DNA from: a bacterium
GTDB lineage: Bacteria > Bacteroidota > Bacteroidia > Chitinophagales > Saprospiraceae
Length of the DNA: 64,000 nucleotides
Reading direction: 5' to 3'
NCBI GenBank assembly: GCA_024742755.1
Contig: JANSXW010000010.1
Location: 16,587-80,586 of the forward strand
The position numbers were made by a program, and so were the translations under genes. The notes under the pieces are model-generated. The model ran no database searches. It was not told where the DNA came from and saw only the letters and a list, made by a program, of their open reading frames with translations. This document shows positions 1 through 64,000 of the stretch, one piece after another. Each line of letters opens with the position of its first letter. Within the stretch, counting starts at the first letter, position 1.

Positions 1-1
1 G

Positions 2-2113
2 CACATCAACCGGTTTGTACTTGACCCCAATAATTACCGCTTTAGGGATAGCCCTGGATACCTGCCTGTCAGTGAGGATAAAGTGGAAGACCCTAAAATA
101 CAGCAACGAACCTTCAATTTGCTCGTCGGTAAAAACCATGAACAAATCTCAGACTTAGTCGACTCTATGAAGGAGAACGGCTTCATTCCGGTTGACCAAA
201 TTCAAGTAAAAGCGCTCTCTTCTGACAATTACCTGGTTCTGGAAGGAAACCGCCGCATTGCTACATTAAAATACCTATACAACGAATTCAAAAAAGGCAA
301 TGATGTCGGCAAATTAACGGAAAAAAGTTTCCGCAGCGTAGAGGTTGTCCTAAACCCGGATGAAGACCTGGCAGGCCACCTGATCGTAATGGGGCTCAAG
401 CACATTAATGGCAACCGCAAGTGGAAAGCCGTAAACCAAGCGCAGCTTATACAGGATTTGATTGTAAACCATGGGAAGTCTGAGGATGAAGTCTGCCGCT
501 CTCTTGGAATTACCAAACAAGCATTACGCCGGGCAAGACGTACGTTGGCTTTTATCAACCGATACAAAGACAGCGACTATGGCGATCAGTTTAGCAGTGG
601 GATGTTCTCCATTTTCGAAGAAGCCATTTCTAAACGCAACATGAAGGAATGGCTACAGTGGAATGATGAATTGCTGATGCCTCAAAATGCCAGCAATGAA
701 GAGCGGTTTTTCTCATGGGTTTCTTATGATGAGGTGAATGAAGGAGAAGGAGAAGATATCCATATTGTCAAAAAAGAACCCATCATTACCAAGTACACAC
801 AGGTACGCGAGCTTAACAACTTTATACTCGACGAAAAGGCCGTGGCTCACATGGAACATAGCCGCAGTATAACGCAAGGGTATTCATTTAGCGAGGCGGT
901 TGCCGAGTCTAAGTTCAAAAATGCCCTAAGTAATCTGCAAAGCAATGCTCAGGCCCTTTTCAATTTTAGTGAATTCATGGGGCAAGGTGACCTGGAAGCT
1001 GTAGCTGCAGTAAGAGATAAGATTACCCGCCTCATTCCTGAAAATGGCAGCCGGGTTAGATATGGTGACGAAATCCGGCCACATTACTTGTTCCGCTTCA
1101 CTGAAAAACACTTTTCGGCCTTATACATTGAACGCTATAATAGGTTATTCGACCTGAAGCTCAAGGCGATCAACCGGGTTAACATCATAGCAGGCATCAA
1201 CAATTCAGGTAAAACCTCCTTGCTGGAAGCTATCTACAGCCTGGCTCAACTGAATAACATCAAGGCCTACCTCGACATCGTCCGTTACAGGGGCAAATTT
1301 TATCAGGGGCTCAATACACAGTGGGTCGCCCGGCACCTTGGCGAGTCCATGAAGGCCAATGGTGTTTTCAACGAACGCCCCGTCTACTGGGAACTCAGGC
1401 AGGAAGAAACAGACGATGACATTGATAAAACACAGTATCTAAGCAGTATTGTTTTGCAAGCTCAGGTGGAGCAGGAAGCGTATGAAAGCACTGCTCACTT
1501 GTTTCAGGAAAAAGACAGTACCCTTTACTACAGAGAAATATTTGCCCTTTGCCGGTCAGCCTTTACAAGTCCGTACCAGCATAATTATCACTTACTTCGA
1601 CTGGCGCATGCACATGCTGTACGGGAAAAAGTGATCGGGGACATTCTGCGTTTCTTACGGGAGAAAGTTGACCCTTTACTACAAGATATAGAATTGGTAG
1701 AAATCGCAGGCGAAAGCCGCTTTTATGTCAGTGCTCAAAATCATCATCAAAGTGTGGATATCACCCAATACGGAGAAGGCGTGCAACGGATTTTTGAGAT
1801 TGCACTGCTTACCGCTTATTGCAGCAACGGGGTGCTCTGTATAGACGAGTTTGAAAGCGCCATTCATAAAGACTTGCTGACCAGCTTCACCATGTTCCTG
1901 CAGGATCTTGCTGAACGTTTTAACGTACAAATATTCCTTTCCACCCACAGCAAAGAGTGTATCGATGCCTTTGTAGAAAACGATTTCAAAAACGACCAGA
2001 TCACAGCCTATGTGCTCCGTGTAGGTGAAGAAGGGCACATAAAGGCCAAATACCTTGAAGGCACCCGCCTGGAGCGCCTCGTTGACAACATGAACATAGA
2101 TATCCGAGTCTGA
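2..2113 (+). CDS. ParB-like domain / AAA ATPase fusion (5' partial)
   Basis: The reading frame is open from the first bases of the window, so the true start lies upstream; the ORF track begins at an internal GTG. The N-terminal part carries a ParB/sulfiredoxin-like signature, with VLEGNRRIATLK matching the ParB GxRR box. A helical middle region follows, with an HTH-like stretch near VCRSLGITKQALRRAR. The C-terminal half is an OLD/AAA_15-type ATPase: Walker A IAGINNSGKTSLLEA (about residue 363 counted from the GTG), Walker B GVLCIDEFESAIHKD (about 583) and a following FLSTHSKECID switch. The stop overlaps the start of the TOPRIM-like gene by one base (TGATG), so the two are translationally coupled. 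ATPase plus TOPRIM-nuclease pairs are a known defence architecture (OLD, Gabija, PARIS); the ParB-like N-terminus is unusual. The domain calls are solid and the defence role is inferred. Confidence 0.75.
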   Translation, partial: HINRFVLDPNNYRFRDSPGYLPVSEDKVEDPKIQQRTFNLLVGKNHEQISDLVDSMKENGFIPVDQIQVKALSSDNYLVLEGNRRIATLKYLYNEFKKGNDVGKLTEKSFRSVEVVLNPDEDLAGHLIVMGLKHINGNRKWKAVNQAQLIQDLIVNHGKSEDEVCRSLGITKQALRRARRTLAFINRYKDSDYGDQFSSGMFSIFEEAISKRNMKEWLQWNDELLMPQNASNEERFFSWVSYDEVNEGEGEDIHIVKKEPIITKYTQVRELNNFILDEKAVAHMEHSRSITQGYSFSEAVAESKFKNALSNLQSNAQALFNFSEFMGQGDLEAVAAVRDKITRLIPENGSRVRYGDEIRPHYLFRFTEKHFSALYIERYNRLFDLKLKAINRVNIIAGINNSGKTSLLEAIYSLAQLNNIKAYLDIVRYRGKFYQGLNTQWVARHLGESMKANGVFNERPVYWELRQEETDDDIDKTQYLSSIVLQAQVEQEAYESTAHLFQEKDSTLYYREIFALCRSAFTSPYQHNYHLLRLAHAHAVREKVIGDILRFLREKVDPLLQDIELVEIAGESRFYVSAQNHHQSVDITQYGEGVQRIFEIALLTAYCSNGVLCIDEFESAIHKDLLTSFTMFLQDLAERFNVQIFLSTHSKECIDAFVENDFKNDQITAYVLRVGEEGHIKAKYLEGTRLERLVDNMNIDIRV

Positions 2114-2994
2114 TGAAATTCATATTTGCATTCTGCGAAGGGCCTCACGACGTTGCTTTTCTTTACAAAATCCTGAAGTCAGAGGGGTACGTCAGCCACA
2201 ACAGAAAACTAGGGGAATATCCTTCTCCAATCAATGACTTTTTGATTAGGGAGGCCATGCACAGTTCGCTCCAAGACGCTAACCTTCAGTCCGCTACCCG
2301 CCGGCTCCTTCCTGCTGAGGTTATGAAAAAGGCAGCCCCGGAACGTATGATATTCTTATATGCCCTTGGGGGAGACAGCAGAAGAACCGAGCGTTTAAGA
2401 ATTCTTCGCTTTCTACAGGATAGCTTTGCCGTTTCCGACCCTGATGCGCTTTTTCCCGGCGAGGAACACACTGCTGCCACTATCTACTTTTTTGATGCTG
2501 ATGATGCTGGCGTACAGGCCCGATATGACCACATTAACCAGGAACTCGCAGAACTAAGTGACGAGCCCGCTCTTCTTTTATCTTCTCAAGCCCAGATTAC
2601 TGACGTTAACGGTATTCAAGTAGGTGGATTTATTTTCTCAGCTAATGAGCAAGAGACCGGGAAGCTGGAAGATACGCTAATCCCGCTGATGCGGCTTGAA
2701 AATGAGGCCATCTTCCAAGCTGCTCAAGCCTTTCTTGATGAGCACTTTAGCGATGACCGCTGCAGAAAGCTCCAATGGAAACCCAATATGGAAACTCAGC
2801 TTATGCAGGAAACCCGCTCCAGCCGCCGCCTGAAGTACGATCGTGACAAGTCCCTTATTGGAGTGGTTGGGCAGCTACAGCAATCTGGTAAAGGAAATAG
2901 TCCTATCATTAGAGACTCTGACTTCATCAACTTACAAAAACTGCAAAACGATGAGGCCTGTCAGGCAATAGCAAGGTTTATCCGGAGCCTATAG
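2113..2994 (+). CDS. TOPRIM-like (DUF3226-like) partner of the ATPase
   Basis: This 293-aa protein starts inside the stop codon of the upstream ATPase gene. It shows the three acidic signatures expected of a TOPRIM nuclease/RloB/DUF3226 fold: CEGPHDVAFLYKIL near residue 8 (the E-G-D motif), YFFDADDAG near 125 (the DxD motif) and GGFIFSANEQETGKLEDTLIPLM near 175-190, which resembles the GMLED segment of DUF3226. It has no signal peptide or membrane segment. In OLD-type systems the TOPRIM domain cuts nucleic acid under control of the ATPase; here the two parts are separate but coupled chains, as in PARIS. The target is unknown. The fold call rests on motif reading, without a structure or profile search. 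Confidence 0.65.
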   Translation: MKFIFAFCEGPHDVAFLYKILKSEGYVSHNRKLGEYPSPINDFLIREAMHSSLQDANLQSATRRLLPAEVMKKAAPERMIFLYALGGDSRRTERLRILRFLQDSFAVSDPDALFPGEEHTAATIYFFDADDAGVQARYDHINQELAELSDEPALLLSSQAQITDVNGIQVGGFIFSANEQETGKLEDTLIPLMRLENEAIFQAAQAFLDEHFSDDRCRKLQWKPNMETQLMQETRSSRRLKYDRDKSLIGVVGQLQQSGKGNSPIIRDSDFINLQKLQNDEACQAIARFIRSL

Positions 2995-3024
2995 CCGCTT
3001 TTGCGAAATCGCGAACGGTATGCT

Positions 3025-3294
3025 TTATGCTTTAAGCATGATTAGCTTTCTCCCCAGCACCACCTCCAACCTCACCAGCTCCCGAAGCCGCCAGTCGTAA
3101 GTGCCGCTCAGCCGCAGCCCGAGGCTGGCTTCGCTTATTTCCAGTGCCCGGGCAAGATCGCTCTCGGTCAGGCCGCCCTCCTGCATGAGGGCATAAACGC
3201 GTTGTGAAATGTCCAGATTCAGGCGCACAAAACGCTCGATATGCTCCGGTCCCTGCTCCGCAAAGAAGCTGGGAATATCAGGGTAAGTATCCAT
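3025..3294 (-). CDS. XRE-type helix-turn-helix protein
   Basis: A small 89-aa protein whose central segment (LTESDLARALEISEASLGLRLSGTYDWRLRELVRLEVVLG) has the spacing of an XRE/Cro HTH, like the antitoxin or DNA-binding half of a toxin-antitoxin pair. No toxin-like partner is adjacent: the next minus-strand gene upstream is the AAA ATPase 95 bp away, and the plus-strand TOPRIM gene converges on it. It may be a stand-alone regulator of the neighbouring defence genes. Its last codons form a short palindrome (tgctttaagca) that is probably just coding sequence. Confidence 0.65.
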   Translation of the reverse strand: MDTYPDIPSFFAEQGPEHIERFVRLNLDISQRVYALMQEGGLTESDLARALEISEASLGLRLSGTYDWRLRELVRLEVVLGRKLIMLKA

Positions 3295-3389
3295 AATCTT
3301 TAGAACAATGGTAATGACCTGGGCAGTTCCGGGATTCGCTACAATTTAGTGCCCCTAAACATCCGACGATTACATTAAGCCCCCAATCT

Positions 3390-4688
3390 TCAATTCAACC
3401 CAACATAATAGTCTCCCAATTGAGGTACAGCACCCAGCCGACCACTTTTGTACGCGTTCAGTACATTGGAGGTATCCCGGACTACTGAGGTGTCAAAATC
3501 TGCCAGGGAATAGAGCTTGGTGGCGCCTGATTCTCTTCTTTCCGTAAACCAGATCGCATCATTCCGGAAAACATCACGATGGTCGAAAAGCTCCCGGAAA
3601 TTGGTCGTTGCCAGCATCTGAGATTTTTGCGCATTGATCAAAAAAGATAGTATAAAGTGTAGGTACAAGTCCGGGTGCAAAGAGGACTCCAACTCATCGA
3701 TTGGAATGATATGACCGTCTTTGAGCAGCAATGCCAACAGGCCGGCAAAGCCATAGTACCGCTTGGTCCCTTCCGATTCCATCCTGAAGGGGAGGCGGAA
3801 CTGTGCTCCACCAACTGTATGCTGCAACTCAACATCAACCGAGGTAATCTTGCCTTTCTCCCTCAATGCTTTGACCTGACTGCTTGCCTTTTCCTTCATT
3901 TGGCTTTCCAGAAATTCGATCAATCCATCCGGAATCGGTACTTCATTGTCCTCTATTAAAATATCTGATACGTTGAAATCTGCTTTCTTCAGAATACTGA
4001 TGACCGTTTCTTTCTCAATTGCTCCGTCCTTCATCCTGGCGGTGACAAAATCGTCCAATTCAGTCTTGGTGTAAACAGTAGGCATCAGGTAGGATTCAAA
4101 CCAGGCTACCGCCTCGCTCAACTCATGAAGTTTGGCATTGATCTTTAGGAAGCCCCCCAGCACTGTGTTATTCCAGAGCGTATTGGACTCCAGCGCTTTC
4201 CGCAGCGCTGTATCCGTTTTGATTTTACTGCCAAAACTGATCTCCGTAAACTGATGCTCCAGGTCCGTTTCCCGCTTGAAGACATTGGCTTTCTTTGGCG
4301 CATAATAATCCAACCGTTCGCTGACGATAGCACTTCGGTTAAACACTACAGCATAGTCGTACCGGACCTCATTATGTATAAAATCGATGCCCAGACGGCT
4401 AGGCTGCTTTTTACTCTCCTCATCAAAAAGGAAGGGAGAAAAATCAAGCTCATCGGTCTTTTTACCTTCAGGTTCTAAAACCAACTTGCGCAAAAAGTGC
4501 AACGCTTTCAGAATCGTCGTTTTACCAGAAGCATTCGCCCCGTAGATCAACCCCAGCTTGAGTAAACGGTACCCGCCTGCGTGTATGACGTAGTGGTCTT
4601 CCAGGTGGTCCGATTTGTCCGCTTCAAAGGTGAGCACCTGCTCTTCCCGGACTGGGCCGAAATTCTGCAAACTGAAATTAATTATCAT
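3390..4688 (-). CDS. AAA_15/AAA_21-family ATPase (OLD/RloA-like)
   Basis: A 432-aa SMC-like/OLD-like ATPase. It begins with the family signature IINFSLQNFGPV, followed by Walker A YGANASGKTTIL (about residues 50-61), and late in the chain Walker B HIIPIDELESSLHPDLYL and LATTNFRELF. The last motif takes the place of the usual ATTH switch, and the usual histidine is not at its normal position. Proteins of this type act in abortive-infection systems, usually with a DUF4276/RloB or other effector next door, but none is adjacent here. A strong hairpin upstream (4778-4832) separates it from the nuclease gene, so it probably has its own promoter in the AT-rich 4689-4775 segment. A defence role is inferred from family and location. 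Confidence 0.7.
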   Translation of the reverse strand: MIINFSLQNFGPVREEQVLTFEADKSDHLEDHYVIHAGGYRLLKLGLIYGANASGKTTILKALHFLRKLVLEPEGKKTDELDFSPFLFDEESKKQPSRLGIDFIHNEVRYDYAVVFNRSAIVSERLDYYAPKKANVFKRETDLEHQFTEISFGSKIKTDTALRKALESNTLWNNTVLGGFLKINAKLHELSEAVAWFESYLMPTVYTKTELDDFVTARMKDGAIEKETVISILKKADFNVSDILIEDNEVPIPDGLIEFLESQMKEKASSQVKALREKGKITSVDVELQHTVGGAQFRLPFRMESEGTKRYYGFAGLLALLLKDGHIIPIDELESSLHPDLYLHFILSFLINAQKSQMLATTNFRELFDHRDVFRNDAIWFTERRESGATKLYSLADFDTSVVRDTSNVLNAYKSGRLGAVPQLGDYYVGLN

Positions 4689-4777
4689 TTTTAAGCTCTA
4701 TTTTGTAACTTGATTACAAATATAGCAACAAAAATGACTAAAAATAGTTTCTGAGTACCTTATCCCCCTAAAAACAG

Positions 4778-4832
4778 AAAACCCGCCAAACATGCGCATT
4801 CCGGCAGGGCCGAAAGAGGCGAGGCGGGTTTT
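4778..4832. terminator. Long hairpin terminator, probably bidirectional
   Basis: The arms aaaacccgcc and ggcgggtttt pair perfectly over 10 bp, with an inner ccggc/gccgg-type hairpin in the loop. On the minus strand the hairpin follows the nuclease gene and ends in gggttttctgttttt, as expected of an intrinsic terminator. Its position separates two minus-strand genes. Confidence 0.7.
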
Positions 4833-4897
4833 GATGTAGTAAAGATGCTTGATTTATCTCTCAATGTCAAGGCGGAGCGGCGATGACATCTTATTTG

Positions 4898-6226
4898 CTA
4901 TTCCTTTTCTGCCATAACTCCTTTTAAAGCATTTAGCGCCTCTTGAAAATACTGCTTTTCATGCTTAAAGAAAGCCGCATTTATGGCATTTGCAAACCGG
5001 TCTCGCAGCGAAACCCCTCCGGCATTTTTCAAATCCAGATGGATTTGGTAGATATGGTAGAATGATTTACCTGCGCCTCCCCCCGGACCTTCCTTTACAA
5101 TCGGATCAGAAGCAGCTAATATCCCCTTTTCTTTGAGTCTGTTTTTCAGCTGATCGCCGTATTGAGTATTTTGGGGAGTGAACAACTCCATATACACCTC
5201 TACTTTCGGACGAAAAACGACATGATCGATATTTACCCAAAACCGGAACCTGGAAGCTACTTCAGGTTCAACACCATCCAATAACTTGCCTCCCGATGGG
5301 CTGAAATAAAAGTGCCTGTATTTATGAGCTTTCCTGGAGCTGGGGGCGTAACCACAGCTCTCCATGGCATCATAGACAGACTTGGAGGCATATTCAAGTA
5401 GCTCCTTGTCTTTCTTTTTCAGGTCTCGTATTTCGTCTTCCTTAGACTGAAAAATCTCAAGAAGATCCTCCCTGACCTTAGTATAATCAGTACTCATATA
5501 AAAAGCATTAATATTAGCAATGTATTCTTTAAGAAAGAGCAGGTGGCGGTCGTCTGATTCCAGAAAGCTGCCGTGCAGGTTTTGCACCACCTCATCGATC
5601 AGTTCCTTGTGCAGGATGCTGACATAACAGCCGTCCGGGGGCGGTTTTGTGGTTACGTCTGCTCCTGAGATGGAGAGTATGATCCCTATTTTCTTTTCCG
5701 CCTGCACATCATTCCAGTACTCCTGCAGGTCATTGTATAGCGGGGCGTAGACCTTATTCTCTATGATGACCGCCCAGCTTGATTGGGATTCTGTGTCCTT
5801 GCCCTCTTCTACCTCAGGCGTGTTATCCTGAATGAGGATATCTATCCGCTTGCCATTTTCAGTGGTTTGCTCCCGCTCTACGGTGTACTCGGCACTTTGT
5901 ATTTCTTCTTTTAGGATGCTAAAGCCCGCTTGTTGCGCTTTCTTGTGCTTGTGTACCTTCTGCAAATTGCCCGGTGCATCAGGACGGTCTAACGCCTTCT
6001 GCAGTATTTTGACATCGGCCCCCAATTTGCGCTCGTACACCTTCAGCAGGCTTTCCAGAAAGAGGGTGGAAAAGCCATGCTCTTCTTCCTTGTCAAAGTA
6101 GAACGCCAGAAAGTTGCTGATCACATTTTCCCAGCGGGGAAAACCCGAAATCTCAATCAGATTTTTCCGCTGTTTGGGCACTTCCGGGAGGTCGTCGAAT
6201 AGCTTGTCCAGCCAGGTTAGGTTCAT
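4898..6226 (-). CDS. PD-(D/E)XK nuclease superfamily protein
   Basis: A 442-aa cytoplasmic protein whose N-terminal half carries the restriction-endonuclease-fold signature: RIDILIQDN (catalytic Asp, about residue 130) followed by SWAVIIENKVYAPLYNDLQEYW (E-x-K, about 155), the layout of the PDDEXK_4 family often found in defence islands. The C-terminal half (KYRHFYFSPSGGK, FRFWVNIDHVVFRPKVEVYMELF) looks like a beta-rich binding domain of unknown target. The gene starts 36 bp after the SH3 lipoprotein and follows pglX on the same strand, so it may be a late member of the BREX transcript or a separate unit. Its substrate cannot be told from sequence. Confidence 0.75.
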   Translation of the reverse strand: MNLTWLDKLFDDLPEVPKQRKNLIEISGFPRWENVISNFLAFYFDKEEEHGFSTLFLESLLKVYERKLGADVKILQKALDRPDAPGNLQKVHKHKKAQQAGFSILKEEIQSAEYTVEREQTTENGKRIDILIQDNTPEVEEGKDTESQSSWAVIIENKVYAPLYNDLQEYWNDVQAEKKIGIILSISGADVTTKPPPDGCYVSILHKELIDEVVQNLHGSFLESDDRHLLFLKEYIANINAFYMSTDYTKVREDLLEIFQSKEDEIRDLKKKDKELLEYASKSVYDAMESCGYAPSSRKAHKYRHFYFSPSGGKLLDGVEPEVASRFRFWVNIDHVVFRPKVEVYMELFTPQNTQYGDQLKNRLKEKGILAASDPIVKEGPGGGAGKSFYHIYQIHLDLKNAGGVSLRDRFANAINAAFFKHEKQYFQEALNALKGVMAEKE

Positions 6227-6262
6227 TGCTTGTCTTCTTATCGTTAATTAACTCCGTTTGGA

Positions 6263-7699
6263 CTACATTGGCTTAAATACGATGCCATTAGCGCCATGCA
6301 GCCAACCACGGTTACTTAATTCAAGTTTGAAAGCAGAATAATCAGACATCTTTGTAAGTGTCAATGTTGCTGACCTGTAACCAGTTTGGAGTTCGACGTA
6401 ATACTCAGTTATTTTAGATCGTAATTCACTTGCCTTTGCAGTCGTCCCCATATCGTTAAATCGAATCGAAGTCCTTCCATCCGGCTGCAAATAAAACCTC
6501 CTGGCATTGAGGAAAATACGAACAGCTGTATCATCATACGTTTTTACTCTGTAGCTACTGTATTCTATATCTAAAGGAGAATCATCTTCCTCCAAATAAT
6601 CGCTATAATTACTTTTTGCTTTTGCAGCAGCCTGCTCTTCCTCAGCTCGAATCCTGGCTTCTTCCTCCTCCTTTATTGCATTGACCATCTGTTCTGTTAA
6701 ATACTCTTCTCCGTCAATCACTACCCCACAAAGCATAACACCCGACACCGCATCACTGGTAGAGGTGATTTCATACATCCCAAGCCCCTTTGCAAACACT
6801 GCTCTGCTTTGAGGATTGAGGTCATCGCTCAAATCCTGAGATAAATACCTGTACTGACAAACCGGAAAATTTGGGGCAACTCGTTTCCCACGGTCGGCAT
6901 ACCTGATGTCCTCAAAGTCTTTTTCGTGTAAATAAGATAACTCTGCTTCTCCTCCAATCAGTGGTAGCGTATGGCTTTCCGGATCGAATACTACCGGCCC
7001 TAGTTCCAGTTTTCCGTCGTACTTCCCGAAGTATACGGTAGCGCCTTTCCTGACAAAACTATTGTACTTGGGAAATCCCTCCGAAATATGGATTTGATTA
7101 TCTCCGTCCTCGCCCAGCAACTCTACCCATAGCTTAATCAGGTTATCATCCTCAGACCTTAATACAAAAACAAGGGCTTTTTCTCCATCATGCTCAAGCG
7201 TAGCCTTGTATTTAATTTCCAGCTTCTTGGGCTCGTATTCCAGTAAATCTTGCGTTCCAGGCTCCACATGGTACATCCAATAGTTGCCTACCTGCAATGG
7301 GAAGTACTCTTCCGATAGATTGACGTAGTACTCCGTGCTGTATGGCCTGATATAATCTTTATGTACATATCCGATCTTTTCGCTCCCCTCCTGCTTTACT
7401 TTTAACCAGTCAGATTGATTGTGCTCGTATTCATTTTTGTCACCTACGACTTTTGCCCCTTTGTAGAGCTTTCCAATCACTGCGTAGTCCTGCCCGGGCC
7501 CTTCCCTAAACCGAAGGTGGGTGGTGTTGACATCCACTATGAAAACTCCCAGTGAATTGTCTCCTTCTCTTGTAGCAGCAGAAGCCTCTCCATGTTCTTT
7601 TGAAGCTTGAGCTCCCGGAGCAGATTCCTGGCAGGAATTCATACTGAAAAGAAACAGGAATAGTGCGCTCCATAGAACAGTTGTGTGTGTAGTTGTCAT
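6263..7699 (-). CDS. SH3-domain lipoprotein
   Basis: A 478-aa exported lipoprotein: the N-terminal hydrophobic stretch ends in a lipobox (FSMNSC, Cys23). A bacterial SH3 (SH3b) domain lies at about residues 63-120 (LRFREGPGQDYAVIGKL ... WLKVKQEGSEKIGYVHKDYI). The middle region is unrecognised, and a charged helical segment (AIKEEEEARIRAEEEQAAAKAKS) precedes the C-terminus. SH3b domains commonly bind peptidoglycan or peptides. Its position, 42 bp after pglX and 36 bp before a nuclease gene on the same strand, is unusual for an envelope protein. It could be a passenger, or the BREX operon may end before it. Confidence 0.7.
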   Translation of the reverse strand: MTTTHTTVLWSALFLFLFSMNSCQESAPGAQASKEHGEASAATREGDNSLGVFIVDVNTTHLRFREGPGQDYAVIGKLYKGAKVVGDKNEYEHNQSDWLKVKQEGSEKIGYVHKDYIRPYSTEYYVNLSEEYFPLQVGNYWMYHVEPGTQDLLEYEPKKLEIKYKATLEHDGEKALVFVLRSEDDNLIKLWVELLGEDGDNQIHISEGFPKYNSFVRKGATVYFGKYDGKLELGPVVFDPESHTLPLIGGEAELSYLHEKDFEDIRYADRGKRVAPNFPVCQYRYLSQDLSDDLNPQSRAVFAKGLGMYEITSTSDAVSGVMLCGVVIDGEEYLTEQMVNAIKEEEEARIRAEEEQAAAKAKSNYSDYLEEDDSPLDIEYSSYRVKTYDDTAVRIFLNARRFYLQPDGRTSIRFNDMGTTAKASELRSKITEYYVELQTGYRSATLTLTKMSDYSAFKLELSNRGWLHGANGIVFKPM

Positions 7700-7741
7700 T
7701 TCAAATTATGGTTTGGGGTTAGAAATTTTCTGATTTTACCC

Positions 7742-10700
7742 TCACACCACCACCCCCCAGTCAAACTCCACCCAGTCAAAGCCTTCCACCTTCTTCCGGG
7801 CTTTGGCATCGTTGAGGCTGGTGACGGTGAGGACGGCGCTGCCCATCTTGTTGTAGTTGACCAGCACGCCATCGTCCAGGTCGAGGGGGAGCTTGCGGGC
7901 GGCCAAGGGGTAGAGGATGTCGCGCTCGTACTGCCGCACGTCTTCCAGTATGGCGTCGATCTTGTCGATGTCTTTTTGGGCCTGCGTCTGCTCGCGGGGG
8001 CTGACGTCGGCCTTGAGGGTGATGCTGACCAGAGTGCTGCGCTGTGCTTCCAGCTTGCGGATGAAGTCGCGCACGTAGTCGTTGAGCAGGCGGCTGACCG
8101 TGTCGGGGCGGTAGCGGTGCAGGTACACGAGGGCCTGAAAGTGCTTGCCGGGGGAGCTGAAGAGCCAGTAGATGGGGCGCTTCTTGTAGCGCTGCAGGTG
8201 GTCTTTGTAAAACTCCCGCACAAAGTAGCTGCGGATGTCCCGCCCGAGGGCGTTTTCCACAAACTGCAGGTTGGCTTCAAACTGCTCCGGGCCGAAGGCG
8301 GCTTCCAGAAAGCGGCGGAAGCGCCCGGCCACATCGTCCGGGAAGTAGTCTTCGGCGAGCAGGGGGATGATGCCGTCTTCATCGGGCAGGAAGGTGGCGG
8401 TGCCGGGGCTTGTGCCGGTCTTGTCCCAGTACTCGGGCAGCCCGTCCCCCGCGTTGGCGAGGATGAGCCCTTCTTTGTCGAGGCTGTAGCGCCCCATCAT
8501 GCAGCCTACGGCGTAGCTGAGGAATTGGGCGATGACTTCTTGGTCGTCAAAGACCAGGGCTTCTTGCACAAACTGCTGCCGGGCCGCGCTGCCGACCGGG
8601 CAGTCCTGCCGTTTGGAGAGCTTTGTGGTGGCAGCTTTCAAGGCCTTGCGGTCGAGCTCCTGCTGCAGGATGGTGATGTCTTCCAGGGGGACTTCCGGGC
8701 TGAGCTCTGCCTGCAAGCCGTAGAGGTCGATAAAAATGCGGTTGAGCTCCTCTTCCTGCGCGTGCAATTGCGCAAACTGTGCGCCCCAGTGCGCCTGATA
8801 GGTGGCGTAAGCTTCGGACAGGGTGCTGGCACCGGTGAGCAAAGGGTGGCGCTGAAAGTCCCAGGAGGTTTCGTGGGCGTCCCAGTCGGTATGTGCTATT
8901 GAAATACAATCTGCTGATAAATTGATGCCTATCTCCTCAAATACTTGCTCCTTAACAGGAGTACTAGCAATATGACTAATTTCAAAATTTAAGGTTGGTG
9001 ATATTTTTGAAATCACTCCACTAAAAAAATTTGAATTTACCAATCCTAATAATCCAAGTAAGTTAATTTCCCGTTTCGGATAAGCTCCTGAAGTAGCATC
9101 AATTGGAACAAATCCATTAGGAAAAAGACGACTCGAAAAGCTGCCACTAGTAACCTTATTCCAAGAAATATATTCTTGGAAATAATACTGAGGGCTTCGA
9201 ATCACGGATTTTGGCTTTAAGCCTTTAAGCTCAAAACCATTTTTTTCCCAGTTAATAACATATTCTTGATTACCATACCATTTCCTAAAATCTCCGCCTT
9301 TGTTACAAGGAAACCACTTTTTATTTGATTGCTCCGCATCTTTTATTTCTTTAAGCGAAAAATCTAAACGATCTATTCCAATCTCAGCCCAAAATCTTAA
9401 AAATCTTCCATTATCGCTGGTGGACAGTCCTTTTTTTAGGCTCACATACTTTTCTATACTTTGCTCGGACTGAAATAAGTTGACAACCTCCTCACTCAAC
9501 CAATACCCAATCGGGCTGCCCGGGATTTTTTGGAAGTCTTGCTGCCGGGCGTGGTAAAAACCATAATCCTGATCTAAGAACAGCTTTTCAATTTTATCTA
9601 CAGAGCGTACTTGTACATGTTTCTTAAACAGGCGGCGATAGATACCCGGCATATCATCGGCAGCCCGGTTGACCATTGTGAAAGCTACCGAACCAAAATC
9701 AGAGCCAAAAATACCCCTGCCTAAGTGCAGCAAAGTATCAATTTGCACTTGTTGGAGCATATCCTTTCGGTATTTTTCAAAAGAGGACAGAAACATCCAG
9801 GATGGCAGATTAATCATTCCGATCAGCCCAAATGGTAATACCTGCTCCTGTGCTCGCTGCATGAAACAGACCATCAAATCGTCTTTGGCTTTGGGATAGT
9901 GCTGTTTCACCCATTTAGATAGCTCAGGGTTCATCTTCCCGCCCCCCATATACGGCGGATTATCCACCACACAGTGCATCTGCTCCCCCAGCTCCTGCAA
10001 TTGCTGCAAGGCATTCGCCAGGTGCTGCAATTGGGTGCGCAGGAAGATGTCATTGGTCTGCGCGCGCTCCACCACCACCTGCCGGGCCCGCCTGATTTCG
10101 CCCGCTTCCGCCTGCGGCTGTATAAGTGAGCCGAGGTTGGTAGCCTGCTGCAGGTGCTGCAGGTCGCTGCTTAGGGCTTCAGTGGGTGTGATACCACAGG
10201 CTTCCAAAGCCGCTGCCGTTTCCTCCGTACTCAGCGGCAAATCCTGAAACTGCAGGATGTGGGGGCGGATATTTTTGCGGAAAATCCGGCGGTGGTAAGC
10301 CCGGGCTTTCATCATCAGCGCAAAGCCGGCCAGCTGTGCGGCCCGCTCATCGATCTCAAAGCCGCGCAGGTTGTTTTCCAAAATGAGCTGCGGGATTTCA
10401 CTTTTGTTGTAGCCCTCCTCTTCGTACATGAGGGTGAGCAGCTCGAAGGCATACAGCAGGATGTGCCCGCTCCCGCAGGCCTGATCCAGAAAGTGGATAT
10501 CGGTCACGCTGTCGATGCGCAGGAAGTCGGCCGCCTGCGCCGCCGGGGAGTCGATGTAGTAGCGCATGTGGGCCCGCAACCCGGAGTTGGGGCGGTTCTG
10601 CAGCCACAGCTTACCGAGGGTATTCTGCACCATATACTCCACAATCCACCGGGGCGTAAACAGCTGCGTGGCGGCCGGCAGGTCTTCCGGGGCCACCCGC

Positions 10701-11344
10701 CCTTTGGCGGCAAACACCGCATCCTTCTTTTCCGAGATGTAAAACTGGTACAGCCAGCCGATGATTTCCACATTTTGGGCGGCTTCCGGCGGCATGCCGT
10801 CGCGTACATCCTGCACGATGCTGCGGGCGCTGAGCAGGTCATTGGGCACGAGCAACTCCGTATAGTCCTGCAGCCGCTGAAACATAAAAGGCATGGCGCT
10901 GTGCCATTGGTTGCAGGCCGCGATTAGCAGCAGTTGGTAAGCTTCATTCTGCGGGTCGGGCGAAGGCAGCTCGCCATTGAGCAGCTGAAAGACCCGCTTG
11001 CGGTCCACCGTCAGCTCCTCCCCGATCAACCCCCGCTTGGCCTGCTGCAGGATTTCCGGCAGGGTCTCCCCATCGGCCGGGCTGAGCACCCGCGGGCGGG
11101 TGTAGTCATTGGCATCCATAAACCGCAATGCCACGAGGCGGTTGAACCAGGTGTAGGCCACTTCCTCCATCAGGGCGGCCTTCCCTTTGGCCTTCAGCGC
11201 TTGCGCCAGTTGGTCCACCTGTTGGCTGCGCTCCCGCCGCTCGATGCTATCGGTATTCAGCACCTGTTCCAGCCGGTTGCTGATTTGTTCGAGCAGCTTG
11301 CGGCGTGCGGCTTGGGCGAAGGATTTTAGGGTGGTGGTTTGCAT
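7742..11344 (-). CDS. pglX: BREX adenine-specific DNA methyltransferase PglX
   Basis: This 1200-aa protein has the PglX layout. A helical N-terminus (MQTTTLKSFAQAARRKLLEQISNRLEQVL) is followed by an adenine-N6 methyltransferase core with SAM-binding motif FLDQACGSGHILLYAFE (about 288) and catalytic NPPY in VVDNPPYMGGGK (about 460), then a target-recognition region and a helical C-terminus. In BREX, PglX methylates a non-palindromic host site on one strand and is needed for both self-marking and defence. It follows brxC by 52 bp. The region 8.9-9.6 kb is visibly AT-rich against GC-rich flanks and falls in the target-recognition domain, suggesting domain exchange. The long plus-strand ORF at 7685-8902 is its shadow. 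Confidence 0.93.
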   Translation of the reverse strand: MQTTTLKSFAQAARRKLLEQISNRLEQVLNTDSIERRERSQQVDQLAQALKAKGKAALMEEVAYTWFNRLVALRFMDANDYTRPRVLSPADGETLPEILQQAKRGLIGEELTVDRKRVFQLLNGELPSPDPQNEAYQLLLIAACNQWHSAMPFMFQRLQDYTELLVPNDLLSARSIVQDVRDGMPPEAAQNVEIIGWLYQFYISEKKDAVFAAKGRVAPEDLPAATQLFTPRWIVEYMVQNTLGKLWLQNRPNSGLRAHMRYYIDSPAAQAADFLRIDSVTDIHFLDQACGSGHILLYAFELLTLMYEEEGYNKSEIPQLILENNLRGFEIDERAAQLAGFALMMKARAYHRRIFRKNIRPHILQFQDLPLSTEETAAALEACGITPTEALSSDLQHLQQATNLGSLIQPQAEAGEIRRARQVVVERAQTNDIFLRTQLQHLANALQQLQELGEQMHCVVDNPPYMGGGKMNPELSKWVKQHYPKAKDDLMVCFMQRAQEQVLPFGLIGMINLPSWMFLSSFEKYRKDMLQQVQIDTLLHLGRGIFGSDFGSVAFTMVNRAADDMPGIYRRLFKKHVQVRSVDKIEKLFLDQDYGFYHARQQDFQKIPGSPIGYWLSEEVVNLFQSEQSIEKYVSLKKGLSTSDNGRFLRFWAEIGIDRLDFSLKEIKDAEQSNKKWFPCNKGGDFRKWYGNQEYVINWEKNGFELKGLKPKSVIRSPQYYFQEYISWNKVTSGSFSSRLFPNGFVPIDATSGAYPKREINLLGLLGLVNSNFFSGVISKISPTLNFEISHIASTPVKEQVFEEIGINLSADCISIAHTDWDAHETSWDFQRHPLLTGASTLSEAYATYQAHWGAQFAQLHAQEEELNRIFIDLYGLQAELSPEVPLEDITILQQELDRKALKAATTKLSKRQDCPVGSAARQQFVQEALVFDDQEVIAQFLSYAVGCMMGRYSLDKEGLILANAGDGLPEYWDKTGTSPGTATFLPDEDGIIPLLAEDYFPDDVAGRFRRFLEAAFGPEQFEANLQFVENALGRDIRSYFVREFYKDHLQRYKKRPIYWLFSSPGKHFQALVYLHRYRPDTVSRLLNDYVRDFIRKLEAQRSTLVSITLKADVSPREQTQAQKDIDKIDAILEDVRQYERDILYPLAARKLPLDLDDGVLVNYNKMGSAVLTVTSLNDAKARKKVEGFDWVEFDWGVVV

Positions 11345-11396
11345 GGGTGGTTAGGGTTCTGTTAGGTTTAGGAAAATGACTTTAGCTCAAATTGAT

Positions 11397-14300
11397 TTAC
11401 AACAAAATATCCCGGTCCTTCCCCAGCTGTTCCAAATAAGCTGCCCGCAGCTTTTCCAGGTAAGCGTCTACCTCTTCGGGCGTGCGCAGATGAGGGCGCG
11501 GGAAGTGCACTTTTATCGTACTGGCCCGGATAAATTCCCGCCGCTGCTGCACCGGACGGGTAGCCGCCGGTGTGCCCTGATCGGCTTTATTGGCAACCTC
11601 CGGTGTACGGCTTGCCGGTTCAGGAGGGGGGGCCGACATCTGGTACAAGTTGGTCAGGCAGTGTGCGTACTGTTTTTCTTCAAACTGCCGCACGAAATCC
11701 CGAAGGTTCGCAATGTGCTTGCTCCGGTCAATCTCCCCCATAGCCAGGTCAAAGGGGCGTAGCAGTTCTGCCTGCTGGCTTTCCGAAAGGCTTTCAAAGC
11801 GATCTACCTGATAGAGCTTTTCGCGGAGTTCCTGAATGACTGCCCGCGCCTCATTCTTTTCCGCTTCGAGGGTATCGCGGAGCAACTGCCGGCATTTGTC
11901 CAGTTGCTCTTTGGCCAGTTGCATCTTGTTGCCCAGGTAGGGGCGGGGCTCGCCTGCCACTACTTGTAAAGCCTGCAGCTCCTCCTGATCGATATACTGA
12001 TTATTGGCCTGCCCTCTGTCCAGGAAAAGGTTGATATCCTCAAATATCTTCCGCTGCTGCCCGGCCATAAAAGACTTAATGGGGTCAACGGTATCCTCCT
12101 TGATGTCGATAAGGCTATCCTCGATCGCCTCCAACTGATCAAAGTACTTATTGTAGTTGGTGGAAGCCAGCTGATCGAGCTGCCGGGTATAGTCCTCCAG
12201 CACGTTCAGGAAAGCAAACCGGTCTTTTTCCCGGAGCAGTTGCCTCAATGCTGTAGCTTCCTCCCGGAGCCTTTTCTGAAAAGCTACCGCAGCGTCTTTT
12301 GGGTCATTCCCGTGATTGGATTCGTTGAAAAGTTCCCGGTGCAGGTCCTTGAGCCTTTTTAGAGCACGGGCATCTACCTCCGGCAGCGGCTCCACAATAG
12401 TTTGGGGGCGCAGGCGAATGTTGGTCATATTGTTGAATGCGGCCTCGTGGCCGACCAGCTCTCCGTTTTCTTTCAACTCTACCTTGTTGCGGGCCATTAG
12501 GCGGGCCAGCAGGCAAAGCGTCCCCATTTCCGGCCATCCGTAGGGCGCTTTGCTAAATTTGTCGAGCAGGGCAGAAATGGTCAGCCGTTCTCCTTGCCGG
12601 TTGCTTAACAAGGTGTGATCCAGCAGCTCCCGTTCCGCCTCGCTCAGGCTTTCATCGGCATGCCGGAACAGGTCATCCGCCTGACTTTGCAGAATATTTT
12701 TTAAATCAGATTCCGTGTAGCCCTGTTTCAGCATACGCAAGTTGGGGAAAGCGTAGCTGATCAGTTCCTGCAGCCCCTCCGTAATCCGGTTGCGGGCATT
12801 GGAGGAAGCCGGGGCGGAAAGTTCTTCTCCGTTCAGGATGAGCGTTGCCCTGCCCAGCAGGCGTTCTGCCCGGGCAATCAGGCTCTTGTACAGCTGATCA
12901 TTGCTCGACTTTTTGCGTTGCAAAATCTGATGGACCTCCTCTTTCAGCTGATTGGAGGTATTCTGACGGAAGTACTTGTCCACCTGCTTGTACATCCGGA
13001 TATCTTTCAGCAGGCGGTCATCTTCCGGCAGCAGCGCCAGCAGCTCTTTGGTCGCCATGGTGTGGGACTTTAGAATGGCGGGGGCCCCAAAGTGCTCATG
13101 CTGCGGAGTGATGACATTGAGGCTGAGCTCCGAGTCTCTGCCAATCAGATTGCCATCCAGCTTGCGGGCAAAGGCGTAGTCCTGCTGATTCTCCTGATAG
13201 CGGATTTTGGTATCCCGGAAGACGTCCTTGTAGATGACCTGTGCCAGCATCTCATTGACTTCCGTGATATCGATCGGGGTGCTCTTGATTTCATTCTCAA
13301 TGTCTTTTTCGACATTGGTCAGGTATTCATAGTCTTCACCGTTGCGCTGAATGTAGATTTCATGCTCCAGGCGGTTAAGGGCCTCCTGCACCCGCTTTTC
13401 GTGCTGATGAAGGTCTACCTGAAAATCCTCGATCAGCAGGATAGCGATATGCTTGAGCGAAGGACGGAAACTCTTGACGAACTTCACCAGGAACAAGGCT
13501 TTAAGCACCCGTACCATAAATGGGTCATCCACCAGGTTCTTCTCTGCGATCTGCACGGCAGATTGTATTTCGCCCAGCAAAGAGCCCTGAATGCCATCGT
13601 ACATGCGGTCGAAGCTGGCAATCTGAGGCAACTCCATGCCATCCGCAATCATGCTTTTGGCAACATCCTGGAAAACGCCCAGCATGGAGCGCTCCCCTAC
13701 TGACTGATGCTTGCCCTGAAAGGCATTCTGAACCGATAGCCCCCGTATACACTGCTGAAAAAGGGTGAACTGATAAGGCAGAAAAGGATAAGTCCGGAGG
13801 AAATGGGCATCATCCTGATAGCCGCGAAAAGCCGTCCCTCCCTCACTGAAGTGGAACAAGGTTTTGAAGTTGTTCTGTTCTGCTTCGTAGACCGGCTTCA
13901 GCAGGCGTTCTCCTTCCTCGTTTTTGTCGAGCAACCGGCGTTGGATGACCTCATCTACATTCCCGCTGGTAAGATTGACGCGGCAGGCGAAACGGGCCTG
14001 AATTTTAGAGAAGTCATTGCTTTGCTGATCGGATACGGCACCGACCACTGCATCAATGTCCTCCTGAGACGTCACGAATATCCAGGCCTGCCCTTTGCAA
14101 TGGGTGGCTAATGACTCCGCTATAGTCTGCAGGTTGGTCATCAGCTTGGTATTGTCGGCGATGTACTGCCCTACTTCATCCACGAAGAAATTGAGGCGGA
14201 AACCGGGCTCCTGCTGCCCGATGTAATCTTTGACCATCATGGCGAATGATTCAATCGAGACTTTGTAATCATCCCGGTAGCGGTCGATATAGCGAGCGGC

Positions 14301-14957
14301 TTCCTCTTTTGCAATGCCCTTAACGGCAGCCAGGGCACTGGCAAACTCGCCACTGGCCATTTTGAGGCGGTTGCGGCGCTGTTCCCAGCTTCTGCCCCGG
14401 GGGTCAGCCTTCTGAAAAGCCGTTTTAAAGGCCTCATACAGCCCCTCGCTATCGAGGTCGCGCTCCAGCTCAGCCACATAGCCCAGTTTGGGGTAGTAGC
14501 CCTGCATTTCATTGAAGACCTTAACGAATACCGACAAGACCGCATCTTCCTGGTCTTTGCTGATGATATCCGCTTTTTGGTCAATATTGAAGAGGATACT
14601 TTTGGAAGGGATGCCTGCAGCGCGCTGAAGCTCCGCTTTCAACAAGGCATCATCCACTTTTTCGCAAAGCAAATCCGCCGCCTGATGCCCGTCCAGAGCG
14701 CGGTTTTCCAACAGCAGGGACAGCATTTTGAGCAAGTGGGATTTACCGGAGCCAAAGAAGCCACTGATCCAAACGCCATTGATGCCGGCGTATTCGTTGT
14801 AGTAGTCAATAAAATGCTGAGTCAGCTTTTTGCGGACTTCATCCGTAAAGACGTATTCGCGGACTTCTCTGAGCAAGTGCTCGTCGTCGTCGGCTTTGAT
14901 GACGCCCTCAATGGGGCGGGTAATGTCCTGCTTGAAAATGTTTTTTAAATGGGTCAT
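11397..14957 (-). CDS. brxC: BREX P-loop ATPase BrxC
   Basis: A 1186-aa BrxC-type ATPase. The N-terminal segment (MTHLKNIFKQDITRPIEGVIKADD) and the Walker A WISGFFGSGKSHLLKMLSLL (about residue 67) are characteristic of BrxC/PglY. The Walker B-like FFVDEVGQYIADN is near residue 259. The C-terminal half is rich in predicted coiled coil (RELREKLYQVDRFESLSESQQAELL). BrxC is a DNA-associated ATPase essential for BREX defence and methylation. It lies 26 bp downstream of brxB and 52 bp upstream of pglX in the canonical order. Length and motifs look intact. Confidence 0.93.
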   Translation of the reverse strand: MTHLKNIFKQDITRPIEGVIKADDDEHLLREVREYVFTDEVRKKLTQHFIDYYNEYAGINGVWISGFFGSGKSHLLKMLSLLLENRALDGHQAADLLCEKVDDALLKAELQRAAGIPSKSILFNIDQKADIISKDQEDAVLSVFVKVFNEMQGYYPKLGYVAELERDLDSEGLYEAFKTAFQKADPRGRSWEQRRNRLKMASGEFASALAAVKGIAKEEAARYIDRYRDDYKVSIESFAMMVKDYIGQQEPGFRLNFFVDEVGQYIADNTKLMTNLQTIAESLATHCKGQAWIFVTSQEDIDAVVGAVSDQQSNDFSKIQARFACRVNLTSGNVDEVIQRRLLDKNEEGERLLKPVYEAEQNNFKTLFHFSEGGTAFRGYQDDAHFLRTYPFLPYQFTLFQQCIRGLSVQNAFQGKHQSVGERSMLGVFQDVAKSMIADGMELPQIASFDRMYDGIQGSLLGEIQSAVQIAEKNLVDDPFMVRVLKALFLVKFVKSFRPSLKHIAILLIEDFQVDLHQHEKRVQEALNRLEHEIYIQRNGEDYEYLTNVEKDIENEIKSTPIDITEVNEMLAQVIYKDVFRDTKIRYQENQQDYAFARKLDGNLIGRDSELSLNVITPQHEHFGAPAILKSHTMATKELLALLPEDDRLLKDIRMYKQVDKYFRQNTSNQLKEEVHQILQRKKSSNDQLYKSLIARAERLLGRATLILNGEELSAPASSNARNRITEGLQELISYAFPNLRMLKQGYTESDLKNILQSQADDLFRHADESLSEAERELLDHTLLSNRQGERLTISALLDKFSKAPYGWPEMGTLCLLARLMARNKVELKENGELVGHEAAFNNMTNIRLRPQTIVEPLPEVDARALKRLKDLHRELFNESNHGNDPKDAAVAFQKRLREEATALRQLLREKDRFAFLNVLEDYTRQLDQLASTNYNKYFDQLEAIEDSLIDIKEDTVDPIKSFMAGQQRKIFEDINLFLDRGQANNQYIDQEELQALQVVAGEPRPYLGNKMQLAKEQLDKCRQLLRDTLEAEKNEARAVIQELREKLYQVDRFESLSESQQAELLRPFDLAMGEIDRSKHIANLRDFVRQFEEKQYAHCLTNLYQMSAPPPEPASRTPEVANKADQGTPAATRPVQQRREFIRASTIKVHFPRPHLRTPEEVDAYLEKLRAAYLEQLGKDRDILL

Positions 14958-14983
14958 TTTTCCTGCTGAATTGGTTAGAGCGA

Positions 14984-15583
14984 TTACAGATTGATGTTAT
15001 CAAGATTGAACGCCCGGTAGTAATTATCGTCTTTCAGAGTATCAAACAAGCGCAAGTAAGAGCCACTTCTGGAAGTGACGTAGGCTCCCGGGAAAAACAT
15101 AACCGTGGGAGCTGTTTTTGCTATACGCTGCAGGTTGTTCAGCACATTGTGCGACCGGATGAAGGGAAAAACCTGCCCGACCCCGGTGATGAAAAGCACC
15201 TGATGTGCCCTGGCTTTTATCCGTCGATCTATGGCCGGGATCATTTCCGTTTCCACATCGAGAATGGACTGCATCATTTCGAGGAATTCTGCTTTCGTGC
15301 TTTGTGTTTCTTCCTCAAAAATGTCTTCCAGGCTGTCTTCCTGCTGAATGATTTCTAAAGATAAATCAAAGAGGTTAATTTCCAACGTATCAATGTCCAA
15401 AGTTTTCAGCCGCTTTTGCAGGGCATCGATGGCTTTGACGACTTCATTTTCCTGCGTAGCCGGGTAAGGGGCGATATAAAAGGGGATTTCATTGCCAATG
15501 GCCTCCATTTTCAGGAAGGCCTCCTGCTGAATTTGCCTGAAGTAGTGGTCAAACTTTTCCGAAATTTTCTCCTTTTGCATCAC
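14984..15583 (-). CDS. brxB: BREX protein BrxB (DUF1788)
   Basis: This 199-aa protein ends with the conserved BrxB/DUF1788 block FPFIRSHNVLNNLQ ... VMFFPGAY ... GSYLRLFDTLKDDNYYRAFNL. The first codon in the ORF track is GTG overlapping the brxA stop (GTGA). The next codon is ATG at 15580, itself overlapping that stop as TGATG, and is an equally good start. Either way it is coupled to brxA. Its biochemical role within BREX is not well defined; it is a core component of the type 1-like system. Confidence 0.92.
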   Translation of the reverse strand: MMQKEKISEKFDHYFRQIQQEAFLKMEAIGNEIPFYIAPYPATQENEVVKAIDALQKRLKTLDIDTLEINLFDLSLEIIQQEDSLEDIFEEETQSTKAEFLEMMQSILDVETEMIPAIDRRIKARAHQVLFITGVGQVFPFIRSHNVLNNLQRIAKTAPTVMFFPGAYVTSRSGSYLRLFDTLKDDNYYRAFNLDNINL

Positions 15584-16212
15584 TTTATACGGTTGATAAA
15601 CTGCCTGATATCCCGGTCGGCGACCAGCAAATAGCGCAGCAGTTTAGGGTCTTCGTCAATCAGTGCCTCGGCTACATAGGTGGTCACTACGGGTGGTGTA
15701 ATGACCCGTTCTTCACGGTTGTTGACCACGCCGGCTTCCTCCATCATTCTGTACAGCCGTGACCGCAGTTTTTGATAAGTCGAATCACTGACTTGCTGCA
15801 GCTTTTGCTCTTTGAGGGTCTGTGCCTCCAGGAAAGCGGTGTAATCTGATTCATGCACGATATACTCAAAAGCCTGAATTTTATTGAGCAGGACCTCCAG
15901 TGTAAATGCCCCGATAAACGGATACACCTTGCATACCGCCACCCAAAGCAGCTGCTGCTGTTCTGTGAAGGTACCTTCCGCGAGGCGTTCCAGTTGCAGG
16001 GGCGTCATCTCTTTTAACCGGGTGCGCACCTCATAGAAGGACCGCACGGTTGTTTTCAGCTGGTTCTTTTGCAGGGCATTTTCTCCAACGACCGCTTCCT
16101 GTACAGCCTCCCAGTCCTGTGTATCCGCGTACAACTGTGCGATTTTGATGCTTTCCTCCACCTGTAGGGCAGCACCGGAAAAGGACAGTCTGTACGGACG
16201 GGACGCAGCCAT
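15580..16212 (-). CDS. brxA: BREX protein BrxA (DUF1819)
   Basis: A 210-aa protein with the DUF1819 pattern: YRLSFSGAALQVEESIKIAQLYADTQDWEAV near the start, LLWVAVCKVYPFIGAFTLEVLLNK in the middle, and SDSTYQKLRSRLYRMMEEAGVV in the winged-helix-like C-terminal part. BrxA is a small DNA-binding BREX component. It starts 40 bp after the unrecognised 719-aa gene, so the two upstream genes are probably in the same transcript, and it overlaps brxB. Confidence 0.92.
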   Translation of the reverse strand: MAASRPYRLSFSGAALQVEESIKIAQLYADTQDWEAVQEAVVGENALQKNQLKTTVRSFYEVRTRLKEMTPLQLERLAEGTFTEQQQLLWVAVCKVYPFIGAFTLEVLLNKIQAFEYIVHESDYTAFLEAQTLKEQKLQQVSDSTYQKLRSRLYRMMEEAGVVNNREERVITPPVVTTYVAEALIDEDPKLLRYLLVADRDIRQFINRIK

Positions 16213-16252
16213 TTACTTCTGTTTTTGTGCCGCCCAATATAGGCAATTGCCG

Positions 16253-18412
16253 CTAATCGAAGGTGATTTGGCTTAAATCAGGGAGGGTACTGCTATCTGG
16301 TTTTTCTGCCATCGTCGCGTACTCCCGGAGCAATTTAAAGGGGAAGGGCAAAACCGTGGGAGCGTTGATGCGGACGAAATCCACGGCCAGGGTTTCCAAC
16401 AGGAAGTCACTGAGCAAACGGCTATTGTCAACCGGCTTCAGCTTGCGCACCACATTCCCGTTTGGAAACCGCCCCTTCGTCTCCTTCATCCGGGTATTGA
16501 CCCAGTAACATAGCGCCCCGTTTTCTTCATAAGTATGCAAATCGACCAGTGCTTTTGAATAGCGGCCAGTGGCTTCTTTGCTTTTGAAAGGGTGCTTCAG
16601 CCAGTAGCCGAACTTCTGGTGAAAAGCTTTGGCGTAGCCAATCTTTGCCTTCGATTTACCGCGAATGCATCGCTTCAGCTCCGTCAATGCAATGGTTTGC
16701 CCTGTTTTAACACCCGCAAGGTATTGCTGCAAGTCTGGCAAATCACTTCCATTGGCATTCAGGTACTGCGCTGTAAACGATTTTACGTCTTCTGCCGGCA
16801 CATCAACGCCTTCGATCTTGATGCCGGCCATTATTTCTTTGTGTATCCCATCCAGGTTAGGGAATGCGCGCATATCCGTTTGCTGAATCACATTGAGGTT
16901 GCCCTCCTCATCAAGAATAACGCCTTCTATGGGTTGTCCTCCCCTTGGGTATTTGTCAAAAATGGCGGTCAGTTTGGAATGAAAAGCTTCCGTGAACAGA
17001 TCTCTGGTCAGGCTACTGAAATTCATCTGCCCATCCGGATGGATGGATAGAAAATGGAAAACAGGCTCCTGCTTATCTTCTTCTTCCTTCAGGACAAAGC
17101 TCCAGGTACCTGAGGCTTGGAGCCTGCCCCAGTCAAACACGGTCATTTGGCGTTGGGCAATATCGTATTTCAAGTGCAGCTCTGTGACGAGCTTGGCGAT
17201 AAATGCTTTGCTATTGCTTTCGGCTCCTTTAAACTCTTGCAGGGTAAATTGCTGGGTGGCGCATTCCGGTGTGGCTTTGAATTGTTCATAGCGGTCTATC
17301 TCCTCTTTCTCCCGCTGATAGTACGCTACATCATTGTTCATGACAAAGTTGAGCGCCTTTGGATCAGCATGACGGGTTGACCGGGCAGACAGCCCGAAGT
17401 GCTCCTGCAAAGCATCTTTGAACTGTTTCTCCGCTTTTGCATCATTGGTGTTATTGATAAACCTTACAGGTACATTCCGAAGCACATTGGTACGGTCGGT
17501 AGCCGACTTTTCAAAATGCACCGATTCCACAGCAGTTTCAGGCTTGCACACTTGCTGCAGGCCAAAGTAGCCTCGAAATTTAGGCAGAAAAGCCTCGAAG
17601 TAGAGTTCGTTGAAAAGAGCGATTTTGGTGGTGCTGTACTTCTTGGGGTTTAGAGAAAAGAAATCAATCCGGTTCTTTTTGTTTTTCCCCTTTATCAACC
17701 TCGCACATTTCGGGCGGCGATTCACATAGCGGTCTTTTAGGGGCACCTTTCCATCGAGCGCTTCATTGTAGCGTTTGAACCGGTCTGTAGCTGGGTCAAA
17801 CAGAAACTGTTCTTTGCTCCATAGTTTTTTCCGCTCTTTTTCGCTCGCCCGGCAGTATTTGTCCAGAGCGAGGTCCTCATGCCGGTTGAGAGAAGTGAAT
17901 GTCCGGGTGTGCAACTGTATGGTAAAGTCTGGCTTAACTTCAACTTCCATCGCGATCCTGCTTTGATCAGGCTTATTGGTAAAATCGCTGTCAGCAGAAG
18001 TGATGAACAGCCGCCCGGTTACGTTGTGATAGCGGTACCGGTGATGGTCGGAGTTGGGGGCAGCATTGAGGAACAGCTGAAATAGTTTGTGTTTTTGCCG
18101 GATATGTTGTGGCCGCTCTACAAGGTCTATGGTACAATCAATTTTTTGGCTTACCTCACTCAACCGGCCTAAATAACCGTTCTCCGGCAGGTCATTTGTA
18201 CGAAAAAGCAGGAATGCTTCATTCCCCCACATGAAGCAGGCAGACTGCAAAATGCCTTGAAATTGCTCAGGCAAGGCATCCAAAAAGTCACCGATGTCCT
18301 CATAGGAAAGCCAATGCTCCCCTTTTCGCTTCATGAGAAGGATGGTAAAGTCCTTAATAATCTTTCGGTAGTCCGGCGTAACTTCAAAGGCATTGAAATA
18401 CAAGTGGTTCAT
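16253..18412 (-). CDS. Unrecognised 719-aa protein coupled to the helicase
   Basis: I do not recognise this protein. It has no signal peptide, membrane span or nucleotide-binding loop that I can see, so it should be cytoplasmic. The middle is basic (RRPKCARLIKGKNKKNRIDFFSLNPKKYS), consistent with nucleic-acid binding. The C-terminal half contains FHFLSIHPDGQMNF, IEGVILDEEGNLNVI and FPNGNVVRKLKPVDNSRLLSDFLLETLAVDF, without a clear catalytic triad. Its ATG overlaps the helicase stop by four bases (ATGA), so the pair is co-translated, and brxA follows after 40 bp. It is a good candidate for an RNA- or DNA-binding partner of the helicase-nuclease and an accessory or replacement factor in this BREX variant. 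Confidence 0.5.
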   Translation of the reverse strand: MNHLYFNAFEVTPDYRKIIKDFTILLMKRKGEHWLSYEDIGDFLDALPEQFQGILQSACFMWGNEAFLLFRTNDLPENGYLGRLSEVSQKIDCTIDLVERPQHIRQKHKLFQLFLNAAPNSDHHRYRYHNVTGRLFITSADSDFTNKPDQSRIAMEVEVKPDFTIQLHTRTFTSLNRHEDLALDKYCRASEKERKKLWSKEQFLFDPATDRFKRYNEALDGKVPLKDRYVNRRPKCARLIKGKNKKNRIDFFSLNPKKYSTTKIALFNELYFEAFLPKFRGYFGLQQVCKPETAVESVHFEKSATDRTNVLRNVPVRFINNTNDAKAEKQFKDALQEHFGLSARSTRHADPKALNFVMNNDVAYYQREKEEIDRYEQFKATPECATQQFTLQEFKGAESNSKAFIAKLVTELHLKYDIAQRQMTVFDWGRLQASGTWSFVLKEEEDKQEPVFHFLSIHPDGQMNFSSLTRDLFTEAFHSKLTAIFDKYPRGGQPIEGVILDEEGNLNVIQQTDMRAFPNLDGIHKEIMAGIKIEGVDVPAEDVKSFTAQYLNANGSDLPDLQQYLAGVKTGQTIALTELKRCIRGKSKAKIGYAKAFHQKFGYWLKHPFKSKEATGRYSKALVDLHTYEENGALCYWVNTRMKETKGRFPNGNVVRKLKPVDNSRLLSDFLLETLAVDFVRINAPTVLPFPFKLLREYATMAEKPDSSTLPDLSQITFD

Positions 18413-21400
18413 AGCTTCATAATTTTATCGTAAATGAATTGCAGGTGTTCTTCCAGCACTACTCCCTGGTCCAGGTCTAATAATCCCGGGACTTCAATGA
18501 TCCCATCCTCTCCGGTTACCGGCTGATAATCCGGAGCAGGGGAGACGATGTTGACAATGATTGCTCCTTTGCCACCAACCTCTTCCAGCTTTTTCCTTAT
18601 CTTCTCTTTCTGTGCCCGGGCATCCACCCGTGTGCCTGCACCCCAATATTTAAAGTCCAGGTACATCCCATTATCCGTTACCGCATCGAAGCGCTCGTAG
18701 TGCTCCGGAGGGAGCGGGCGGCAGGAGATGCCGTGTTTTTCCAACAGGTGCGCCCCAATTGCTTCTCCTAATGCGCCCAGATAAATATTTTGGAAGGTAG
18801 GCGGGGATACCATGCGCTCATTGGCTTGGAACTCCATCGCGTATCCTTTCTGCTCGAATAGCATTTGGACCGTCCTGATTTTCATGAGCTCCGGAAGGCG
18901 GGCCGCATCTTCAGAGGCAGATTTACCAGATTCCTGATTAAAGGAAATGGAAAGGTCGTTTTTAAAATCGCTGCGGGTCCGATAGTTGTACATCCTGAGC
19001 CGTTCCCCCCCAGGGTGAGCGATGTAGAACCGCACCAAACCATTCCTCAGGACTCTTTCTTTTGAATCTGTGGGATATTTCAGCACCTGCGTCCTCAAAC
19101 CTTCCCAAAAATCCATCTCGTTTTGTTGCCAGATACGCCTCCGTGACAGCTTCCTTAGCAAGGTCGCCGTCTGAATAGAGGTGCTGACATTCTGATTGCG
19201 GATCTTTTCGGTCGGGTCAGTTGGATTGCCTTGTTGTTGCCCCTGCGCATGTTGTTGCAGCGCCTCAAACTCCCGCACCAGCAAATGCCCCTCTGCGCTG
19301 AATTGGCTAAGGTACCGTGCGAGGTTTTGATCGTAAAGCAAATGCGTAACCGGCGGTTTTAGCCGGGTACGGGACAAGCGCCCTACCGCCTGAATGATCA
19401 CCCGGCAAAAATGGGCTACGACAGATTCGCTTTCCCGGACTGAGCCGCTGTTGAGTACCGCATACTTATTCAGCTTACGCCCAAAGATATAGCGAACCCT
19501 TGCACTTTTCTGCTCCTGGCTTATGGCGCCCCCGGCCTCCAGATAAGCGACTTCAAAAAGGTAATGAATCAGGTCGGTATCACTAATGGCCTCCCCGCTT
19601 CTGAAATAGGCTAAAAGGTGGGTAGGTTGTTCCAGGTATATACCATCGTAGTCTTTTTTCCCATCTCCGTAAGCCAAATCGTTGACGGCTACGACTTTCT
19701 GTCCGGGATGCGGCTCGTACTGAATATTTTGCCCCGCCCCCATAGTTTGATAGGTGGATACAACGAAGGCGTCATGCCCCTTTTTCAAATGCTCGCAAAT
19801 GCGCTCAAAGCTGTGTTCAAACCCACTGCTGTCCACAATATAAAGTGTTGAGGACACTTCCTGCTTTGCCTGTTCCTCCGTCTCCTTCAGGTAGCACATA
19901 CGAACTTCTGTAAGTATGCTGGTGAGCACTTCTTCCGTGAAGTCATCGTTTTGCCCCTTACGGGGCAGCTTGTTGAGCAGGCAAAGAAAGGAATGGCAAT
20001 CCTCATCCTGGATAAACCGGGCGTAAGCCATCCCCAGCTTGATGTAGCGGCTTGTAGCGTAGGCTCCCTGATCCTCCGGCAGTTGATGGGCAAGTGTTTT
20101 ATAAACCTCTTTACCTGCTCCGGGCAGTAGTGCTTTAAGCGCAAGCGCCCGGTCCACAGGACAGCTGATGGCTTCTACCCTGATCTCATGCCGGCCGGCT
20201 TGAGCATAACGCTCCCGGAATGCCGATTCCAATGCAGCTGCTTCATCAGGCAGCAGCGCATAGAAACGGCTTTGAAGGTGAGCCCGCAGAAACGCCAGCG
20301 AATAATTGGACAGAGGGGCATCGAATCCTGCCGTAGCTGAAATACCGATAACCAAAGCCCGCTGACAAAGCCCCAGCATCCAGCGCTCAGGCGTAGTGAG
20401 GGTATCCGCAAACCGGAGCTTGGTGTTGGCATCATGTGCCTGACTATTGAGCAGATCGAAGTAGCGAAAGCCTTGCCCCAGAGGCGATTCATCCATCAGA
20501 TCTCCCCGGCTCAGCCCCGCTGCAAAAGTCCTTTGCGTGATAAAATCCTCAAAAAACCGATGGGTCGGCACGTCGTTGATATCAAAAACCTCCAGGCAGG
20601 TGCGGATGGCATTACCAGACGACATGCGCTCTTCGGTTTCGGGCCTTTTGCTATGAACGCTTTGGTATACCCTAGACAAATCCCCTACGAAATAGGCAAA
20701 CATCCAAATGAACCCTTTAAGTTTGTTGAGCAAAAACAAAAGGTCCTCCTGCTGGGTCTCCGGGGGCTCCGGCTGCGTATGGATATAATTGGTGGCATCC
20801 GCCTTGTTGGGGTCAACTTTCAGGTAAGCCCGGTTATCCCCTACAAAAGTATGATAGCGATAATCGTGGAACAGGAATGCACGGTCCTGCGCTGTTGCCG
20901 GCCGGAGCAGAAAATGATAGTCAAAATGGAATCCGGAACGAATGGCCTGCGCTTCTGCCTTTAGGCGGTCAAACCTATCCTGCAAATAGTTCAATTCCTG
21001 TTCTGTAATCATTGGCTGTAAGCGAGACGTTGGCAAACTACGGGCATCCACCCCTCTTGCGATTCTGACGAACAGCCCCAAAATATCCTGAGTATATCGT
21101 TCGGTGTGTTCTACGATCGCGTCTTGAATGTGCTGTTTGCTGGCATCAAACTCATCGATAAAAACGACGTTGTTCTCTACAATCCCGGATGTCGCGATCT
21201 GTATAGCGGGCCCGATAATGGTATCCAACTGTGTATAAAACTTCCGAACCGTAGAAAAGAATACACGCTTTTCGAAAACCGCAACAATAGGATAGAGCTC
21301 TTCCACCCACCTTAGATTCTTGTCCGAACGAAGTTGATTTAGGCGGCCCTTCGCCTCAGATTGCCCCTTGAGCTTAGGCTTCAGATAAGCCTTTAGTGCA

Positions 21401-21843
21401 TTGCGGAAATTACGCTCTGCTTCGCTCAGCTTTTCGTGCAAATACCTCTTGAAATCCGGCGATGCATCCTTGGGGCAATCTTTATACTGTATGGCCCACT
21501 TCGTCATCTCGCCGGCGTGTGGTACTTCCTTAGCCCGCTCCGGTAGCTCACCTTTCTCCCCGATATAGTCCGTGACCAGATCGACGTAGCTTTTCACTTG
21601 CAAGACATACTGATCGAAGAGGTCCTTTCCAACGAGCGCCTTCAAATCGTCAACGGGTAAGTTCTTTTTGAGGGTTGTCACAAACCAGATGTTTTGCCCG
21701 GGCCCATCTGCTAATTGAATCTGCTCCTTCATGTATTGGAGTGCATAGTACGTTTTTCCAAAGCCGGTCGGGAGTGTCAGAAGTAAAAGCCCATTTGGGT
21801 CATCGGCAGTGGCATGGCGGCTGATTATGTCTTTTAGCGTCAT
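18409..21843 (-). CDS. SF2 helicase with C-terminal PD-(D/E)XK-like motif
   Basis: A 1144-aa SF2 helicase-like protein and first gene of the BREX-type operon. Visible motifs: Walker A LLTLPTGFGKTYYALQYM (about 20-37), motif II VVFIDEFDA (about 229), motif III ISATAGFDAP (about 503), a motif V-like STYQTMGAGQNIQY, and motif VI QAVGRLSRTRLKPP (about 820). The C-terminal segment RFDAVTDNGMYLDFKYWGAG (about 1050-1070) has the D ... DxK pattern of a restriction-endonuclease fold. The overall look is Cas3- or type III-restriction-like, distinct from the Lhr-type BrxHI. It sits divergent to the CARF-sigma54 activator and overlaps the next gene by four bases. The helicase call is strong; the nuclease call is moderate. 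Confidence 0.75.
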   Translation of the reverse strand: MTLKDIISRHATADDPNGLLLLTLPTGFGKTYYALQYMKEQIQLADGPGQNIWFVTTLKKNLPVDDLKALVGKDLFDQYVLQVKSYVDLVTDYIGEKGELPERAKEVPHAGEMTKWAIQYKDCPKDASPDFKRYLHEKLSEAERNFRNALKAYLKPKLKGQSEAKGRLNQLRSDKNLRWVEELYPIVAVFEKRVFFSTVRKFYTQLDTIIGPAIQIATSGIVENNVVFIDEFDASKQHIQDAIVEHTERYTQDILGLFVRIARGVDARSLPTSRLQPMITEQELNYLQDRFDRLKAEAQAIRSGFHFDYHFLLRPATAQDRAFLFHDYRYHTFVGDNRAYLKVDPNKADATNYIHTQPEPPETQQEDLLFLLNKLKGFIWMFAYFVGDLSRVYQSVHSKRPETEERMSSGNAIRTCLEVFDINDVPTHRFFEDFITQRTFAAGLSRGDLMDESPLGQGFRYFDLLNSQAHDANTKLRFADTLTTPERWMLGLCQRALVIGISATAGFDAPLSNYSLAFLRAHLQSRFYALLPDEAAALESAFRERYAQAGRHEIRVEAISCPVDRALALKALLPGAGKEVYKTLAHQLPEDQGAYATSRYIKLGMAYARFIQDEDCHSFLCLLNKLPRKGQNDDFTEEVLTSILTEVRMCYLKETEEQAKQEVSSTLYIVDSSGFEHSFERICEHLKKGHDAFVVSTYQTMGAGQNIQYEPHPGQKVVAVNDLAYGDGKKDYDGIYLEQPTHLLAYFRSGEAISDTDLIHYLFEVAYLEAGGAISQEQKSARVRYIFGRKLNKYAVLNSGSVRESESVVAHFCRVIIQAVGRLSRTRLKPPVTHLLYDQNLARYLSQFSAEGHLLVREFEALQQHAQGQQQGNPTDPTEKIRNQNVSTSIQTATLLRKLSRRRIWQQNEMDFWEGLRTQVLKYPTDSKERVLRNGLVRFYIAHPGGERLRMYNYRTRSDFKNDLSISFNQESGKSASEDAARLPELMKIRTVQMLFEQKGYAMEFQANERMVSPPTFQNIYLGALGEAIGAHLLEKHGISCRPLPPEHYERFDAVTDNGMYLDFKYWGAGTRVDARAQKEKIRKKLEEVGGKGAIIVNIVSPAPDYQPVTGEDGIIEVPGLLDLDQGVVLEEHLQFIYDKIMKL

Positions 21844-21872
21844 CTGGCATCATTGATTTATACCTGGGAAGT

Positions 21873-21889
21873 AGAAAAAAAAGTGCCAA
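21873..21889 (-). promoter_or_regulatory. Possible sigma54 promoter for the BREX operon
   Basis: On the minus strand, TTGGCACT-TTTT-TTTCT matches the -24 box of the sigma54 consensus (TTGGCAC) but has TTTCT where TTGCA is expected at -12, so the invariant GC is not kept. It lies about 30 bp before the helicase ATG and faces the operon. Just upstream are two further GGCAA units at 7-bp spacing. The divergent sigma54-type activator makes this a reasonable but unproven promoter. Confidence 0.35.
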
Positions 21890-21927
21890 TTGCCATTTGC
21901 CTGTTTTTAATGTATTTTAGACTTTAC

Positions 21928-21963
21928 ATTATTCGTTTTCTGATTTTATTATTCATTTTCTGA
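21928..21963. promoter_or_regulatory. 20-bp-spaced direct repeat, candidate operator
   Basis: ATTATTCGTTTTCTGA at 21928 and ATTATTCATTTTCTGA at 21948 match at 15 of 16 positions and start exactly 20 bp apart (two helical turns). They abut the activator ATG and sit 40-80 bp upstream of the sigma54-like element, the usual place for enhancer-type sites of such activators. The sequence is AT-rich, so chance cannot be excluded. Confidence 0.4.
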
Positions 21964-21968
21964 ACAAT

Positions 21969-23402
21969 ATGACTCGAGTTCTAATATCCTGGATAGCTAC
22001 CGGCAATGACTTCCTGGAAAGCGGGGGCGTAAATGAAGCGGGCACGACGATGAGCTTTCACCGGCACTTCTTTGAGCGTTATGACCGGCATATTTTGCTG
22101 TACAGCGCTAAAGAAGCGCAGGACACCCGGGCTATGCACCTGCTGGACGCCATTAGAAAAAGCTTCCCGGAGCATCGTGTATCTCCCCAATGGTATGCTC
22201 CCTTCGATGTCATTAGCCTGGAGGCGATCCAATCAAGGATAGAACCCTTGTTGCTTAAGCATGCTGATGATCAAATAGACCTTTTCATCTCTCCAGGCAC
22301 TCCGGCTATGCAAACCGCATGGGTGCTTGCCCACCTAACGCTCAATTTGAACACCCGACTGCTACAGGTCAGGCCCAAACGCTTTACTAAGGATAAACAG
22401 CAGCCTGAGCTGTTAGAAGTCAGCATCAAGCGGGACGCCCTCACCGCAAGCGCAGTAATCAGGGAACAGCTTCAGTCCAAAGGCACAAGCACAGCACTCC
22501 CTGAGCGCTTTTGTATGACCGATACGCTCAGTAAAGTATATGAACACGCGAAACGGATAGCGGCAGCTGCCAATACGACCGTTTTCATAAATGGTGAAAG
22601 TGGCACCGGCAAGGAGCTACTTGCCCGGTACATCCACCGGGAGTCACCCAGGCGCGAAGCCCCATTCCTCCCCATCAACTGCGCCGCGCTCAGTGATGAG
22701 TTACTGGAATCCCGATTATTTGGCTATAAGAAGGGAAGTTTTACCGGAGCAGAAGCAGACAGGAAAGGGCTGATTGAATCCGCAAGCGGGGGCACGGTTT
22801 TCCTGGATGAGATTGGCGATATTTCTCCTCATCTTCAGCAATCACTGCTTAGAGTATTACAGGAAAAGGAAGTTGCCCCCATCGGAGGACATCCTAAACC
22901 TGTAGATGTCCGGTTTATCTCCGCTACGAATAAAGACCTTCGAGCGCTTTGCAAAGCAGGAAAATTTCGGTGGGACCTTTACTATCGTTTAGTGGTTGTG
23001 GACCTTAGCCTTCCGGAGCTTCAGGATTACCCCCTGACGGAGAAAGCACAATTGCTTCGGTTCCTTAATAAGGAAAAACAAGCTCAGTTCAGACGACCAA
23101 CACCCCTGGAACTTACTAAGGAAATTCACGATATCATTTTAGTCTACCCCTTCCCTGGCAACATCAGAGAGTTGGAGAACACGCTGGAACGGCTATATGC
23201 CTTGTGCCCTGACCGTACTCCTACTAAGGCAGATTTACCGACTTGGATATTGAGCTCTGACACTTCCTTTTCCTTAAAGCTGGAGGATGTTATTCAGGAG
23301 CATGTAAAACACGTATTTGAAAAACAGGGCGGCAATCAAAAGAAAACCGCTGAGGTACTTGGAATTTCTTATAATACGCTGCGGAAGCGGCTGGGGTATT
23401 GA
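21969..23402 (+). CDS. CARF-like / sigma54 AAA+ transcription activator (RtcR-like architecture)
   Basis: This 477-aa protein has three parts. Residues 1 to about 155 form a Rossmann-like domain whose core LFISPGTPAMQTAWVLAHL...RLLQVRP resembles the ligand loop of CARF domains as found in RtcR. Residues of about 180-410 are a sigma54-interacting AAA+ module with Walker A GESGTGKELLARYIH, the sigma54 contact loop GSFTGA, and Walker B GGTVFLDEIGDIS. The C-terminus NQKKTAEVLGISYNTLRKRLGY is a Fis-type HTH. CARF domains bind cyclic oligoadenylate or related nucleotides. The gene is divergent from the helicase/BREX operon, so it probably switches that operon on when a nucleotide signal appears. 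No rtcA/rtcB genes are nearby. Confidence 0.8.
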   Translation: MTRVLISWIATGNDFLESGGVNEAGTTMSFHRHFFERYDRHILLYSAKEAQDTRAMHLLDAIRKSFPEHRVSPQWYAPFDVISLEAIQSRIEPLLLKHADDQIDLFISPGTPAMQTAWVLAHLTLNLNTRLLQVRPKRFTKDKQQPELLEVSIKRDALTASAVIREQLQSKGTSTALPERFCMTDTLSKVYEHAKRIAAAANTTVFINGESGTGKELLARYIHRESPRREAPFLPINCAALSDELLESRLFGYKKGSFTGAEADRKGLIESASGGTVFLDEIGDISPHLQQSLLRVLQEKEVAPIGGHPKPVDVRFISATNKDLRALCKAGKFRWDLYYRLVVVDLSLPELQDYPLTEKAQLLRFLNKEKQAQFRRPTPLELTKEIHDIILVYPFPGNIRELENTLERLYALCPDRTPTKADLPTWILSSDTSFSLKLEDVIQEHVKHVFEKQGGNQKKTAEVLGISYNTLRKRLGY

Positions 23403-23668
23403 TTAAAAAACAAGCTCTACACCCTTTAATCGTTCCGACAATGTAACAGCCTCAAGGCAAAGACCTTATTAAGGTAAAACAGACAACAACCTAGCAAAGG
23501 CCCCACCATAAAATCATGTTGCCTGCGTAGGGATGCATCAAGAGAACAGGTGTCTATTTTTAATCTAAGCTTTATAATGGAAGACGTGAAATAGCCAGAT
23601 CATGCCGATCGACATTACCCTAAATTCAAGACTCTTAAAAATTCGGCTATTACAACAATTCTTCAAAG

Positions 23669-24364
23669 TTAACTAGGACCTCTCAGCTTACGCATTTGCC
23701 CAATGGCAATTAATGCAATCGATGGAAAAAAGAAGCAAAAAATACCCCATGTCGTTGAATCTCGGTTCAGCTGCTTAGCAATATTAACTACCCAAACTGT
23801 AAAAACTATACGCAAGATTAAAGCCAACACACTAAAAAAAGCTTGAATTTGCTCTCCTTGCTGGCGACCATAATCATCATTTCCAAAGCCTGACATTAAT
23901 AGCCCAAAAGAAATAACTAACATAAATACGCCAACAATAGTAGGGGTTACATCTTTTTCGTAACTCATATCATACTTCGAATCTGACGCTCTACCATCTG
24001 TAGATTTTGAGTCTCTAAATAGGTTGATGATTGCTAATCCAATTACAGGAAAGACCGCAAATAGAATAAACTCGCTAAAATCATAGTCTTCTATATCTGC
24101 TCTTTTGCTTATTGGCCAGAAATATTTGTTATTCCCGTCATTCCAATGGACGAGCAGAAGTATCAAATGGATCGAAACCCAGATCAAGTAAAAGCCTAAT
24201 AATCTTTTTGATAATTCAATACCAAGGAACTTTTCAATACCTTGAGCACTAAGATTGACTTTTTTCTCCTGATGATGAATACGGGGCTGCTTTTGAAGTG
24301 CTCCGCAATCGCTACAAAATCTAGAATCATCTGCTATTTGTCGACCACAATTCTTACAATACAT
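23669..24364 (-). CDS. Zinc-ribbon membrane protein
   Basis: A 231-aa protein opening with a CxxC-CxxC zinc ribbon (MYCKNCGRQIADDSRFCSDCG; Cys 3, 6, 17, 20), followed by about four hydrophobic segments (LLGFYLIWVSIHLILLLVHW, FILFAVFPVIGLAIINLF, IVGVFMLVISFGLLMSGF, WGIFCFFFPSIALIAIG). It lies 4 bp after the second zinc-ribbon gene and is probably co-transcribed with it. Such proteins are common and mostly of unknown function. It ends 266 bp from the activator gene, which converges on it; I see no clear feature in that gap. Confidence 0.65.
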   Translation of the reverse strand: MYCKNCGRQIADDSRFCSDCGALQKQPRIHHQEKKVNLSAQGIEKFLGIELSKRLLGFYLIWVSIHLILLLVHWNDGNNKYFWPISKRADIEDYDFSEFILFAVFPVIGLAIINLFRDSKSTDGRASDSKYDMSYEKDVTPTIVGVFMLVISFGLLMSGFGNDDYGRQQGEQIQAFFSVLALILRIVFTVWVVNIAKQLNRDSTTWGIFCFFFPSIALIAIGQMRKLRGPS

Positions 24365-24368
24365 AGAT

Positions 24369-24812
24369 TTAGACCTGTTTTATGAAGTTTTCATAAATAC
24401 TCCAGGCTAAAACTAATAAGCCTAAAACCAATAGCGTTAATTTCTGTGTTTTGCGTTTACTGTATAAAGCTAGAACTATTGGGGTTGCCCAAAAAAGAAT
24501 GTATGAGGGTTTAACCACGTATTCGTAATAGGACTCTATTTGCGCGTATTCTTTTTCCTTAGTGAAGATATCTGAAATAAACCAAAATAGTCGAATACCT
24601 ACCATCATAATGAAGGCGACAAGTAGCCCGGCATCTCCGTTTCCTGATGTTGGACTATTATTAGGCACAACAGAAGCAGGATTCGAGACGGTCTCATGAG
24701 TTCTTGCATGGATAGCCGAGGTAGCCTGCCTCACAAATTCGACTCTACCTCCACAAAAAGAGCAGAACTTACTGTCGTCTTCAATTTGATTTCCACAATG
24801 TTTACAGTGCAT
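24369..24812 (-). CDS. Small zinc-ribbon membrane protein
   Basis: A 147-aa protein with the same N-terminal zinc ribbon as its neighbour (MHCKHCGNQIEDDSKFCSFCGG; Cys 3, 6, 17, 20), a polar linker, then three hydrophobic stretches (LLVAFIMMVGIRLFWFI, PSYILFWATPIVLALYS, LTLLVLGLLVLAWSIY). It is probably a paralogue of the downstream gene. Function unknown. Confidence 0.6.
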   Translation of the reverse strand: MHCKHCGNQIEDDSKFCSFCGGRVEFVRQATSAIHARTHETVSNPASVVPNNSPTSGNGDAGLLVAFIMMVGIRLFWFISDIFTKEKEYAQIESYYEYVVKPSYILFWATPIVLALYSKRKTQKLTLLVLGLLVLAWSIYENFIKQV

Positions 24813-25014
24813 ATCTATTTTCTGTTTGATAAAACCACGATTGACGATTTGTTGGATGTTTAGAACACCTCTTAATTTGCATCTATTTTCATCTTCTACG
24901 GAAAGAAAAATGATTTGTTTCGTCTATAGGCATTAGCCTTCAGCATCCATTAGATAAGTGGAAAACCTGAAATGCAAAAAAATGCTCTGCCCTTTAACAC
25001 AGCTACTGAGACCT

Positions 25015-25292
25015 TAGGGCAAACGCACCAAAAGTTGAATGAGATTAGAGCACGTTTGGAACATGTTGCGGAATACGTAAGAGCGGGTGGCGGCTGCCGA
25101 AATTGCATGTTCGACGGAGGAGTCCCGCAAAGCGGGGTAAAGTCTTGCGAATTTCTAGCGTTTTTGAATTCGTTTTGGGCAATACCAAAATGAAGAGCCT
25201 CACCGGCTTGAGGTGAAGTCCAGTCAAAATCGATTCGTTTCAGCTTCTTTTCGCCCGTTTTCATGAAAAACTTATTTGGTGCGTTTGCCCTA
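25015..25292. mobile_element. ~278-bp element with 18-bp perfect terminal inverted repeats
   Basis: TAGGGCAAACGCACCAAA at 25015-25032 is repeated exactly as its reverse complement at 25275-25292. The interior has several short hairpins (cccgc-aaa-gcggg; cctca...tgagg). The element fills most of the 516-bp gap 24813-25328, which otherwise seems empty. ORFs across it (24950-25363 on minus, 24972-25193 on plus) have no protein-like features. It resembles a miniature inverted-repeat element or a mobile structured repeat. I could not check other genomic copies or a target-site duplication. Confidence 0.55.
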
Positions 25293-25328
25293 CCACTAAC
25301 TATTTTAGTTTTAAAGGATGCTATTTGA

Positions 25329-26453
25329 TCACTCCGGGCTGTAGTACAAGCTCGATTTATCAAATTGGACTAGCGTCATAGTGGGACGCCCGGGGTCTTC
25401 GTGTGTAAAGACTTCGCGAAGTCCCTCATCCGTAAATTGAGGCTCCATTTCATATCCTACCGTTAGCAGGTCTGCAGCGACTTGTTTCCTTGTAGATTCA
25501 TTATAAGTTCTCACCCAAACTTTTGTAGATTTTTCAGGATGTACCAAAACTTCAAACTGAAGGTTTTGTGGTTCATCGCCATAACTTAGCATATTAGGCA
25601 AAGGCATGAAAACGAACTTTTGACCACCATCAGTTAAACTGCGGTAACCGGTACGAATGAACTTACTCCGATCCAGGAATTTAGTGATACAACCCGGCGT
25701 TTGACAATTGTAAAATTCAGCTGTATAATCCGCAACAGATATTTGGAAGGTTTCTCCTTTCAGCAATTCTTCTGCCCATGACCGTCCCGATGTATCTTCT
25801 TCATGCGGCAACCTAATGCTGGTAACATAAAAGTCTATCCCCACAAAGCCATCAACAACAGGCGGTAATTCGGTCATTACATGGAAAGCTAGCGAAGTAC
25901 CGCGATTTTTTGTGGTGAAATAGCGTACGTCCTCAAATTCCTGTTGAACCTGATAATGATAGTTTAGGTAGGCATGTTCTTTTATATCTTTTCTCACACT
26001 TGACGTCAAGCGCAAAAAAGGAAAACGCTCAGTGCCTACCTCAGTCTCGGTAAGGGCACCTATCTGAGCTTCGTGCGTAGCTTCCTGTTCATTCATTATC
26101 ATGATGTGATTAAACTTGCCATCTTCTGGACCTGCATTTTCTATAAAAACAAGAATTTGCCCAGTCTCACCACATGACTCACTAGCACTGACATACACCT
26201 GTAGCGCAGCATTTTCCCGGACGACCTTCTTTGCAGCCAGGAAGTCGAGGAAAAGTCCAAGAGTATCCCCTGTAAGCTTTTCGAAACCCTCAAGGTTAAG
26301 GTCTTTTATGAGCTTTTCATGGCTACCGCTTCCTTGCTTCACGATTAGCTCCATCTCCTGTGCATTGAATACCCGCTGAGGGCAATCCTGAAAGCAGGAG
26401 GTTAGCAGCAAAGTCATTGTTATGAAAGTGACAGCGGGAAATAGGTGTTTCAT
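25329..26453 (-). CDS. Lipoprotein of unknown function
   Basis: A 374-aa lipoprotein with signal sequence and lipobox (TLLLTSC, Cys20). No domain recognised. The mature part is acidic with scattered cysteines (DCPQ, ESCGETGQ, YNCQTPGC). The gene is 42 bp downstream of the GYF_2 membrane protein, so the two may share a transcript. Its 3' end lies 36 bp from the inverted-repeat element. Confidence 0.6.
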   Translation of the reverse strand: MKHLFPAVTFITMTLLLTSCFQDCPQRVFNAQEMELIVKQGSGSHEKLIKDLNLEGFEKLTGDTLGLFLDFLAAKKVVRENAALQVYVSASESCGETGQILVFIENAGPEDGKFNHIMIMNEQEATHEAQIGALTETEVGTERFPFLRLTSSVRKDIKEHAYLNYHYQVQQEFEDVRYFTTKNRGTSLAFHVMTELPPVVDGFVGIDFYVTSIRLPHEEDTSGRSWAEELLKGETFQISVADYTAEFYNCQTPGCITKFLDRSKFIRTGYRSLTDGGQKFVFMPLPNMLSYGDEPQNLQFEVLVHPEKSTKVWVRTYNESTRKQVAADLLTVGYEMEPQFTDEGLREVFTHEDPGRPTMTLVQFDKSSLYYSPE

Positions 26454-26495
26454 TTGATATCGTTTTTGACAATTAATTCATTGGAATCCCAGAGA

Positions 26496-27356
26496 CTATG
26501 GAGTCGCGTCTTCTGAATCAGCTTTGTAAAAGTGACTGGCCAGCAACAGATATGGTACCATTGCCAGCAGGTGCATAACAGTCCAACTGGGCAGTACATT
26601 TACTACAGCGTGCGCCAGTAGATAGAACATATGTATGGGGATAAAAAACATGGTGCTCAGAGCAATTCTTTTGAGTGGAAAATCATAACGATTGTTAACA
26701 TTCAATAGCCTTATCCCTGCTATCCAAAGGAAAATTATGGTCAGTAAAAAGGAATAGAAGACAAATTTCGAGACAAAGATCAAACTATCCAGCTCTTCTC
26801 TACTAGATTCATAGTTATCAATAAAGAAACCAAAGACGACATTAACCAAAAATTCACCTATCGTTCTTCCAATTCTCTCATCCCAACCATTAAACAAGGT
26901 ATACACCAGAAGAGGTACAAAGGCAGCATAACCAGCAAACACCCAGTTGACAAATTTAGCAGTGGTACGATCGTTCAATTGAATGAAAAACTGCTTAAAA
27001 TACCACCATATCAGGAAGGGAAGACCCGCATTCAGAATAATACCGAATTGATCTCTTAACATGAACTCACTAAATAATATGTTAGCTATTGCATAACATA
27101 AAGTCAATATTGCAGCTGGCTTATAGTTAACCTCTGCAACATCTTCGACTACATCATACCCAATTCTGTCCGATGGGATTTTTGGAGGAGTCACCTCAAT
27201 AATATCACTTAGCTCCTCATATTCAAAAGCCTTCCTCCAGCTTTCATCTCCCACCCTCCACACAAGGGTTGTTTCATAGATATGAACCATTCTAAGCGCC
27301 TCCAAATCGAAGGGACCATCTTTTACGCCGTTTTTATAGACAAAATACTTAGCCAT
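26496..27356 (-). CDS. GYF_2-domain membrane protein
   Basis: A 286-aa protein. The N-terminus (KYFVYKNGVKDGPFDLEALRMVHIYETTLVWRVGDESWRKAFEYEEL) is a clear GYF_2 domain, a proline-rich-peptide-binding fold common at the start of bacterial membrane proteins. It is followed by about six hydrophobic segments (AILTLCYAIANILF, FGIILNAGLPFLIWWYF, WVFAGYAAFVPLLVYTLF, FVFYSFLLTIIFLWIAGI, MFFIPIHMFYLLAHAVVNVL). It has no catalytic signature and its function is unknown. Confidence 0.7.
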   Translation of the reverse strand: MAKYFVYKNGVKDGPFDLEALRMVHIYETTLVWRVGDESWRKAFEYEELSDIIEVTPPKIPSDRIGYDVVEDVAEVNYKPAAILTLCYAIANILFSEFMLRDQFGIILNAGLPFLIWWYFKQFFIQLNDRTTAKFVNWVFAGYAAFVPLLVYTLFNGWDERIGRTIGEFLVNVVFGFFIDNYESSREELDSLIFVSKFVFYSFLLTIIFLWIAGIRLLNVNNRYDFPLKRIALSTMFFIPIHMFYLLAHAVVNVLPSWTVMHLLAMVPYLLLASHFYKADSEDATP

Positions 27357-27503
27357 ACCTGGGTTTTTATTGGTGTTTAAGATTAATTTATCAGCCTTTT
27401 CTATTGCATTGGAAGAGAACTTCGAGTTCCAGGCTTACAGAAAATCATGAGTAGAAAAATACCGTATCTGAAGCAGTACGCTTGGGGTAAAGACCCGCCA
27501 CTA

Positions 27504-28265
27504 TCAAACGAATTCAGACGTTTCCGCCTCTAAATTAGGGTTTTTACCAGGGGTACTTATCCGAAAAACCCAACTCACCAAACGATACAGGGCATACTCT
27601 GCGACCGGGATTAGAACATAAGGAAAAACACGCCAAAACGCATCCCAGTAGGCTCCCCGGAAGAAAACCCAATAATAGGATTTTGCCGCTTTCGGTATTC
27701 GGCGAAGCAGGGCTTCATCAGGGTTAGAAAAGCTATTTTCTTTTGCCATCTGCTGCACCCCCTCCACGGTTTCCGGATAGCCTAGTTCTTTGGCTATCAT
27801 CACCACGTAATGATAGGACAGACCGCCCAGTATCTTATTTATATAGTAGGACTCCGTAGGTTTTTCTTCTTGTACAACTGCATAAATTTCGTCCTTTAGT
27901 TCAAATAAAGGATTTAGACGGTGTGCCAAACTATCAACAGAAGGAAGCGCCTTCTCCCCGGATTTCATAAATGTTTCCGAAGAAAAGTCAACCAGGTTAT
28001 CGACCTTTGATTGGAAGCTGTACACTGCTCCAAATAAACCGAAAAGTGCGGCGAAGCAGACGGGTATGTACAAATAATTCAACTTCGCAATAAATGTCCA
28101 AAGGGAAACAGGACGGACAAAAGCCTTCCGGTCTTTGAGGAAAAGCATAACTAAGCCCCCCACAATCAGCCCTACAGCACCCACTATGATTGCCGAGTAA
28201 AACATATCATAGTAAATGCCCGCGATTGTATAAGAGGCGGCTTCTTTTAAAATACCATTTTCCAT
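27504..28265 (-). CDS. Membrane protein of unknown function
   Basis: A 253-aa protein with two N-terminal transmembrane segments (YYDMFYSAIIVGAVGLIVGGLVMLFL and YLYIPVCFAALFGLFGAVYSF), a long extracytoplasmic or cytoplasmic domain of about 120 residues (SSETFMKSGEKALPSVDSLAHRLNPLFELKDE...), and a third hydrophobic segment near the end (AFWRVFPYVLIPVAEYALYRLV). I recognise no family. It stands alone, with a 176-bp gap upstream and a 147-bp gap downstream. Confidence 0.55.
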   Translation of the reverse strand: MENGILKEAASYTIAGIYYDMFYSAIIVGAVGLIVGGLVMLFLKDRKAFVRPVSLWTFIAKLNYLYIPVCFAALFGLFGAVYSFQSKVDNLVDFSSETFMKSGEKALPSVDSLAHRLNPLFELKDEIYAVVQEEKPTESYYINKILGGLSYHYVVMIAKELGYPETVEGVQQMAKENSFSNPDEALLRRIPKAAKSYYWVFFRGAYWDAFWRVFPYVLIPVAEYALYRLVSWVFRISTPGKNPNLEAETSEFV

Positions 28266-28441
28266 AGGATTGGTGTTTTCGACTTTTTACTGATCTATCC
28301 CGACAAGGGCTCTTTTGAAGGAGATACTTGTGTTAGGTTATGTAGAAATTTAGGATTAATAATCGTTAGTAAAACCTTATACTTTAGAAAAGGCATTCGC
28401 CCTCCTTTAAACCTATCACAGGGATCAGACAGACATAGTTG

Positions 28442-29218
28442 TTATTTGATTCTGCTTATGCTCATCGTGTAATAGGGAACCTGCTGATCAAATTTAATGC
28501 GCTCCACCGTTTGGCGAGTCTCCTGTTGAGCCTGATTGAAGATCATGGCCCAGTTTGGCTTCACCTCCTTAGTCGTATTGCTCTGTAGCGCATCAAAAAA
28601 GGCCTGGGTAAAATAGCTGCCATTTGGGCCAATGTATGCCTCTTGCCCATACCTGGAAGCGGTACCAATTATTTCGCCCCGAAAAGATTGAAAGAGAAAA
28701 GACAGGTTTGCCCGTTGCTGTTTTGAAGGTATGTTTCTGATATCTGATCGGTCATGATACTGCTGGGGGGGAGGTCCGTTGCAACAATCTGTAAGCAATA
28801 TAGCTAATCTGGGCTGCTTGTCTCTCACAGCTTGTATAACTTCCTGAATGTGTAGCCCCCCGTATATCTGAAGATATGGAAGGTTATCTTTTTCCTGACA
28901 ATAACCATGACCAGAATAGTAGAAAAAAATAATATCTGCCTTTTTCGGTATCTTTTTCAATTCGCCTAATACTACATCACGCTCGAATTGATCCTCTGTG
29001 GAAAGCATGGTGCTTTCTAATTCTAGTTGTAAAGTATTGCAAATGAACCTTAATTCATTATAAACCCGATCCAGGTCTTGCTGTACGCCACCCCCTATAC
29101 CACCACTTTTGCTCAAATCCCCTACTAGTACAGCGTGAATCGTTTGACTTTGGGCAGGAATAAAACTGCAGGTGGCTCCAATCAGTATAACCCAAAAACG
29201 CAAGTTAAGAAAGTTCAT
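28442..29218 (-). CDS. Secreted caspase-like peptidase (C14)
   Basis: A caspase-fold cysteine peptidase with both catalytic motifs: His in FFYYSGHGY (about residue 112 of the ORF) and Cys in ILLTDCCNG (about 152). The ORF track starts at 29242, but the methionine eight codons later (MNFLNLRFWVILIGATCSFIPAQSQ) gives a proper signal peptide and reduces the overlap with the upstream TPR gene to 14 bp, so I use it. The mature enzyme is predicted to be exported. It is the last gene of a caspase-LysM / ECF sigma / membrane TPR / caspase unit. Bacterial caspase homologues usually cleave after Arg or Lys, but its specificity is not readable here. Confidence 0.75.
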   Translation of the reverse strand: MNFLNLRFWVILIGATCSFIPAQSQTIHAVLVGDLSKSGGIGGGVQQDLDRVYNELRFICNTLQLELESTMLSTEDQFERDVVLGELKKIPKKADIIFFYYSGHGYCQEKDNLPYLQIYGGLHIQEVIQAVRDKQPRLAILLTDCCNGPPPQQYHDRSDIRNIPSKQQRANLSFLFQSFRGEIIGTASRYGQEAYIGPNGSYFTQAFFDALQSNTTKEVKPNWAMIFNQAQQETRQTVERIKFDQQVPYYTMSISRIK

Positions 29219-29864
29219 TACGCAGTGCTTTTGCCTTTTCATAATAAGGATTATTGGTATTGTCAGAGGCTAAAATGGCATCGAGTTGATCAATGGCCAG
29301 GACAAAATCGTCTTGCTGCACATACGCCAGCGCAAGGTAGTACCGGGCCAGGTTACGCCTGGCTATAAACAGCGAACGGTCTGCGGATAATGGTACTAAT
29401 GTCTCAACTGCAGCTTCTGTCATATTCTGTTCCAAATAGGAAATCCCCAGATAGATGTTGAAAAACGGGGGGCATTCCTGACGAGACAAACAACTGTTCA
29501 ATGCCTCAGAGGCCGACTTGTAATCGCCTTGATCATAGGCAGTTACCCATCCGTTTTTACTATTGACCTCTGCTCCTTTTGCGCCCGATACCACTTCAGT
29601 ACTCAAAGGCTCAAAATGTGCGGCATAAATTGAAGCACCCTGGCCTGGCTTCTCCATCCACCAAAAGCCAATAGCTAACAAGATGACCGCAGCAGCAGCG
29701 GCAACCTTTGGCCAAAGGCTTATGACTGTTGCTTTTTGTTGTTGAGGGATTTTTCCTTCTTTGACCAGTTCATCATGAACGCTATCCAGCTCTTCCCGCA
29801 GCGCTTCCTGTGCTACAGCTCTGGCAACACCTTGCTTTATGATATTTTCTAATTCATTCTTCAT
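29205..29864 (-). CDS. Membrane-anchored TPR protein, possible anti-sigma partner
   Basis: The protein has a short cytoplasmic N-terminus (MKNELENIIKQGVARAVAQEALREELDSVHDELVKEGKIP), one transmembrane helix (VAAAAAVILLAIGFWWM) and a periplasmic set of TPR-like helices (DYKSASEALNSCLSRQ, PFFNIYLGISYLEQNMTEAAVETL, ARRNLARYYLALAYVQQDDFVLAIDQLDAIL). The track starts at 29897; the ATG pair at 29867/29864 avoids overlapping the sigma gene and is preferred. A single-span protein directly after an ECF sigma gene is the usual position of an anti-sigma factor, but no zinc-type anti-sigma motif is seen, so that role is inferred. Confidence 0.65.
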   Translation of the reverse strand: MKNELENIIKQGVARAVAQEALREELDSVHDELVKEGKIPQQQKATVISLWPKVAAAAAVILLAIGFWWMEKPGQGASIYAAHFEPLSTEVVSGAKGAEVNSKNGWVTAYDQGDYKSASEALNSCLSRQECPPFFNIYLGISYLEQNMTEAAVETLVPLSADRSLFIARRNLARYYLALAYVQQDDFVLAIDQLDAILASDNTNNPYYEKAKALRNELS

Positions 29865-29886
29865 CATTAATACTTTTAGTCGGGTT

Positions 29887-30453
29887 TTATTGATCAAAAA
29901 GCTGAAGCAGGACCGGATCTTTTCGACATATAGCCCTCAGCTTTTTCATACATTTGGCTTTTTTTGACTTAGCAGAGTCAGATCCGCTGAAGCCCATATC
30001 TTCTGCGATTTCCTCCATAGACCATCCCCTGTAAAAATTTATGATTACTTTACGACAAACCTGAAAGGCCTCCTGAGCCAGTAGTTCAACAACTCTTCGA
30101 ATCGCACTTTCCCGCTCGTCTCCATGAGTCTCCTCTTCCGGAGCGTCAGGTATTTCATTGCCGGTCACATTTAGTCTGCGCTTTTGCTCCAATTGCTTTA
30201 GCCACAATCGCTTTGCTACCCCCAGCAAATAACCCTCTGCAGGAACAGTAAGCTTAAATACAGGGTCGGCTATTTTCCTTTCAAAGACTTCCCAGGCTTT
30301 GTGAAGTATATCCTTGGCATCATGCTCATGCCCACTATTAGCAGAAATGTGCTTTAGTACAGCTAAATAAGCAGGCTCATATATCGCCTTCACAGCTGCT
30401 CTTCTTACTTTTGGGTCTTCCGACCTTAGTTGATCCAGTTGATCCATTTTCAC
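29887..30453 (-). CDS. ECF-type RNA polymerase sigma-70 factor
   Basis: A 188-aa sigma factor with region 2 (DAKDILHKAWEVFERKI...GYLLGVAKRLWLKQLEQKRR) and region 4 (VCRKVIINFYRGWSMEEIAEDMGFSGSDSAKSKKAKCMKKL, an HTH). Regions 1 and 3 are absent, as in extracytoplasmic-function sigma factors. The 5' end overlaps the caspase-LysM gene by 77 bp in another frame, so it is translated from the same message; the ATG two codons in (MDQLDQL) is an alternative start. It is followed by a membrane TPR protein and a secreted caspase. I propose it reads the CCGGTTACC-N14-GGTATA promoters found in this window, but this is untested. Confidence 0.85.
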   Translation of the reverse strand: MKMDQLDQLRSEDPKVRRAAVKAIYEPAYLAVLKHISANSGHEHDAKDILHKAWEVFERKIADPVFKLTVPAEGYLLGVAKRLWLKQLEQKRRLNVTGNEIPDAPEEETHGDERESAIRRVVELLAQEAFQVCRKVIINFYRGWSMEEIAEDMGFSGSDSAKSKKAKCMKKLRAICRKDPVLLQLFDQ

Positions 30454-31390
30454 TTGTACTTTGAGTCCATATCAAAAGAGGTTGCCCGGGCCGTATTATA
30501 TGGTTTGTAAGGCTATTCCACGACTTCAGGTTTTCAACAGAGACCTGATTGACCTTAGCAATCTTCCAGAGGGTATCTCCTTTCCTAACTTTATACGTCT
30601 TGGTTTGGGCCATCGCAAAAAATGTAGTATTAGATTCTCCGGAAGACATCCAGGTAAACTGCGGATTTTGACGCCTGTTGACTTCTAATGTCATCTCTGA
30701 GGTCACCTCGTTCACCTCTGTCATGAGTTCATCCCAGGTCAAACGCTTTCCCTGGGACACTTGAAACAATGACCAGCAAAATGCCGAAGTGTAATAGCCT
30801 CCCAGATCATCTTCATAGTAAGCATATTCACCACTTTTGCTGCTGCTGCATATTAGATTGCCCTTAGACTCCAGGAAAAGCTGTTCAAGCGCTTCACCAG
30901 CCACTGCGATTTGGAAACGCTCCTGTCTCCTCGGTGACTTTGGGATAAAGCGGGGGCCAATATTGCAGCAATCAGCCATGCTGATTAATAGTCGGGGATT
31001 CTTCTGTTTTAATATAGCATTAAAATACATAAGTCCTGCCTTTTTTTCAGGATCATTGATCAAAAATCTGGGCCAATGGGAAGAACCACTGCTAACGCCA
31101 TGCCCACTATAGTGAAAAATCACAATATCATCTGTACCGCAATTCACCTGGCGCACCAGTTCTTCCGCCTCTTCGAAAGAAGGAGATCCCGCTACAACTT
31201 TGCTCACTTGTAGAGGGATTTCCAGCGACTCGGCAATTCCGCCAAGCTGCTTCTGCATTCTTTCTACATTTACCTTTATGGCTGGCCGGATAGCAGCATC
31301 AGCAGTATCAGCAAGCAGAATAAGATGAAGCACCTGGCTTTTTCCAAATACTGGCCCCAGCATAAGACCCAAAATCAATAATTTTCTCAA
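30377..31390 (-). CDS. Secreted caspase-like peptidase with C-terminal LysM domain
   Basis: A 337-aa exported protein: signal peptide (MRKLLILGLMLGPVFGKSQ), then a caspase fold with His in VIFHYSGHGV (about residue 95) and Cys in LISMADCCNIG (about 138). A LysM domain near the end (TYKVRKGDTLWKIAKVNQVSVENLKSWNSLTNHIIRPGQPLLIW) should bind peptidoglycan and tether the protease to the wall. The last 25 codons overlap the sigma-factor gene. Of the four caspase-like proteins in the window it is the only one with a wall anchor. The substrate is unknown. Confidence 0.78.
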   Translation of the reverse strand: MRKLLILGLMLGPVFGKSQVLHLILLADTADAAIRPAIKVNVERMQKQLGGIAESLEIPLQVSKVVAGSPSFEEAEELVRQVNCGTDDIVIFHYSGHGVSSGSSHWPRFLINDPEKKAGLMYFNAILKQKNPRLLISMADCCNIGPRFIPKSPRRQERFQIAVAGEALEQLFLESKGNLICSSSKSGEYAYYEDDLGGYYTSAFCWSLFQVSQGKRLTWDELMTEVNEVTSEMTLEVNRRQNPQFTWMSSGESNTTFFAMAQTKTYKVRKGDTLWKIAKVNQVSVENLKSWNSLTNHIIRPGQPLLIWTQSTSENGSTGSTKVGRPKSKKSSCEGDI

Positions 31391-31412
31391 AAGACTATTC
31401 TTAGTTTTAAAT

Positions 31413-31438
31413 GCCTGCCGGAACGAATCCCGACAGGC
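31413..31438 (-). terminator. Hairpin terminator after the caspase gene
   Basis: On the minus strand, GCCTGTCGG...CCGGCAGGC forms a 9-bp stem (one G-U pair) followed by ATTTAAA. It lies 26 bp after the stop of the caspase gene at 31464 and before the caspase-LysM gene. Confidence 0.55.
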
Positions 31439-31463
31439 GGACTTCTGGGGTTACATTACGCTA

Positions 31464-32300
31464 CTAGTTTCCAAACGCACTCCTTTGCGACCGTATGCCG
31501 GGTATTTCAATGGGGGTATTGTGTACATTCGCCCCCTCATCATTTTCAGGATCCCGGCTAAGGTTCATGTCCCACTTGGGGTTTTGAGGCCGCTTGCGTA
31601 TGCTCTGGCACATTGTATTGGTCCCGTTCTTCATCTTGTTCAATACTTTCGTCCAAAGCGTACGTGGCGTGTCCTGTGGCGTAAATTCGACCTGATTAAT
31701 CGCCCGGGTCAGGGAAGTTGTAGCAAAACCGCCTGTTTGTGGACTACCCCAGGAATACTCGGCATCAGCAGCACTGGAGATCAGAATATCGCCACTTGCT
31801 TTTTTGAAGAGCATCGCCAACTGGTTGCCAGGCATGCTGCTTGTTCTGGACCATGCATTCTCAGTAGCACCTATATTACAGGCATCGTACATCGTAATGT
31901 TGAGCCTTGCTCCACAGCGCATGAGTAGTTCATGCACTTCTGTCTGAGGATAGCGGGACGAGCCATCTGTGTACTGAGGCCAGCCATCGCCGGAATTGGC
32001 GCCATGGCCAGAATAGTGGAACCATACTACGTCGTCCTGTCCGGCACGGAAGCTGGTGAGAAAGCCGGCTACCTGACTGTCCCGGCGGTCAAATTCATGC
32101 ACGCGGACCTCCATATTAGTGATCTGTGCGATGTTATTGACTTGCGCCTTCATTAGGGTGGCATCGGCAGTAGCGCCTATATTTTGGTCTTCTGTTTCGT
32201 AGACCATAATTAAATGGATGGTGGCGGCCTCAATAGCGGCTACAGAAAAAATCATTAAGGCCAGTGCGAAGAGATATTTTTTACGCATCATCATTGTCAA
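31464..32300 (-). CDS. Secreted caspase-like peptidase
   Basis: A 278-aa exported caspase homologue: signal peptide MMMRKKYLFALALMIFSVAAIEAA, His motif VVWFHYSGHGANSG (about residue 95), Cys motif NITMYDACNIGATEN (about 137). The gene starts 3 bp after the upstream secreted protein, so both should be transcribed from the motif-type promoter at 32920-32949. A terminator hairpin follows. It is closest in layout to the caspase-LysM gene but lacks the LysM domain. Confidence 0.77.
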   Translation of the reverse strand: MTMMMRKKYLFALALMIFSVAAIEAATIHLIMVYETEDQNIGATADATLMKAQVNNIAQITNMEVRVHEFDRRDSQVAGFLTSFRAGQDDVVWFHYSGHGANSGDGWPQYTDGSSRYPQTEVHELLMRCGARLNITMYDACNIGATENAWSRTSSMPGNQLAMLFKKASGDILISSAADAEYSWGSPQTGGFATTSLTRAINQVEFTPQDTPRTLWTKVLNKMKNGTNTMCQSIRKRPQNPKWDMNLSRDPENDEGANVHNTPIEIPGIRSQRSAFGN

Positions 32301-32303
32301 GGT

Positions 32304-32900
32304 TTAGTGGTTATTGGAATTGGTTAATTGTCCGGTAGTCAAACTCCCGGGAAAGATTTTATTGCCCAGCATGGTCAGGTCGTCGTGTCCGTCATCTACA
32401 TCTTCGGTGAAGACGACCAGCCCATCCGGAGCATAAATTTTTAGTAAATCACAATTGGTGGCAACCAGTACATGGTATAGCGCTCCTTGATACCGGAGTT
32501 CAAAACCAAGCCTTGGAGCAAACTCGCAGCGTTTTTGAGCGTCAGAGGTGTCGTAAATGGCCGGATTACTTAGCGTTTGTGTAATAGCGGCGCACTGGGC
32601 TGTATTCAGGGTGTCCACACATTGTGCCACTTTAAATCCAAGTAACCCGCCATCGGTGGTGTCGCTCACCCATTCTTCCAACAGGTAAGCTTTGCCGACT
32701 TCTCCTTCCTGTAGCATGCTTGCCAGCTCAGGGGCCATCAGGCTGTCCAGGGTTGGAGTAGTGGAGGTATCCACTGGCGTTTCTACTGTAGCCCCTTCTT
32801 CGGGAGTGGGGAGCTGAGTGGGATTGTCCCGGCCTGAAACCTGCGCGAATGCCTGAAGGGCAAATAAGCAGGACAGTACGGTGAAGCTAATCGTTTTCAT
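32304..32900 (-). CDS. Small secreted protein of unknown function
   Basis: An exported protein of about 198 residues (signal peptide MKTISFTVLSCLFALQAFAQ). A Pro/Thr-rich linker (PTQLPTPEEGATVETPVDTSTTPT) precedes a domain with three to four cysteines (VAQCVDTLNTAQCAA, QKRCEFAP, VATNCDLLKIY). The track starts at 32906 (MLMK); the second ATG at 32900 is preferred because the promoter -10 box ends only 13 bp before the first ATG. It is coupled to the downstream caspase gene at 3 bp spacing and might be its inhibitor, chaperone or substrate; that is a guess from position. Confidence 0.6.
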   Translation of the reverse strand: MKTISFTVLSCLFALQAFAQVSGRDNPTQLPTPEEGATVETPVDTSTTPTLDSLMAPELASMLQEGEVGKAYLLEEWVSDTTDGGLLGFKVAQCVDTLNTAQCAAITQTLSNPAIYDTSDAQKRCEFAPRLGFELRYQGALYHVLVATNCDLLKIYAPDGLVVFTEDVDDGHDDLTMLGNKIFPGSLTTGQLTNSNNH

Positions 32901-32919
32901 AAGCATTGATTTTATTGGT

Positions 32920-32949
32920 TATACCTGCTTTGTGGAAAAGGTAACCGGG
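32920..32949 (-). promoter_or_regulatory. ECF-type promoter motif, copy A
   Basis: Minus strand reads CCCGGTTACC-N14-GGTATA, directly before the secreted-protein/caspase pair. The same two boxes with the same 14-base spacer occur at 62773-62802 and, with GAGATA, at 34327-34356. This spacing suits an ECF sigma factor promoter. Confidence 0.6.
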
Positions 32950-32962
32950 TAATGTGTTTTTT

Positions 32963-34309
32963 TCATCTTGTGATAGCAGGCGCTGTTGGCGCAAACAACC
33001 GGAGACCGCCGGCCGTATCCAAATCAGCATGCAATTGCAAGGTCTGGTAGTTTTCTCCATCGTATACCCGGAGTGCTGCAGTATTTGGTGGTATACGGCC
33101 CAAATTATGAGCAGTCAGCACGAGCAGGTTTTCTCCCGGCTGAAGCTTTGCACGAAAGGTTCGTTTAAACTTTTTCAATTCTGTCCGTTGGGTAATCCAT
33201 TCACCGTTAAGGCTTACTGAAATGGTATCCCCATCAAACTGACGGTCATCCCAGATTTCTATGGTGACTTCCTGGGCTTCAACCTCGAGTGTTTCCTGAA
33301 TTGTCACCGGCTGCCCAGTGGGGTTTTCTGCAGGGGGCGGAGCCTGAGCAGGCTCACGCCAAACATAGAGTTCCCCCTGCTGGTCTCCTGTGATGAGGCA
33401 ACTGCGATCGGGGCAAATGGCCATGGTTTGTACGGGGCTCCGGTGCCTGGTGAGGGTTTGTTTCAGGTTTAGGTTAGATAATTCCCATAGCAGTACCTCA
33501 TTGCCCCGGTTGCCGGTGAGGAGGAATTCACTGTCAGCCGAAACTGCAAATTCTGAAGCGCCTTCTGACGTGGTGGCTTGTAGATTTTGATTGCGGACTC
33601 CGGCTTTCCATTGTTGCACATTTCCATTATAGGTCCACGTCCAGATGTCCCCACCCTGCCCGGCTACGATTTCGCAGAAGGGCGACCGGTCCTGCCATTG
33701 GTGCACGATTTCACCCGTTGACGGGTCCATGCCATATAGCTGATTGTAGGCCGCAAAATAGAGGAGCCCATTACGGCCCCAAGCGCCACAGGTAAGCCCG
33801 CCCTTTGTATCCGTGTAGAGTACTTCAGGGTCTCCATCCTGCCATCGGACGGAGAGCAGCTTAGCGTTATAGCCACCATAGAACACCGCTCTGCCATCGG
33901 AAGAGAAAAGGACGAAGGTCACCTCATTCCCCTGCCAGTTGCCATAGGCTCCAATGCCGGGGTTGATAAGCTCCCGAATCAGACTGAAATCAGATAGCCT
34001 CCAGATCCGCACTTTACCGTCGTAGCCTGCGGTAGCCAGCCACTCCTGATTTGGAGAAAAAGCGATGCCGGACACCTTTCCCTCGTGAGCTTTCCATCCA
34101 GCTACTTTCGTAAAGCCCTGACCCTCCCAAAGAAATACCCTCCCTGATGCGTCACCGGAAGCAAGCAGGTTGGATGTATCACTAAACGACAGGGTTGTGA
34201 GCGCTGACTGATGCCCATGCAGTGATAGCTGCCATTGAAAGCCAGACTGTGCGCAAAGGTGAATTGTAAAAAATAGAAGCCACCCGAGAAAAGCAGATCG
34301 AAAAAGCAT
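32963..34309 (-). CDS. Secreted WD40-repeat protein
   Basis: An exported beta-propeller protein. After the signal peptide (MLFRSAFLGWLLFFTIHLCAQ) there are several WD40 units, for example HQSALTTLSFSDTSNLLASGDASGRVFLWE, HEGKVSGIAFSPNQEWLATAGYDGKVRIWR and HRSPVQTMAICPDRSCLITGDQQGELYVWR. A beta-rich C-terminal domain follows (VTIEIWDDRQFDGDTISVSLNGEWI...NTAALRVYDGENYQTLQL). The ORF extends to 34411, but promoter motif C lies inside that extension and only the internal ATG at 34309 gives a signal peptide, so I start there. WD40 propellers are protein-binding scaffolds. The partner is unknown. Confidence 0.75.
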   Translation of the reverse strand: MLFRSAFLGWLLFFTIHLCAQSGFQWQLSLHGHQSALTTLSFSDTSNLLASGDASGRVFLWEGQGFTKVAGWKAHEGKVSGIAFSPNQEWLATAGYDGKVRIWRLSDFSLIRELINPGIGAYGNWQGNEVTFVLFSSDGRAVFYGGYNAKLLSVRWQDGDPEVLYTDTKGGLTCGAWGRNGLLYFAAYNQLYGMDPSTGEIVHQWQDRSPFCEIVAGQGGDIWTWTYNGNVQQWKAGVRNQNLQATTSEGASEFAVSADSEFLLTGNRGNEVLLWELSNLNLKQTLTRHRSPVQTMAICPDRSCLITGDQQGELYVWREPAQAPPPAENPTGQPVTIQETLEVEAQEVTIEIWDDRQFDGDTISVSLNGEWITQRTELKKFKRTFRAKLQPGENLLVLTAHNLGRIPPNTAALRVYDGENYQTLQLHADLDTAGGLRLFAPTAPAITR

Positions 34310-34326
34310 GATGTTGTTTATGCTTA

Positions 34327-34356
34327 TATCTCGGTAAGAGCAAGAAGGTAACCGGT
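34327..34356 (-). promoter_or_regulatory. ECF-type promoter motif, copy C
   Basis: Minus strand reads ACCGGTTACC-N14-GAGATA, 17 bp before the ATG at 34309. The -35-like box is identical to copies A and B; the -10-like box differs at two positions. It decides the start of the WD40 gene. Confidence 0.5.
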
Positions 34357-34516
34357 TCTGGCGCAGCAAAGTGATGTTTTCCTGCCAGATAGCTTCGTTG
34401 GCTTTTCCCATTCGGACTATTGTCTCAGCCTTAATCAGGGAGATTTGCCAGGAACGAAAAACATAAATATTAGCAAATCAAATTTGCGAAGTCTCTTACG
34501 TCCTTTTAATCCTTTC

Positions 34517-35836
34517 TTAAGGAGCCGCCAGACGGAAACCAAGATTGTCACTCCGGTAGTTAGGACGGTTATAACTCCGGTTAAAGACCTGGCAATCATC
34601 GGCGGGGAGGTCCCAGGAGCCGCCACGGATAACCCGGTATGCCCCATCAGCAGGTCCTTGGGGGTCACGCTTAGGCGAGTTGGTGTAAAAATCATTGCTA
34701 TACCAGTCGGAACACCATTCCCAGACATTTCCCGTCATATCGTACAAACCTAATGCATTGGGGGATTTAGTACCCACAGGGTGTGTTCCGCCTTCACTAT
34801 CCTCAATATACCAGGCAACTTCGTTGATGTTGTTGCTCCCCGAAAACCTATGATTACTGGAATTTGAAGAGACATCCAAAGTTCCCCCTCCGCGAGCTGC
34901 GTACTCCCATTCGGCTTCTGTTGGTAAACGGTACCGGTTCCCGGTCATCTTATTGAGTTTATCGATAAATTCCTGTACTTTTTCCCAGCTTACTTCTACG
35001 ACTGGGTGGCGAGGGCTTCCCCTGAAATTTAGATCTGTACCCATTATAGCTGCCCATTGCGCTTGTGTGACCTCGTAACAGCTTAGCCTGAAACTACTAA
35101 TTTCAACCTGGTGCACAGGCCCTTCATTACGCTGACAGTCAAAAGACTGCGCCTCATTACATCCCATCATAAATGTACCCTGCGGAATTCGTATCATATT
35201 CCGTTCTAATTCCTGTATTGCATTAGGAGAACCAACCGCAGAGGCAACGTGTTTTTGAGCAATTGCCGGTGCCTGGACATCTTCTTGTGACTCATTCAAA
35301 CCGGTCGCTGCATTTAACGCTCCTGCTTTATCAATACTTTTTATCCGCGCAGAAATGCTGCTCATATTGTATTGCTGCACTGCCAGAATTACATTCAATT
35401 CGTTGGTCACAGACCGCTGGCCATAGGGTGCCGCCCTTACTTGCAAACGAACAATTGTTTCCAATCCATCTTCTGACGGCTGCAAGTCACCTATCTCAAT
35501 AAATTTATGCGAAAATGAAATTCCTTCAGGAAAGTCAGCAAGCATATTATTGAGATACTCCCTGGATTCTATGTATCGGCTACCCTGTGGCCGCAAGTCA
35601 TTCCAGACTATTGAGTCTTCAAAAAGAAAAAAATTGGTGAGTATTTCCTCCCGGATTAGCTGACGATCTGATAAAGGGAGACTGGCATCACCGTAGTTAT
35701 TTAGCATCCCAAAATAGTTGGCGATATAGTCGGCTACCGGATCGCTTTGACCTAAAGCCACTTTTGGTATAGTTACTATAAAAGTAGACACAAGCACCAG
35801 AATAAAGCATAGCCTTATCCATTCTCCAAACTGCAT
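34517..35836 (-). CDS. Secreted FGE-fold protein with shared N-terminal module
   Basis: An exported protein: signal peptide ending at VALGQ, then the ~150-residue module shared by six proteins here (DPVADYIANYFGMLNNYGDASLPLSDRQL...YIESREYLNNMLADFPEGISF). The FGE/SUMF1-like domain runs from ERNMIRIPQGTFMMGC to GFRLAAP. The C-terminal segment GGSWDLPADDCQVFNRSYNRPNYRSDNLGFRL occupies the position that DGRs vary in other proteins, but it does not match the local template closely. The first codon is GTG at 35845 (coupled to the upstream stop); ATG at 35836 is preferred. The catalytic cysteine pair of true FGE is not visible, so a binding role is more likely than sulfatase activation. Confidence 0.78.
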   Translation of the reverse strand: MQFGEWIRLCFILVLVSTFIVTIPKVALGQSDPVADYIANYFGMLNNYGDASLPLSDRQLIREEILTNFFLFEDSIVWNDLRPQGSRYIESREYLNNMLADFPEGISFSHKFIEIGDLQPSEDGLETIVRLQVRAAPYGQRSVTNELNVILAVQQYNMSSISARIKSIDKAGALNAATGLNESQEDVQAPAIAQKHVASAVGSPNAIQELERNMIRIPQGTFMMGCNEAQSFDCQRNEGPVHQVEISSFRLSCYEVTQAQWAAIMGTDLNFRGSPRHPVVEVSWEKVQEFIDKLNKMTGNRYRLPTEAEWEYAARGGGTLDVSSNSSNHRFSGSNNINEVAWYIEDSEGGTHPVGTKSPNALGLYDMTGNVWEWCSDWYSNDFYTNSPKRDPQGPADGAYRVIRGGSWDLPADDCQVFNRSYNRPNYRSDNLGFRLAAP

Positions 35837-35841
35837 AACTT

Positions 35842-37092
35842 TCACTTTACTTCAAATACCTTATCACTAATTCCGCTATTGATTTTTATTTCCTTCACTT
35901 TTATAGTAAAGGGGGGCGGGGTTGATACTTCACTTATAGATTCAAATGGGAATAAAATGCCATTTACCTTTTGGTACTTTGAAAAAGTATTGGTTGTAAC
36001 CACCTCTTCTCCATCCGCACCTTCCTGCCTACTGACCTGCTTTATTTTAAGCCGGGAATCTACTGCATAGTATTCAGTTAACATGTTCCCGTTTGGTGGC
36101 GTAATGTGGATCTTGTAGGCCTGCTCTCCATTCACTTCCTCCACACCAGATAGCTCGATTTGGTAATTACTGGAAGCATACTCTAATTCCGGGAAAATGA
36201 GTGCCTGAGCCTTCATAGCCTCTGCTTCCGCTCCTTTGATCCTTTCTTTCTGCCCCATCGCATTGACAACGCCCTTCTCCCCATCAAATCGGGTTTCGTT
36301 CATCACAGTACCATTCATTTTAACCGTCATGACCATTTTGCCAGGCACCTTTTGCAGGAGAGCCATATCCAGCTCCATCCCCTGAATGGTTGTACTCATT
36401 GTCATACTGATATCCTTTACGCGCTCCAGCCTGGCCCTGCCACCTATTGCTTCTAAATAATGCTCAACTACCCTGACACCAGTGGTTTCATCGGCTGCAG
36501 GGCCCGGAGTTGGCTTAGGCTCTGTCCTCGTTGGAGGAGGAGCTGCGTCCTGCCGCTCAGGCTCAATCGAAGCAGATGGTCCCGGATCAGCCTTGTCGAT
36601 GCTCTTTATCCGTGCTGAAACACTGCTTGTACTGTACTGCTGTACCGCCAAAACCATACTCAGTTCGTTCGTAATGGTGCGTTTGCCTTTGGGCTGTGCC
36701 GTAACCTTTAACTGAACTACTGTTTCCAACCCATTTGCGGCGGGCTCTAAAGCGCCTACCTTCACAACCTCATGAGTAAATGAGATGCCCTGTGGAAAGT
36801 CGGTCAGAATATTGTCGAGGTACTCCCGAGGCTTGATGTAGCGGCTACCCTGCGGGCGCAAATCATTCCATATAAGAGATCCATCAAAGAGAAAGTACTG
36901 GGATAGTATTTCCTCCCGGAACAGTTGCCGGTCGGAAAGGGGAAGAGACGCATCTCCGTAATTGTTCAGCATTTCAAAATAGTTGCTCAGATAGTCCGCT
37001 ACCGGGCTACGCTGCGCCATGGCACTGCCTGGCAGAGCTGCGCTAAGCAGGAAGCCCAACAGTAGTTTTTTGAGGTAATGCTTGGTTTTCAT
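35842..37092 (-). CDS. Secreted protein: shared N-terminal module plus lipoprotein-type C-terminal domain
   Basis: After the signal peptide (MKTKHYLKKLLLGFLLSAALPGSAMAQ) comes the same ~150-residue module as in the FGE proteins (SPVADYLSNYFEMLNNYGDASLPLSDRQL...PREYLDNILTDFPQGISF). Here it is joined to a different domain (VVEHYLEAIGGRARLERVKDISMTMSTTIQGMELDMALLQKVPGKMVMTV...YYAVDSRLKIKQVSRQ), a beta-rich LolA/DUF4292-like fold common in Bacteroidota outer-membrane-associated proteins. The track starts at 37122; the methionine at 37092 gives the normal signal peptide. It overlaps the next FGE gene. The shuffling of one module onto different C-terminal domains points to a common docking or export-related role for the module. 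Confidence 0.68.
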   Translation of the reverse strand: MKTKHYLKKLLLGFLLSAALPGSAMAQRSPVADYLSNYFEMLNNYGDASLPLSDRQLFREEILSQYFLFDGSLIWNDLRPQGSRYIKPREYLDNILTDFPQGISFTHEVVKVGALEPAANGLETVVQLKVTAQPKGKRTITNELSMVLAVQQYSTSSVSARIKSIDKADPGPSASIEPERQDAAPPPTRTEPKPTPGPAADETTGVRVVEHYLEAIGGRARLERVKDISMTMSTTIQGMELDMALLQKVPGKMVMTVKMNGTVMNETRFDGEKGVVNAMGQKERIKGAEAEAMKAQALIFPELEYASSNYQIELSGVEEVNGEQAYKIHITPPNGNMLTEYYAVDSRLKIKQVSRQEGADGEEVVTTNTFSKYQKVNGILFPFESISEVSTPPPFTIKVKEIKINSGISDKVFEVK

Positions 37093-37160
37093 ATTACGAT
37101 TATTGCTATAATTATTACCCACTTTAACCCTAGGGATGAAAGGTCAGCAAATATGTTTTC

Positions 37161-37179
37161 AAGGCGGCTACGCCGCCTT
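37161..37179. terminator. Perfect hairpin downstream of the 37205 FGE gene
   Basis: aaggcggc-tac-gccgcctt is an 8-bp perfect stem with a 3-base loop, 25 bp past the FGE stop. It could be a terminator (T-rich on the plus strand only) or the hairpin often found just after DGR variable repeats. Confidence 0.45.
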
Positions 37180-37204
37180 TTGACGCTCAACCCCGACTGA
37201 TTAA

Positions 37205-37297
37205 CTAGGGAGAGGCTGCCAGGCGGAAGCCCAAATAGTTGTCGCGAAAGCTTGAGCTGCTGCCGTGCCGATTCGAGACCCGGCAGTACCCGGCGCC
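37205..37297 (-). repeat. DGR variable repeat 2 (older or diverged)
   Basis: Aligned without gaps to the template at 44944-45036. In the first 78 bases of the coding strand, 15 changes fall on adenines and 3 elsewhere; four more non-adenine changes lie in the last 15 bases. The bias marks adenine mutagenesis, and the other changes indicate later drift or a sister template. Confidence 0.75.
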
Positions 37298-38647
37298 AGC
37301 GTCCCAGCTACCGCCGCGGAGCACGCGGAGAGTACCCGTACCAAGGCCTTTCGGGTTGCGCCGGGGCGAGCTGCTGTAATAATCACTTTCATACCAGTCT
37401 GAACACCATTCCCATACATTGCCACTCATACCGTACAGCCCTAGCTCATTAGCCGATTTCTGACCAACAGCGTGCGTCTTATTTCCGCTGTTATCTACAT
37501 ACCAACCTACACTGCCCAGATTATTGCTGCCAGAAAATATGTACCGCCGGCTGCGGCTCCCGCCGCGCGCTGCATACTCCCACTCCGCCTCCGTTGGCAA
37601 GCGGTAACTACCCCCTGTCATCCGGTTAAGCTTACCGATGAATTCATTCGCCTCCTCCCAACTAACATAATACATAGGATAATCACCCCCAACTCCAAAA
37701 AGTGACCAATCTTTATCCGATTTATCTCGCTGCTGTGCCACTGTAGTGCCCATCACCGCCTCCCACTGCGCTTGCGTCACCTCGTATTTACTTATGCGGT
37801 AAGTATTAAGCTTTACCCGGTGAGTGGGCTCTTCATCCTCATGGCAATGCCCCCATTGCTCACCTGTACAGCCCATCCTAAAGCTCCCACCTTCTACCCG
37901 TACCATATTGCGCTCCAAATCCTGTATCGGAAGAGGGAGAAAAAGCTTACGTAACTCCTTCAGCCGGAGCCGGGCACCAAGGGCATTCTGCCCGGCAGGA
38001 TAATCCGACAAGTACGCCTCATAGCCATCAATATTATCCAACCGCTCCGCGCGCTGCCAGGCGGCTGCTTCTAATTCTGCGGGGGTAGGGCCGGTATTTT
38101 GTGGTTCTGGTTGGGCTTCGTTGGACGGAGCGGGGCTTTGGTCAGCCTTGTTAATGCTTTTGATCCGGGCAGAGATCGCATTGGCGCTGAACTCTTGTAC
38201 GGTAAGTACAATTTGGACCTCATTACGGATTACAGCCCTCCCGACCGGTCGGACTTCACTGAGCAGCTGCAAGACGGTTTTCAGGCTACCGCCATCGGGC
38301 AGCAGTGGGCCTACTTTGAGACCGGAGTAAGAAAAAGACACCCCGCGCGGAAAATCCGTCAGGATATTGTCCAAATACTCCTGCGGGCGGATGTATTGGC
38401 TGCCCTGCGGGCGCAAGTCGTTCCATAGCAGCGACCCGTCAAAAAGGAAATATTGGTTCAGCAGCTCTGAGCGGAACAGGCGGCGGTCAGACAAATCCAT
38501 GTTGGCGTCGCCCAGGTTGTTGAGCATCTCATAGTAGTTGGCAATGTAGTCGGCTACCGGACTGCTTTGGGCAGTCCCTCTGTTCGGCATAACAGCAATC
38601 AACAGCTGAAAGAGTAATAAACTGCAAGTGTAGCAGATTGCCCTCAT
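37205..38647 (-). CDS. Secreted FGE-fold protein, second DGR-type target
   Basis: An exported protein with the shared N-terminal module (SPVADYIANYYEMLNNLGDANMDLSDRRL), a short repeat (AWQRAERLDNIDGYEAYLSDYPAGQNALGARLRLKELRK) like the two in the kinase-FGE gene, and an FGE-like domain (ERNMVRVEGGSFRMGC...GFRLAASP). The last 93 bp form a variable-repeat-like segment: over 26 codons, 15 of 26 template adenine positions differ against 3 of 52 other positions. The track start at 38677 is possible; the methionine at 38647 (MRAICYTCSLLLFQLLIA) gives a shorter signal peptide. Gene order and similarity suggest it is a paralogue of the neighbouring FGE genes. Confidence 0.8.
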   Translation of the reverse strand: MRAICYTCSLLLFQLLIAVMPNRGTAQSSPVADYIANYYEMLNNLGDANMDLSDRRLFRSELLNQYFLFDGSLLWNDLRPQGSQYIRPQEYLDNILTDFPRGVSFSYSGLKVGPLLPDGGSLKTVLQLLSEVRPVGRAVIRNEVQIVLTVQEFSANAISARIKSINKADQSPAPSNEAQPEPQNTGPTPAELEAAAWQRAERLDNIDGYEAYLSDYPAGQNALGARLRLKELRKLFLPLPIQDLERNMVRVEGGSFRMGCTGEQWGHCHEDEEPTHRVKLNTYRISKYEVTQAQWEAVMGTTVAQQRDKSDKDWSLFGVGGDYPMYYVSWEEANEFIGKLNRMTGGSYRLPTEAEWEYAARGGSRSRRYIFSGSNNLGSVGWYVDNSGNKTHAVGQKSANELGLYGMSGNVWEWCSDWYESDYYSSSPRRNPKGLGTGTLRVLRGGSWDAGAGYCRVSNRHGSSSSFRDNYLGFRLAASP

Positions 38648-38736
38648 ACGGCGGGTATTGCTCATAAAACTTAGCATAAAGCACAGTGTTTTCCTAATTC
38701 AAAGAATTGCCTGGTATCACTTTTAAACTTATTTCA

Positions 38737-40059
38737 TTATGGTGCCACCAGTCGAAACCCTAGATTTCCATAGCGCATATCTGGTTTGCTGCTCCGGCGA
38801 CTGGTCACTCTGCATGACCGTGCGCTGTCATTCCAACTTCCGCCGCGGCGTACGCGGTACTTACCATTTCGTTCACCGGGTGGGTTTTCGGCAGGACAAT
38901 GGGAATAATAATCCGCGCTGTACCAGTCTGAGCACCATTCCCAGACGTTACCGCTCATATCGTACAGCCCCAATTCATTGGGTGACTTAAGGCCTACGGG
39001 AGCAGTTGCTCCTTCACTGTTCTCATCGAACCAACCAACAGCTTTTAATGTATGGCCCCCGGCATACAGATGATCCTGAGCCATGCTCCCCCCTGCTGCT
39101 GCATACTCCCATTCAGCTTCCGTTGGCAAACGGTAATTTCCTCCTGTTACGCGGTTAAGCTTTTGAATAAATTCCTGCACCTCTTCCCAACTCACATAAT
39201 ACATAGGGTACTGAGGGCCTTCCCCCCGTAGAGGATATCGGGTATTTACTTTATCTCTTTGGTCAGCTACTGAGGTGCCCATAACCGCCTCCCATTGCCC
39301 CTGTGTTACTTCATATTTACTAATGCTAAACCCACTTAGAGTAATCTGGTGCAGTGGCTTTTCATCATCGTAACAACTATTTTCCCCTTCTGAGTTACAC
39401 CCCATCATGAAACTTCCACCGGCAATCCTTACCATATTGAGCTCGAGTTCCCGAATAGGCTCCGGCAAAGAAACAGATGCGCTAGCTGGCCTTTCTCCCG
39501 AAACTAACGGAGTTACCGGGTTGAGGTTAACCGCACTGTTTTCTATTGTCCCTGCTTTGTCTATACTCTTTATCCGGGCAGACAGACTCGTGGGATTATA
39601 CTGCCGGACAGCTAAAACCATTCTTAAGTCATGGCTTACCGATGGCTGCCCGGCAGGCTTTGCCGTAAGCTTTAGCCTGACAATCGTCTTAAGCCCATCA
39701 TTGGCGGGCTCAAGGTTACTTACATTGGCTACTTCATACCTAAATGCTATTCCTTCAGGAAAATCAGTCAGGATATTGTCCAAATACTCTCTGGGAGTAA
39801 TGTAACGCTTACCTTCCGGCCGGAGATGGTTCCAAATTAAAGAGCCTTCGTATAGAAAATAACGGCTTAGGATTTCTTCCCGGAACAGCCGCCGGTCAGC
39901 AAGAGATCCTTTTGCATCTCCATAGTTGTTCAGCATCTCATAGTAATTGGCAATATAGTCAGCCACCGGATCGCTCTGAGCAGCAGCCTTGTCAGATGAG
40001 ACAAGGCTCAAAGTTGACAGTAACGACATAAGGATGATGGGGCAGCGTATTTTTCTCAT
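38737..40059 (-). CDS. Secreted FGE-fold protein with shared N-terminal module
   Basis: An exported protein: signal peptide (MRKIRCPIILMSLLSTLSLVSSDKAAAQ), the shared module (DPVADYIANYYEMLNNYGDAKGSLADRRL...PREYLDNILTDFPEGIAF), then an FGE-like domain (LNMVRIAGGSFMMGC...GFRLVAP). The ORF begins at 40098, but the methionine at 40059 yields the proper signal sequence. The C-terminal block GGSWNDSARSCRVTSRRSSKPDMRYGNLGFRL aligns with the DGR variable segment. It carries many differences at non-adenine template positions, so it is not a recent copy of the local template. Confidence 0.77.
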   Translation of the reverse strand: MRKIRCPIILMSLLSTLSLVSSDKAAAQSDPVADYIANYYEMLNNYGDAKGSLADRRLFREEILSRYFLYEGSLIWNHLRPEGKRYITPREYLDNILTDFPEGIAFRYEVANVSNLEPANDGLKTIVRLKLTAKPAGQPSVSHDLRMVLAVRQYNPTSLSARIKSIDKAGTIENSAVNLNPVTPLVSGERPASASVSLPEPIRELELNMVRIAGGSFMMGCNSEGENSCYDDEKPLHQITLSGFSISKYEVTQGQWEAVMGTSVADQRDKVNTRYPLRGEGPQYPMYYVSWEEVQEFIQKLNRVTGGNYRLPTEAEWEYAAAGGSMAQDHLYAGGHTLKAVGWFDENSEGATAPVGLKSPNELGLYDMSGNVWEWCSDWYSADYYSHCPAENPPGERNGKYRVRRGGSWNDSARSCRVTSRRSSKPDMRYGNLGFRLVAP

Positions 40060-40206
40060 CTTTTTTTCATTTAAAAGACCTTTTACGTTATCCAGCATAA
40101 AAGGACTGAAATACTAATCTCGCCAAACCTAACCCCTCTCAATCTATATGCTAAGTCCGAGCAATGGGGGCTTAGCCAGCGGTAGCTAATCCCTTTGATT
40201 GTTCCT

Positions 40207-41007
40207 TTAATGCTCAAAATCGATGATTTTCCAATTGTGATTCAGCATAAAGGAGGGACCTGTATCCGGCTGAAAGTGAACGAAAAACTCCCGGAATTCA
40301 GCATCAAAGTTATAGTACTTAAGTACATACTGCAGGGTTGACAAACCTGCCGTGCTGCATTCTATGTAGGGGGTAATATCCCGCTCTTCGCTCAATATAC
40401 GCGAAAGGGCAATAAACCCATTGTCGTGTGCACTTGGCGGAATGTATTTATGCTTACTGACATTCGGTACTACAGGCAAAGCCGGAAGATCCCGCAATAC
40501 TTCAGGTATGACCACATCGTCAATAATCCACTTGATGCGACGCCGCTCATCTACCAGGATTTTCATTTGCAAGATGAGTGCTGTTGTTAGCCCTTCTATC
40601 CTGCCCTTAACCGGAACCTCTATCCACCAGGAAGAGTCAACAAAGTCCAATACCCCTCCGGCGCCTGCTTTTTGGGCAAAGCGCTGCACCCCGCTGCTGT
40701 CTTTTTCATGCAGAGACTGGTGAACCAAGGATTCGATGATCAGTGACCGGTAGGTTGACCAATAGGCCTGGTTTTGGCGGACCTCCCTGAAAATCGGGGA
40801 ATTTTTATCAACAGGCTGGCCATAAGCATCAAAACTTCCATTATACCGCTCAATAAATTCATCCAGCGAATGGGGCTGTAAGAAAATAGCCGTAGGCATT
40901 ATCTCCTGAGGGCGGTTGCCAAAGTATAGGTCGTAGTAAGGCTGCGCAACCAACACCCTCACCCCTAAAAGAGTTATGATCACTAGTATACCAAATTGCC
41001 TTACCAT
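40207..41007 (-). CDS. Secreted protein of unknown function (paralogue of 56381-57256)
   Basis: The ORF runs from 41109, but the methionine at 41007 begins a signal peptide (MVRQFGILVIITLLGVRVLVAQ) and is preferred. No family recognised. It resembles the gene at 56381-57256 in overall layout and in the block YIPPSAHDNGFIALSRIL (there YIQPMAHENGFMDLRKAF). Each paralogue lies beside an FGE-fold gene, so the pair appears to be a duplicated two-gene unit. Confidence 0.6.
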   Translation of the reverse strand: MVRQFGILVIITLLGVRVLVAQPYYDLYFGNRPQEIMPTAIFLQPHSLDEFIERYNGSFDAYGQPVDKNSPIFREVRQNQAYWSTYRSLIIESLVHQSLHEKDSSGVQRFAQKAGAGGVLDFVDSSWWIEVPVKGRIEGLTTALILQMKILVDERRRIKWIIDDVVIPEVLRDLPALPVVPNVSKHKYIPPSAHDNGFIALSRILSEERDITPYIECSTAGLSTLQYVLKYYNFDAEFREFFVHFQPDTGPSFMLNHNWKIIDFEH

Positions 41008-41109
41008 ACTGCAGCGTTTTATAGTGGAATTAAACCAAAGGTTGATCAATACTACTGATTTTAATGAGGGCAGTAACTGCGGCTCACTGCTATGTGTTCC
41101 CCGTTTCAA

Positions 41110-42627
41110 CTATTTTGCATTCCTGCATAAACGAAAACCAGTTTTTGCACTCGTCATATCGGGTGCACTGAAGTGCCTTGTGGTACATTCTAATTCTTCA
41201 AAAGTCCCTGCCCAACTACCACCTCTCAGTACTTTAAAATTACCACGCAGAGGACCTCTAGGGTTAATAGGGGGAGAGTGCTCGTAAAACTCTGTTTCGT
41301 AATAATCCCAGCACCATTCTTCTACATTGCCACTCATGTCGTAAATACCTAATGTAGTAGGTTTATAAAAGCCAACAGGTGCAGAGAAAGAGTGATTGTC
41401 CGAGTATCTTCTCATCTTCCAGGTAAAATCACATTCCCGATCACAATAATTTCCAACGCCAGGCAAGCTGTAAAGATTGGATGTCTCAGCCCCTCCCCAT
41501 CTAACATCCTCGCCTCCATCACGTGCGGCATATTCCCATTCCGCTTCGGTAGGTAAACGATAGCCATTTGCATTCCAGTTTGCTTTGACACCGTCCTGAA
41601 GAATGGTATAAACGGGTTGCAGTCCATGCTGTTTGCTTAGCCAGTTGCAGTAAGCAATGGCATCGTTCCAACTCACGTGAATAACCGGGTGCAATAGCTT
41701 TGTGGCTGGTCTTACTTGCCCTTTTTCATCGTGCCGCCAGTTAACACCAGCCTGAAACCCCCAAAAGCCCTGCTTAACCAGCTGACTCGTGTCTCTCTGC
41801 TCTGCCACAGTAACATAGTCAGTAGATTCAATAAACTGCGAGAACTCGCTAAAGGTCACTTCAAATTTACCGATGTAAAAGTCATCCACACGAACGGTAT
41901 GCACTGGTCTGTTATCTATATTTTTATCTTGAGCCCCCATTTGAAAAGTTCCTCCATATACCAGTACCATTGGGGTATTATCCGTTGGTTTTCTGTCTCC
42001 ACTTATCTCAACCGGTGCTGAGACAGGCTCAGACAGTTCCTGACCTGAAACACTTTGCTCAGGTGATGCCAAAACTTCCAGTTCTTCAGTATTTTCAGTA
42101 GTAGCCTCTGGCTCCGTTATTTCTGGTACTGTTTCTTCTGGCAGGTACTCATCTACACTTCTAATGCGGGCGATGACACCGGTGGGACTATACTCCCTTA
42201 TGGACAAAATAAACCGGAGCGGGAATGGCCCCATCACTTTCTCTCCGGTTGCTACCGTAGCAGTCAGGCGGATTTCTGCATTAAGGTTGCCGCCCTTAGG
42301 CAGCACATTCAATACCTCCAACTGATCGTACCGAAAGGATATGCCTTCAGGAAAGTCGGTGAGTATAAGATCCAGGTACTCCCTCGGTGGAATATACCGG
42401 CTGCCTTCCGGGCGTAGCTCATTCCAGACCATAGACCCCTCGAAGAGAAAATACTGGTTCAGCAGCTCTGACCGAAACATCCGCCTGTCCTTCAATGGCA
42501 AGCTGGCATCCCCAAGGTTATTAAGCATCTGGTAGTAATTGGCAATATAATCCTCAATAGGTCCGTCCTGTGCCTTTAGCGTAGCGGTAAAGCAAAACAC
42601 CAGTAGCAGTGTGCTGAATTTCGACAT
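41110..42627 (-). CDS. Secreted FGE-fold protein with shared N-terminal module
   Basis: A 505-aa exported protein: signal peptide (MSKFSTLLLVFCFTATLKAQ), shared module (GPIEDYIANYYQMLNNLGDASLPLKDRRMF...PPREYLDLILTDFPEGISF), a Glu/Thr-rich linker (VPEITEPEATTENTEELEV), and a longer FGE-like domain starting at PMVLVYGGTFQMGA. That domain contains the typical VIHVSWNDAIAYCNWLSKQHG and RLPTEAEWEYAARDG blocks and ends with GGSWAGTFEELECTTRHFSAPDMTSAKTGFRLC. This copy is closest to canonical FGE-like enzymes in its YCNWLS block, and it has several cysteines. Whether it is catalytic is uncertain. Confidence 0.77.
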   Translation of the reverse strand: MSKFSTLLLVFCFTATLKAQDGPIEDYIANYYQMLNNLGDASLPLKDRRMFRSELLNQYFLFEGSMVWNELRPEGSRYIPPREYLDLILTDFPEGISFRYDQLEVLNVLPKGGNLNAEIRLTATVATGEKVMGPFPLRFILSIREYSPTGVIARIRSVDEYLPEETVPEITEPEATTENTEELEVLASPEQSVSGQELSEPVSAPVEISGDRKPTDNTPMVLVYGGTFQMGAQDKNIDNRPVHTVRVDDFYIGKFEVTFSEFSQFIESTDYVTVAEQRDTSQLVKQGFWGFQAGVNWRHDEKGQVRPATKLLHPVIHVSWNDAIAYCNWLSKQHGLQPVYTILQDGVKANWNANGYRLPTEAEWEYAARDGGEDVRWGGAETSNLYSLPGVGNYCDRECDFTWKMRRYSDNHSFSAPVGFYKPTTLGIYDMSGNVEEWCWDYYETEFYEHSPPINPRGPLRGNFKVLRGGSWAGTFEELECTTRHFSAPDMTSAKTGFRLCRNAK

Positions 42628-42718
42628 TTAAACAGATAGATTTTAAAGATCCGGATTGTAAAATATATCCTGTCTCATGGGCGGGGCAATGTTGGAAACC
42701 TACCGCTCCTGTGTCTCT

Positions 42719-43312
42719 TCACTTTGCCCGGGTTTCCACGACTCTGATGTCCCCAAGGCGCACGTGAAGCACCTCCTTAGAGGTACGCCCCTGATCCATT
42801 TCCGTGACTTTGATGGCCACCTCGATATCTTTGGAGGTAATATCCTCGTATTTCAGTTTGCCCTCAGCGCCATACCCTTTGAATACCTGATAGACCCGAA
42901 CCGTGCCAAAGTACTGCCCATCCGGTGATTGCCGGAACTTGGAGACCCAGCGCGTTTCAAACCATTCGATCTCTACCCGGCTGTAGGGCAACACCAACAG
43001 GCGATTGAGGTACTTTCTCACGGTGAAGTTCTTCACCTCAGACTGGTTTAGGGAGGACACCTGAAAAACACGGTCCTCATCTACAAAATAGTTCACCGTT
43101 GTATTCACAGCTTCTCTTCGCAGGTCCCGGTTTATTTTTTTATCGCTTATGGTTTGAATATTGATTTCCAGGTCCCGAATACGGTCTTCGGTCTTCTCCG
43201 TAAAAAGTTGTTTTTTTTCTTCTTCAGACAGGCCTGACAATTGCGCAGAAACAATGGTGCTCATCAACAAGAGCATTATGCAATAGCATCCGGGGTTAGT
43301 TTTCATTTTCAT
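42719..43312 (-). CDS. Secreted protein, paralogue of 57386-58006
   Basis: A 197-aa exported protein (signal peptide MKMKTNPGCYCIMLLLMSTIVSAQ) of unknown function. It is clearly related to the gene at 57386-58006: VRKYLNRLLVLPYSRVEIEWFETRWVSKFRQSPDGQYFGTVRVYQVFKGY against IREYLNRLRILEYDKVNIEWYKVIYVSDLKRDPDGNYRGGIRVYQRFQGS. The REYLNRL/IEWY pattern also recalls the REYLDNI segment of the module shared by the FGE proteins, so all may be one fold. A weak promoter-like TTACCTT box lies about 50 bp upstream. Confidence 0.6.
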   Translation of the reverse strand: MKMKTNPGCYCIMLLLMSTIVSAQLSGLSEEEKKQLFTEKTEDRIRDLEINIQTISDKKINRDLRREAVNTTVNYFVDEDRVFQVSSLNQSEVKNFTVRKYLNRLLVLPYSRVEIEWFETRWVSKFRQSPDGQYFGTVRVYQVFKGYGAEGKLKYEDITSKDIEVAIKVTEMDQGRTSKEVLHVRLGDIRVVETRAK

Positions 43313-43479
43313 TCGATCATTTTAGCGGAAATGACATACAATACTTTCACAATGTACTAAGGTAAAACTTTTTATCTGACAGCAGGTAGTTCTCTGATAA
43401 TATACTGGTATTAGGGTGGAGGTAACTAATGTTAACCCAATCATTGAACAATTTCACACCTTCTTGCATTAAGAACGCT

Positions 43480-44793
43480 TCAGTCCAGAGATAGGCATAG
43501 CCGAAAACCCGTATGGCTGTCCCCATTTTTGGGAGGTATAGAATCGCGATTGGCGCACCTAAGTTCGTCAGCTTGGCTATACCAGTATCCTCCTCTTACA
43601 ATTTTTTTTGCATCAGAACCTGATCGGGCTGCCTTTGAGGAAGACGAATATTCATCAAACCAATCCCAGCACCATTCCCAAACATTTCCACTCATATCGT
43701 ATAAGCCAATTTCGTTGGGAAGTTGTAAACCTACGGGGCTGGTGCTCCGGCCACTATTTTTATAATACCAGGCTAGTTGTTTTGGGTCATTACCTCCCGC
43801 ATACTTATAGCGCTGACTTCGATTTCCCCCTCGTGCGGCGTATTCCCACTCTGCTTCGGTAGGCAATCTATATTTTTTTCCAGTTAGTTGGTTCAACTTT
43901 TTAATATATACATTGACATCATCCCAACTGACCCGCTCTACCGGGCAAGTTTCGCAGGTCTTATTCCGGCTTGGATTGTTCCCTGTTACCGCGGCCCATT
44001 GGGCTTGCGTCACTTCAAACCTACCTATGTAAAAGCTTTCTACCTCTGCCATATGAACGGGCTTTTCAGCTCGTTTACAGTCGCGACCCTGTTCAGCAGT
44101 ACATCCCATTTCAAAACGCCCGCCTTCTACAAAAACCATATTCTTTTCCAGTTCCTGAATAGCTATTGGCAGCTCAGGGTTTACTACGATAGTATCAGGC
44201 GGCTCTTCCGAAAGAGTTGCGGCCTCCTGTTCAGGTTTATTGGGAACAGCGGCGCTTGTGATAGCTTCCAGGTCAAGAGCGGGCAGTACAGGTTCTTCTT
44301 CGGGCTCGGAGATAGGATTAATGCTCTTGATCCGCCCTGAAACTCTATCAGGAGACATTCCGGTGATATGAAATATAAAAGAAAGAGGGATTGTTGTCTC
44401 CTTTTCACCATTGGGCATTACCCCGAATACCATATTTACTGTGGCTTCCGAATACTTCTCGCCCATTTGAAAATCGATCAGCTCCAGCGAATCGATGTGA
44501 AATCTTATGCCCTCCGGGAAGTCTGTAATAATAATATCCAGGTATTCCTTTGCCGAAACGACGGTGGTACCCGTAGGCCGCAAGTGATTGTACACCATGC
44601 TTTCCTGGCCGGACATAAAGAACGCTTCCAGAATATCAGTCCGGAAAAGACTTCTGTCATCCATGGAGTTTCGTACATCACCAAGGTTATTAAGGGCGGC
44701 CAGGTATTCCTTGAAGTAGTCTTCCATGGCTGATTTCTGCCCGGTAAGCAACAGGGGCAGCGTTAAAACTAAAATGGATAACGTATATCTCAT
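43480..44793 (-). CDS. Secreted FGE-fold protein with shared N-terminal module
   Basis: An exported protein (signal peptide MRYTLSILVLTLPLLLTGQ, start moved from 44814 to 44793) with a diverged copy of the shared module (SAMEDYFKEYLAALNNLGDVRNSMDDRSLFRTDIL...SAKEYLDIIITDFPEGIRF), an acidic linker, and an FGE-like domain (EKNMVFVEGGRFEMGC...CETCPVERVSWDDVNVYIKKLNQLTGKKYRLPTEAEWEYAARGG...GFRLCLSLD). It sits directly after the DGR template, where a reverse transcriptase gene would be expected. Its own C-terminal segment (GGYWYSQADELRCANRDSIPPKNGDSHTGFRL) is not a match to the template. Confidence 0.77.
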   Translation of the reverse strand: MRYTLSILVLTLPLLLTGQKSAMEDYFKEYLAALNNLGDVRNSMDDRSLFRTDILEAFFMSGQESMVYNHLRPTGTTVVSAKEYLDIIITDFPEGIRFHIDSLELIDFQMGEKYSEATVNMVFGVMPNGEKETTIPLSFIFHITGMSPDRVSGRIKSINPISEPEEEPVLPALDLEAITSAAVPNKPEQEAATLSEEPPDTIVVNPELPIAIQELEKNMVFVEGGRFEMGCTAEQGRDCKRAEKPVHMAEVESFYIGRFEVTQAQWAAVTGNNPSRNKTCETCPVERVSWDDVNVYIKKLNQLTGKKYRLPTEAEWEYAARGGNRSQRYKYAGGNDPKQLAWYYKNSGRSTSPVGLQLPNEIGLYDMSGNVWEWCWDWFDEYSSSSKAARSGSDAKKIVRGGYWYSQADELRCANRDSIPPKNGDSHTGFRLCLSLD

Positions 44794-44917
44794 ATCAAAC
44801 TTTTTCTTCTCCAAAAGAGTGGGCCAATTTTCGCCTGTGGCTACTCACGGGCCCACCCGGTATTTTTTTGCCAGCCAAATCCACTTTGACCGGACAGGAT
44901 CAGTGCCGATTCAGCAG

Positions 44918-44935
44918 GGTGGATATCCATCCACC
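44918..44935 (-). other. Perfect hairpin next to the DGR template
   Basis: ggtggat-atcc-atccacc: 7-bp perfect stem with a 4-base loop, 8 bp beyond the 3' end of the template (minus strand). DGRs often carry stem-loops of this size immediately downstream of variable repeats. Here it flanks the template instead. Confidence 0.45.
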
Positions 44936-44943
44936 GGGTTGAG

Positions 44944-45036
44944 CTAGGGGGCAGCGGCCAGTCGGAAGCCCAAATTGTTGTTGCGATTGTCTGGGCTGTT
45001 GTTGTTCTGATTCGAGGCCCGGCAGTTCCTGGCGTT
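44944..45036 (-). repeat. DGR template repeat (TR), possibly 5'-truncated
   Basis: The coding-strand sequence is rich in AAC/AAT codons at the variable positions (GCCTCGAATCAGAACAAC). It aligns without gaps over 93 bp with the 3' end of the kinase-FGE gene at 45495-45587. By hand count it has 27 adenines, 13 of which are changed in that gene, while none of the 66 other bases is changed. The alignment stops at its 5' end where HRDC-like coding sequence begins, so part of the template may have been lost. Confidence 0.9.
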
Positions 45037-45494
45037 TTACCAATAGCCAGCCCTTCCGCTTTCGCCAGTTCCTTGCGGATACGCCTCAGGATTTCGAACC
45101 GCTTAAAGGCTTCCGGCTCTAGCTCTTTCTTGTAATCCACTTTAGGCTTTTTGCTATCTCTGCTCTTTTGCTTTCCGGTAGCCATGTTTGGCAAATACTC
45201 CACACAAATGGCCCAGGCCCCACCTCCCGGCTGGCTTTCAAAATGACGGTCTATCTGCAATACACGGTTGCCGCGCAAAAAAGCATTGACCTCCGCCTCT
45301 GCTTCTGCGGGATCGTAAACCGGTACGCTAAAAAATTTCATCTGCATCGCTAAAAAAATTTAAAATCGGGGCGGCTGCGCCGCCGAATACCGCTCTCTCC
45401 CTCCGGCGTCTCCCTATGGGCGCTTGCTGCGCCGCTGCCCATTTAGGAGGGCCTTCGCTCCTTCGCTTTTTTTTCTCAACCCTTTCTACATGAA

Positions 45495-45587
45495 CTAGGG
45501 GGCAGCGGCCAGCCGGAAGCCCAAATTGATGTAGCGATAGTCTGGGCTGAAGCTGATCCGACGCGAGGCCCGGCAGCTCCTGGCGTC
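45495..45587 (-). repeat. DGR variable repeat 1 (VR)
   Basis: 93 bp ending at the stop codon of the kinase-FGE gene. It differs from the template at 13 positions, all template adenines on the coding strand (for example AAT to CGT, AAC to TTC, AAC to TAC). The changes alter residues on the predicted C-type-lectin-like surface between ARxC and NLGFRLAAAP. Confidence 0.92.
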
Positions 45588-47966
45588 GTTGATCCAGCCG
45601 CCCCCGCGGATCACGCGGTAAGTGCCCCTGCCAGGGCCTTTAGGGTTGCGCCCGGATGAGCTGCTGTAATAATCGCTGTCGTACCAGTCTGAGCACCATT
45701 CCCAAACGTTGCCACTCATATCATATAGCCCAAGCTCATTAGGCGATTTTTTACCAACTGGGTGTGTTTTGTTTCCGCTATTGTCATCGTACCACCAGCC
45801 CACGCTGCCCAAATTATTGCTGCCCGAATACTTGTACCCCCGGCTGCGGCTGCCGCCACGGGCTGCGTACTCCCACTCCGCTTCTGTGGGCAGGCGGTAG
45901 CTCCCGCCCGTCATCCGGTTTAGCTTCCTAATGAATTCCTGCACATCATTCCAGCTTACCTGTTCCACCGGGCAGCTCGAACAACCACTAAACTTGCTCG
46001 GGTTACTCCCCATCACCGCCTCCCACTGCGCCTGCGTCACCTCGTATTTGCCAATGCGGTAGCTGCTCAGCTCTACACGGTGCGCCGGCTTCTCATCGTC
46101 ATCACAATTACTTTGTTCCGAGGTGCAGCCCATCGTAAAGCTGCCGCCGGATACACGGACCATACTCCGCTCCAGCGCCTCTATGGGGGCAGGCAGGGCT
46201 GGCTTGCGCAGCGCTTCCAGCCGGCTGTGCGCCTCCCTGGCGTGTGCACCATCTGGGTAATCCCGCAAGTATGATTCATAGGAAGATACCGTGTTCTTGG
46301 CCTTCGCTTCTGACCAGGCCGACAATTCGGACAGCTCAGCTAAGCGGCTGCGTGCCTCTCTGGCGTGTTCCCCATCCGGGTAGTCCTGAAGGTAAGACTC
46401 GTACGAAGATGCTGTATTACGCCGCCGCGCTTCTGACCAGGCTGACGATTCGGACAGCTCAGCTAACTTTTCCTCGCATTTTGATATGCCTGCCTTGGCT
46501 GCACTGTCATCTGATACCAGGCCCAGAGCGCTCTTGTATTTGCCCAGCGCTCGCTCGTAGTTGCCCCGGTCATAGTTGCGCCCGGCTGACGCTATGATCG
46601 CATCGTACTCCTCCTGCTTTGAGTCAGATTCCGCTGCCTCTTCCGGCTCCTCTAATTCCGGGGAATCTTCAGCAACAGCTGCCACAGGGGTATCCCCGGC
46701 CGGACCTACAACCGATAAAAACTCCGCCAATGCACCGGCCTCGTCTATGCGAAGCAGGCTGTCCCCACGGGACACTTGCGCATAACCACCTGAAAACAAC
46801 CCCGCAGAGTCATAAACGGCCGGCAGCACATAGCTCTCAGATTCATCTGCATAACCCCACTTCCCGGAAGCATCCTGAACCGGCTGAAGCGTCGACCCTG
46901 AAGGGCTGCTCTGCAGCCACCATACCACACCAACTACCGTGGCAGCGGTGAGCAGGGCCACCAATAACAGCGGTAGCCATCTGCGGGGCTGCGGGGCTGC
47001 ATCTGGACGGGGTGGTGGTTTGGGCACCGAGGCTTTAGCCATTCTCCGAACCGGAGGTTTCAACTCAGGGTCGGGTAGCGTTTGGTCTACAAGCGTCCCT
47101 TCTTTGTCCTTTGCCGTATCATTGGTTTTACCGCCCAGCCACTGGGCTTTGACACGGGCAGCCCTTTCTTCCGGTTTTTTGACCAGAAAAGCCGCAACAG
47201 CTTCTGCAAAAGGTTGTGGAATTTGTGCGGTCTCCGGTGGCAGGGGCGCATTCACGATCTGGTCAAAAAGCTCGCGGTCGCGAGCGGCACTACTGCCTTC
47301 CGCCCCCGCTGTACGGAACGGCCGGTAGCCCAGAAAAAGCTCAAAGAGGAGCACGCCCGCCGACCACAGGTCAGCATTGAGGCGTATGGGCTTGCCCAGC
47401 AGTTGCTCGGGCGCAGAGTAGGCCAGGGTCCCCCCGGTCAGGCTATTGGTAAAGCGGGAGCCCTCACCGACCTGCTTGCTCAGCCCGAAATCGGCAATCT
47501 TGGGGATATACTGCTGCCCCACCTTGGCGATCAGGATATTGGAAGGTTTGAGGTCGCGGTGGATTACGCCATGCCCGTGCAGATGCGAGAGCCCCCGCAG
47601 CAGGCCCGAAGCGATGTCGCGGCGCTGCTGTGCGTTCAGTTGGCCTATGTCGAGCAATTGGCGGAGGTTGCCATCCGGGTAGTATTGCATCACGGCATAG
47701 TCGAAGATGCCTGCGGGGGACTCGAACTGCCAGACGTTCTCGTAGTGGGCGAGGTTGCGGTGTTCGGGCAGCCCGGCGACCGCTTTGAGCTCATCCTCAA
47801 GGGAGAAGGTTTTGTCATTCACCGTCTTTACCTCTGCCACTTTGATGGCTACGTAGCGGTCGCGGGTAGTGTCGTAGGCTTTGTACACCGTACCAAAGGT
47901 ACCGCCCCCGAGGCGGTCGTTTCGAACATTGAATTGGTAGCGCTGCAGGAATTGCTGTTGGTTCAT
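45495..47966 (-). CDS. Membrane Ser/Thr kinase with extracytoplasmic FGE-fold domain; DGR target
   Basis: An 823-aa fusion protein. A Hanks-type kinase fills residues 1 to about 275 (GGGTFGTVYKAYD, VAIKVAEV, VIHRDLKPSNIL, ADFGLSKQ, APEQL, all intact). A transmembrane helix (WLPLLLVALLTAATVVGVVWWL) is near 330-352. Then come a WG-type repeat (DASGKWGYADESESYVLPAVYDSAGLFSGGYAQV), an acidic helical stretch, two ~40-residue repeats (SAWSEA...TASSYESYLQDYPDGEHAREARSRL) and an FGE-like domain from about 600 to the end. The final 31 codons are the DGR variable repeat. Topology puts the variable domain outside and the kinase inside, suggesting a receptor kinase with a diversifiable ligand-binding face. 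Confidence 0.88.
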   Translation of the reverse strand: MNQQQFLQRYQFNVRNDRLGGGTFGTVYKAYDTTRDRYVAIKVAEVKTVNDKTFSLEDELKAVAGLPEHRNLAHYENVWQFESPAGIFDYAVMQYYPDGNLRQLLDIGQLNAQQRRDIASGLLRGLSHLHGHGVIHRDLKPSNILIAKVGQQYIPKIADFGLSKQVGEGSRFTNSLTGGTLAYSAPEQLLGKPIRLNADLWSAGVLLFELFLGYRPFRTAGAEGSSAARDRELFDQIVNAPLPPETAQIPQPFAEAVAAFLVKKPEERAARVKAQWLGGKTNDTAKDKEGTLVDQTLPDPELKPPVRRMAKASVPKPPPRPDAAPQPRRWLPLLLVALLTAATVVGVVWWLQSSPSGSTLQPVQDASGKWGYADESESYVLPAVYDSAGLFSGGYAQVSRGDSLLRIDEAGALAEFLSVVGPAGDTPVAAVAEDSPELEEPEEAAESDSKQEEYDAIIASAGRNYDRGNYERALGKYKSALGLVSDDSAAKAGISKCEEKLAELSESSAWSEARRRNTASSYESYLQDYPDGEHAREARSRLAELSELSAWSEAKAKNTVSSYESYLRDYPDGAHAREAHSRLEALRKPALPAPIEALERSMVRVSGGSFTMGCTSEQSNCDDDEKPAHRVELSSYRIGKYEVTQAQWEAVMGSNPSKFSGCSSCPVEQVSWNDVQEFIRKLNRMTGGSYRLPTEAEWEYAARGGSRSRGYKYSGSNNLGSVGWWYDDNSGNKTHPVGKKSPNELGLYDMSGNVWEWCSDWYDSDYYSSSSGRNPKGPGRGTYRVIRGGGWINDARSCRASRRISFSPDYRYINLGFRLAAAP

Positions 47967-48142
47967 TACGTGAGGTTTATAACGGTTGTACGGGTCAGCT
48001 GAAAAAGGGTTTCTAAAACCAAAATTCGCCTTGGCCGACTACTCCAAAGTAGTTCCTACCATGATTTACAGGAATTTAGGAGTTTAGCCCCTCCGGAGTC
48101 TTCATCTTTACCCTCCTCTGGCTATACCTTATCCTGTAGTCG

Positions 48143-49345
48143 CTACCGGAGGAAAACGAGCGGGGTATCCTTGCATTGGTTGCAGGATAAAACCGGGTGC
48201 TGCACCCCATTGGTATGCCGGGCTACACTGCCGTTTACGTAATCAAATAATTCGCCGTAGGTAATCTGCATATTGTTGTTGGCATCAGCCAGCCCTTTCA
48301 TGCCGGAAATGAGGAAGTAAGTGAAGATGCCCTGCTCCAGGTTGCGGCGCTCTTGAGAGTACTCATCCTCCCGGGAGGACATGAAGACCGCCACTTTAGG
48401 GTCCGTCCGGTCTTCATCCCGGGCTACAGCCTCGGCTTCTATCCGCATAAGGATAGCTTCCGCTTCGCTGCCAATATTTCGGCGCCCCTCCCCCCCTCTG
48501 ATACTCCCGGAGTTACAGGCATCCGCCAGGCAGATTTTATTGCCGGCATCCGAGCGGCGGAAGGCTTTCTTGACCTCCTCATGCTCCAGAATATTAGAGG
48601 GTGCCGTATCATACGGACAGAAGAAGCCAGGGGCGCCATGGCCAGAAAAATAAAAGATGATTTTATCAGCTTCACGGGCCTTGCCAAACTGATTACGCAT
48701 AGCGCGGAGGATATTGGTACGGGTGGCCCGGCTGTCAAGCAGCATCGTGATGTTTCCAGCCGGAACGCTTCCGCCTTCGACACTAAGCAGGAAGTTGCGG
48801 AAAGCGTAAGCGTCATCATCGCAATATTCCAAATCGGTAATCAGGTTATTATTGGCATAGTCTGACACCCCAACGATGACCACAAAAGTCTGCCGCCCAT
48901 TCTCCGCATAGTTGGGCTGTCCCTGATACTCGTTGTCAATCCAGAAACCGGCCAGCGTTTCGCCGGTATTCAGGTACATGGTACCACGCCCGTTCTTTTT
49001 GTTGTCGCGGTACTGCCCTTCGTAGCGGTTGCCATTGACGTAATAAAACTGGCCTTCTACCTTTTCGCCATCTGTAAAAATCCCCTCAAAACGGTTGCCG
49101 CTCGCATAGCGGTAGATGCCGGGCCCGTGGCGTTCGTTGTCCCTAAAGTAACCGGTGTAGTGGTCGCCATTGGCGTAGAAGAGGTCGCCTTTGACCCTTT
49201 TTTTGTCCTGCCAGGTACCATCATACCGGTTGCCACTTGGGTAGAGATAGACGCCGACACCGTTTTCGCAATTGCCGGAAATGCACTGCGCGGACAGGGT
49301 GATAGACAGGGGGATGAGGAAAAGGAGTAGGAGCAGGGTTTTCAT
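48143..49345 (-). CDS. Secreted MORN-repeat caspase-like peptidase
   Basis: A 400-aa exported protein: signal peptide (MKTLLLLLFLIPLSITLSAQ), about five MORN repeats (YPSGNRYDGTWQDKKRVKG, YASGNRFEGIFTDGEKVEG, VNGNRYEGQYRDNKKNGRG), then a caspase domain (TFVVIVGVSDYANNNLITDLEYCDDDAYAFRNFL) with His in IIFYFSGHGAPG (about 235) and Cys in ICLADACNSGS (about 275). This is the most canonical of the four caspase-like proteins, closest to metacaspases. MORN repeats may bind lipids or proteins. It follows the LamG lipoprotein gene by 22 bp. Confidence 0.82.
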   Translation of the reverse strand: MKTLLLLLFLIPLSITLSAQCISGNCENGVGVYLYPSGNRYDGTWQDKKRVKGDLFYANGDHYTGYFRDNERHGPGIYRYASGNRFEGIFTDGEKVEGQFYYVNGNRYEGQYRDNKKNGRGTMYLNTGETLAGFWIDNEYQGQPNYAENGRQTFVVIVGVSDYANNNLITDLEYCDDDAYAFRNFLLSVEGGSVPAGNITMLLDSRATRTNILRAMRNQFGKAREADKIIFYFSGHGAPGFFCPYDTAPSNILEHEEVKKAFRRSDAGNKICLADACNSGSIRGGEGRRNIGSEAEAILMRIEAEAVARDEDRTDPKVAVFMSSREDEYSQERRNLEQGIFTYFLISGMKGLADANNNMQITYGELFDYVNGSVARHTNGVQHPVLSCNQCKDTPLVFLR

Positions 49346-49367
49346 AACTGTTTATTTTGATTGGTGG

Positions 49368-52300
49368 TTATTCCTGGTTATTGTATAGGGTTTGCACTTC
49401 GCTTTGGCTTAGGGGGCGGTTGTAGATGCGGAGGTTGTCCACAAGCCCGTTTAAGTAGTCCTGATTGTTGCTGTCGGACCCAAAGCGGGCCAGGAGGTTG
49501 ACATCAAAGTCGAGATTCGTATTGGTGATGGTCTCCAGTTCCACACCATCTAGGTACAGGGTCCTTGAGATACCGGACGATGAACTGGAGGTGTTGATTT
49601 GGTCCAGGTTGATGACTACATGATGCCACTGATTGTTTAGGAGGCTGTTATTGAGGTTTTGCGAAAAGCAGAAATCTCCCGGGCAAATCGTGCCATTTGA
49701 AGAGATGAATATGTTCTCCGTATTGTCAAAAACACTACCCTTATTTAGCAAAGGCATACCGGATTGATCATTACTATGTATCCAGAAAGAGAGAGACATC
49801 TCTGCCAGTTCATCAAGATAATCATTATTGATTTGTAAAAAGTCATCCCCTGAAAAAACAGCTGCCTGACCCTGTCCGGAAGGGGTATTAGCTGAATAGG
49901 AAAGCCCGTTAGGAGCTATAGCACTATAGCCATTGATAATTTCTTCGGTGTTATTCTCAAAGGGGTAATAGGCGATAAGGTTATCAGTCGTACTAAAGTT
50001 GTACGTAGGCTGATTAGCAACGCCCTCAGCGATGTAAATAGCACTAATTTCATCTGCCGTCAACCGGGTATTGTAAATACGGATATTATCCATATAGCCG
50101 TCGAAGGCATTGGCTCCGGTACTGGCAGCACCGACCGCCATGACCGCGTCAAAATCAACATCAAAATTAAGAGAAGCGCTGGTTTCCACAAGGGTTCCAT
50201 CAATGTAGAGCGACTTATCAATACTATTGCTGCTTAGAGAAGTGTTTACCTGATCGAATACAACGGATAGCATATGCCATTGCCCGTCGAGCAAATCATC
50301 GACGATATTATTGCTAAATTCAAAATCGCCGGGATATAAAAAGTTATCGAGAATAAATAAATTTTCCGTGTTATCGAACTCACTGCCTTTACTAAGTAGC
50401 ACCTCCGCGTTGCCGGCATACCCTCTTATCCAACAATTGAATGTCATAGTAGCCAGCTCATTCATAAAGTCATTATTGACGGTGAAGTAGCTGTTGCCAT
50501 CGAAGAAAGCAGAGCTGCCAGATGAATTTGCTGTAGACATATCCGTGCTGTACTGCAGATTACCCTGGACAATACCATTGAATCCGTTTTTCACATCTGC
50601 TACCGTTTGATTATCAAAAGTATAGTAAGCCACGAGGTTATCGGGTACACTAAAAGGATAATCGACTTGGTTGGGTGCACCTTCTGACTGGAATATCTCC
50701 TCCACTTCTGCCCCCGATAACACCCGGTTATAAATTCTAATATTATCCAGATAGCCGTCAAATGCCTCGCCACCATCACTTGCCCGGCCTATGGCCAGCA
50801 AAGCGTTGAAGTCCGCATCAAAGTTAGCAGAAGCACCACTTTCGATAAATTGACCATCAATGTATAAGATCTTATCAATATTGCTCGAGCTTGAGGAAGT
50901 ATTGATATAAGGTAGCATTACAGTCAACATATGCCAGTTGCCATCCAGCAAAGTCCGATCTACAGGAGATGTATAATTGAAATCACCGGGGAACAACTGA
51001 TTATCTGAAATAGCAATGATTTCGGTATCATCAAACTGACTACCTTTCGCTAAAAGGACTTCATAATTTCCAGCGTAGCTCTTTATCCAGCAATTAAAGG
51101 TGAGCGCTGAAAGCTCATCAAGAAAATCATTGTTGACGGTGAAATAACTGTTCCCATTGAAGAAGGCGGAATAACCGGAAGGGTTATCCAATGACATGTC
51201 CTCATTGTATGACAGCCCTCCCTGAGGCACCCCATTAAATCCGTTTTTGACATCGACCACCGATTGCTGATCAAAGGTATAGTAGCTGACAAGCCCTTCT
51301 GGTACTTCGAAGTCGTAATTAGTTGGAGGAGCCCCCCCTTCACTGAAAAACAAGACCTCAATTTCCTGTGGTGTCAAAATCTTATTGTACAGCCTAAAAT
51401 TATCCATGCTACCGTCAAATGGATCATTCCCTTCATTGTTACTTCCCAGAAGGAAAGTAAAATTAGCATCAAAATCCAAGTTTGAAGGCATGCCCTGATC
51501 CAAGAGTTGACCATCAACATATAATGCCTTGCTGATATTGCTAGAGGAGGAGGTCGTGTTTATAGCGTCAATGGTGACCGTGAGCATGTGCCATTCGCCG
51601 TCCAGAAGCGGGGAAACGATGGAAGTATTGAAAGCGTTATCACCGGGTTGGATGAAATTGTCCTGTATGACCACATTTTCTGTAGCATCAAATTGACTAC
51701 CCTGGGAAAAGAGCACTTCATAATTGCCAGCGTACCCCTTTAACCAGACATTCATAGTGAATTCATCTAATGCTGTAGCGTCGAAAGAAGGGACCCGTGC
51801 ATACCCCTGTCCGTCAAATTCGGCGGCCTGCCCACTCCCGGAAGGCCCGTCTGACACAAAGCTAATACCCTGATTTATTCCGTTGTGATTATTTCCCGAT
51901 TCATCCGTTAGGCTTCCACTATCGAAAGGATAGTAAAGCACAAGCCCTTCATTTTGTAAATTGTCGCCTACGGTGATTGAAAAATCAAAGGATGCTGTAT
52001 TTTCGCAGTTCTCACAAGACACAGACTCCAGACTAAACTCCAAAACCGTTCCCTCCGGAGTATCAAAATCCAGGATGAAAGAAAAGTTAGTGGAAGAACA
52101 TCCACTATTGATGGGGACATTTCCAAAGTCGACATTCGGCTCATTAATGACCACAAACGGAGAAGAGGACGAGATGACGGCAGATGTCCCAGTTGCGGTT
52201 ATTTCGCCTGTATTAATGACCCCGACCTCGACATCAACGGATTCACCAGGGTTAGCCATTTGATCTCCATTGCTTGAACCCTGAACCGTGAAAGAGCTAC

Positions 52301-54185
52301 TGGTCGTGCAAGCCGCAAGTGCCGGGGCAGGAGGCGGGAAAATAGAAAAACAAGCCTGCAAACCGGGAAATTCCTGCCCGTCTATTTCAACTGACAGGTC
52401 AATACAAGTGGACACCCCGTCCTCTGCGGCTGGTGCATCAGCTGCGATTTGTACTTCTATGCAAAACTGGTCTGAAGTGCCTTCAACAGGTATACTATTG
52501 ATTTCAAATGAAGTGGGGGATAGGGCAGAGACCGCATTCTGATCAACAGCGCTAAAACCCAGTTGAATATTATCGGCATCTGCATCTCCGGAATTTTGAA
52601 GGGTCATGCAAAGGTTGATGGACTCTCCTGGATTGGCTTGCATGTTATTTCCATCATCTACACTGATGCTTCCCAAAGCCAGTGCGGGTGTAGTGGCAGG
52701 AAACACCTCCAATCCAATAATATCAGAGAAACTTAGCCCTGAAGAAGTGGTAATCGTAATTGGAATATTGCTGACACCTGTGGGAAAGTCATCCGGAATA
52801 TTCAGAACAAGGAGCAAGGGCTCTGTACTTCCTGCGGGCAAATTACCGATTGTATTGTTCGAGGTTTGCTCAGCGGGGCTAACAGGATCTATTTCAACCT
52901 GAACACCGGATGCTGCGGCACCTCCACTGTTAGTGATTTGTAAGCTAAGCGTACAGGATTCTCCCTGATTGATGATACCGTTGCCTCCGTCTTCTTCCAC
53001 AACTGCCGGGCGATTATCCGTTGAGGTTTCAGTTAAAACGGCAGCGTTAATACCTATTACGATTGGATCTACAGCGTAAGTATTAGCATCTCCATCCGTA
53101 ACCCCTAGTTCGATCTCCAGCAATGCGCCGGTAGGGATATCGTCACTCAGCTGAATATCAATGGATGTATTAACGGATTGCTCAACTGCTAGTCCGGGGA
53201 TTTCATATTGAGATGGTGTAATGGACTCAATGTAGGAGCTATTGTTCTCGGAAAGCAGAACTGAAAGCTGACTTGCTGGCTTAGTTCCCTCATTAGACAA
53301 AACAGAACTAATGGTGATTAATTCACCAGGCTCAGGGTTGGAATCACCATCCGAAGTGGTGATCACATCATAAGTGTGGCGAAGGACAGGCCCATCAATA
53401 ACCAGTGAAAATGGTTTAGTTTCGACTTCTTCACTGATAACCTGTGCGGTGAACGGCAGCTCTGTACCCGGAATAATTGGTGAGCCAAACTGCACAGCAA
53501 AGCTATAGGGGTTACCCGTTTGCGGAGCTTGCCCGGTATTGGCAAAAGCATTACTCGCTCCTGCTGCGAGGTCTCCAAAGAACAGGGTATCAGGTGCTAT
53601 TTGAGTAGCGAGGCTGGTATCGGAGATAACGACCACTTTTACATTTTCGGCTAAAGCCACACCTGTATTATTGAGCAAAAGCCGGTAGTATACGCGTTCA
53701 CCAGCATCTGCAAAACCATCATTATTACCATCGTCTTCCACGTAGGCTGCTGCCGGAGCCGCCAATTCCAGCTCTGGCTGTAAATCAAAGGAAATATTCC
53801 GGGTTGCACCGTAGCTGGTTTCCAGGCAGTTGGTTACAAAGGCTCTGAAATAGTAGTTGCCCTCTGGCCAGTTTTCCAAAACCAGGGAATCGGCAACCGG
53901 GCTGTTGGCAGTGCCCAGGTCGATAATGCTGTCAGCGAGGGTTGGTGCCGGGTTATCTGTTGACCAGACAAATCCGTAGGCGGTGGCTCCATCTCCGGTT
54001 TCACTGCCTACTGAAGTCAAATCATAACCAATTTGAAGGTCTGTGCCCTGAAGGCGAAGTTCTCCGGTTGTAATGCGCGGGTAGTTTTCGTCAAATCCGG
54101 GATCACAGGGATTAATACCTTCCCGGCGATCGCAGGAGAATAGAACAATTAAAGCGAGAAGTATTGTAAACGTTATGTTTTTCAT
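49368..54185 (-). CDS. Giant LamG/CARDB-type surface lipoprotein
   Basis: A 1605-aa lipoprotein (lipobox LIVLFSC, Cys18). The first ~120 residues form an Fn3-like domain (TAYGFVWSTDNPAPTL). About five CARDB-like beta-sandwich repeats of ~110-120 residues follow, each starting with a phrase such as VVEEDGGNGIINQGESCTLSLQITNSGGAAASGVQVEI. The second half has four concanavalin/LamG-like domains of ~205 residues (ESGNNHNGINQG...EFTMNVWLKGYAGNYEVLFSQGSQFD...GEWHMLTVTIDAINTSSSS...KALYVDGQLL...FDGSMDNFRLYN). The copies are similar enough to indicate recent internal duplication. The likely role is surface adhesion or glycan binding. Confidence 0.8.
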   Translation of the reverse strand: MKNITFTILLALIVLFSCDRREGINPCDPGFDENYPRITTGELRLQGTDLQIGYDLTSVGSETGDGATAYGFVWSTDNPAPTLADSIIDLGTANSPVADSLVLENWPEGNYYFRAFVTNCLETSYGATRNISFDLQPELELAAPAAAYVEDDGNNDGFADAGERVYYRLLLNNTGVALAENVKVVVISDTSLATQIAPDTLFFGDLAAGASNAFANTGQAPQTGNPYSFAVQFGSPIIPGTELPFTAQVISEEVETKPFSLVIDGPVLRHTYDVITTSDGDSNPEPGELITISSVLSNEGTKPASQLSVLLSENNSSYIESITPSQYEIPGLAVEQSVNTSIDIQLSDDIPTGALLEIELGVTDGDANTYAVDPIVIGINAAVLTETSTDNRPAVVEEDGGNGIINQGESCTLSLQITNSGGAAASGVQVEIDPVSPAEQTSNNTIGNLPAGSTEPLLLVLNIPDDFPTGVSNIPITITTSSGLSFSDIIGLEVFPATTPALALGSISVDDGNNMQANPGESINLCMTLQNSGDADADNIQLGFSAVDQNAVSALSPTSFEINSIPVEGTSDQFCIEVQIAADAPAAEDGVSTCIDLSVEIDGQEFPGLQACFSIFPPPAPALAACTTSSSFTVQGSSNGDQMANPGESVDVEVGVINTGEITATGTSAVISSSSPFVVINEPNVDFGNVPINSGCSSTNFSFILDFDTPEGTVLEFSLESVSCENCENTASFDFSITVGDNLQNEGLVLYYPFDSGSLTDESGNNHNGINQGISFVSDGPSGSGQAAEFDGQGYARVPSFDATALDEFTMNVWLKGYAGNYEVLFSQGSQFDATENVVIQDNFIQPGDNAFNTSIVSPLLDGEWHMLTVTIDAINTTSSSSNISKALYVDGQLLDQGMPSNLDFDANFTFLLGSNNEGNDPFDGSMDNFRLYNKILTPQEIEVLFFSEGGAPPTNYDFEVPEGLVSYYTFDQQSVVDVKNGFNGVPQGGLSYNEDMSLDNPSGYSAFFNGNSYFTVNNDFLDELSALTFNCWIKSYAGNYEVLLAKGSQFDDTEIIAISDNQLFPGDFNYTSPVDRTLLDGNWHMLTVMLPYINTSSSSSNIDKILYIDGQFIESGASANFDADFNALLAIGRASDGGEAFDGYLDNIRIYNRVLSGAEVEEIFQSEGAPNQVDYPFSVPDNLVAYYTFDNQTVADVKNGFNGIVQGNLQYSTDMSTANSSGSSAFFDGNSYFTVNNDFMNELATMTFNCWIRGYAGNAEVLLSKGSEFDNTENLFILDNFLYPGDFEFSNNIVDDLLDGQWHMLSVVFDQVNTSLSSNSIDKSLYIDGTLVETSASLNFDVDFDAVMAVGAASTGANAFDGYMDNIRIYNTRLTADEISAIYIAEGVANQPTYNFSTTDNLIAYYPFENNTEEIINGYSAIAPNGLSYSANTPSGQGQAAVFSGDDFLQINNDYLDELAEMSLSFWIHSNDQSGMPLLNKGSVFDNTENIFISSNGTICPGDFCFSQNLNNSLLNNQWHHVVINLDQINTSSSSSGISRTLYLDGVELETITNTNLDFDVNLLARFGSDSNNQDYLNGLVDNLRIYNRPLSQSEVQTLYNNQE

Positions 54186-54212
54186 AGGTTTTGACCATTC
54201 TTAATCCAAGGG

Positions 54213-55058
54213 TTAGAAGTTGTATTGAAGCCCAATTCCTGCACCGGCAGGAGCTGCTACGAGCCGCAGGCGGTTGTCTGTCATATCCACATGGGACAGT
54301 CCATTACTATCTGACGAGCCTGTAATAAAGCAGCGCACCAGATTGATGACCCAGATGCCCCCACCGGCAGCGAGGAGAATATTTCCAGTCCGCAGTTCCT
54401 GGTCGGAAGTTTCCCGAAGGTTGACTATATCATCGGGAGCGGTCGCATTGAGATAAGCCTCCCAGGAATCATTAGCCTTTGAACGCATGTAAAGACCGCT
54501 CCCTGCCAGCCCATAGGAAACCGCAGTGAAAGCAAAGTTTAGCGGCTTTCTATTGTACATGTAATGCCCTACTCCCGGTGCTACTGCACCAACAAGAGTA
54601 TGGCCTATGGTCCACTTCTTTACTGCTGTGACTGGAACAGGGCTTGAATCAACATCATTCTTTTCTGATTCCTCCTCAACGATAACCGTAATTATACAGC
54701 CCGAAATCGAAGGCTCCCCCCCTTTATCCAGTTCCTGCTGCGCGGACGCTTCTGGTGTCCATCGGAGAAGCGTAGGGTTTTCGCCTGTATATTCCACCAG
54801 TCCAGCTCCCTCGACATTGCCGGGAATTGCAAAGCTTTGGCTTCCTATATTCCAGCTCAGCTGTACGTTGTAGGTTGACAGAGGGGCATCGTAAGGGAAA
54901 CTATAAATAGCGTAAAGTCGCTTTTCGTTTCCCGAGTACCAGATATCGGCCTCGCTGCATTGCAAGGTTTCCTGTCCATATGCCCATAGCTGGAAAAGGA
55001 TTAAGAAAACCCCTGGGAGCAAAAAGTACTTGAATTTGAGGACAATAAACTTCATCAT
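54213..55058 (-). CDS. Exported/membrane protein of unknown function
   Basis: The ORF starts at 55127, but the double methionine at 55058/55055 begins a signal sequence (MMKFIVLKFKYFLLPGVFLILFQLWAYGQ). A beta-sandwich-like N-terminal domain (IWYSGNEKRLYAIYSFPYDAPLSTYNVQLSWNIGSQSF) is followed by hydrophobic, glycine-rich segments (WTIGHTLVGAVAPGVGHYMYNRKPLNFAFTAVSYGLAGSGLYM, GNILLAAGGGIWVINLVRCF) typical of outer-membrane-linked or DUF5683-like proteins. It lies between the FGE gene and the LamG lipoprotein in a close-packed unit. Confidence 0.6.
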   Translation of the reverse strand: MMKFIVLKFKYFLLPGVFLILFQLWAYGQETLQCSEADIWYSGNEKRLYAIYSFPYDAPLSTYNVQLSWNIGSQSFAIPGNVEGAGLVEYTGENPTLLRWTPEASAQQELDKGGEPSISGCIITVIVEEESEKNDVDSSPVPVTAVKKWTIGHTLVGAVAPGVGHYMYNRKPLNFAFTAVSYGLAGSGLYMRSKANDSWEAYLNATAPDDIVNLRETSDQELRTGNILLAAGGGIWVINLVRCFITGSSDSNGLSHVDMTDNRLRLVAAPAGAGIGLQYNF

Positions 55059-55126
55059 TTCGGTGACTTTGTTTAGGGGATTTAATATGAAGTATTTACA
55101 TGCAATGTGCATGGGATACCATGCCA

Positions 55127-56380
55127 TTATGGCTTCACACTTTTAGCGACCCGAAACCCGTTGTAGTCGCGCCTGGAGGATTTCGGAGCATAGCCTTTAT
55201 TGGATACACGGCAGTTTTCAGGGACTTCCTTCCATCCTCCACCACGTAGGGTAGCCTCCTCGCCATCCATCCCGCTTACCCATTCCCATACGTTTCCACT
55301 CATATCATAAATGCCCAGGCTGTTCGGAGCTTTCTGCCCTACCTGTATTACAGACCTGTTAAAGATTCGCCCTTTCCTATCCCGGCAGTGAGCTACATCT
55401 ACATGTTGATCAGAGCCTGCATAAATGAGATCATCGTTGCCCTCGGACCGGGCTGCAAACTCCCATTCTTCTTCACTTGGCAACCGGAACGCTTCCCCCG
55501 TACGCTCCGAGAGCCAAAACACATAGCTCTCCGCGCCATAATAGCTGACTGCCGTCACCGGGAACCTTTCGCCTTGAGGCATAGGGGTAAATTGCCCCTG
55601 GGTATTATCGATCCGTGACGCTCTGATATTTATCCATGGAAAACCACCCCATTCGCGCACTTCGGGGTCGTTCAGGAATTCGCAATACTCTTCATTCGTC
55701 ACTTCATATTTACCAATCTCAAAAGGGGATAACTCAACTAACTTTCGGTTTTCATCTTCTTCACAATGTTTCACTTGCTTATCTGTGCATCCAATCAGAC
55801 ACTCCCCGCCTTTTAGGGTTATCATTTCCGGCAGGTGGTCAATTTGGAAGGCGGGCTCATTAAAAAAGTCTTCGAATTCTTCTTTTGAAATGAGCATACT
55901 GCTGAGTATAGATCGCTGCTCATGCAATACCACTATTTTCAGGTACTTTTTTTGAAACGACGGATCTTCAACGGATAATTTCCGGGCTATAATAACTTCA
56001 CAGTATACCCCCTGTTCGCCAACTTTCGAATTACCAGCTTTCACAGAGTCTTGCTCCAGTTCAAGGATATCCACTCCAAGGGTCCTTAATTGCTCAACCT
56101 TATCCAGGTACTGCTGAATGGTTAAATATTCTGAACCTGTGTCCAGATCATTAATCAGTTTATTTTCAACCTGGCTCTCCAGAGCGCTACGGTATTTCTC
56201 TAAAATCGCCTCTTCATCTTCCTTCAAAAAAGTAGACAACTGTGCATAGAAATCCCTGACCAGTTCCTCTGATTTTTCCTGTTCAGTACTCCGGGTATCC
56301 TGAGCCAATGCCTGTGAGGTTATTCCCATCAGGATAATGATTGCGATCAGTACGATCTGTTTGATATAGTCCATAAACAA
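55127..56380 (-). CDS. Secreted FGE-fold protein (diverged)
   Basis: A 417-aa exported protein with signal peptide (MDYIKQIVLIAIIILMGITSQALAQ), an N-terminal domain (SEELVRDFYAQLSTFLKEDEEAILEKY...YLTIQQYLDKVEQLRTLGVDIL) that recalls the shared module of the other FGE proteins, and an FGE-like domain (PEMITLKGGECLIGCTDK...RLPSEEEWEFAARSEG...GNVWEWVSGMDG...LRGGGWKEVPENCRVSNKGYAPKSSRRDYNGFRVAKS). The C-terminal block shows no adenine-template signature. It sits directly after the 56381 paralogue gene, with the next ORF at its 3' end. Confidence 0.72.
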   Translation of the reverse strand: MFMDYIKQIVLIAIIILMGITSQALAQDTRSTEQEKSEELVRDFYAQLSTFLKEDEEAILEKYRSALESQVENKLINDLDTGSEYLTIQQYLDKVEQLRTLGVDILELEQDSVKAGNSKVGEQGVYCEVIIARKLSVEDPSFQKKYLKIVVLHEQRSILSSMLISKEEFEDFFNEPAFQIDHLPEMITLKGGECLIGCTDKQVKHCEEDENRKLVELSPFEIGKYEVTNEEYCEFLNDPEVREWGGFPWINIRASRIDNTQGQFTPMPQGERFPVTAVSYYGAESYVFWLSERTGEAFRLPSEEEWEFAARSEGNDDLIYAGSDQHVDVAHCRDRKGRIFNRSVIQVGQKAPNSLGIYDMSGNVWEWVSGMDGEEATLRGGGWKEVPENCRVSNKGYAPKSSRRDYNGFRVAKSVKP

Positions 56381-57256
56381 TCAGTTCATAATTAATGACA
56401 TGTATTCTTCTTGTGTACATTCTCCCAGAGGGGCTGCAAAATCAATCAGCCATCCGGAAACATTGCTGGCTCGGTTGAAATAACTGACCCGAAAGACCCA
56501 GCCTGGTACGGAGAAAAAGTAAAATTCGCTACGATCAACATTCAGATATTTTAATGCCCTCTGATTGAAGAGGTCGATAAAAAGATGTTTACTGGAGTAC
56601 TCCAGGTCAGTAGAGAAATACGCCTGAAGCGCAGCGTCTTGATCGAAAGCTTTACGAAGGTCCATGAAGCCATTTTCATGTGCCATGGGTTGTATATAAC
56701 CCTGCCCCTTGTCTTGCTTTGGGAATATATCCGGAGAGAAAACATCTGCTATTGCCCATCTCCAGCCGTTTCCGAATCTTTCAGTTTCCATTAGTAGCTG
56801 TACAGGGATACGCTTCTCACGGTATTCAAAAAGGCAATAATTCAGGCTGTACCAGGATGCACTTTCGTAGTTCAGATGGACATCGAATTGCTGAGCAGCA
56901 GTAACGAATGCCTGAAACAGATCAGTATTTGCTCTCACCCAGGCAGAATCTGCCAGTGCGTGCAGCATCACTTTTTTGATAGATTTCAACGCCTTTTCTT
57001 TAGCTCCGATGCTGTACCTTTTATTCCAATCCTGAACAGCCTCATTTACCTTCTCGCCGTAAATATTCTGCGTTAAATTGAACCGGCCGAAGAATTGGCT
57101 AAGATTGTTCACCCGAACTCTAAAATGCAGGGGCATCTCTGAGATATCGACCTGTGCAGGCTTCCCTAGAATTTCGTACAATTCCTCTTCTGCCTGACCA
57201 TACATCATGCAGGGCAGGACAATGAATAAGGCTATTACTATTTTTTTTGGAAGCAT
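56381..57256 (-). CDS. Secreted protein of unknown function (paralogue of 40207-41007)
   Basis: A 291-aa exported protein (signal peptide MLPKKIVIALFIVLPCMMYGQ). No family recognised. It shares the block YIQPMAHENGFMDLRKAFDQD and overall layout with the gene at 40207. It is the first gene of a tightly packed run (FGE, membrane protein, LamG lipoprotein, MORN-caspase), with spacings from a 1-bp overlap to about 70 bp, so it may be the head of that operon. Confidence 0.6.
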   Translation of the reverse strand: MLPKKIVIALFIVLPCMMYGQAEEELYEILGKPAQVDISEMPLHFRVRVNNLSQFFGRFNLTQNIYGEKVNEAVQDWNKRYSIGAKEKALKSIKKVMLHALADSAWVRANTDLFQAFVTAAQQFDVHLNYESASWYSLNYCLFEYREKRIPVQLLMETERFGNGWRWAIADVFSPDIFPKQDKGQGYIQPMAHENGFMDLRKAFDQDAALQAYFSTDLEYSSKHLFIDLFNQRALKYLNVDRSEFYFFSVPGWVFRVSYFNRASNVSGWLIDFAAPLGECTQEEYMSLIMN

Positions 57257-57385
57257 AAGCTCTCTGAAAACTTAGATAACGTTGGTCTATAATGCCAAGA
57301 CCTGGTTTAATGTAAAGTCTATCAACACTCCACATTTCTGCGGACAACAAAGAATGCTTGAAGTGCTGGGCTTGATATCGAGTGT

Positions 57386-58006
57386 TTAGAACGTCTCATC
57401 AACTCTTAGATCGAGTAGTTTGATGTTAAAGTATTCCTTTTCGTGGTCGCCATAACTCACCCTCCCGACTTCCGCGATGAACTCGATATCCTTGGTAGTG
57501 GTATCTTCGTATAACAACTTCAAGCTTCCCTCCGCATCATAATTACTGCCTTGAAAGCGCTGATATACCCGGATGCCCCCCCGGTAGTTGCCATCTGGGT
57601 CTCGCTTTAAATCCGAAACATAAATCACTTTATACCACTCGATATTAACTTTGTCGTATTCCAGGATTCGAAGCCGGTTCAGGTACTCCCGGATTTTATA
57701 AGATTTGATTTTTGTTCTACTCCTGGAAGAGACCTCAACAACTGCTGATTCATCTTTAAAAAGCTGGACTGCAGCATTGACCATTCTGCTTTTCAGGTCA
57801 TCAGGTTTCGTCTTATTCCCAATAACGCTAATATACTGCCCCAAATCAGTGATCCGCTCTGCGGCCCTCTTACTGATTCTGGACTTTAGTTCCGATTCAG
57901 TAAGATGGTCTAATGCCCCCCCTTTTTTTTCTTGCCCGTATAGTACACTGCTTGTCAGTACAAATAAAGCAAGAACGACAAGAGCAAATTGACATATTTG
58001 TTTCAT
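57386..58006 (-). CDS. Secreted protein following the kinase, paralogue of 42719-43312
   Basis: A 206-aa exported protein (signal peptide MKQICQFALVVLALFVLTSSVLYGQ) that starts 8 bp after the kinase gene and so is probably its co-transcribed partner. The sequence matches the 42719 gene in the central IREYLNRLRILEYDKVNIEWYKV and GIRVYQRFQGS blocks. It might be the extracytoplasmic ligand or co-receptor of the kinase; only gene order supports this. Confidence 0.6.
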   Translation of the reverse strand: MKQICQFALVVLALFVLTSSVLYGQEKKGGALDHLTESELKSRISKRAAERITDLGQYISVIGNKTKPDDLKSRMVNAAVQLFKDESAVVEVSSRSRTKIKSYKIREYLNRLRILEYDKVNIEWYKVIYVSDLKRDPDGNYRGGIRVYQRFQGSNYDAEGSLKLLYEDTTTKDIEFIAEVGRVSYGDHEKEYFNIKLLDLRVDETF

Positions 58007-58014
58007 CCCAAAAG

Positions 58015-59571
58015 TTATTTAGTGCTAAGCTCCAAAAGCCCCGGCTTCCCGTCTCGTGCAGGAATTAAATCCACCAGGCGGTAAGGCTTGTTGTGAATCG
58101 CCAGATAGGTTAGAAAGCTTTCCAGGTCCTGATTCATGAGTTCGTCATCTAACAGCACCTTAACTGGTTCCCCCAACAAGCCCGGGAGATCATATTGTTG
58201 AATAACCTGGTCTCGCTTATTGAGTGCCTCAACACTACGAAGTGCTGCCAGCATTTGCTGGACCTTTCTGGCTGCTTCTTTTGTATTTTGATCTGTTGCC
58301 TCTTCCTGGTTCTGTGCTGAAAACTCCGGGCATTGACGAATGCAAACGCCCTGTTTATTGATTTTAAAAACGAATGACTGCCCCATAGTGTCCAATTGCA
58401 CCGAAGCGAAGCCGTCAGAAGAGAAGACCTCAGCTTTTTGGAATCTTGGCTTTATCACCCACTGCCCTCTACTGTTTATAAAGCCCCACTTTCCACTTGG
58501 ATCTGTTGCCGGCTGTAGCGTTTCGTCCGCTGAGGGAGTAGGGAAATAAATAATAGCTAATACTGCGATCAGCAATGCACCAATTACACCTCCCCATACC
58601 ATTACTTTTTTTCGATTGGGTTTTGTTGGAGTAGCCTCTTCAACTTCAGGCTCCGGTATGGGCGGTGGGTTAGGTTCTTTTTCTGGTTTTACTTCAACAA
58701 CCGTTTGATCTAACTCATCCACTGCAGATTTAATGACCTCCTCTAACTCATCCGCTCCTGAAACTCTTGATGCCGGATCGACGATGAGGCATCTCCGGCA
58801 GACCTCTTGCCACGGTGCAGGAATATGGCTAAGCAGTGGAGGCACCGGATTTTCCATGATCTGCTTATATACTTTAATGCCACTGGCGCCGCTGCTCGTA
58901 TTTTCCGGATAGTATGGAAATTGAGCGGTGAAAAGCTGATAGACGATCACTCCGTACGACCAAAGATCGGTATTGTAACGAAGCTGTTCCCCCATCAACT
59001 GTTCGGGGGCCGTATACAGCGCCGATCCGCCAATAATACTATTCTCAATCTGTGAAACTTCTTCCCCCAATTGTTTACTTAGCCCAAAATCTGCAATCAG
59101 AGGACTATATTCTTCCCCATACCGGGCTATCAGGACATTGCTGCTTTTTAAATCCCGGTGAAGAATACGATGCTTATGCAAAAATGAAATACCGGCAAGT
59201 ATTTCCCTGGCCAGTTTATCTCGTTGAACCTTACTGATTCCACCCTTTTCGAGCAGCTGACTTAGGTTGCCTTCCTCGTAATATTGCATGACGGCATAAT
59301 CATACGAACCGCCAGGCAATTTAAACCGGTAGCAGACTTCATAGCGCACGATATTTGAATGGTCAGGCAGGGATTGGGCTTTTTCAATTTCCGCCCTGAG
59401 GCTTATATGATCCCGGTTATGATCAACCGGAACAACTTTAACGGCCACCCATTTGTGGTGCAGGCCGTCATAAGCTTTATACACCTTGCCAAAGCCTCCC
59501 GATCCTATTTCTGCCTGAGGATCGTTTATATCAAACCGGTATCGTTTTATAAATTCCTCATATATCATCAC
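58015..59571 (-). CDS. Membrane Ser/Thr kinase with extracytoplasmic WG repeat
   Basis: A 518-aa Hanks-type kinase (GSGGFGKVYKAYDG, VAVKVVPV, ILHRDLKSSNVL, IADFGLSKQ, TAPEQLMG, all intact) in residues 1 to about 275. A proline-rich linker precedes a transmembrane helix (VMVWGGVIGALLIAVLAIIYF, about 330-350). The outer part has one WG-type repeat (DPSGKWGFINSRGQWVIKPRFQKAEVFSSDGFASV) and a helical C-terminal region. Its ATG overlaps the phosphatase stop by one base, so kinase and phosphatase are made together, a standard reversible phosphorylation pair. It resembles the kinase part of the DGR-target gene. Confidence 0.87.
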   Translation of the reverse strand: MMIYEEFIKRYRFDINDPQAEIGSGGFGKVYKAYDGLHHKWVAVKVVPVDHNRDHISLRAEIEKAQSLPDHSNIVRYEVCYRFKLPGGSYDYAVMQYYEEGNLSQLLEKGGISKVQRDKLAREILAGISFLHKHRILHRDLKSSNVLIARYGEEYSPLIADFGLSKQLGEEVSQIENSIIGGSALYTAPEQLMGEQLRYNTDLWSYGVIVYQLFTAQFPYYPENTSSGASGIKVYKQIMENPVPPLLSHIPAPWQEVCRRCLIVDPASRVSGADELEEVIKSAVDELDQTVVEVKPEKEPNPPPIPEPEVEEATPTKPNRKKVMVWGGVIGALLIAVLAIIYFPTPSADETLQPATDPSGKWGFINSRGQWVIKPRFQKAEVFSSDGFASVQLDTMGQSFVFKINKQGVCIRQCPEFSAQNQEEATDQNTKEAARKVQQMLAALRSVEALNKRDQVIQQYDLPGLLGEPVKVLLDDELMNQDLESFLTYLAIHNKPYRLVDLIPARDGKPGLLELSTK

Positions 59572-61022
59572 TATTGGTTTTTCGGTTCTTCTGCAAGTTT
59601 ACTTCCCTCAGTGTCTATCTGATAGGCATTTTGACTCCCTGGTTCCTGCACCGTTGCGATGCCGTTTTTAAAATCTGTGGCCTGTTCAAATTCAGGACCA
59701 AAGACATAAGCTCCGGAGCGATCTATAAAGCCGTACAAGCCCTTATCAGCATCTTTTACTTTTGCCAGGCCTTCTGAGAAGGGCGAAGCCTCAGAAAACC
59801 GAGCCTTTATCTTAATTACCGTATCAGATTTATAACCGTACAAACTGCTTTGTTCATCTTGATAGGGCATAAGCTCTGGCAAAGGCGAGATCACTGCGGT
59901 GTTCGTATCAACAGGCGCTGAGTCATTGGAAGCACTGGTATCTGATATCGGAACTGTATCTTTTTTATCATCAGTCGTGGGGGTGTTGTCTGGATTACGT
60001 TGTGGCTTCGATGGTTGTGCCGGTTCTGGCGGTAGAGTATCCTCTTCTAAATTTTCCTGTATTTGAGCAGTAGGTTTCTTTTCCCCATCCGGTATTTGAT
60101 TGATCGCCCAAATTGCAGCACCGGCTACGAGCAAAACTACAATCAACGCTCTCCATTGACCGGATCGTTTTGCTGCAGCTACGGGATCTGAAACAGAGGG
60201 CTGTGCAACGGCTACCGGCTGAACAGCCATCGTAACATCTTCTGCTTCGGGGACCGGACTTACGGTTTCTACGGCTGCCACCTGAATCAATAAAGCGGTA
60301 AAGTTATCCTGAGAGCGCTCCTTGCATTGGCGCTCGATGGCCTGATGTAAATCTTCAAGTTTAGGGTTAGCTGTATATATATCCTGCAGGATTGGGGTTG
60401 GGCAAGCCTCCGTTATACCATCGGAACATAGCATATATATATCATCGGGTTCAACCTTTTTGAGCTGCTGCACAGTCATCTTCGTCCCTCCGGTGTAGGC
60501 CCCCTGTATTGCCCGGGTGATTACATTCTTCTTTGGGTGCCGTTCAGCCTCCTCTTCTGTGATCAACCCCTCTGCCAGAAGCTCTCCAACAAATGAATGG
60601 TCTTCTGTTAGAGGCTTCGCTTCCCCCCCTCTGAATCGATAGACCCGGCTGTCACCAATATGTCCAATGGTGATCCCTTCTTGATGAAACCAGAGCAGGG
60701 TAAGCGTGGTGCCCATTCCCTTTGCTGTTTGGTGCTCTTCCAGGTATTGGTCAAACTTTTGCTCTACTACGGCTAAGGCTCTGGACAAATACTCAGGCGT
60801 GGGAACGTCAATCGGGTTCTCCTCAAAGAATTGAGCAAACCCCTCTGCTGCCATACGACTTGCGACCTCTCCTTTTTGCGCCCCCCCCATCCCATCACAT
60901 ACTAAAAAGAAGGGGGTGCGCTCAGTCGGAGCTTCCTCTCCCGGATAATAGTAATCTTCGTTGTTTTTTCTTTGGCCTTGCCCAAATATTAATTTCCGGG
61001 GGTTCAGTTCAATTTTCAGCAT
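59571..61022 (-). CDS. Membrane PP2C-type Ser/Thr phosphatase with WG repeats
   Basis: A 483-aa protein. PP2C catalytic domain in residues 1 to about 250 with the metal-binding motifs RKNNEDYY, LVCDGMGG, GHIGDSRVYR, LCSDGITE and DNFTALLIQ. A transmembrane helix (ALIVVLLVAGAAIWAI) near 290-305 is followed by a Pro/Thr-rich linker and an outer domain with WG-type repeats (SLYGYKSDTVIKIKARFSEASPFSEGLAKV, GLYGFIDRSGAYVFGPEFEQATDFKNGIATV). The unusual point is that phosphatase and kinase carry the same kind of outer repeat, so both might sense the same ligand. It precedes the kinase gene with a 1-bp overlap. Confidence 0.87.
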   Translation of the reverse strand: MLKIELNPRKLIFGQGQRKNNEDYYYPGEEAPTERTPFFLVCDGMGGAQKGEVASRMAAEGFAQFFEENPIDVPTPEYLSRALAVVEQKFDQYLEEHQTAKGMGTTLTLLWFHQEGITIGHIGDSRVYRFRGGEAKPLTEDHSFVGELLAEGLITEEEAERHPKKNVITRAIQGAYTGGTKMTVQQLKKVEPDDIYMLCSDGITEACPTPILQDIYTANPKLEDLHQAIERQCKERSQDNFTALLIQVAAVETVSPVPEAEDVTMAVQPVAVAQPSVSDPVAAAKRSGQWRALIVVLLVAGAAIWAINQIPDGEKKPTAQIQENLEEDTLPPEPAQPSKPQRNPDNTPTTDDKKDTVPISDTSASNDSAPVDTNTAVISPLPELMPYQDEQSSLYGYKSDTVIKIKARFSEASPFSEGLAKVKDADKGLYGFIDRSGAYVFGPEFEQATDFKNGIATVQEPGSQNAYQIDTEGSKLAEEPKNQ

Positions 61023-61070
61023 GGATCATAATAGTGGCACCCTGCATTCAGTAGTCTGAGCAGTGTGATA

Positions 61071-61640
61071 TTAATAGTTAAAATTAATTACTGTTTCGTG
61101 GTAGCTCGTTCCAGCTATATCTTCGGCCGTTTGCTGGATGGATTCAGTTCGGTCACCCAGGATCACAACCAGTTTAGTCCGGCCCAACTGTATAACATCC
61201 TCATGGCTCAGGTAGATTTCATCGATACCTCTTACCAGCTTTTGATCCTTTCTTGCGTTGAGTACTGTGCCGTTTGTACTTAAATCTTTAAGAATAAGAT
61301 CAAATCCGGCACCTTTCGCTTTAGGCAAAGCATTAATTTCACAGTGAACCCGGCTCATGAACTTATCGACTGGCCGGTTGCCAAAGTCGATTTGAACACT
61401 GGCTTTTGAGGAATCCGCTTTTCGACCAATTGTATTTTTCCCATTTTTAAGCTCAAAAATCTGATGATAGGTTTGCTCATCATGCACAATTAACCAGCCT
61501 GGAGGCTTTTCGCGGGAATCCTCTTCAGATACATTATCTGGCTGGTAAGGCGTCCGGCAGTGTGGGCATGCCACCTGACTGGTCAATTCTTCTTTCACTC
61601 TAAAGGAAGACTCACAGGACTTACACTTAACAATAGGCAT
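61071..61640 (-). CDS. Zinc-ribbon/FHA-domain protein
   Basis: A 189-aa cytoplasmic protein. An N-terminal zinc ribbon of MJ0042 type (VKCKSCESSFRVKEELTSQVACPHCRTPY) is followed by an FHA domain (NTIGRKADSSKASVQIDFGNRPVDKFMSRVHCEINAL...LKDLSTNGTVLNARKD) with the phosphothreonine-binding GR, SRVH and STNG blocks. FHA domains dock on phosphothreonine made by kinases such as the one 48 bp and two genes downstream. It is likely the adaptor of that signalling set. Confidence 0.85.
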   Translation of the reverse strand: MPIVKCKSCESSFRVKEELTSQVACPHCRTPYQPDNVSEEDSREKPPGWLIVHDEQTYHQIFELKNGKNTIGRKADSSKASVQIDFGNRPVDKFMSRVHCEINALPKAKGAGFDLILKDLSTNGTVLNARKDQKLVRGIDEIYLSHEDVIQLGRTKLVVILGDRTESIQQTAEDIAGTSYHETVINFNY

Positions 61641-61668
61641 ACTTTACAAGGTACAGTGTTAAATCCCA

Positions 61669-61700
61669 CTACCCGCCAAGCCTTATTGGCTGGCAGGTAG
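61669..61700 (-). terminator. Strong hairpin terminator after 61744 gene
   Basis: ctacccgccaagcc-ttatt-ggctggcaggtag forms a long, nearly perfect stem 44 bp after the stop of the minus-strand gene at 61744, in the gap before the FHA gene. Confidence 0.6.
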
Positions 61701-61743
61701 CAGGCAGTAGTGTTACTAAATCACGACTTGTGAATACTGAATT

Positions 61744-62730
61744 TTAAGCCCAGTCTGACATATCGTTATCGTCATCCATATCCGGCTCGTCATCTTCGTA
61801 CACCAGAGGTTGTTCTTCTGTATGCTCTGAGCCTGGCATTGGAACCTGCACTGGGTCGTCTAATTCATTCATGGATTCAGGGGTTCCATCCTCGTTTGCA
61901 TCAGTTTCAACAGCATCGAGAATATTATCCCCATCCGAATCGACAAGTACTGCTTCTGGAATGTCATTCTGGTTTTGATCAATAGCTACTGCCTCTGCAA
62001 ATCCATCATTATCAGTATCTATTAAATAAGTATCAGGATTCCCATCACCCGAGACATCTATAGCCGCAACGTCTGGAGATTCCGGATTGGTTGCTAAACC
62101 TGACGTGTTTTGACTTGTAGCTGCGGTTCCGTCAGAACCAGCCTGATGGATGTTTTCATCATTCTCTGGAGACGTACTATCGGCATCATTTTCTGCCACT
62201 TGTTCGTTATGCTCCTCACCGGTAACCGCAGGGGCACCTTCAGGGTTTATGGATGCAAAGTACTCCTGTTGCTCCGCAGGTGACATGCCCTCCCACTCAT
62301 CCTGATAGTAAGTGTTGTAGGTGTGACCGTTCCAGGTGAAAATCCCTCCTGCGCCTAACTCTTCCCTCGCAGCTGCGAAAGCTTCAGAAAAGGACATATC
62401 ATCATTAACGGATGTGGCAAAGGGTGCTTCCTCATGAATGACCGCTTCAAAGGTCTCTTCTTCCGGTGTACTGGGTTCTGCCGCAGGAACAGGCTCTCCG
62501 TCTGAGGTCATACCATAAAGGTAATTTGCGCCAATGGAAACAGCGCCTCCAGCTACAGCGCCGATAAGCCCGCCTTTCACAAGCGCCTGTTGTGTTTCCG
62601 TAAGCTTAGTTTTCTGCTGGACCTGCTCTTCCTCTGATGGTTGAATCTCTTCTTCAGGAATGGCTGGCGGCTCTTGGTCTTTGTTTAAGTTGTAACGCGC
62701 GTCGATATCAATCTTTGTTTCGTCTGACAT
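61744..62730 (-). CDS. Acidic membrane protein with calcium-binding-type repeats
   Basis: A 328-aa protein without a signal peptide. Acidic N-terminus, one glycine-rich hydrophobic segment (ALVKGGLIGAVAGGAVSIGANYLYG, about 50-74), then a domain with SFSEAFAAAREELGAGGIFTWNGHTYNTYYQDEWEGM. The C-terminal part has repeated Asp-rich motifs (DVSGDGNPDTYLIDTDNDGFAEAVAIDQNQNDIPEAVLVDSDGDNILDAV), like thrombospondin type 3 or EF-type calcium repeats. A strong promoter motif (copy B) precedes it and a terminator follows, so it is a single-gene unit between two FHA genes. Function unknown. Confidence 0.68.
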   Translation of the reverse strand: MSDETKIDIDARYNLNKDQEPPAIPEEEIQPSEEEQVQQKTKLTETQQALVKGGLIGAVAGGAVSIGANYLYGMTSDGEPVPAAEPSTPEEETFEAVIHEEAPFATSVNDDMSFSEAFAAAREELGAGGIFTWNGHTYNTYYQDEWEGMSPAEQQEYFASINPEGAPAVTGEEHNEQVAENDADSTSPENDENIHQAGSDGTAATSQNTSGLATNPESPDVAAIDVSGDGNPDTYLIDTDNDGFAEAVAIDQNQNDIPEAVLVDSDGDNILDAVETDANEDGTPESMNELDDPVQVPMPGSEHTEEQPLVYEDDEPDMDDDNDMSDWA

Positions 62731-62772
62731 GATACTGTGATTTAGTATTTAACAATTGATTCTTTACCCCTC

Positions 62773-62802
62773 TATACCTGTGTGCTCAAAAAGGTAACCG
62801 GG
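62773..62802 (-). promoter_or_regulatory. ECF-type promoter motif, copy B
   Basis: Minus strand reads CCCGGTTACC-N14-GGTATA, identical in both boxes and in spacer length to copy A 30 kb away, about 40 bp before the 61744-62730 gene start. Confidence 0.6.
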
Positions 62803-62805
62803 TTT

Positions 62806-63432
62806 TTATTTTTTTATCCAAATAGCGTGGCATTTGTCGCAACTCGCTTGCGTGGCTAGTGTCTTCCATGGAATCTCTCCAAGCAATTTACCACAATCAG
62901 GATTAGGGCATTTATAATGCTTAAAGAATTCATACCTGAGATTTTGAATGGCCTCCATACGGGTAGTTCTGGATTTACCACTGGTCATAGACCGTGCAAT
63001 ATTGCGGAGGAATATTCCTGCAACGGGCACTGCCAATAATGGGTCAAATAGCAGCTCCTTTTTCTTGGCGCTTTTCTCTATGGCTTCTTTTGCCTGAATG
63101 TACTCCTCATACACAACCCGGAGCTCCTCAAACTCCTCAGAAAAGTCGTTTGATGCTCTGAGTTGTTTAATAACGCCATCCTTTAATTTGAAATGCCGAT
63201 GGATCGAAAAAGGCGATCTCCCAAGGCTGATTTGATCCGATTGCCGAATGACTTTCCTTTTGACTCGTACCCCATTGACCAGTACAGGAGCGCTTCTGGA
63301 CCGTTCCTCTATATACTGAAGCCCGTCTTCCTGGACGACGATCCGGGCATGTTTGGGCGAAACATATGGATCATTTAAGACAATCTCATTCCCAATCCCT
63401 CTGCTACCAATATGGAATACTTGTTTATTCAT
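62806..63432 (-). CDS. FHA-domain protein with C-terminal zinc ribbon
   Basis: A 208-aa protein with an FHA domain at the N-terminus (VFHIGSRGIGNEIVLNDPYVSPKHARIVVQED...VLVNGVRVKRKVIRQSDQISLGRSPFSI), a helical middle, a short hydrophobic stretch (LFDPLLAVPVAGIFLRNIARSM), and a C-terminal CxxxxC/CxxC zinc ribbon (YKCPNPDCGKLLG...ASCDKCHAIWI). The domain order is the reverse of the FHA protein at 61071. The gene ends only 4 bp before promoter copy B. Confidence 0.8.
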   Translation of the reverse strand: MNKQVFHIGSRGIGNEIVLNDPYVSPKHARIVVQEDGLQYIEERSRSAPVLVNGVRVKRKVIRQSDQISLGRSPFSIHRHFKLKDGVIKQLRASNDFSEEFEELRVVYEEYIQAKEAIEKSAKKKELLFDPLLAVPVAGIFLRNIARSMTSGKSRTTRMEAIQNLRYEFFKHYKCPNPDCGKLLGEIPWKTLATQASCDKCHAIWIKK

Positions 63433-63569
63433 TGGGGCTAATTCTTTATTTGGCAGATACTAAGGTAATCAAAACCCGGCAACATTGGCAACAGATTTCA
63501 GGAACATTATTACATAACTCAGTGTGTGAATGTAGACTTATGCTTCTTAAGACCGTCAATAATTGGAAA

Positions 63570-63797
63570 TTAGTAGTTCCAATCAAGTTTTTTAACTACC
63601 GGCCTGTCATCTAACTTGCTCATGTAATACAAGCTGGACCTGCTCATCTGAACTAACTCACAGCACTTCCCAACTCCGGTATTGTATTTCTTTTTCAAGC
63701 ATCCGACTACAGCTCTTTAGGCGGAAGGCTTTACCACTTTCCTGGCTACCTGCGGTTAGCGGGCAGGCTGGCTCTCTGTAAACTTTGATTTCTTCAT
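63570..63797 (-). pseudogene. IS3-family transposase remnant
   Basis: From the ATG at 63797 the sequence reads MKKSKFTESQ, the usual start of IS3-family OrfA, and then loses frame. Further on, in another frame, it reads CELVQMSRSSLYYMSKLDDRPVVKKLD, typical of the OrfB N-terminus, before a stop at 63570. The middle of OrfA and most of OrfB are missing. This is debris of an IS3 element, not a working transposase. Confidence 0.6.
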
Positions 63798-63820
63798 AAC
63801 AGCTTAAAGTTAGTGAATTT

Positions 63821-64000
63821 TTAAACTGTCTTATTTTTACGCAACGTGGATTCAAGCATTAAATCATCAATGACTTTTTGTGTTTTGCTGTTGAGCAAGT
63901 CCGTCAGCATATCCCTGACCCAAGGCGTGCGCAGCTTTGACTGTTCGCCAAAAACGGCAGTCGCAGCTGCCCAAACGTATTCCAGCACATGGATGATATC
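63821..64000 (-). pseudogene. ISKra4-like transposase fragment (runs off the window)
   Basis: The frame is open from the window edge to a TAA at 63821 and reads DIIHVLEYVWAAATAVFGEQSKLRTPWVRDMLTDLLNSKTQKVIDDLM, which resembles the conserved internal segment of ISKra4-type transposases. Those usually continue for more than 100 residues past this point, so the gene seems truncated, and the IS3 remnant begins 23 bp further on. The rest lies outside the window. Confidence 0.55.

Follow-up and report, generated by a model that had tools for sequence, protein, structure and literature searches.

Background

The closest described relatives of the gene pair analysed here are two-gene systems that act on plasmids. 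In the DdmDE systems studied so far, DdmE uses a bound DNA guide to locate plasmid DNA and then calls in DdmD, which until then is held in an autoinhibited dimer; DdmD loads on the non-target strand, translocates in the 5'-3' direction and cuts (PMC12409362). The members known from L. casei (PDB 9iw3, 9ixm) and V. cholerae (8u0j, 8u0u, 8u3k, 9ezy) have folds like those of the pair described below and the same gene order, ddmD-ddmE. The ApsAB system of Escherichia coli ST38 likewise joins a helicase-nuclease to an Argonaute-like protein and is directed against plasmids, but its helicase is larger, its partner belongs to another class of Argonaute-like proteins, and similarity to DdmE was not reported (PMC11096173). 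Plasmids are thus the target of both related systems, and ApsAB was inactive against eight phages (PMC12409362, PMC11096173).

Regulators of the RtcR type are the second point of comparison. The ligands of classical RtcR are 5' tRNA halves that end in a cyclic phosphate (PMC7790460). RtcR-like genes outside rtc operons often adjoin restriction systems (PMC4012209) and head long defence superoperons (PMC11090510). In the loci of these two reports, the CoCoNuT loci among them, a CARF-AAA-HTH sigma-54 activator heads a long run of defence genes, as it does here. The genes described there are of McrBC-like, restriction-modification or Druantia type, and neither DdmDE nor a whole BREX-1 is known to be among them; in the locus presented here, the activator is divergent.

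In this report we describe a stretch of 64,000 nucleotides (hereafter the window) from a Phaeodactylibacter genome, in which, with high confidence, we recognise a DdmDE plasmid-elimination pair. It opens a complete BREX-1 operon that is probably driven by a sigma-54-like promoter and switched on by a single stress-sensing activator of the RtcR type. Compared with BREX type 1, the locus carries ddmDE in front of brxA and defence cargo between pglX and pglZ.

Results

Identity of the two proteins

The pair consists of the following genes:

18409..21843, minus strand: ddmD, SF2 helicase with a C-terminal PD-(D/E)XK-type nuclease, 1144 aa
16253..18412, minus strand: ddmE, long Argonaute-like predicted guide protein, apparently catalytically inactive, 719 aa

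Both open reading frames were found at these coordinates with an overlap of 4 bases, and brxA starts 40 bp past the ddmE stop codon, just as an earlier note on this DNA had described. That note had put the pair forward as a candidate new module, a view which we do not share, as the results of library, profile and structure searches given below identify it as the already described DdmDE.

The 1144-aa protein was named DdmD by PADLOC (E=5.6e-38). Its best match among PDB sequences was DdmD 9ix4 (E=3.2e-49), in an alignment spanning residues 14-1127, followed by the V. cholerae DdmD entries (E about 1e-36), and the C-terminal 343 residues alone also matched DdmD, with the nuclease motif inside the alignment. 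The protein thus has the SF2 helicase core and the C-terminal PD-(D/E)XK nuclease of the DdmDE family, homologous to those of known DdmD. The helicase motifs PTGFGKT (25-31), IDEFD (229-233), SAT (502-504) and QAVGRLSR (818-825), as well as the nuclease signature E1027...D1053...D1063-F-K1065, are genuine, in line with the complete SF2 motifs and the D...DxK claimed earlier: in an alignment of 82 homologues, K30, D230/E231, Q818/G821/R822/R825, E1027, D1053, D1063 and K1065 showed little or no variation. Judged from its sequence, the protein is DdmD with intact catalytic residues.

For the 719-aa protein, searches of Pfam, NCBIfam and PADLOC gave no match, and the single sequence compared with PDB by phmmer found nothing at E<10, DdmE included. 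To this extent the earlier remark that it has no recognised family was right; the profile of its homologues and its fold model nevertheless both lead to DdmE. With phmmer it matched 63 partner proteins at E<=1e-10, and a profile of 61 homologues, run against all PDB sequences, retrieved DdmE of L. casei (9iw3, E=5e-69) and of V. cholerae (E=4.5e-44) and, besides DdmE, nothing below E=0.4. The structure prediction and structural search that had been proposed for this protein gave the same answer. In Foldseek the six top matches to the AlphaFold2 model (mean pLDDT 85, pTM 0.83) were DdmE chains, with E values from 1.2e-32 to 1.8e-23 and TM scores of 0.58-0.74 (L. casei DdmE, E=1e-32, and V. cholerae DdmE, 2e-28, with TM about 0.7); eukaryotic PIWI/AGO proteins of the PIWI/Argonaute group followed at E of about 1e-9 to 1e-7, and then noise. 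Since the single sequence finds no DdmE and identity in the fold alignment is only 14%, which makes the pair very divergent from known DdmDE, it is through the profile of the family and the fold model that the protein is assigned. In a scan of viral contigs no relative of the 719-aa protein was found.

The conserved acidic tetrad was looked for in the PIWI half and was not found in the family alignment, where, from residue 428 to the end, E697 is the sole acidic position to reach 70% conservation. Three further residues, Y365, Q387 and K415, are near-invariant, and their arrangement may correspond to the guide-end pocket Y...Q...K of long Argonautes. The basic central segment, previously called very basic, is present at about residues 222-267 and is modest (net +12 per 40 residues). 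The long Argonaute-like partner homologous to known DdmE is thus in place as well: the 719-aa protein is DdmE, a divergent long Argonaute which is apparently inactive, and the identity of both proteins is close to certain.

Conservation of the pair

With the DdmD helicase as a query, 84 helicase loci were fetched, 80 from GTDB genomes and 4 from plasmids. Most have an open reading frame of about 577-761 aa behind the helicase gene, usually overlapping it, and in 67 of the 84 a homologous DdmE-family frame lies directly downstream; 6 of the 17 exceptions are cut by a contig end. The two genes are therefore paired more often than by chance. Their hosts include Cyanobacteria, Bacteroidota, Clostridia, Treponema, Fibrobacter and methanogens. 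When 396 genomes were drawn evenly from the phylum, the helicase was found only in the window's own genome.

Two of the 84 loci are from Phaeodactylibacter. The co-occurrence of the pair without BREX, another proposed check, was observed outside this genus, where 65 of 76 assessable loci keep the two genes side by side and BREX genes were not found nearby. Among the loci fetched, BREX genes adjoin the pair only in Phaeodactylibacter, in flanks of up to 10 kb and with queries from the Phaeodactylibacter BREX, with which distant BREX types could be missed. As the pair elsewhere mostly lacks BREX neighbours, ddmDE is a free-standing module. This agrees with the alternative already raised in the earlier note, a separate defence system, distinct from BREX and probably sharing its promoter.

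Several DdmD-like helicases with ample downstream sequence (loci L052, L055, L073, L077, L079, L086, L087 and L010) have no recognisable DdmE behind them; their partner may be of another kind or have diverged strongly. DdmE evolves faster than DdmD: in comparisons of the window with the other two Phaeodactylibacter species (L012, L013), amino acid identity is 85-86% for DdmE and 93-94% for DdmD, with similar synonymous divergence.

The BREX-1 operon and its cargo

Downstream of the pair the following genes were found, the last two just left of the window edge on the same contig (C163, on which the window starts at position 16587):

15580..16212, minus strand: brxA (PADLOC BrxA, E=4.9e-50)
14984..15583, minus strand: brxB (PADLOC BrxB, E=1.6e-62)
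11397..14957, minus strand: brxC (NF033441, 1106 bits, cut-off 400)
7742..11344, minus strand: pglX, BREX-1 methyltransferase (NF033452, 1295 bits, cut-off 500)
83..7699, both strands: variable cargo between pglX and pglZ, with a 478-aa SH3_3 protein, PDC-S26-like and AbiLi/AAA_21-like proteins, and PDC-M38AB on the other strand
C163:13298-15796, outside the window: pglZ (type A; TIGR02687, E=3e-201)
C163:11262-13301, outside the window: brxL (TIGR02688, E=1e-182)

The BREX type 1 set is complete, with brxA, brxB, brxC, pglX, pglZ and brxL all found in order. Three Phaeodactylibacter species have one and the same arrangement, with the RtcR-like gene divergent and ddmD-ddmE-brxA-brxB-brxC-pglX-variable cargo-pglZ-brxL following each other, so ddmDE are the first genes of the BREX-1 operon in all three. 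In the other BREX-1 loci of the family that were checked, the slot before brxA holds no RtcR-like or ddmDE gene, only unrelated genes.

The slot between pglX and pglZ contains different defence-like genes in each species (window 83-7699; L098; L126): the window has PDC-S26, an AbiLi-like gene and PDC-M38AB, P. luteus has PDC-S26 and M38AB, and P. xiamenensis has an AbiLi-like gene with others. Identity to the sister species at fourfold-degenerate sites is about 0.5 for brxC and the RtcR-like gene and 0.64-0.78 for ddmDE and brxAB; the lower values of brxC (11397-14957) and the regulator gene (21969-23402) suggest recombination within the locus.

The RtcR-like regulator and the intergenic region

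Upstream of ddmD lie a regulator gene and three putative control elements:

21969..23402, plus strand: RtcR-like CARF-AAA-HTH sigma-54 activator, divergent from ddmD (PADLOC RtcR_PspF2, E=1.6e-123; Pfam Sigma54_activat, E=1.1e-63)
21950..21964, minus strand: upstream repeat 1, TTCAGAAAATGAATA, a putative site for the activator that lies 4 bp from the regulator start codon
21930..21944, minus strand: upstream repeat 2, ATCAGAAAACGAATA, a putative site for the activator
21873..21888, minus strand: sigma-54-like -24/-12 promoter TGGCAC-N5-TTTCT, located 29 bp upstream of the ddmD start codon (pattern match, in all three species)

The putative promoter and both repeats fit into the intergenic region of 125 bp that separates ddmD from the RtcR-like gene, and RpoN is encoded in the genome. 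The sigma-54-like pattern was relaxed at one base of the -12 element, which departs from the consensus there; TGGCAC-N5-TTTCT has a single match in the window, with 0.33 expected by chance over the whole window and both strands. As conservation extends over the entire intergenic region in the three closely related Phaeodactylibacter species, that of the promoter is weak evidence. The tandem repeat occurs once in the assembly, even when 3 mismatches are allowed, which suggests a dedicated switch, and autoregulation is possible, since repeat 1 adjoins the RtcR-like start codon.

Other DdmDE loci are without the RtcR-like regulator. Its nearest full-length relatives outside the genus adjoin other gene sets, and the genes checked there are not BREX or ddmDE. 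At L140:4170-9868 and L143:54-5210 two relatives each face a similar gene set, which encodes proteins of about 340 aa and about 242 aa together with a TraG/TraD-like ATPase of 490-500 aa; this may be an RtcR-linked module that has not been described. At L142:1844-6235, the genes opposite another relative encode a helicase (AAA_30/UvrD_C_2) and a reverse transcriptase (RVT_1, 371 aa).

Discussion

The pair itself is a new member of DdmDE, a kind already known: helicase and nuclease motifs are kept and the Argonaute-like partner is without conserved catalytic acids. What differs from known DdmDE, besides the strong sequence divergence, is its setting: the pair opens a BREX-1 operon and has an RtcR-like activator next to it. 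In the open-access subset of literature searched, no report was found of DdmDE within a BREX operon, or of its association with both a complete BREX-1 and a sigma-54 switch of the RtcR type; because of this coverage the absence is weak evidence of novelty. Most likely the locus is an inducible superoperon against plasmids and phages.

Plasmid targeting, guide use and recruitment of DdmD are transferred here from the studied members, and nothing in the window sequence contradicts their mechanism. By this analogy, DdmE would bind a short DNA guide, find matching invading DNA and recruit DdmD, which would leave its resting dimer, load on the displaced strand, move along it as a helicase and cut with its C-terminal nuclease. 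The divergent RtcR-like CARF protein, on an RNA-derived stress signal, would activate the sigma-54 promoter and so the transcription of ddmDE and BREX-1. Since DdmDE and ApsAB act on plasmids, the phage-resistance assay proposed earlier is probably the wrong test for ddmDE.

That ddmDE and BREX share transcription is probable, given their single strand, the 40-bp gap and the identical order in three species. These features argue against regarding DdmDE as a mere neighbour with its own transcript, in which case BREX would have a separate promoter and the island, not the regulation, would be common to both. We consider such an arrangement unlikely, though it deserves real weight: defence genes cluster in general, the locus looks mosaic in the lower fourfold-site identity of brxC and the RtcR-like gene, BREX is absent from nearly all other DdmDE loci, and a separate BREX promoter inside ddmE is possible. 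At the other extreme, the superoperon could be one two-target immune operon, in which an RNA-damage-sensing CARF activator co-induces DdmDE and BREX-1 and the two work together; BREX might, for instance, mark or process foreign DNA and so direct DdmE to unmarked DNA, plasmid or phage. Functional coupling of this kind is speculative, and we think it improbable.

An ApsAB-like system, that is, a related helicase-nuclease with a partner of the ApsB class instead of DdmE, is very unlikely. DdmD and ApsA do belong to one broad family, and the pocket Y-x3-K...Q...K kept by ApsB (PMC11096173) has a counterpart in Y365-x3-K369...Q387...K415 of the window protein, but K369 is not conserved in the DdmE family. 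Over its full length the partner matches DdmE by profile and by model, and ApsA is larger, with its nuclease motif near residue 1433 (PMC11096173) compared with 1063 in the 1144-aa protein. From the earlier proposal of a nuclease module replacing PglZ/BrxL, directed against phages in an incomplete BREX, the coupled two-gene DNA-targeting nuclease is retained; the replacement, suggested by the position of the pair in a brx operon and by the absence of pglZ and brxL from the window, is rejected as next to impossible, as both genes (TIGR02687, TIGR02688) lie just past the window edge and the pair stands alone in most genomes.

Conclusions

Our results extend the range of DdmDE to Phaeodactylibacter and 65 further loci, from Bacteroidota to archaea. 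They give names to two genes which are unnamed or half-named in the family libraries searched, and supply a profile with which such partners are found. With an inducible superoperon as the most likely reading, the setting opens two questions to experiment: can an Argonaute system that defends against plasmids be induced, and does a single switch govern the defences against phages and against plasmids?
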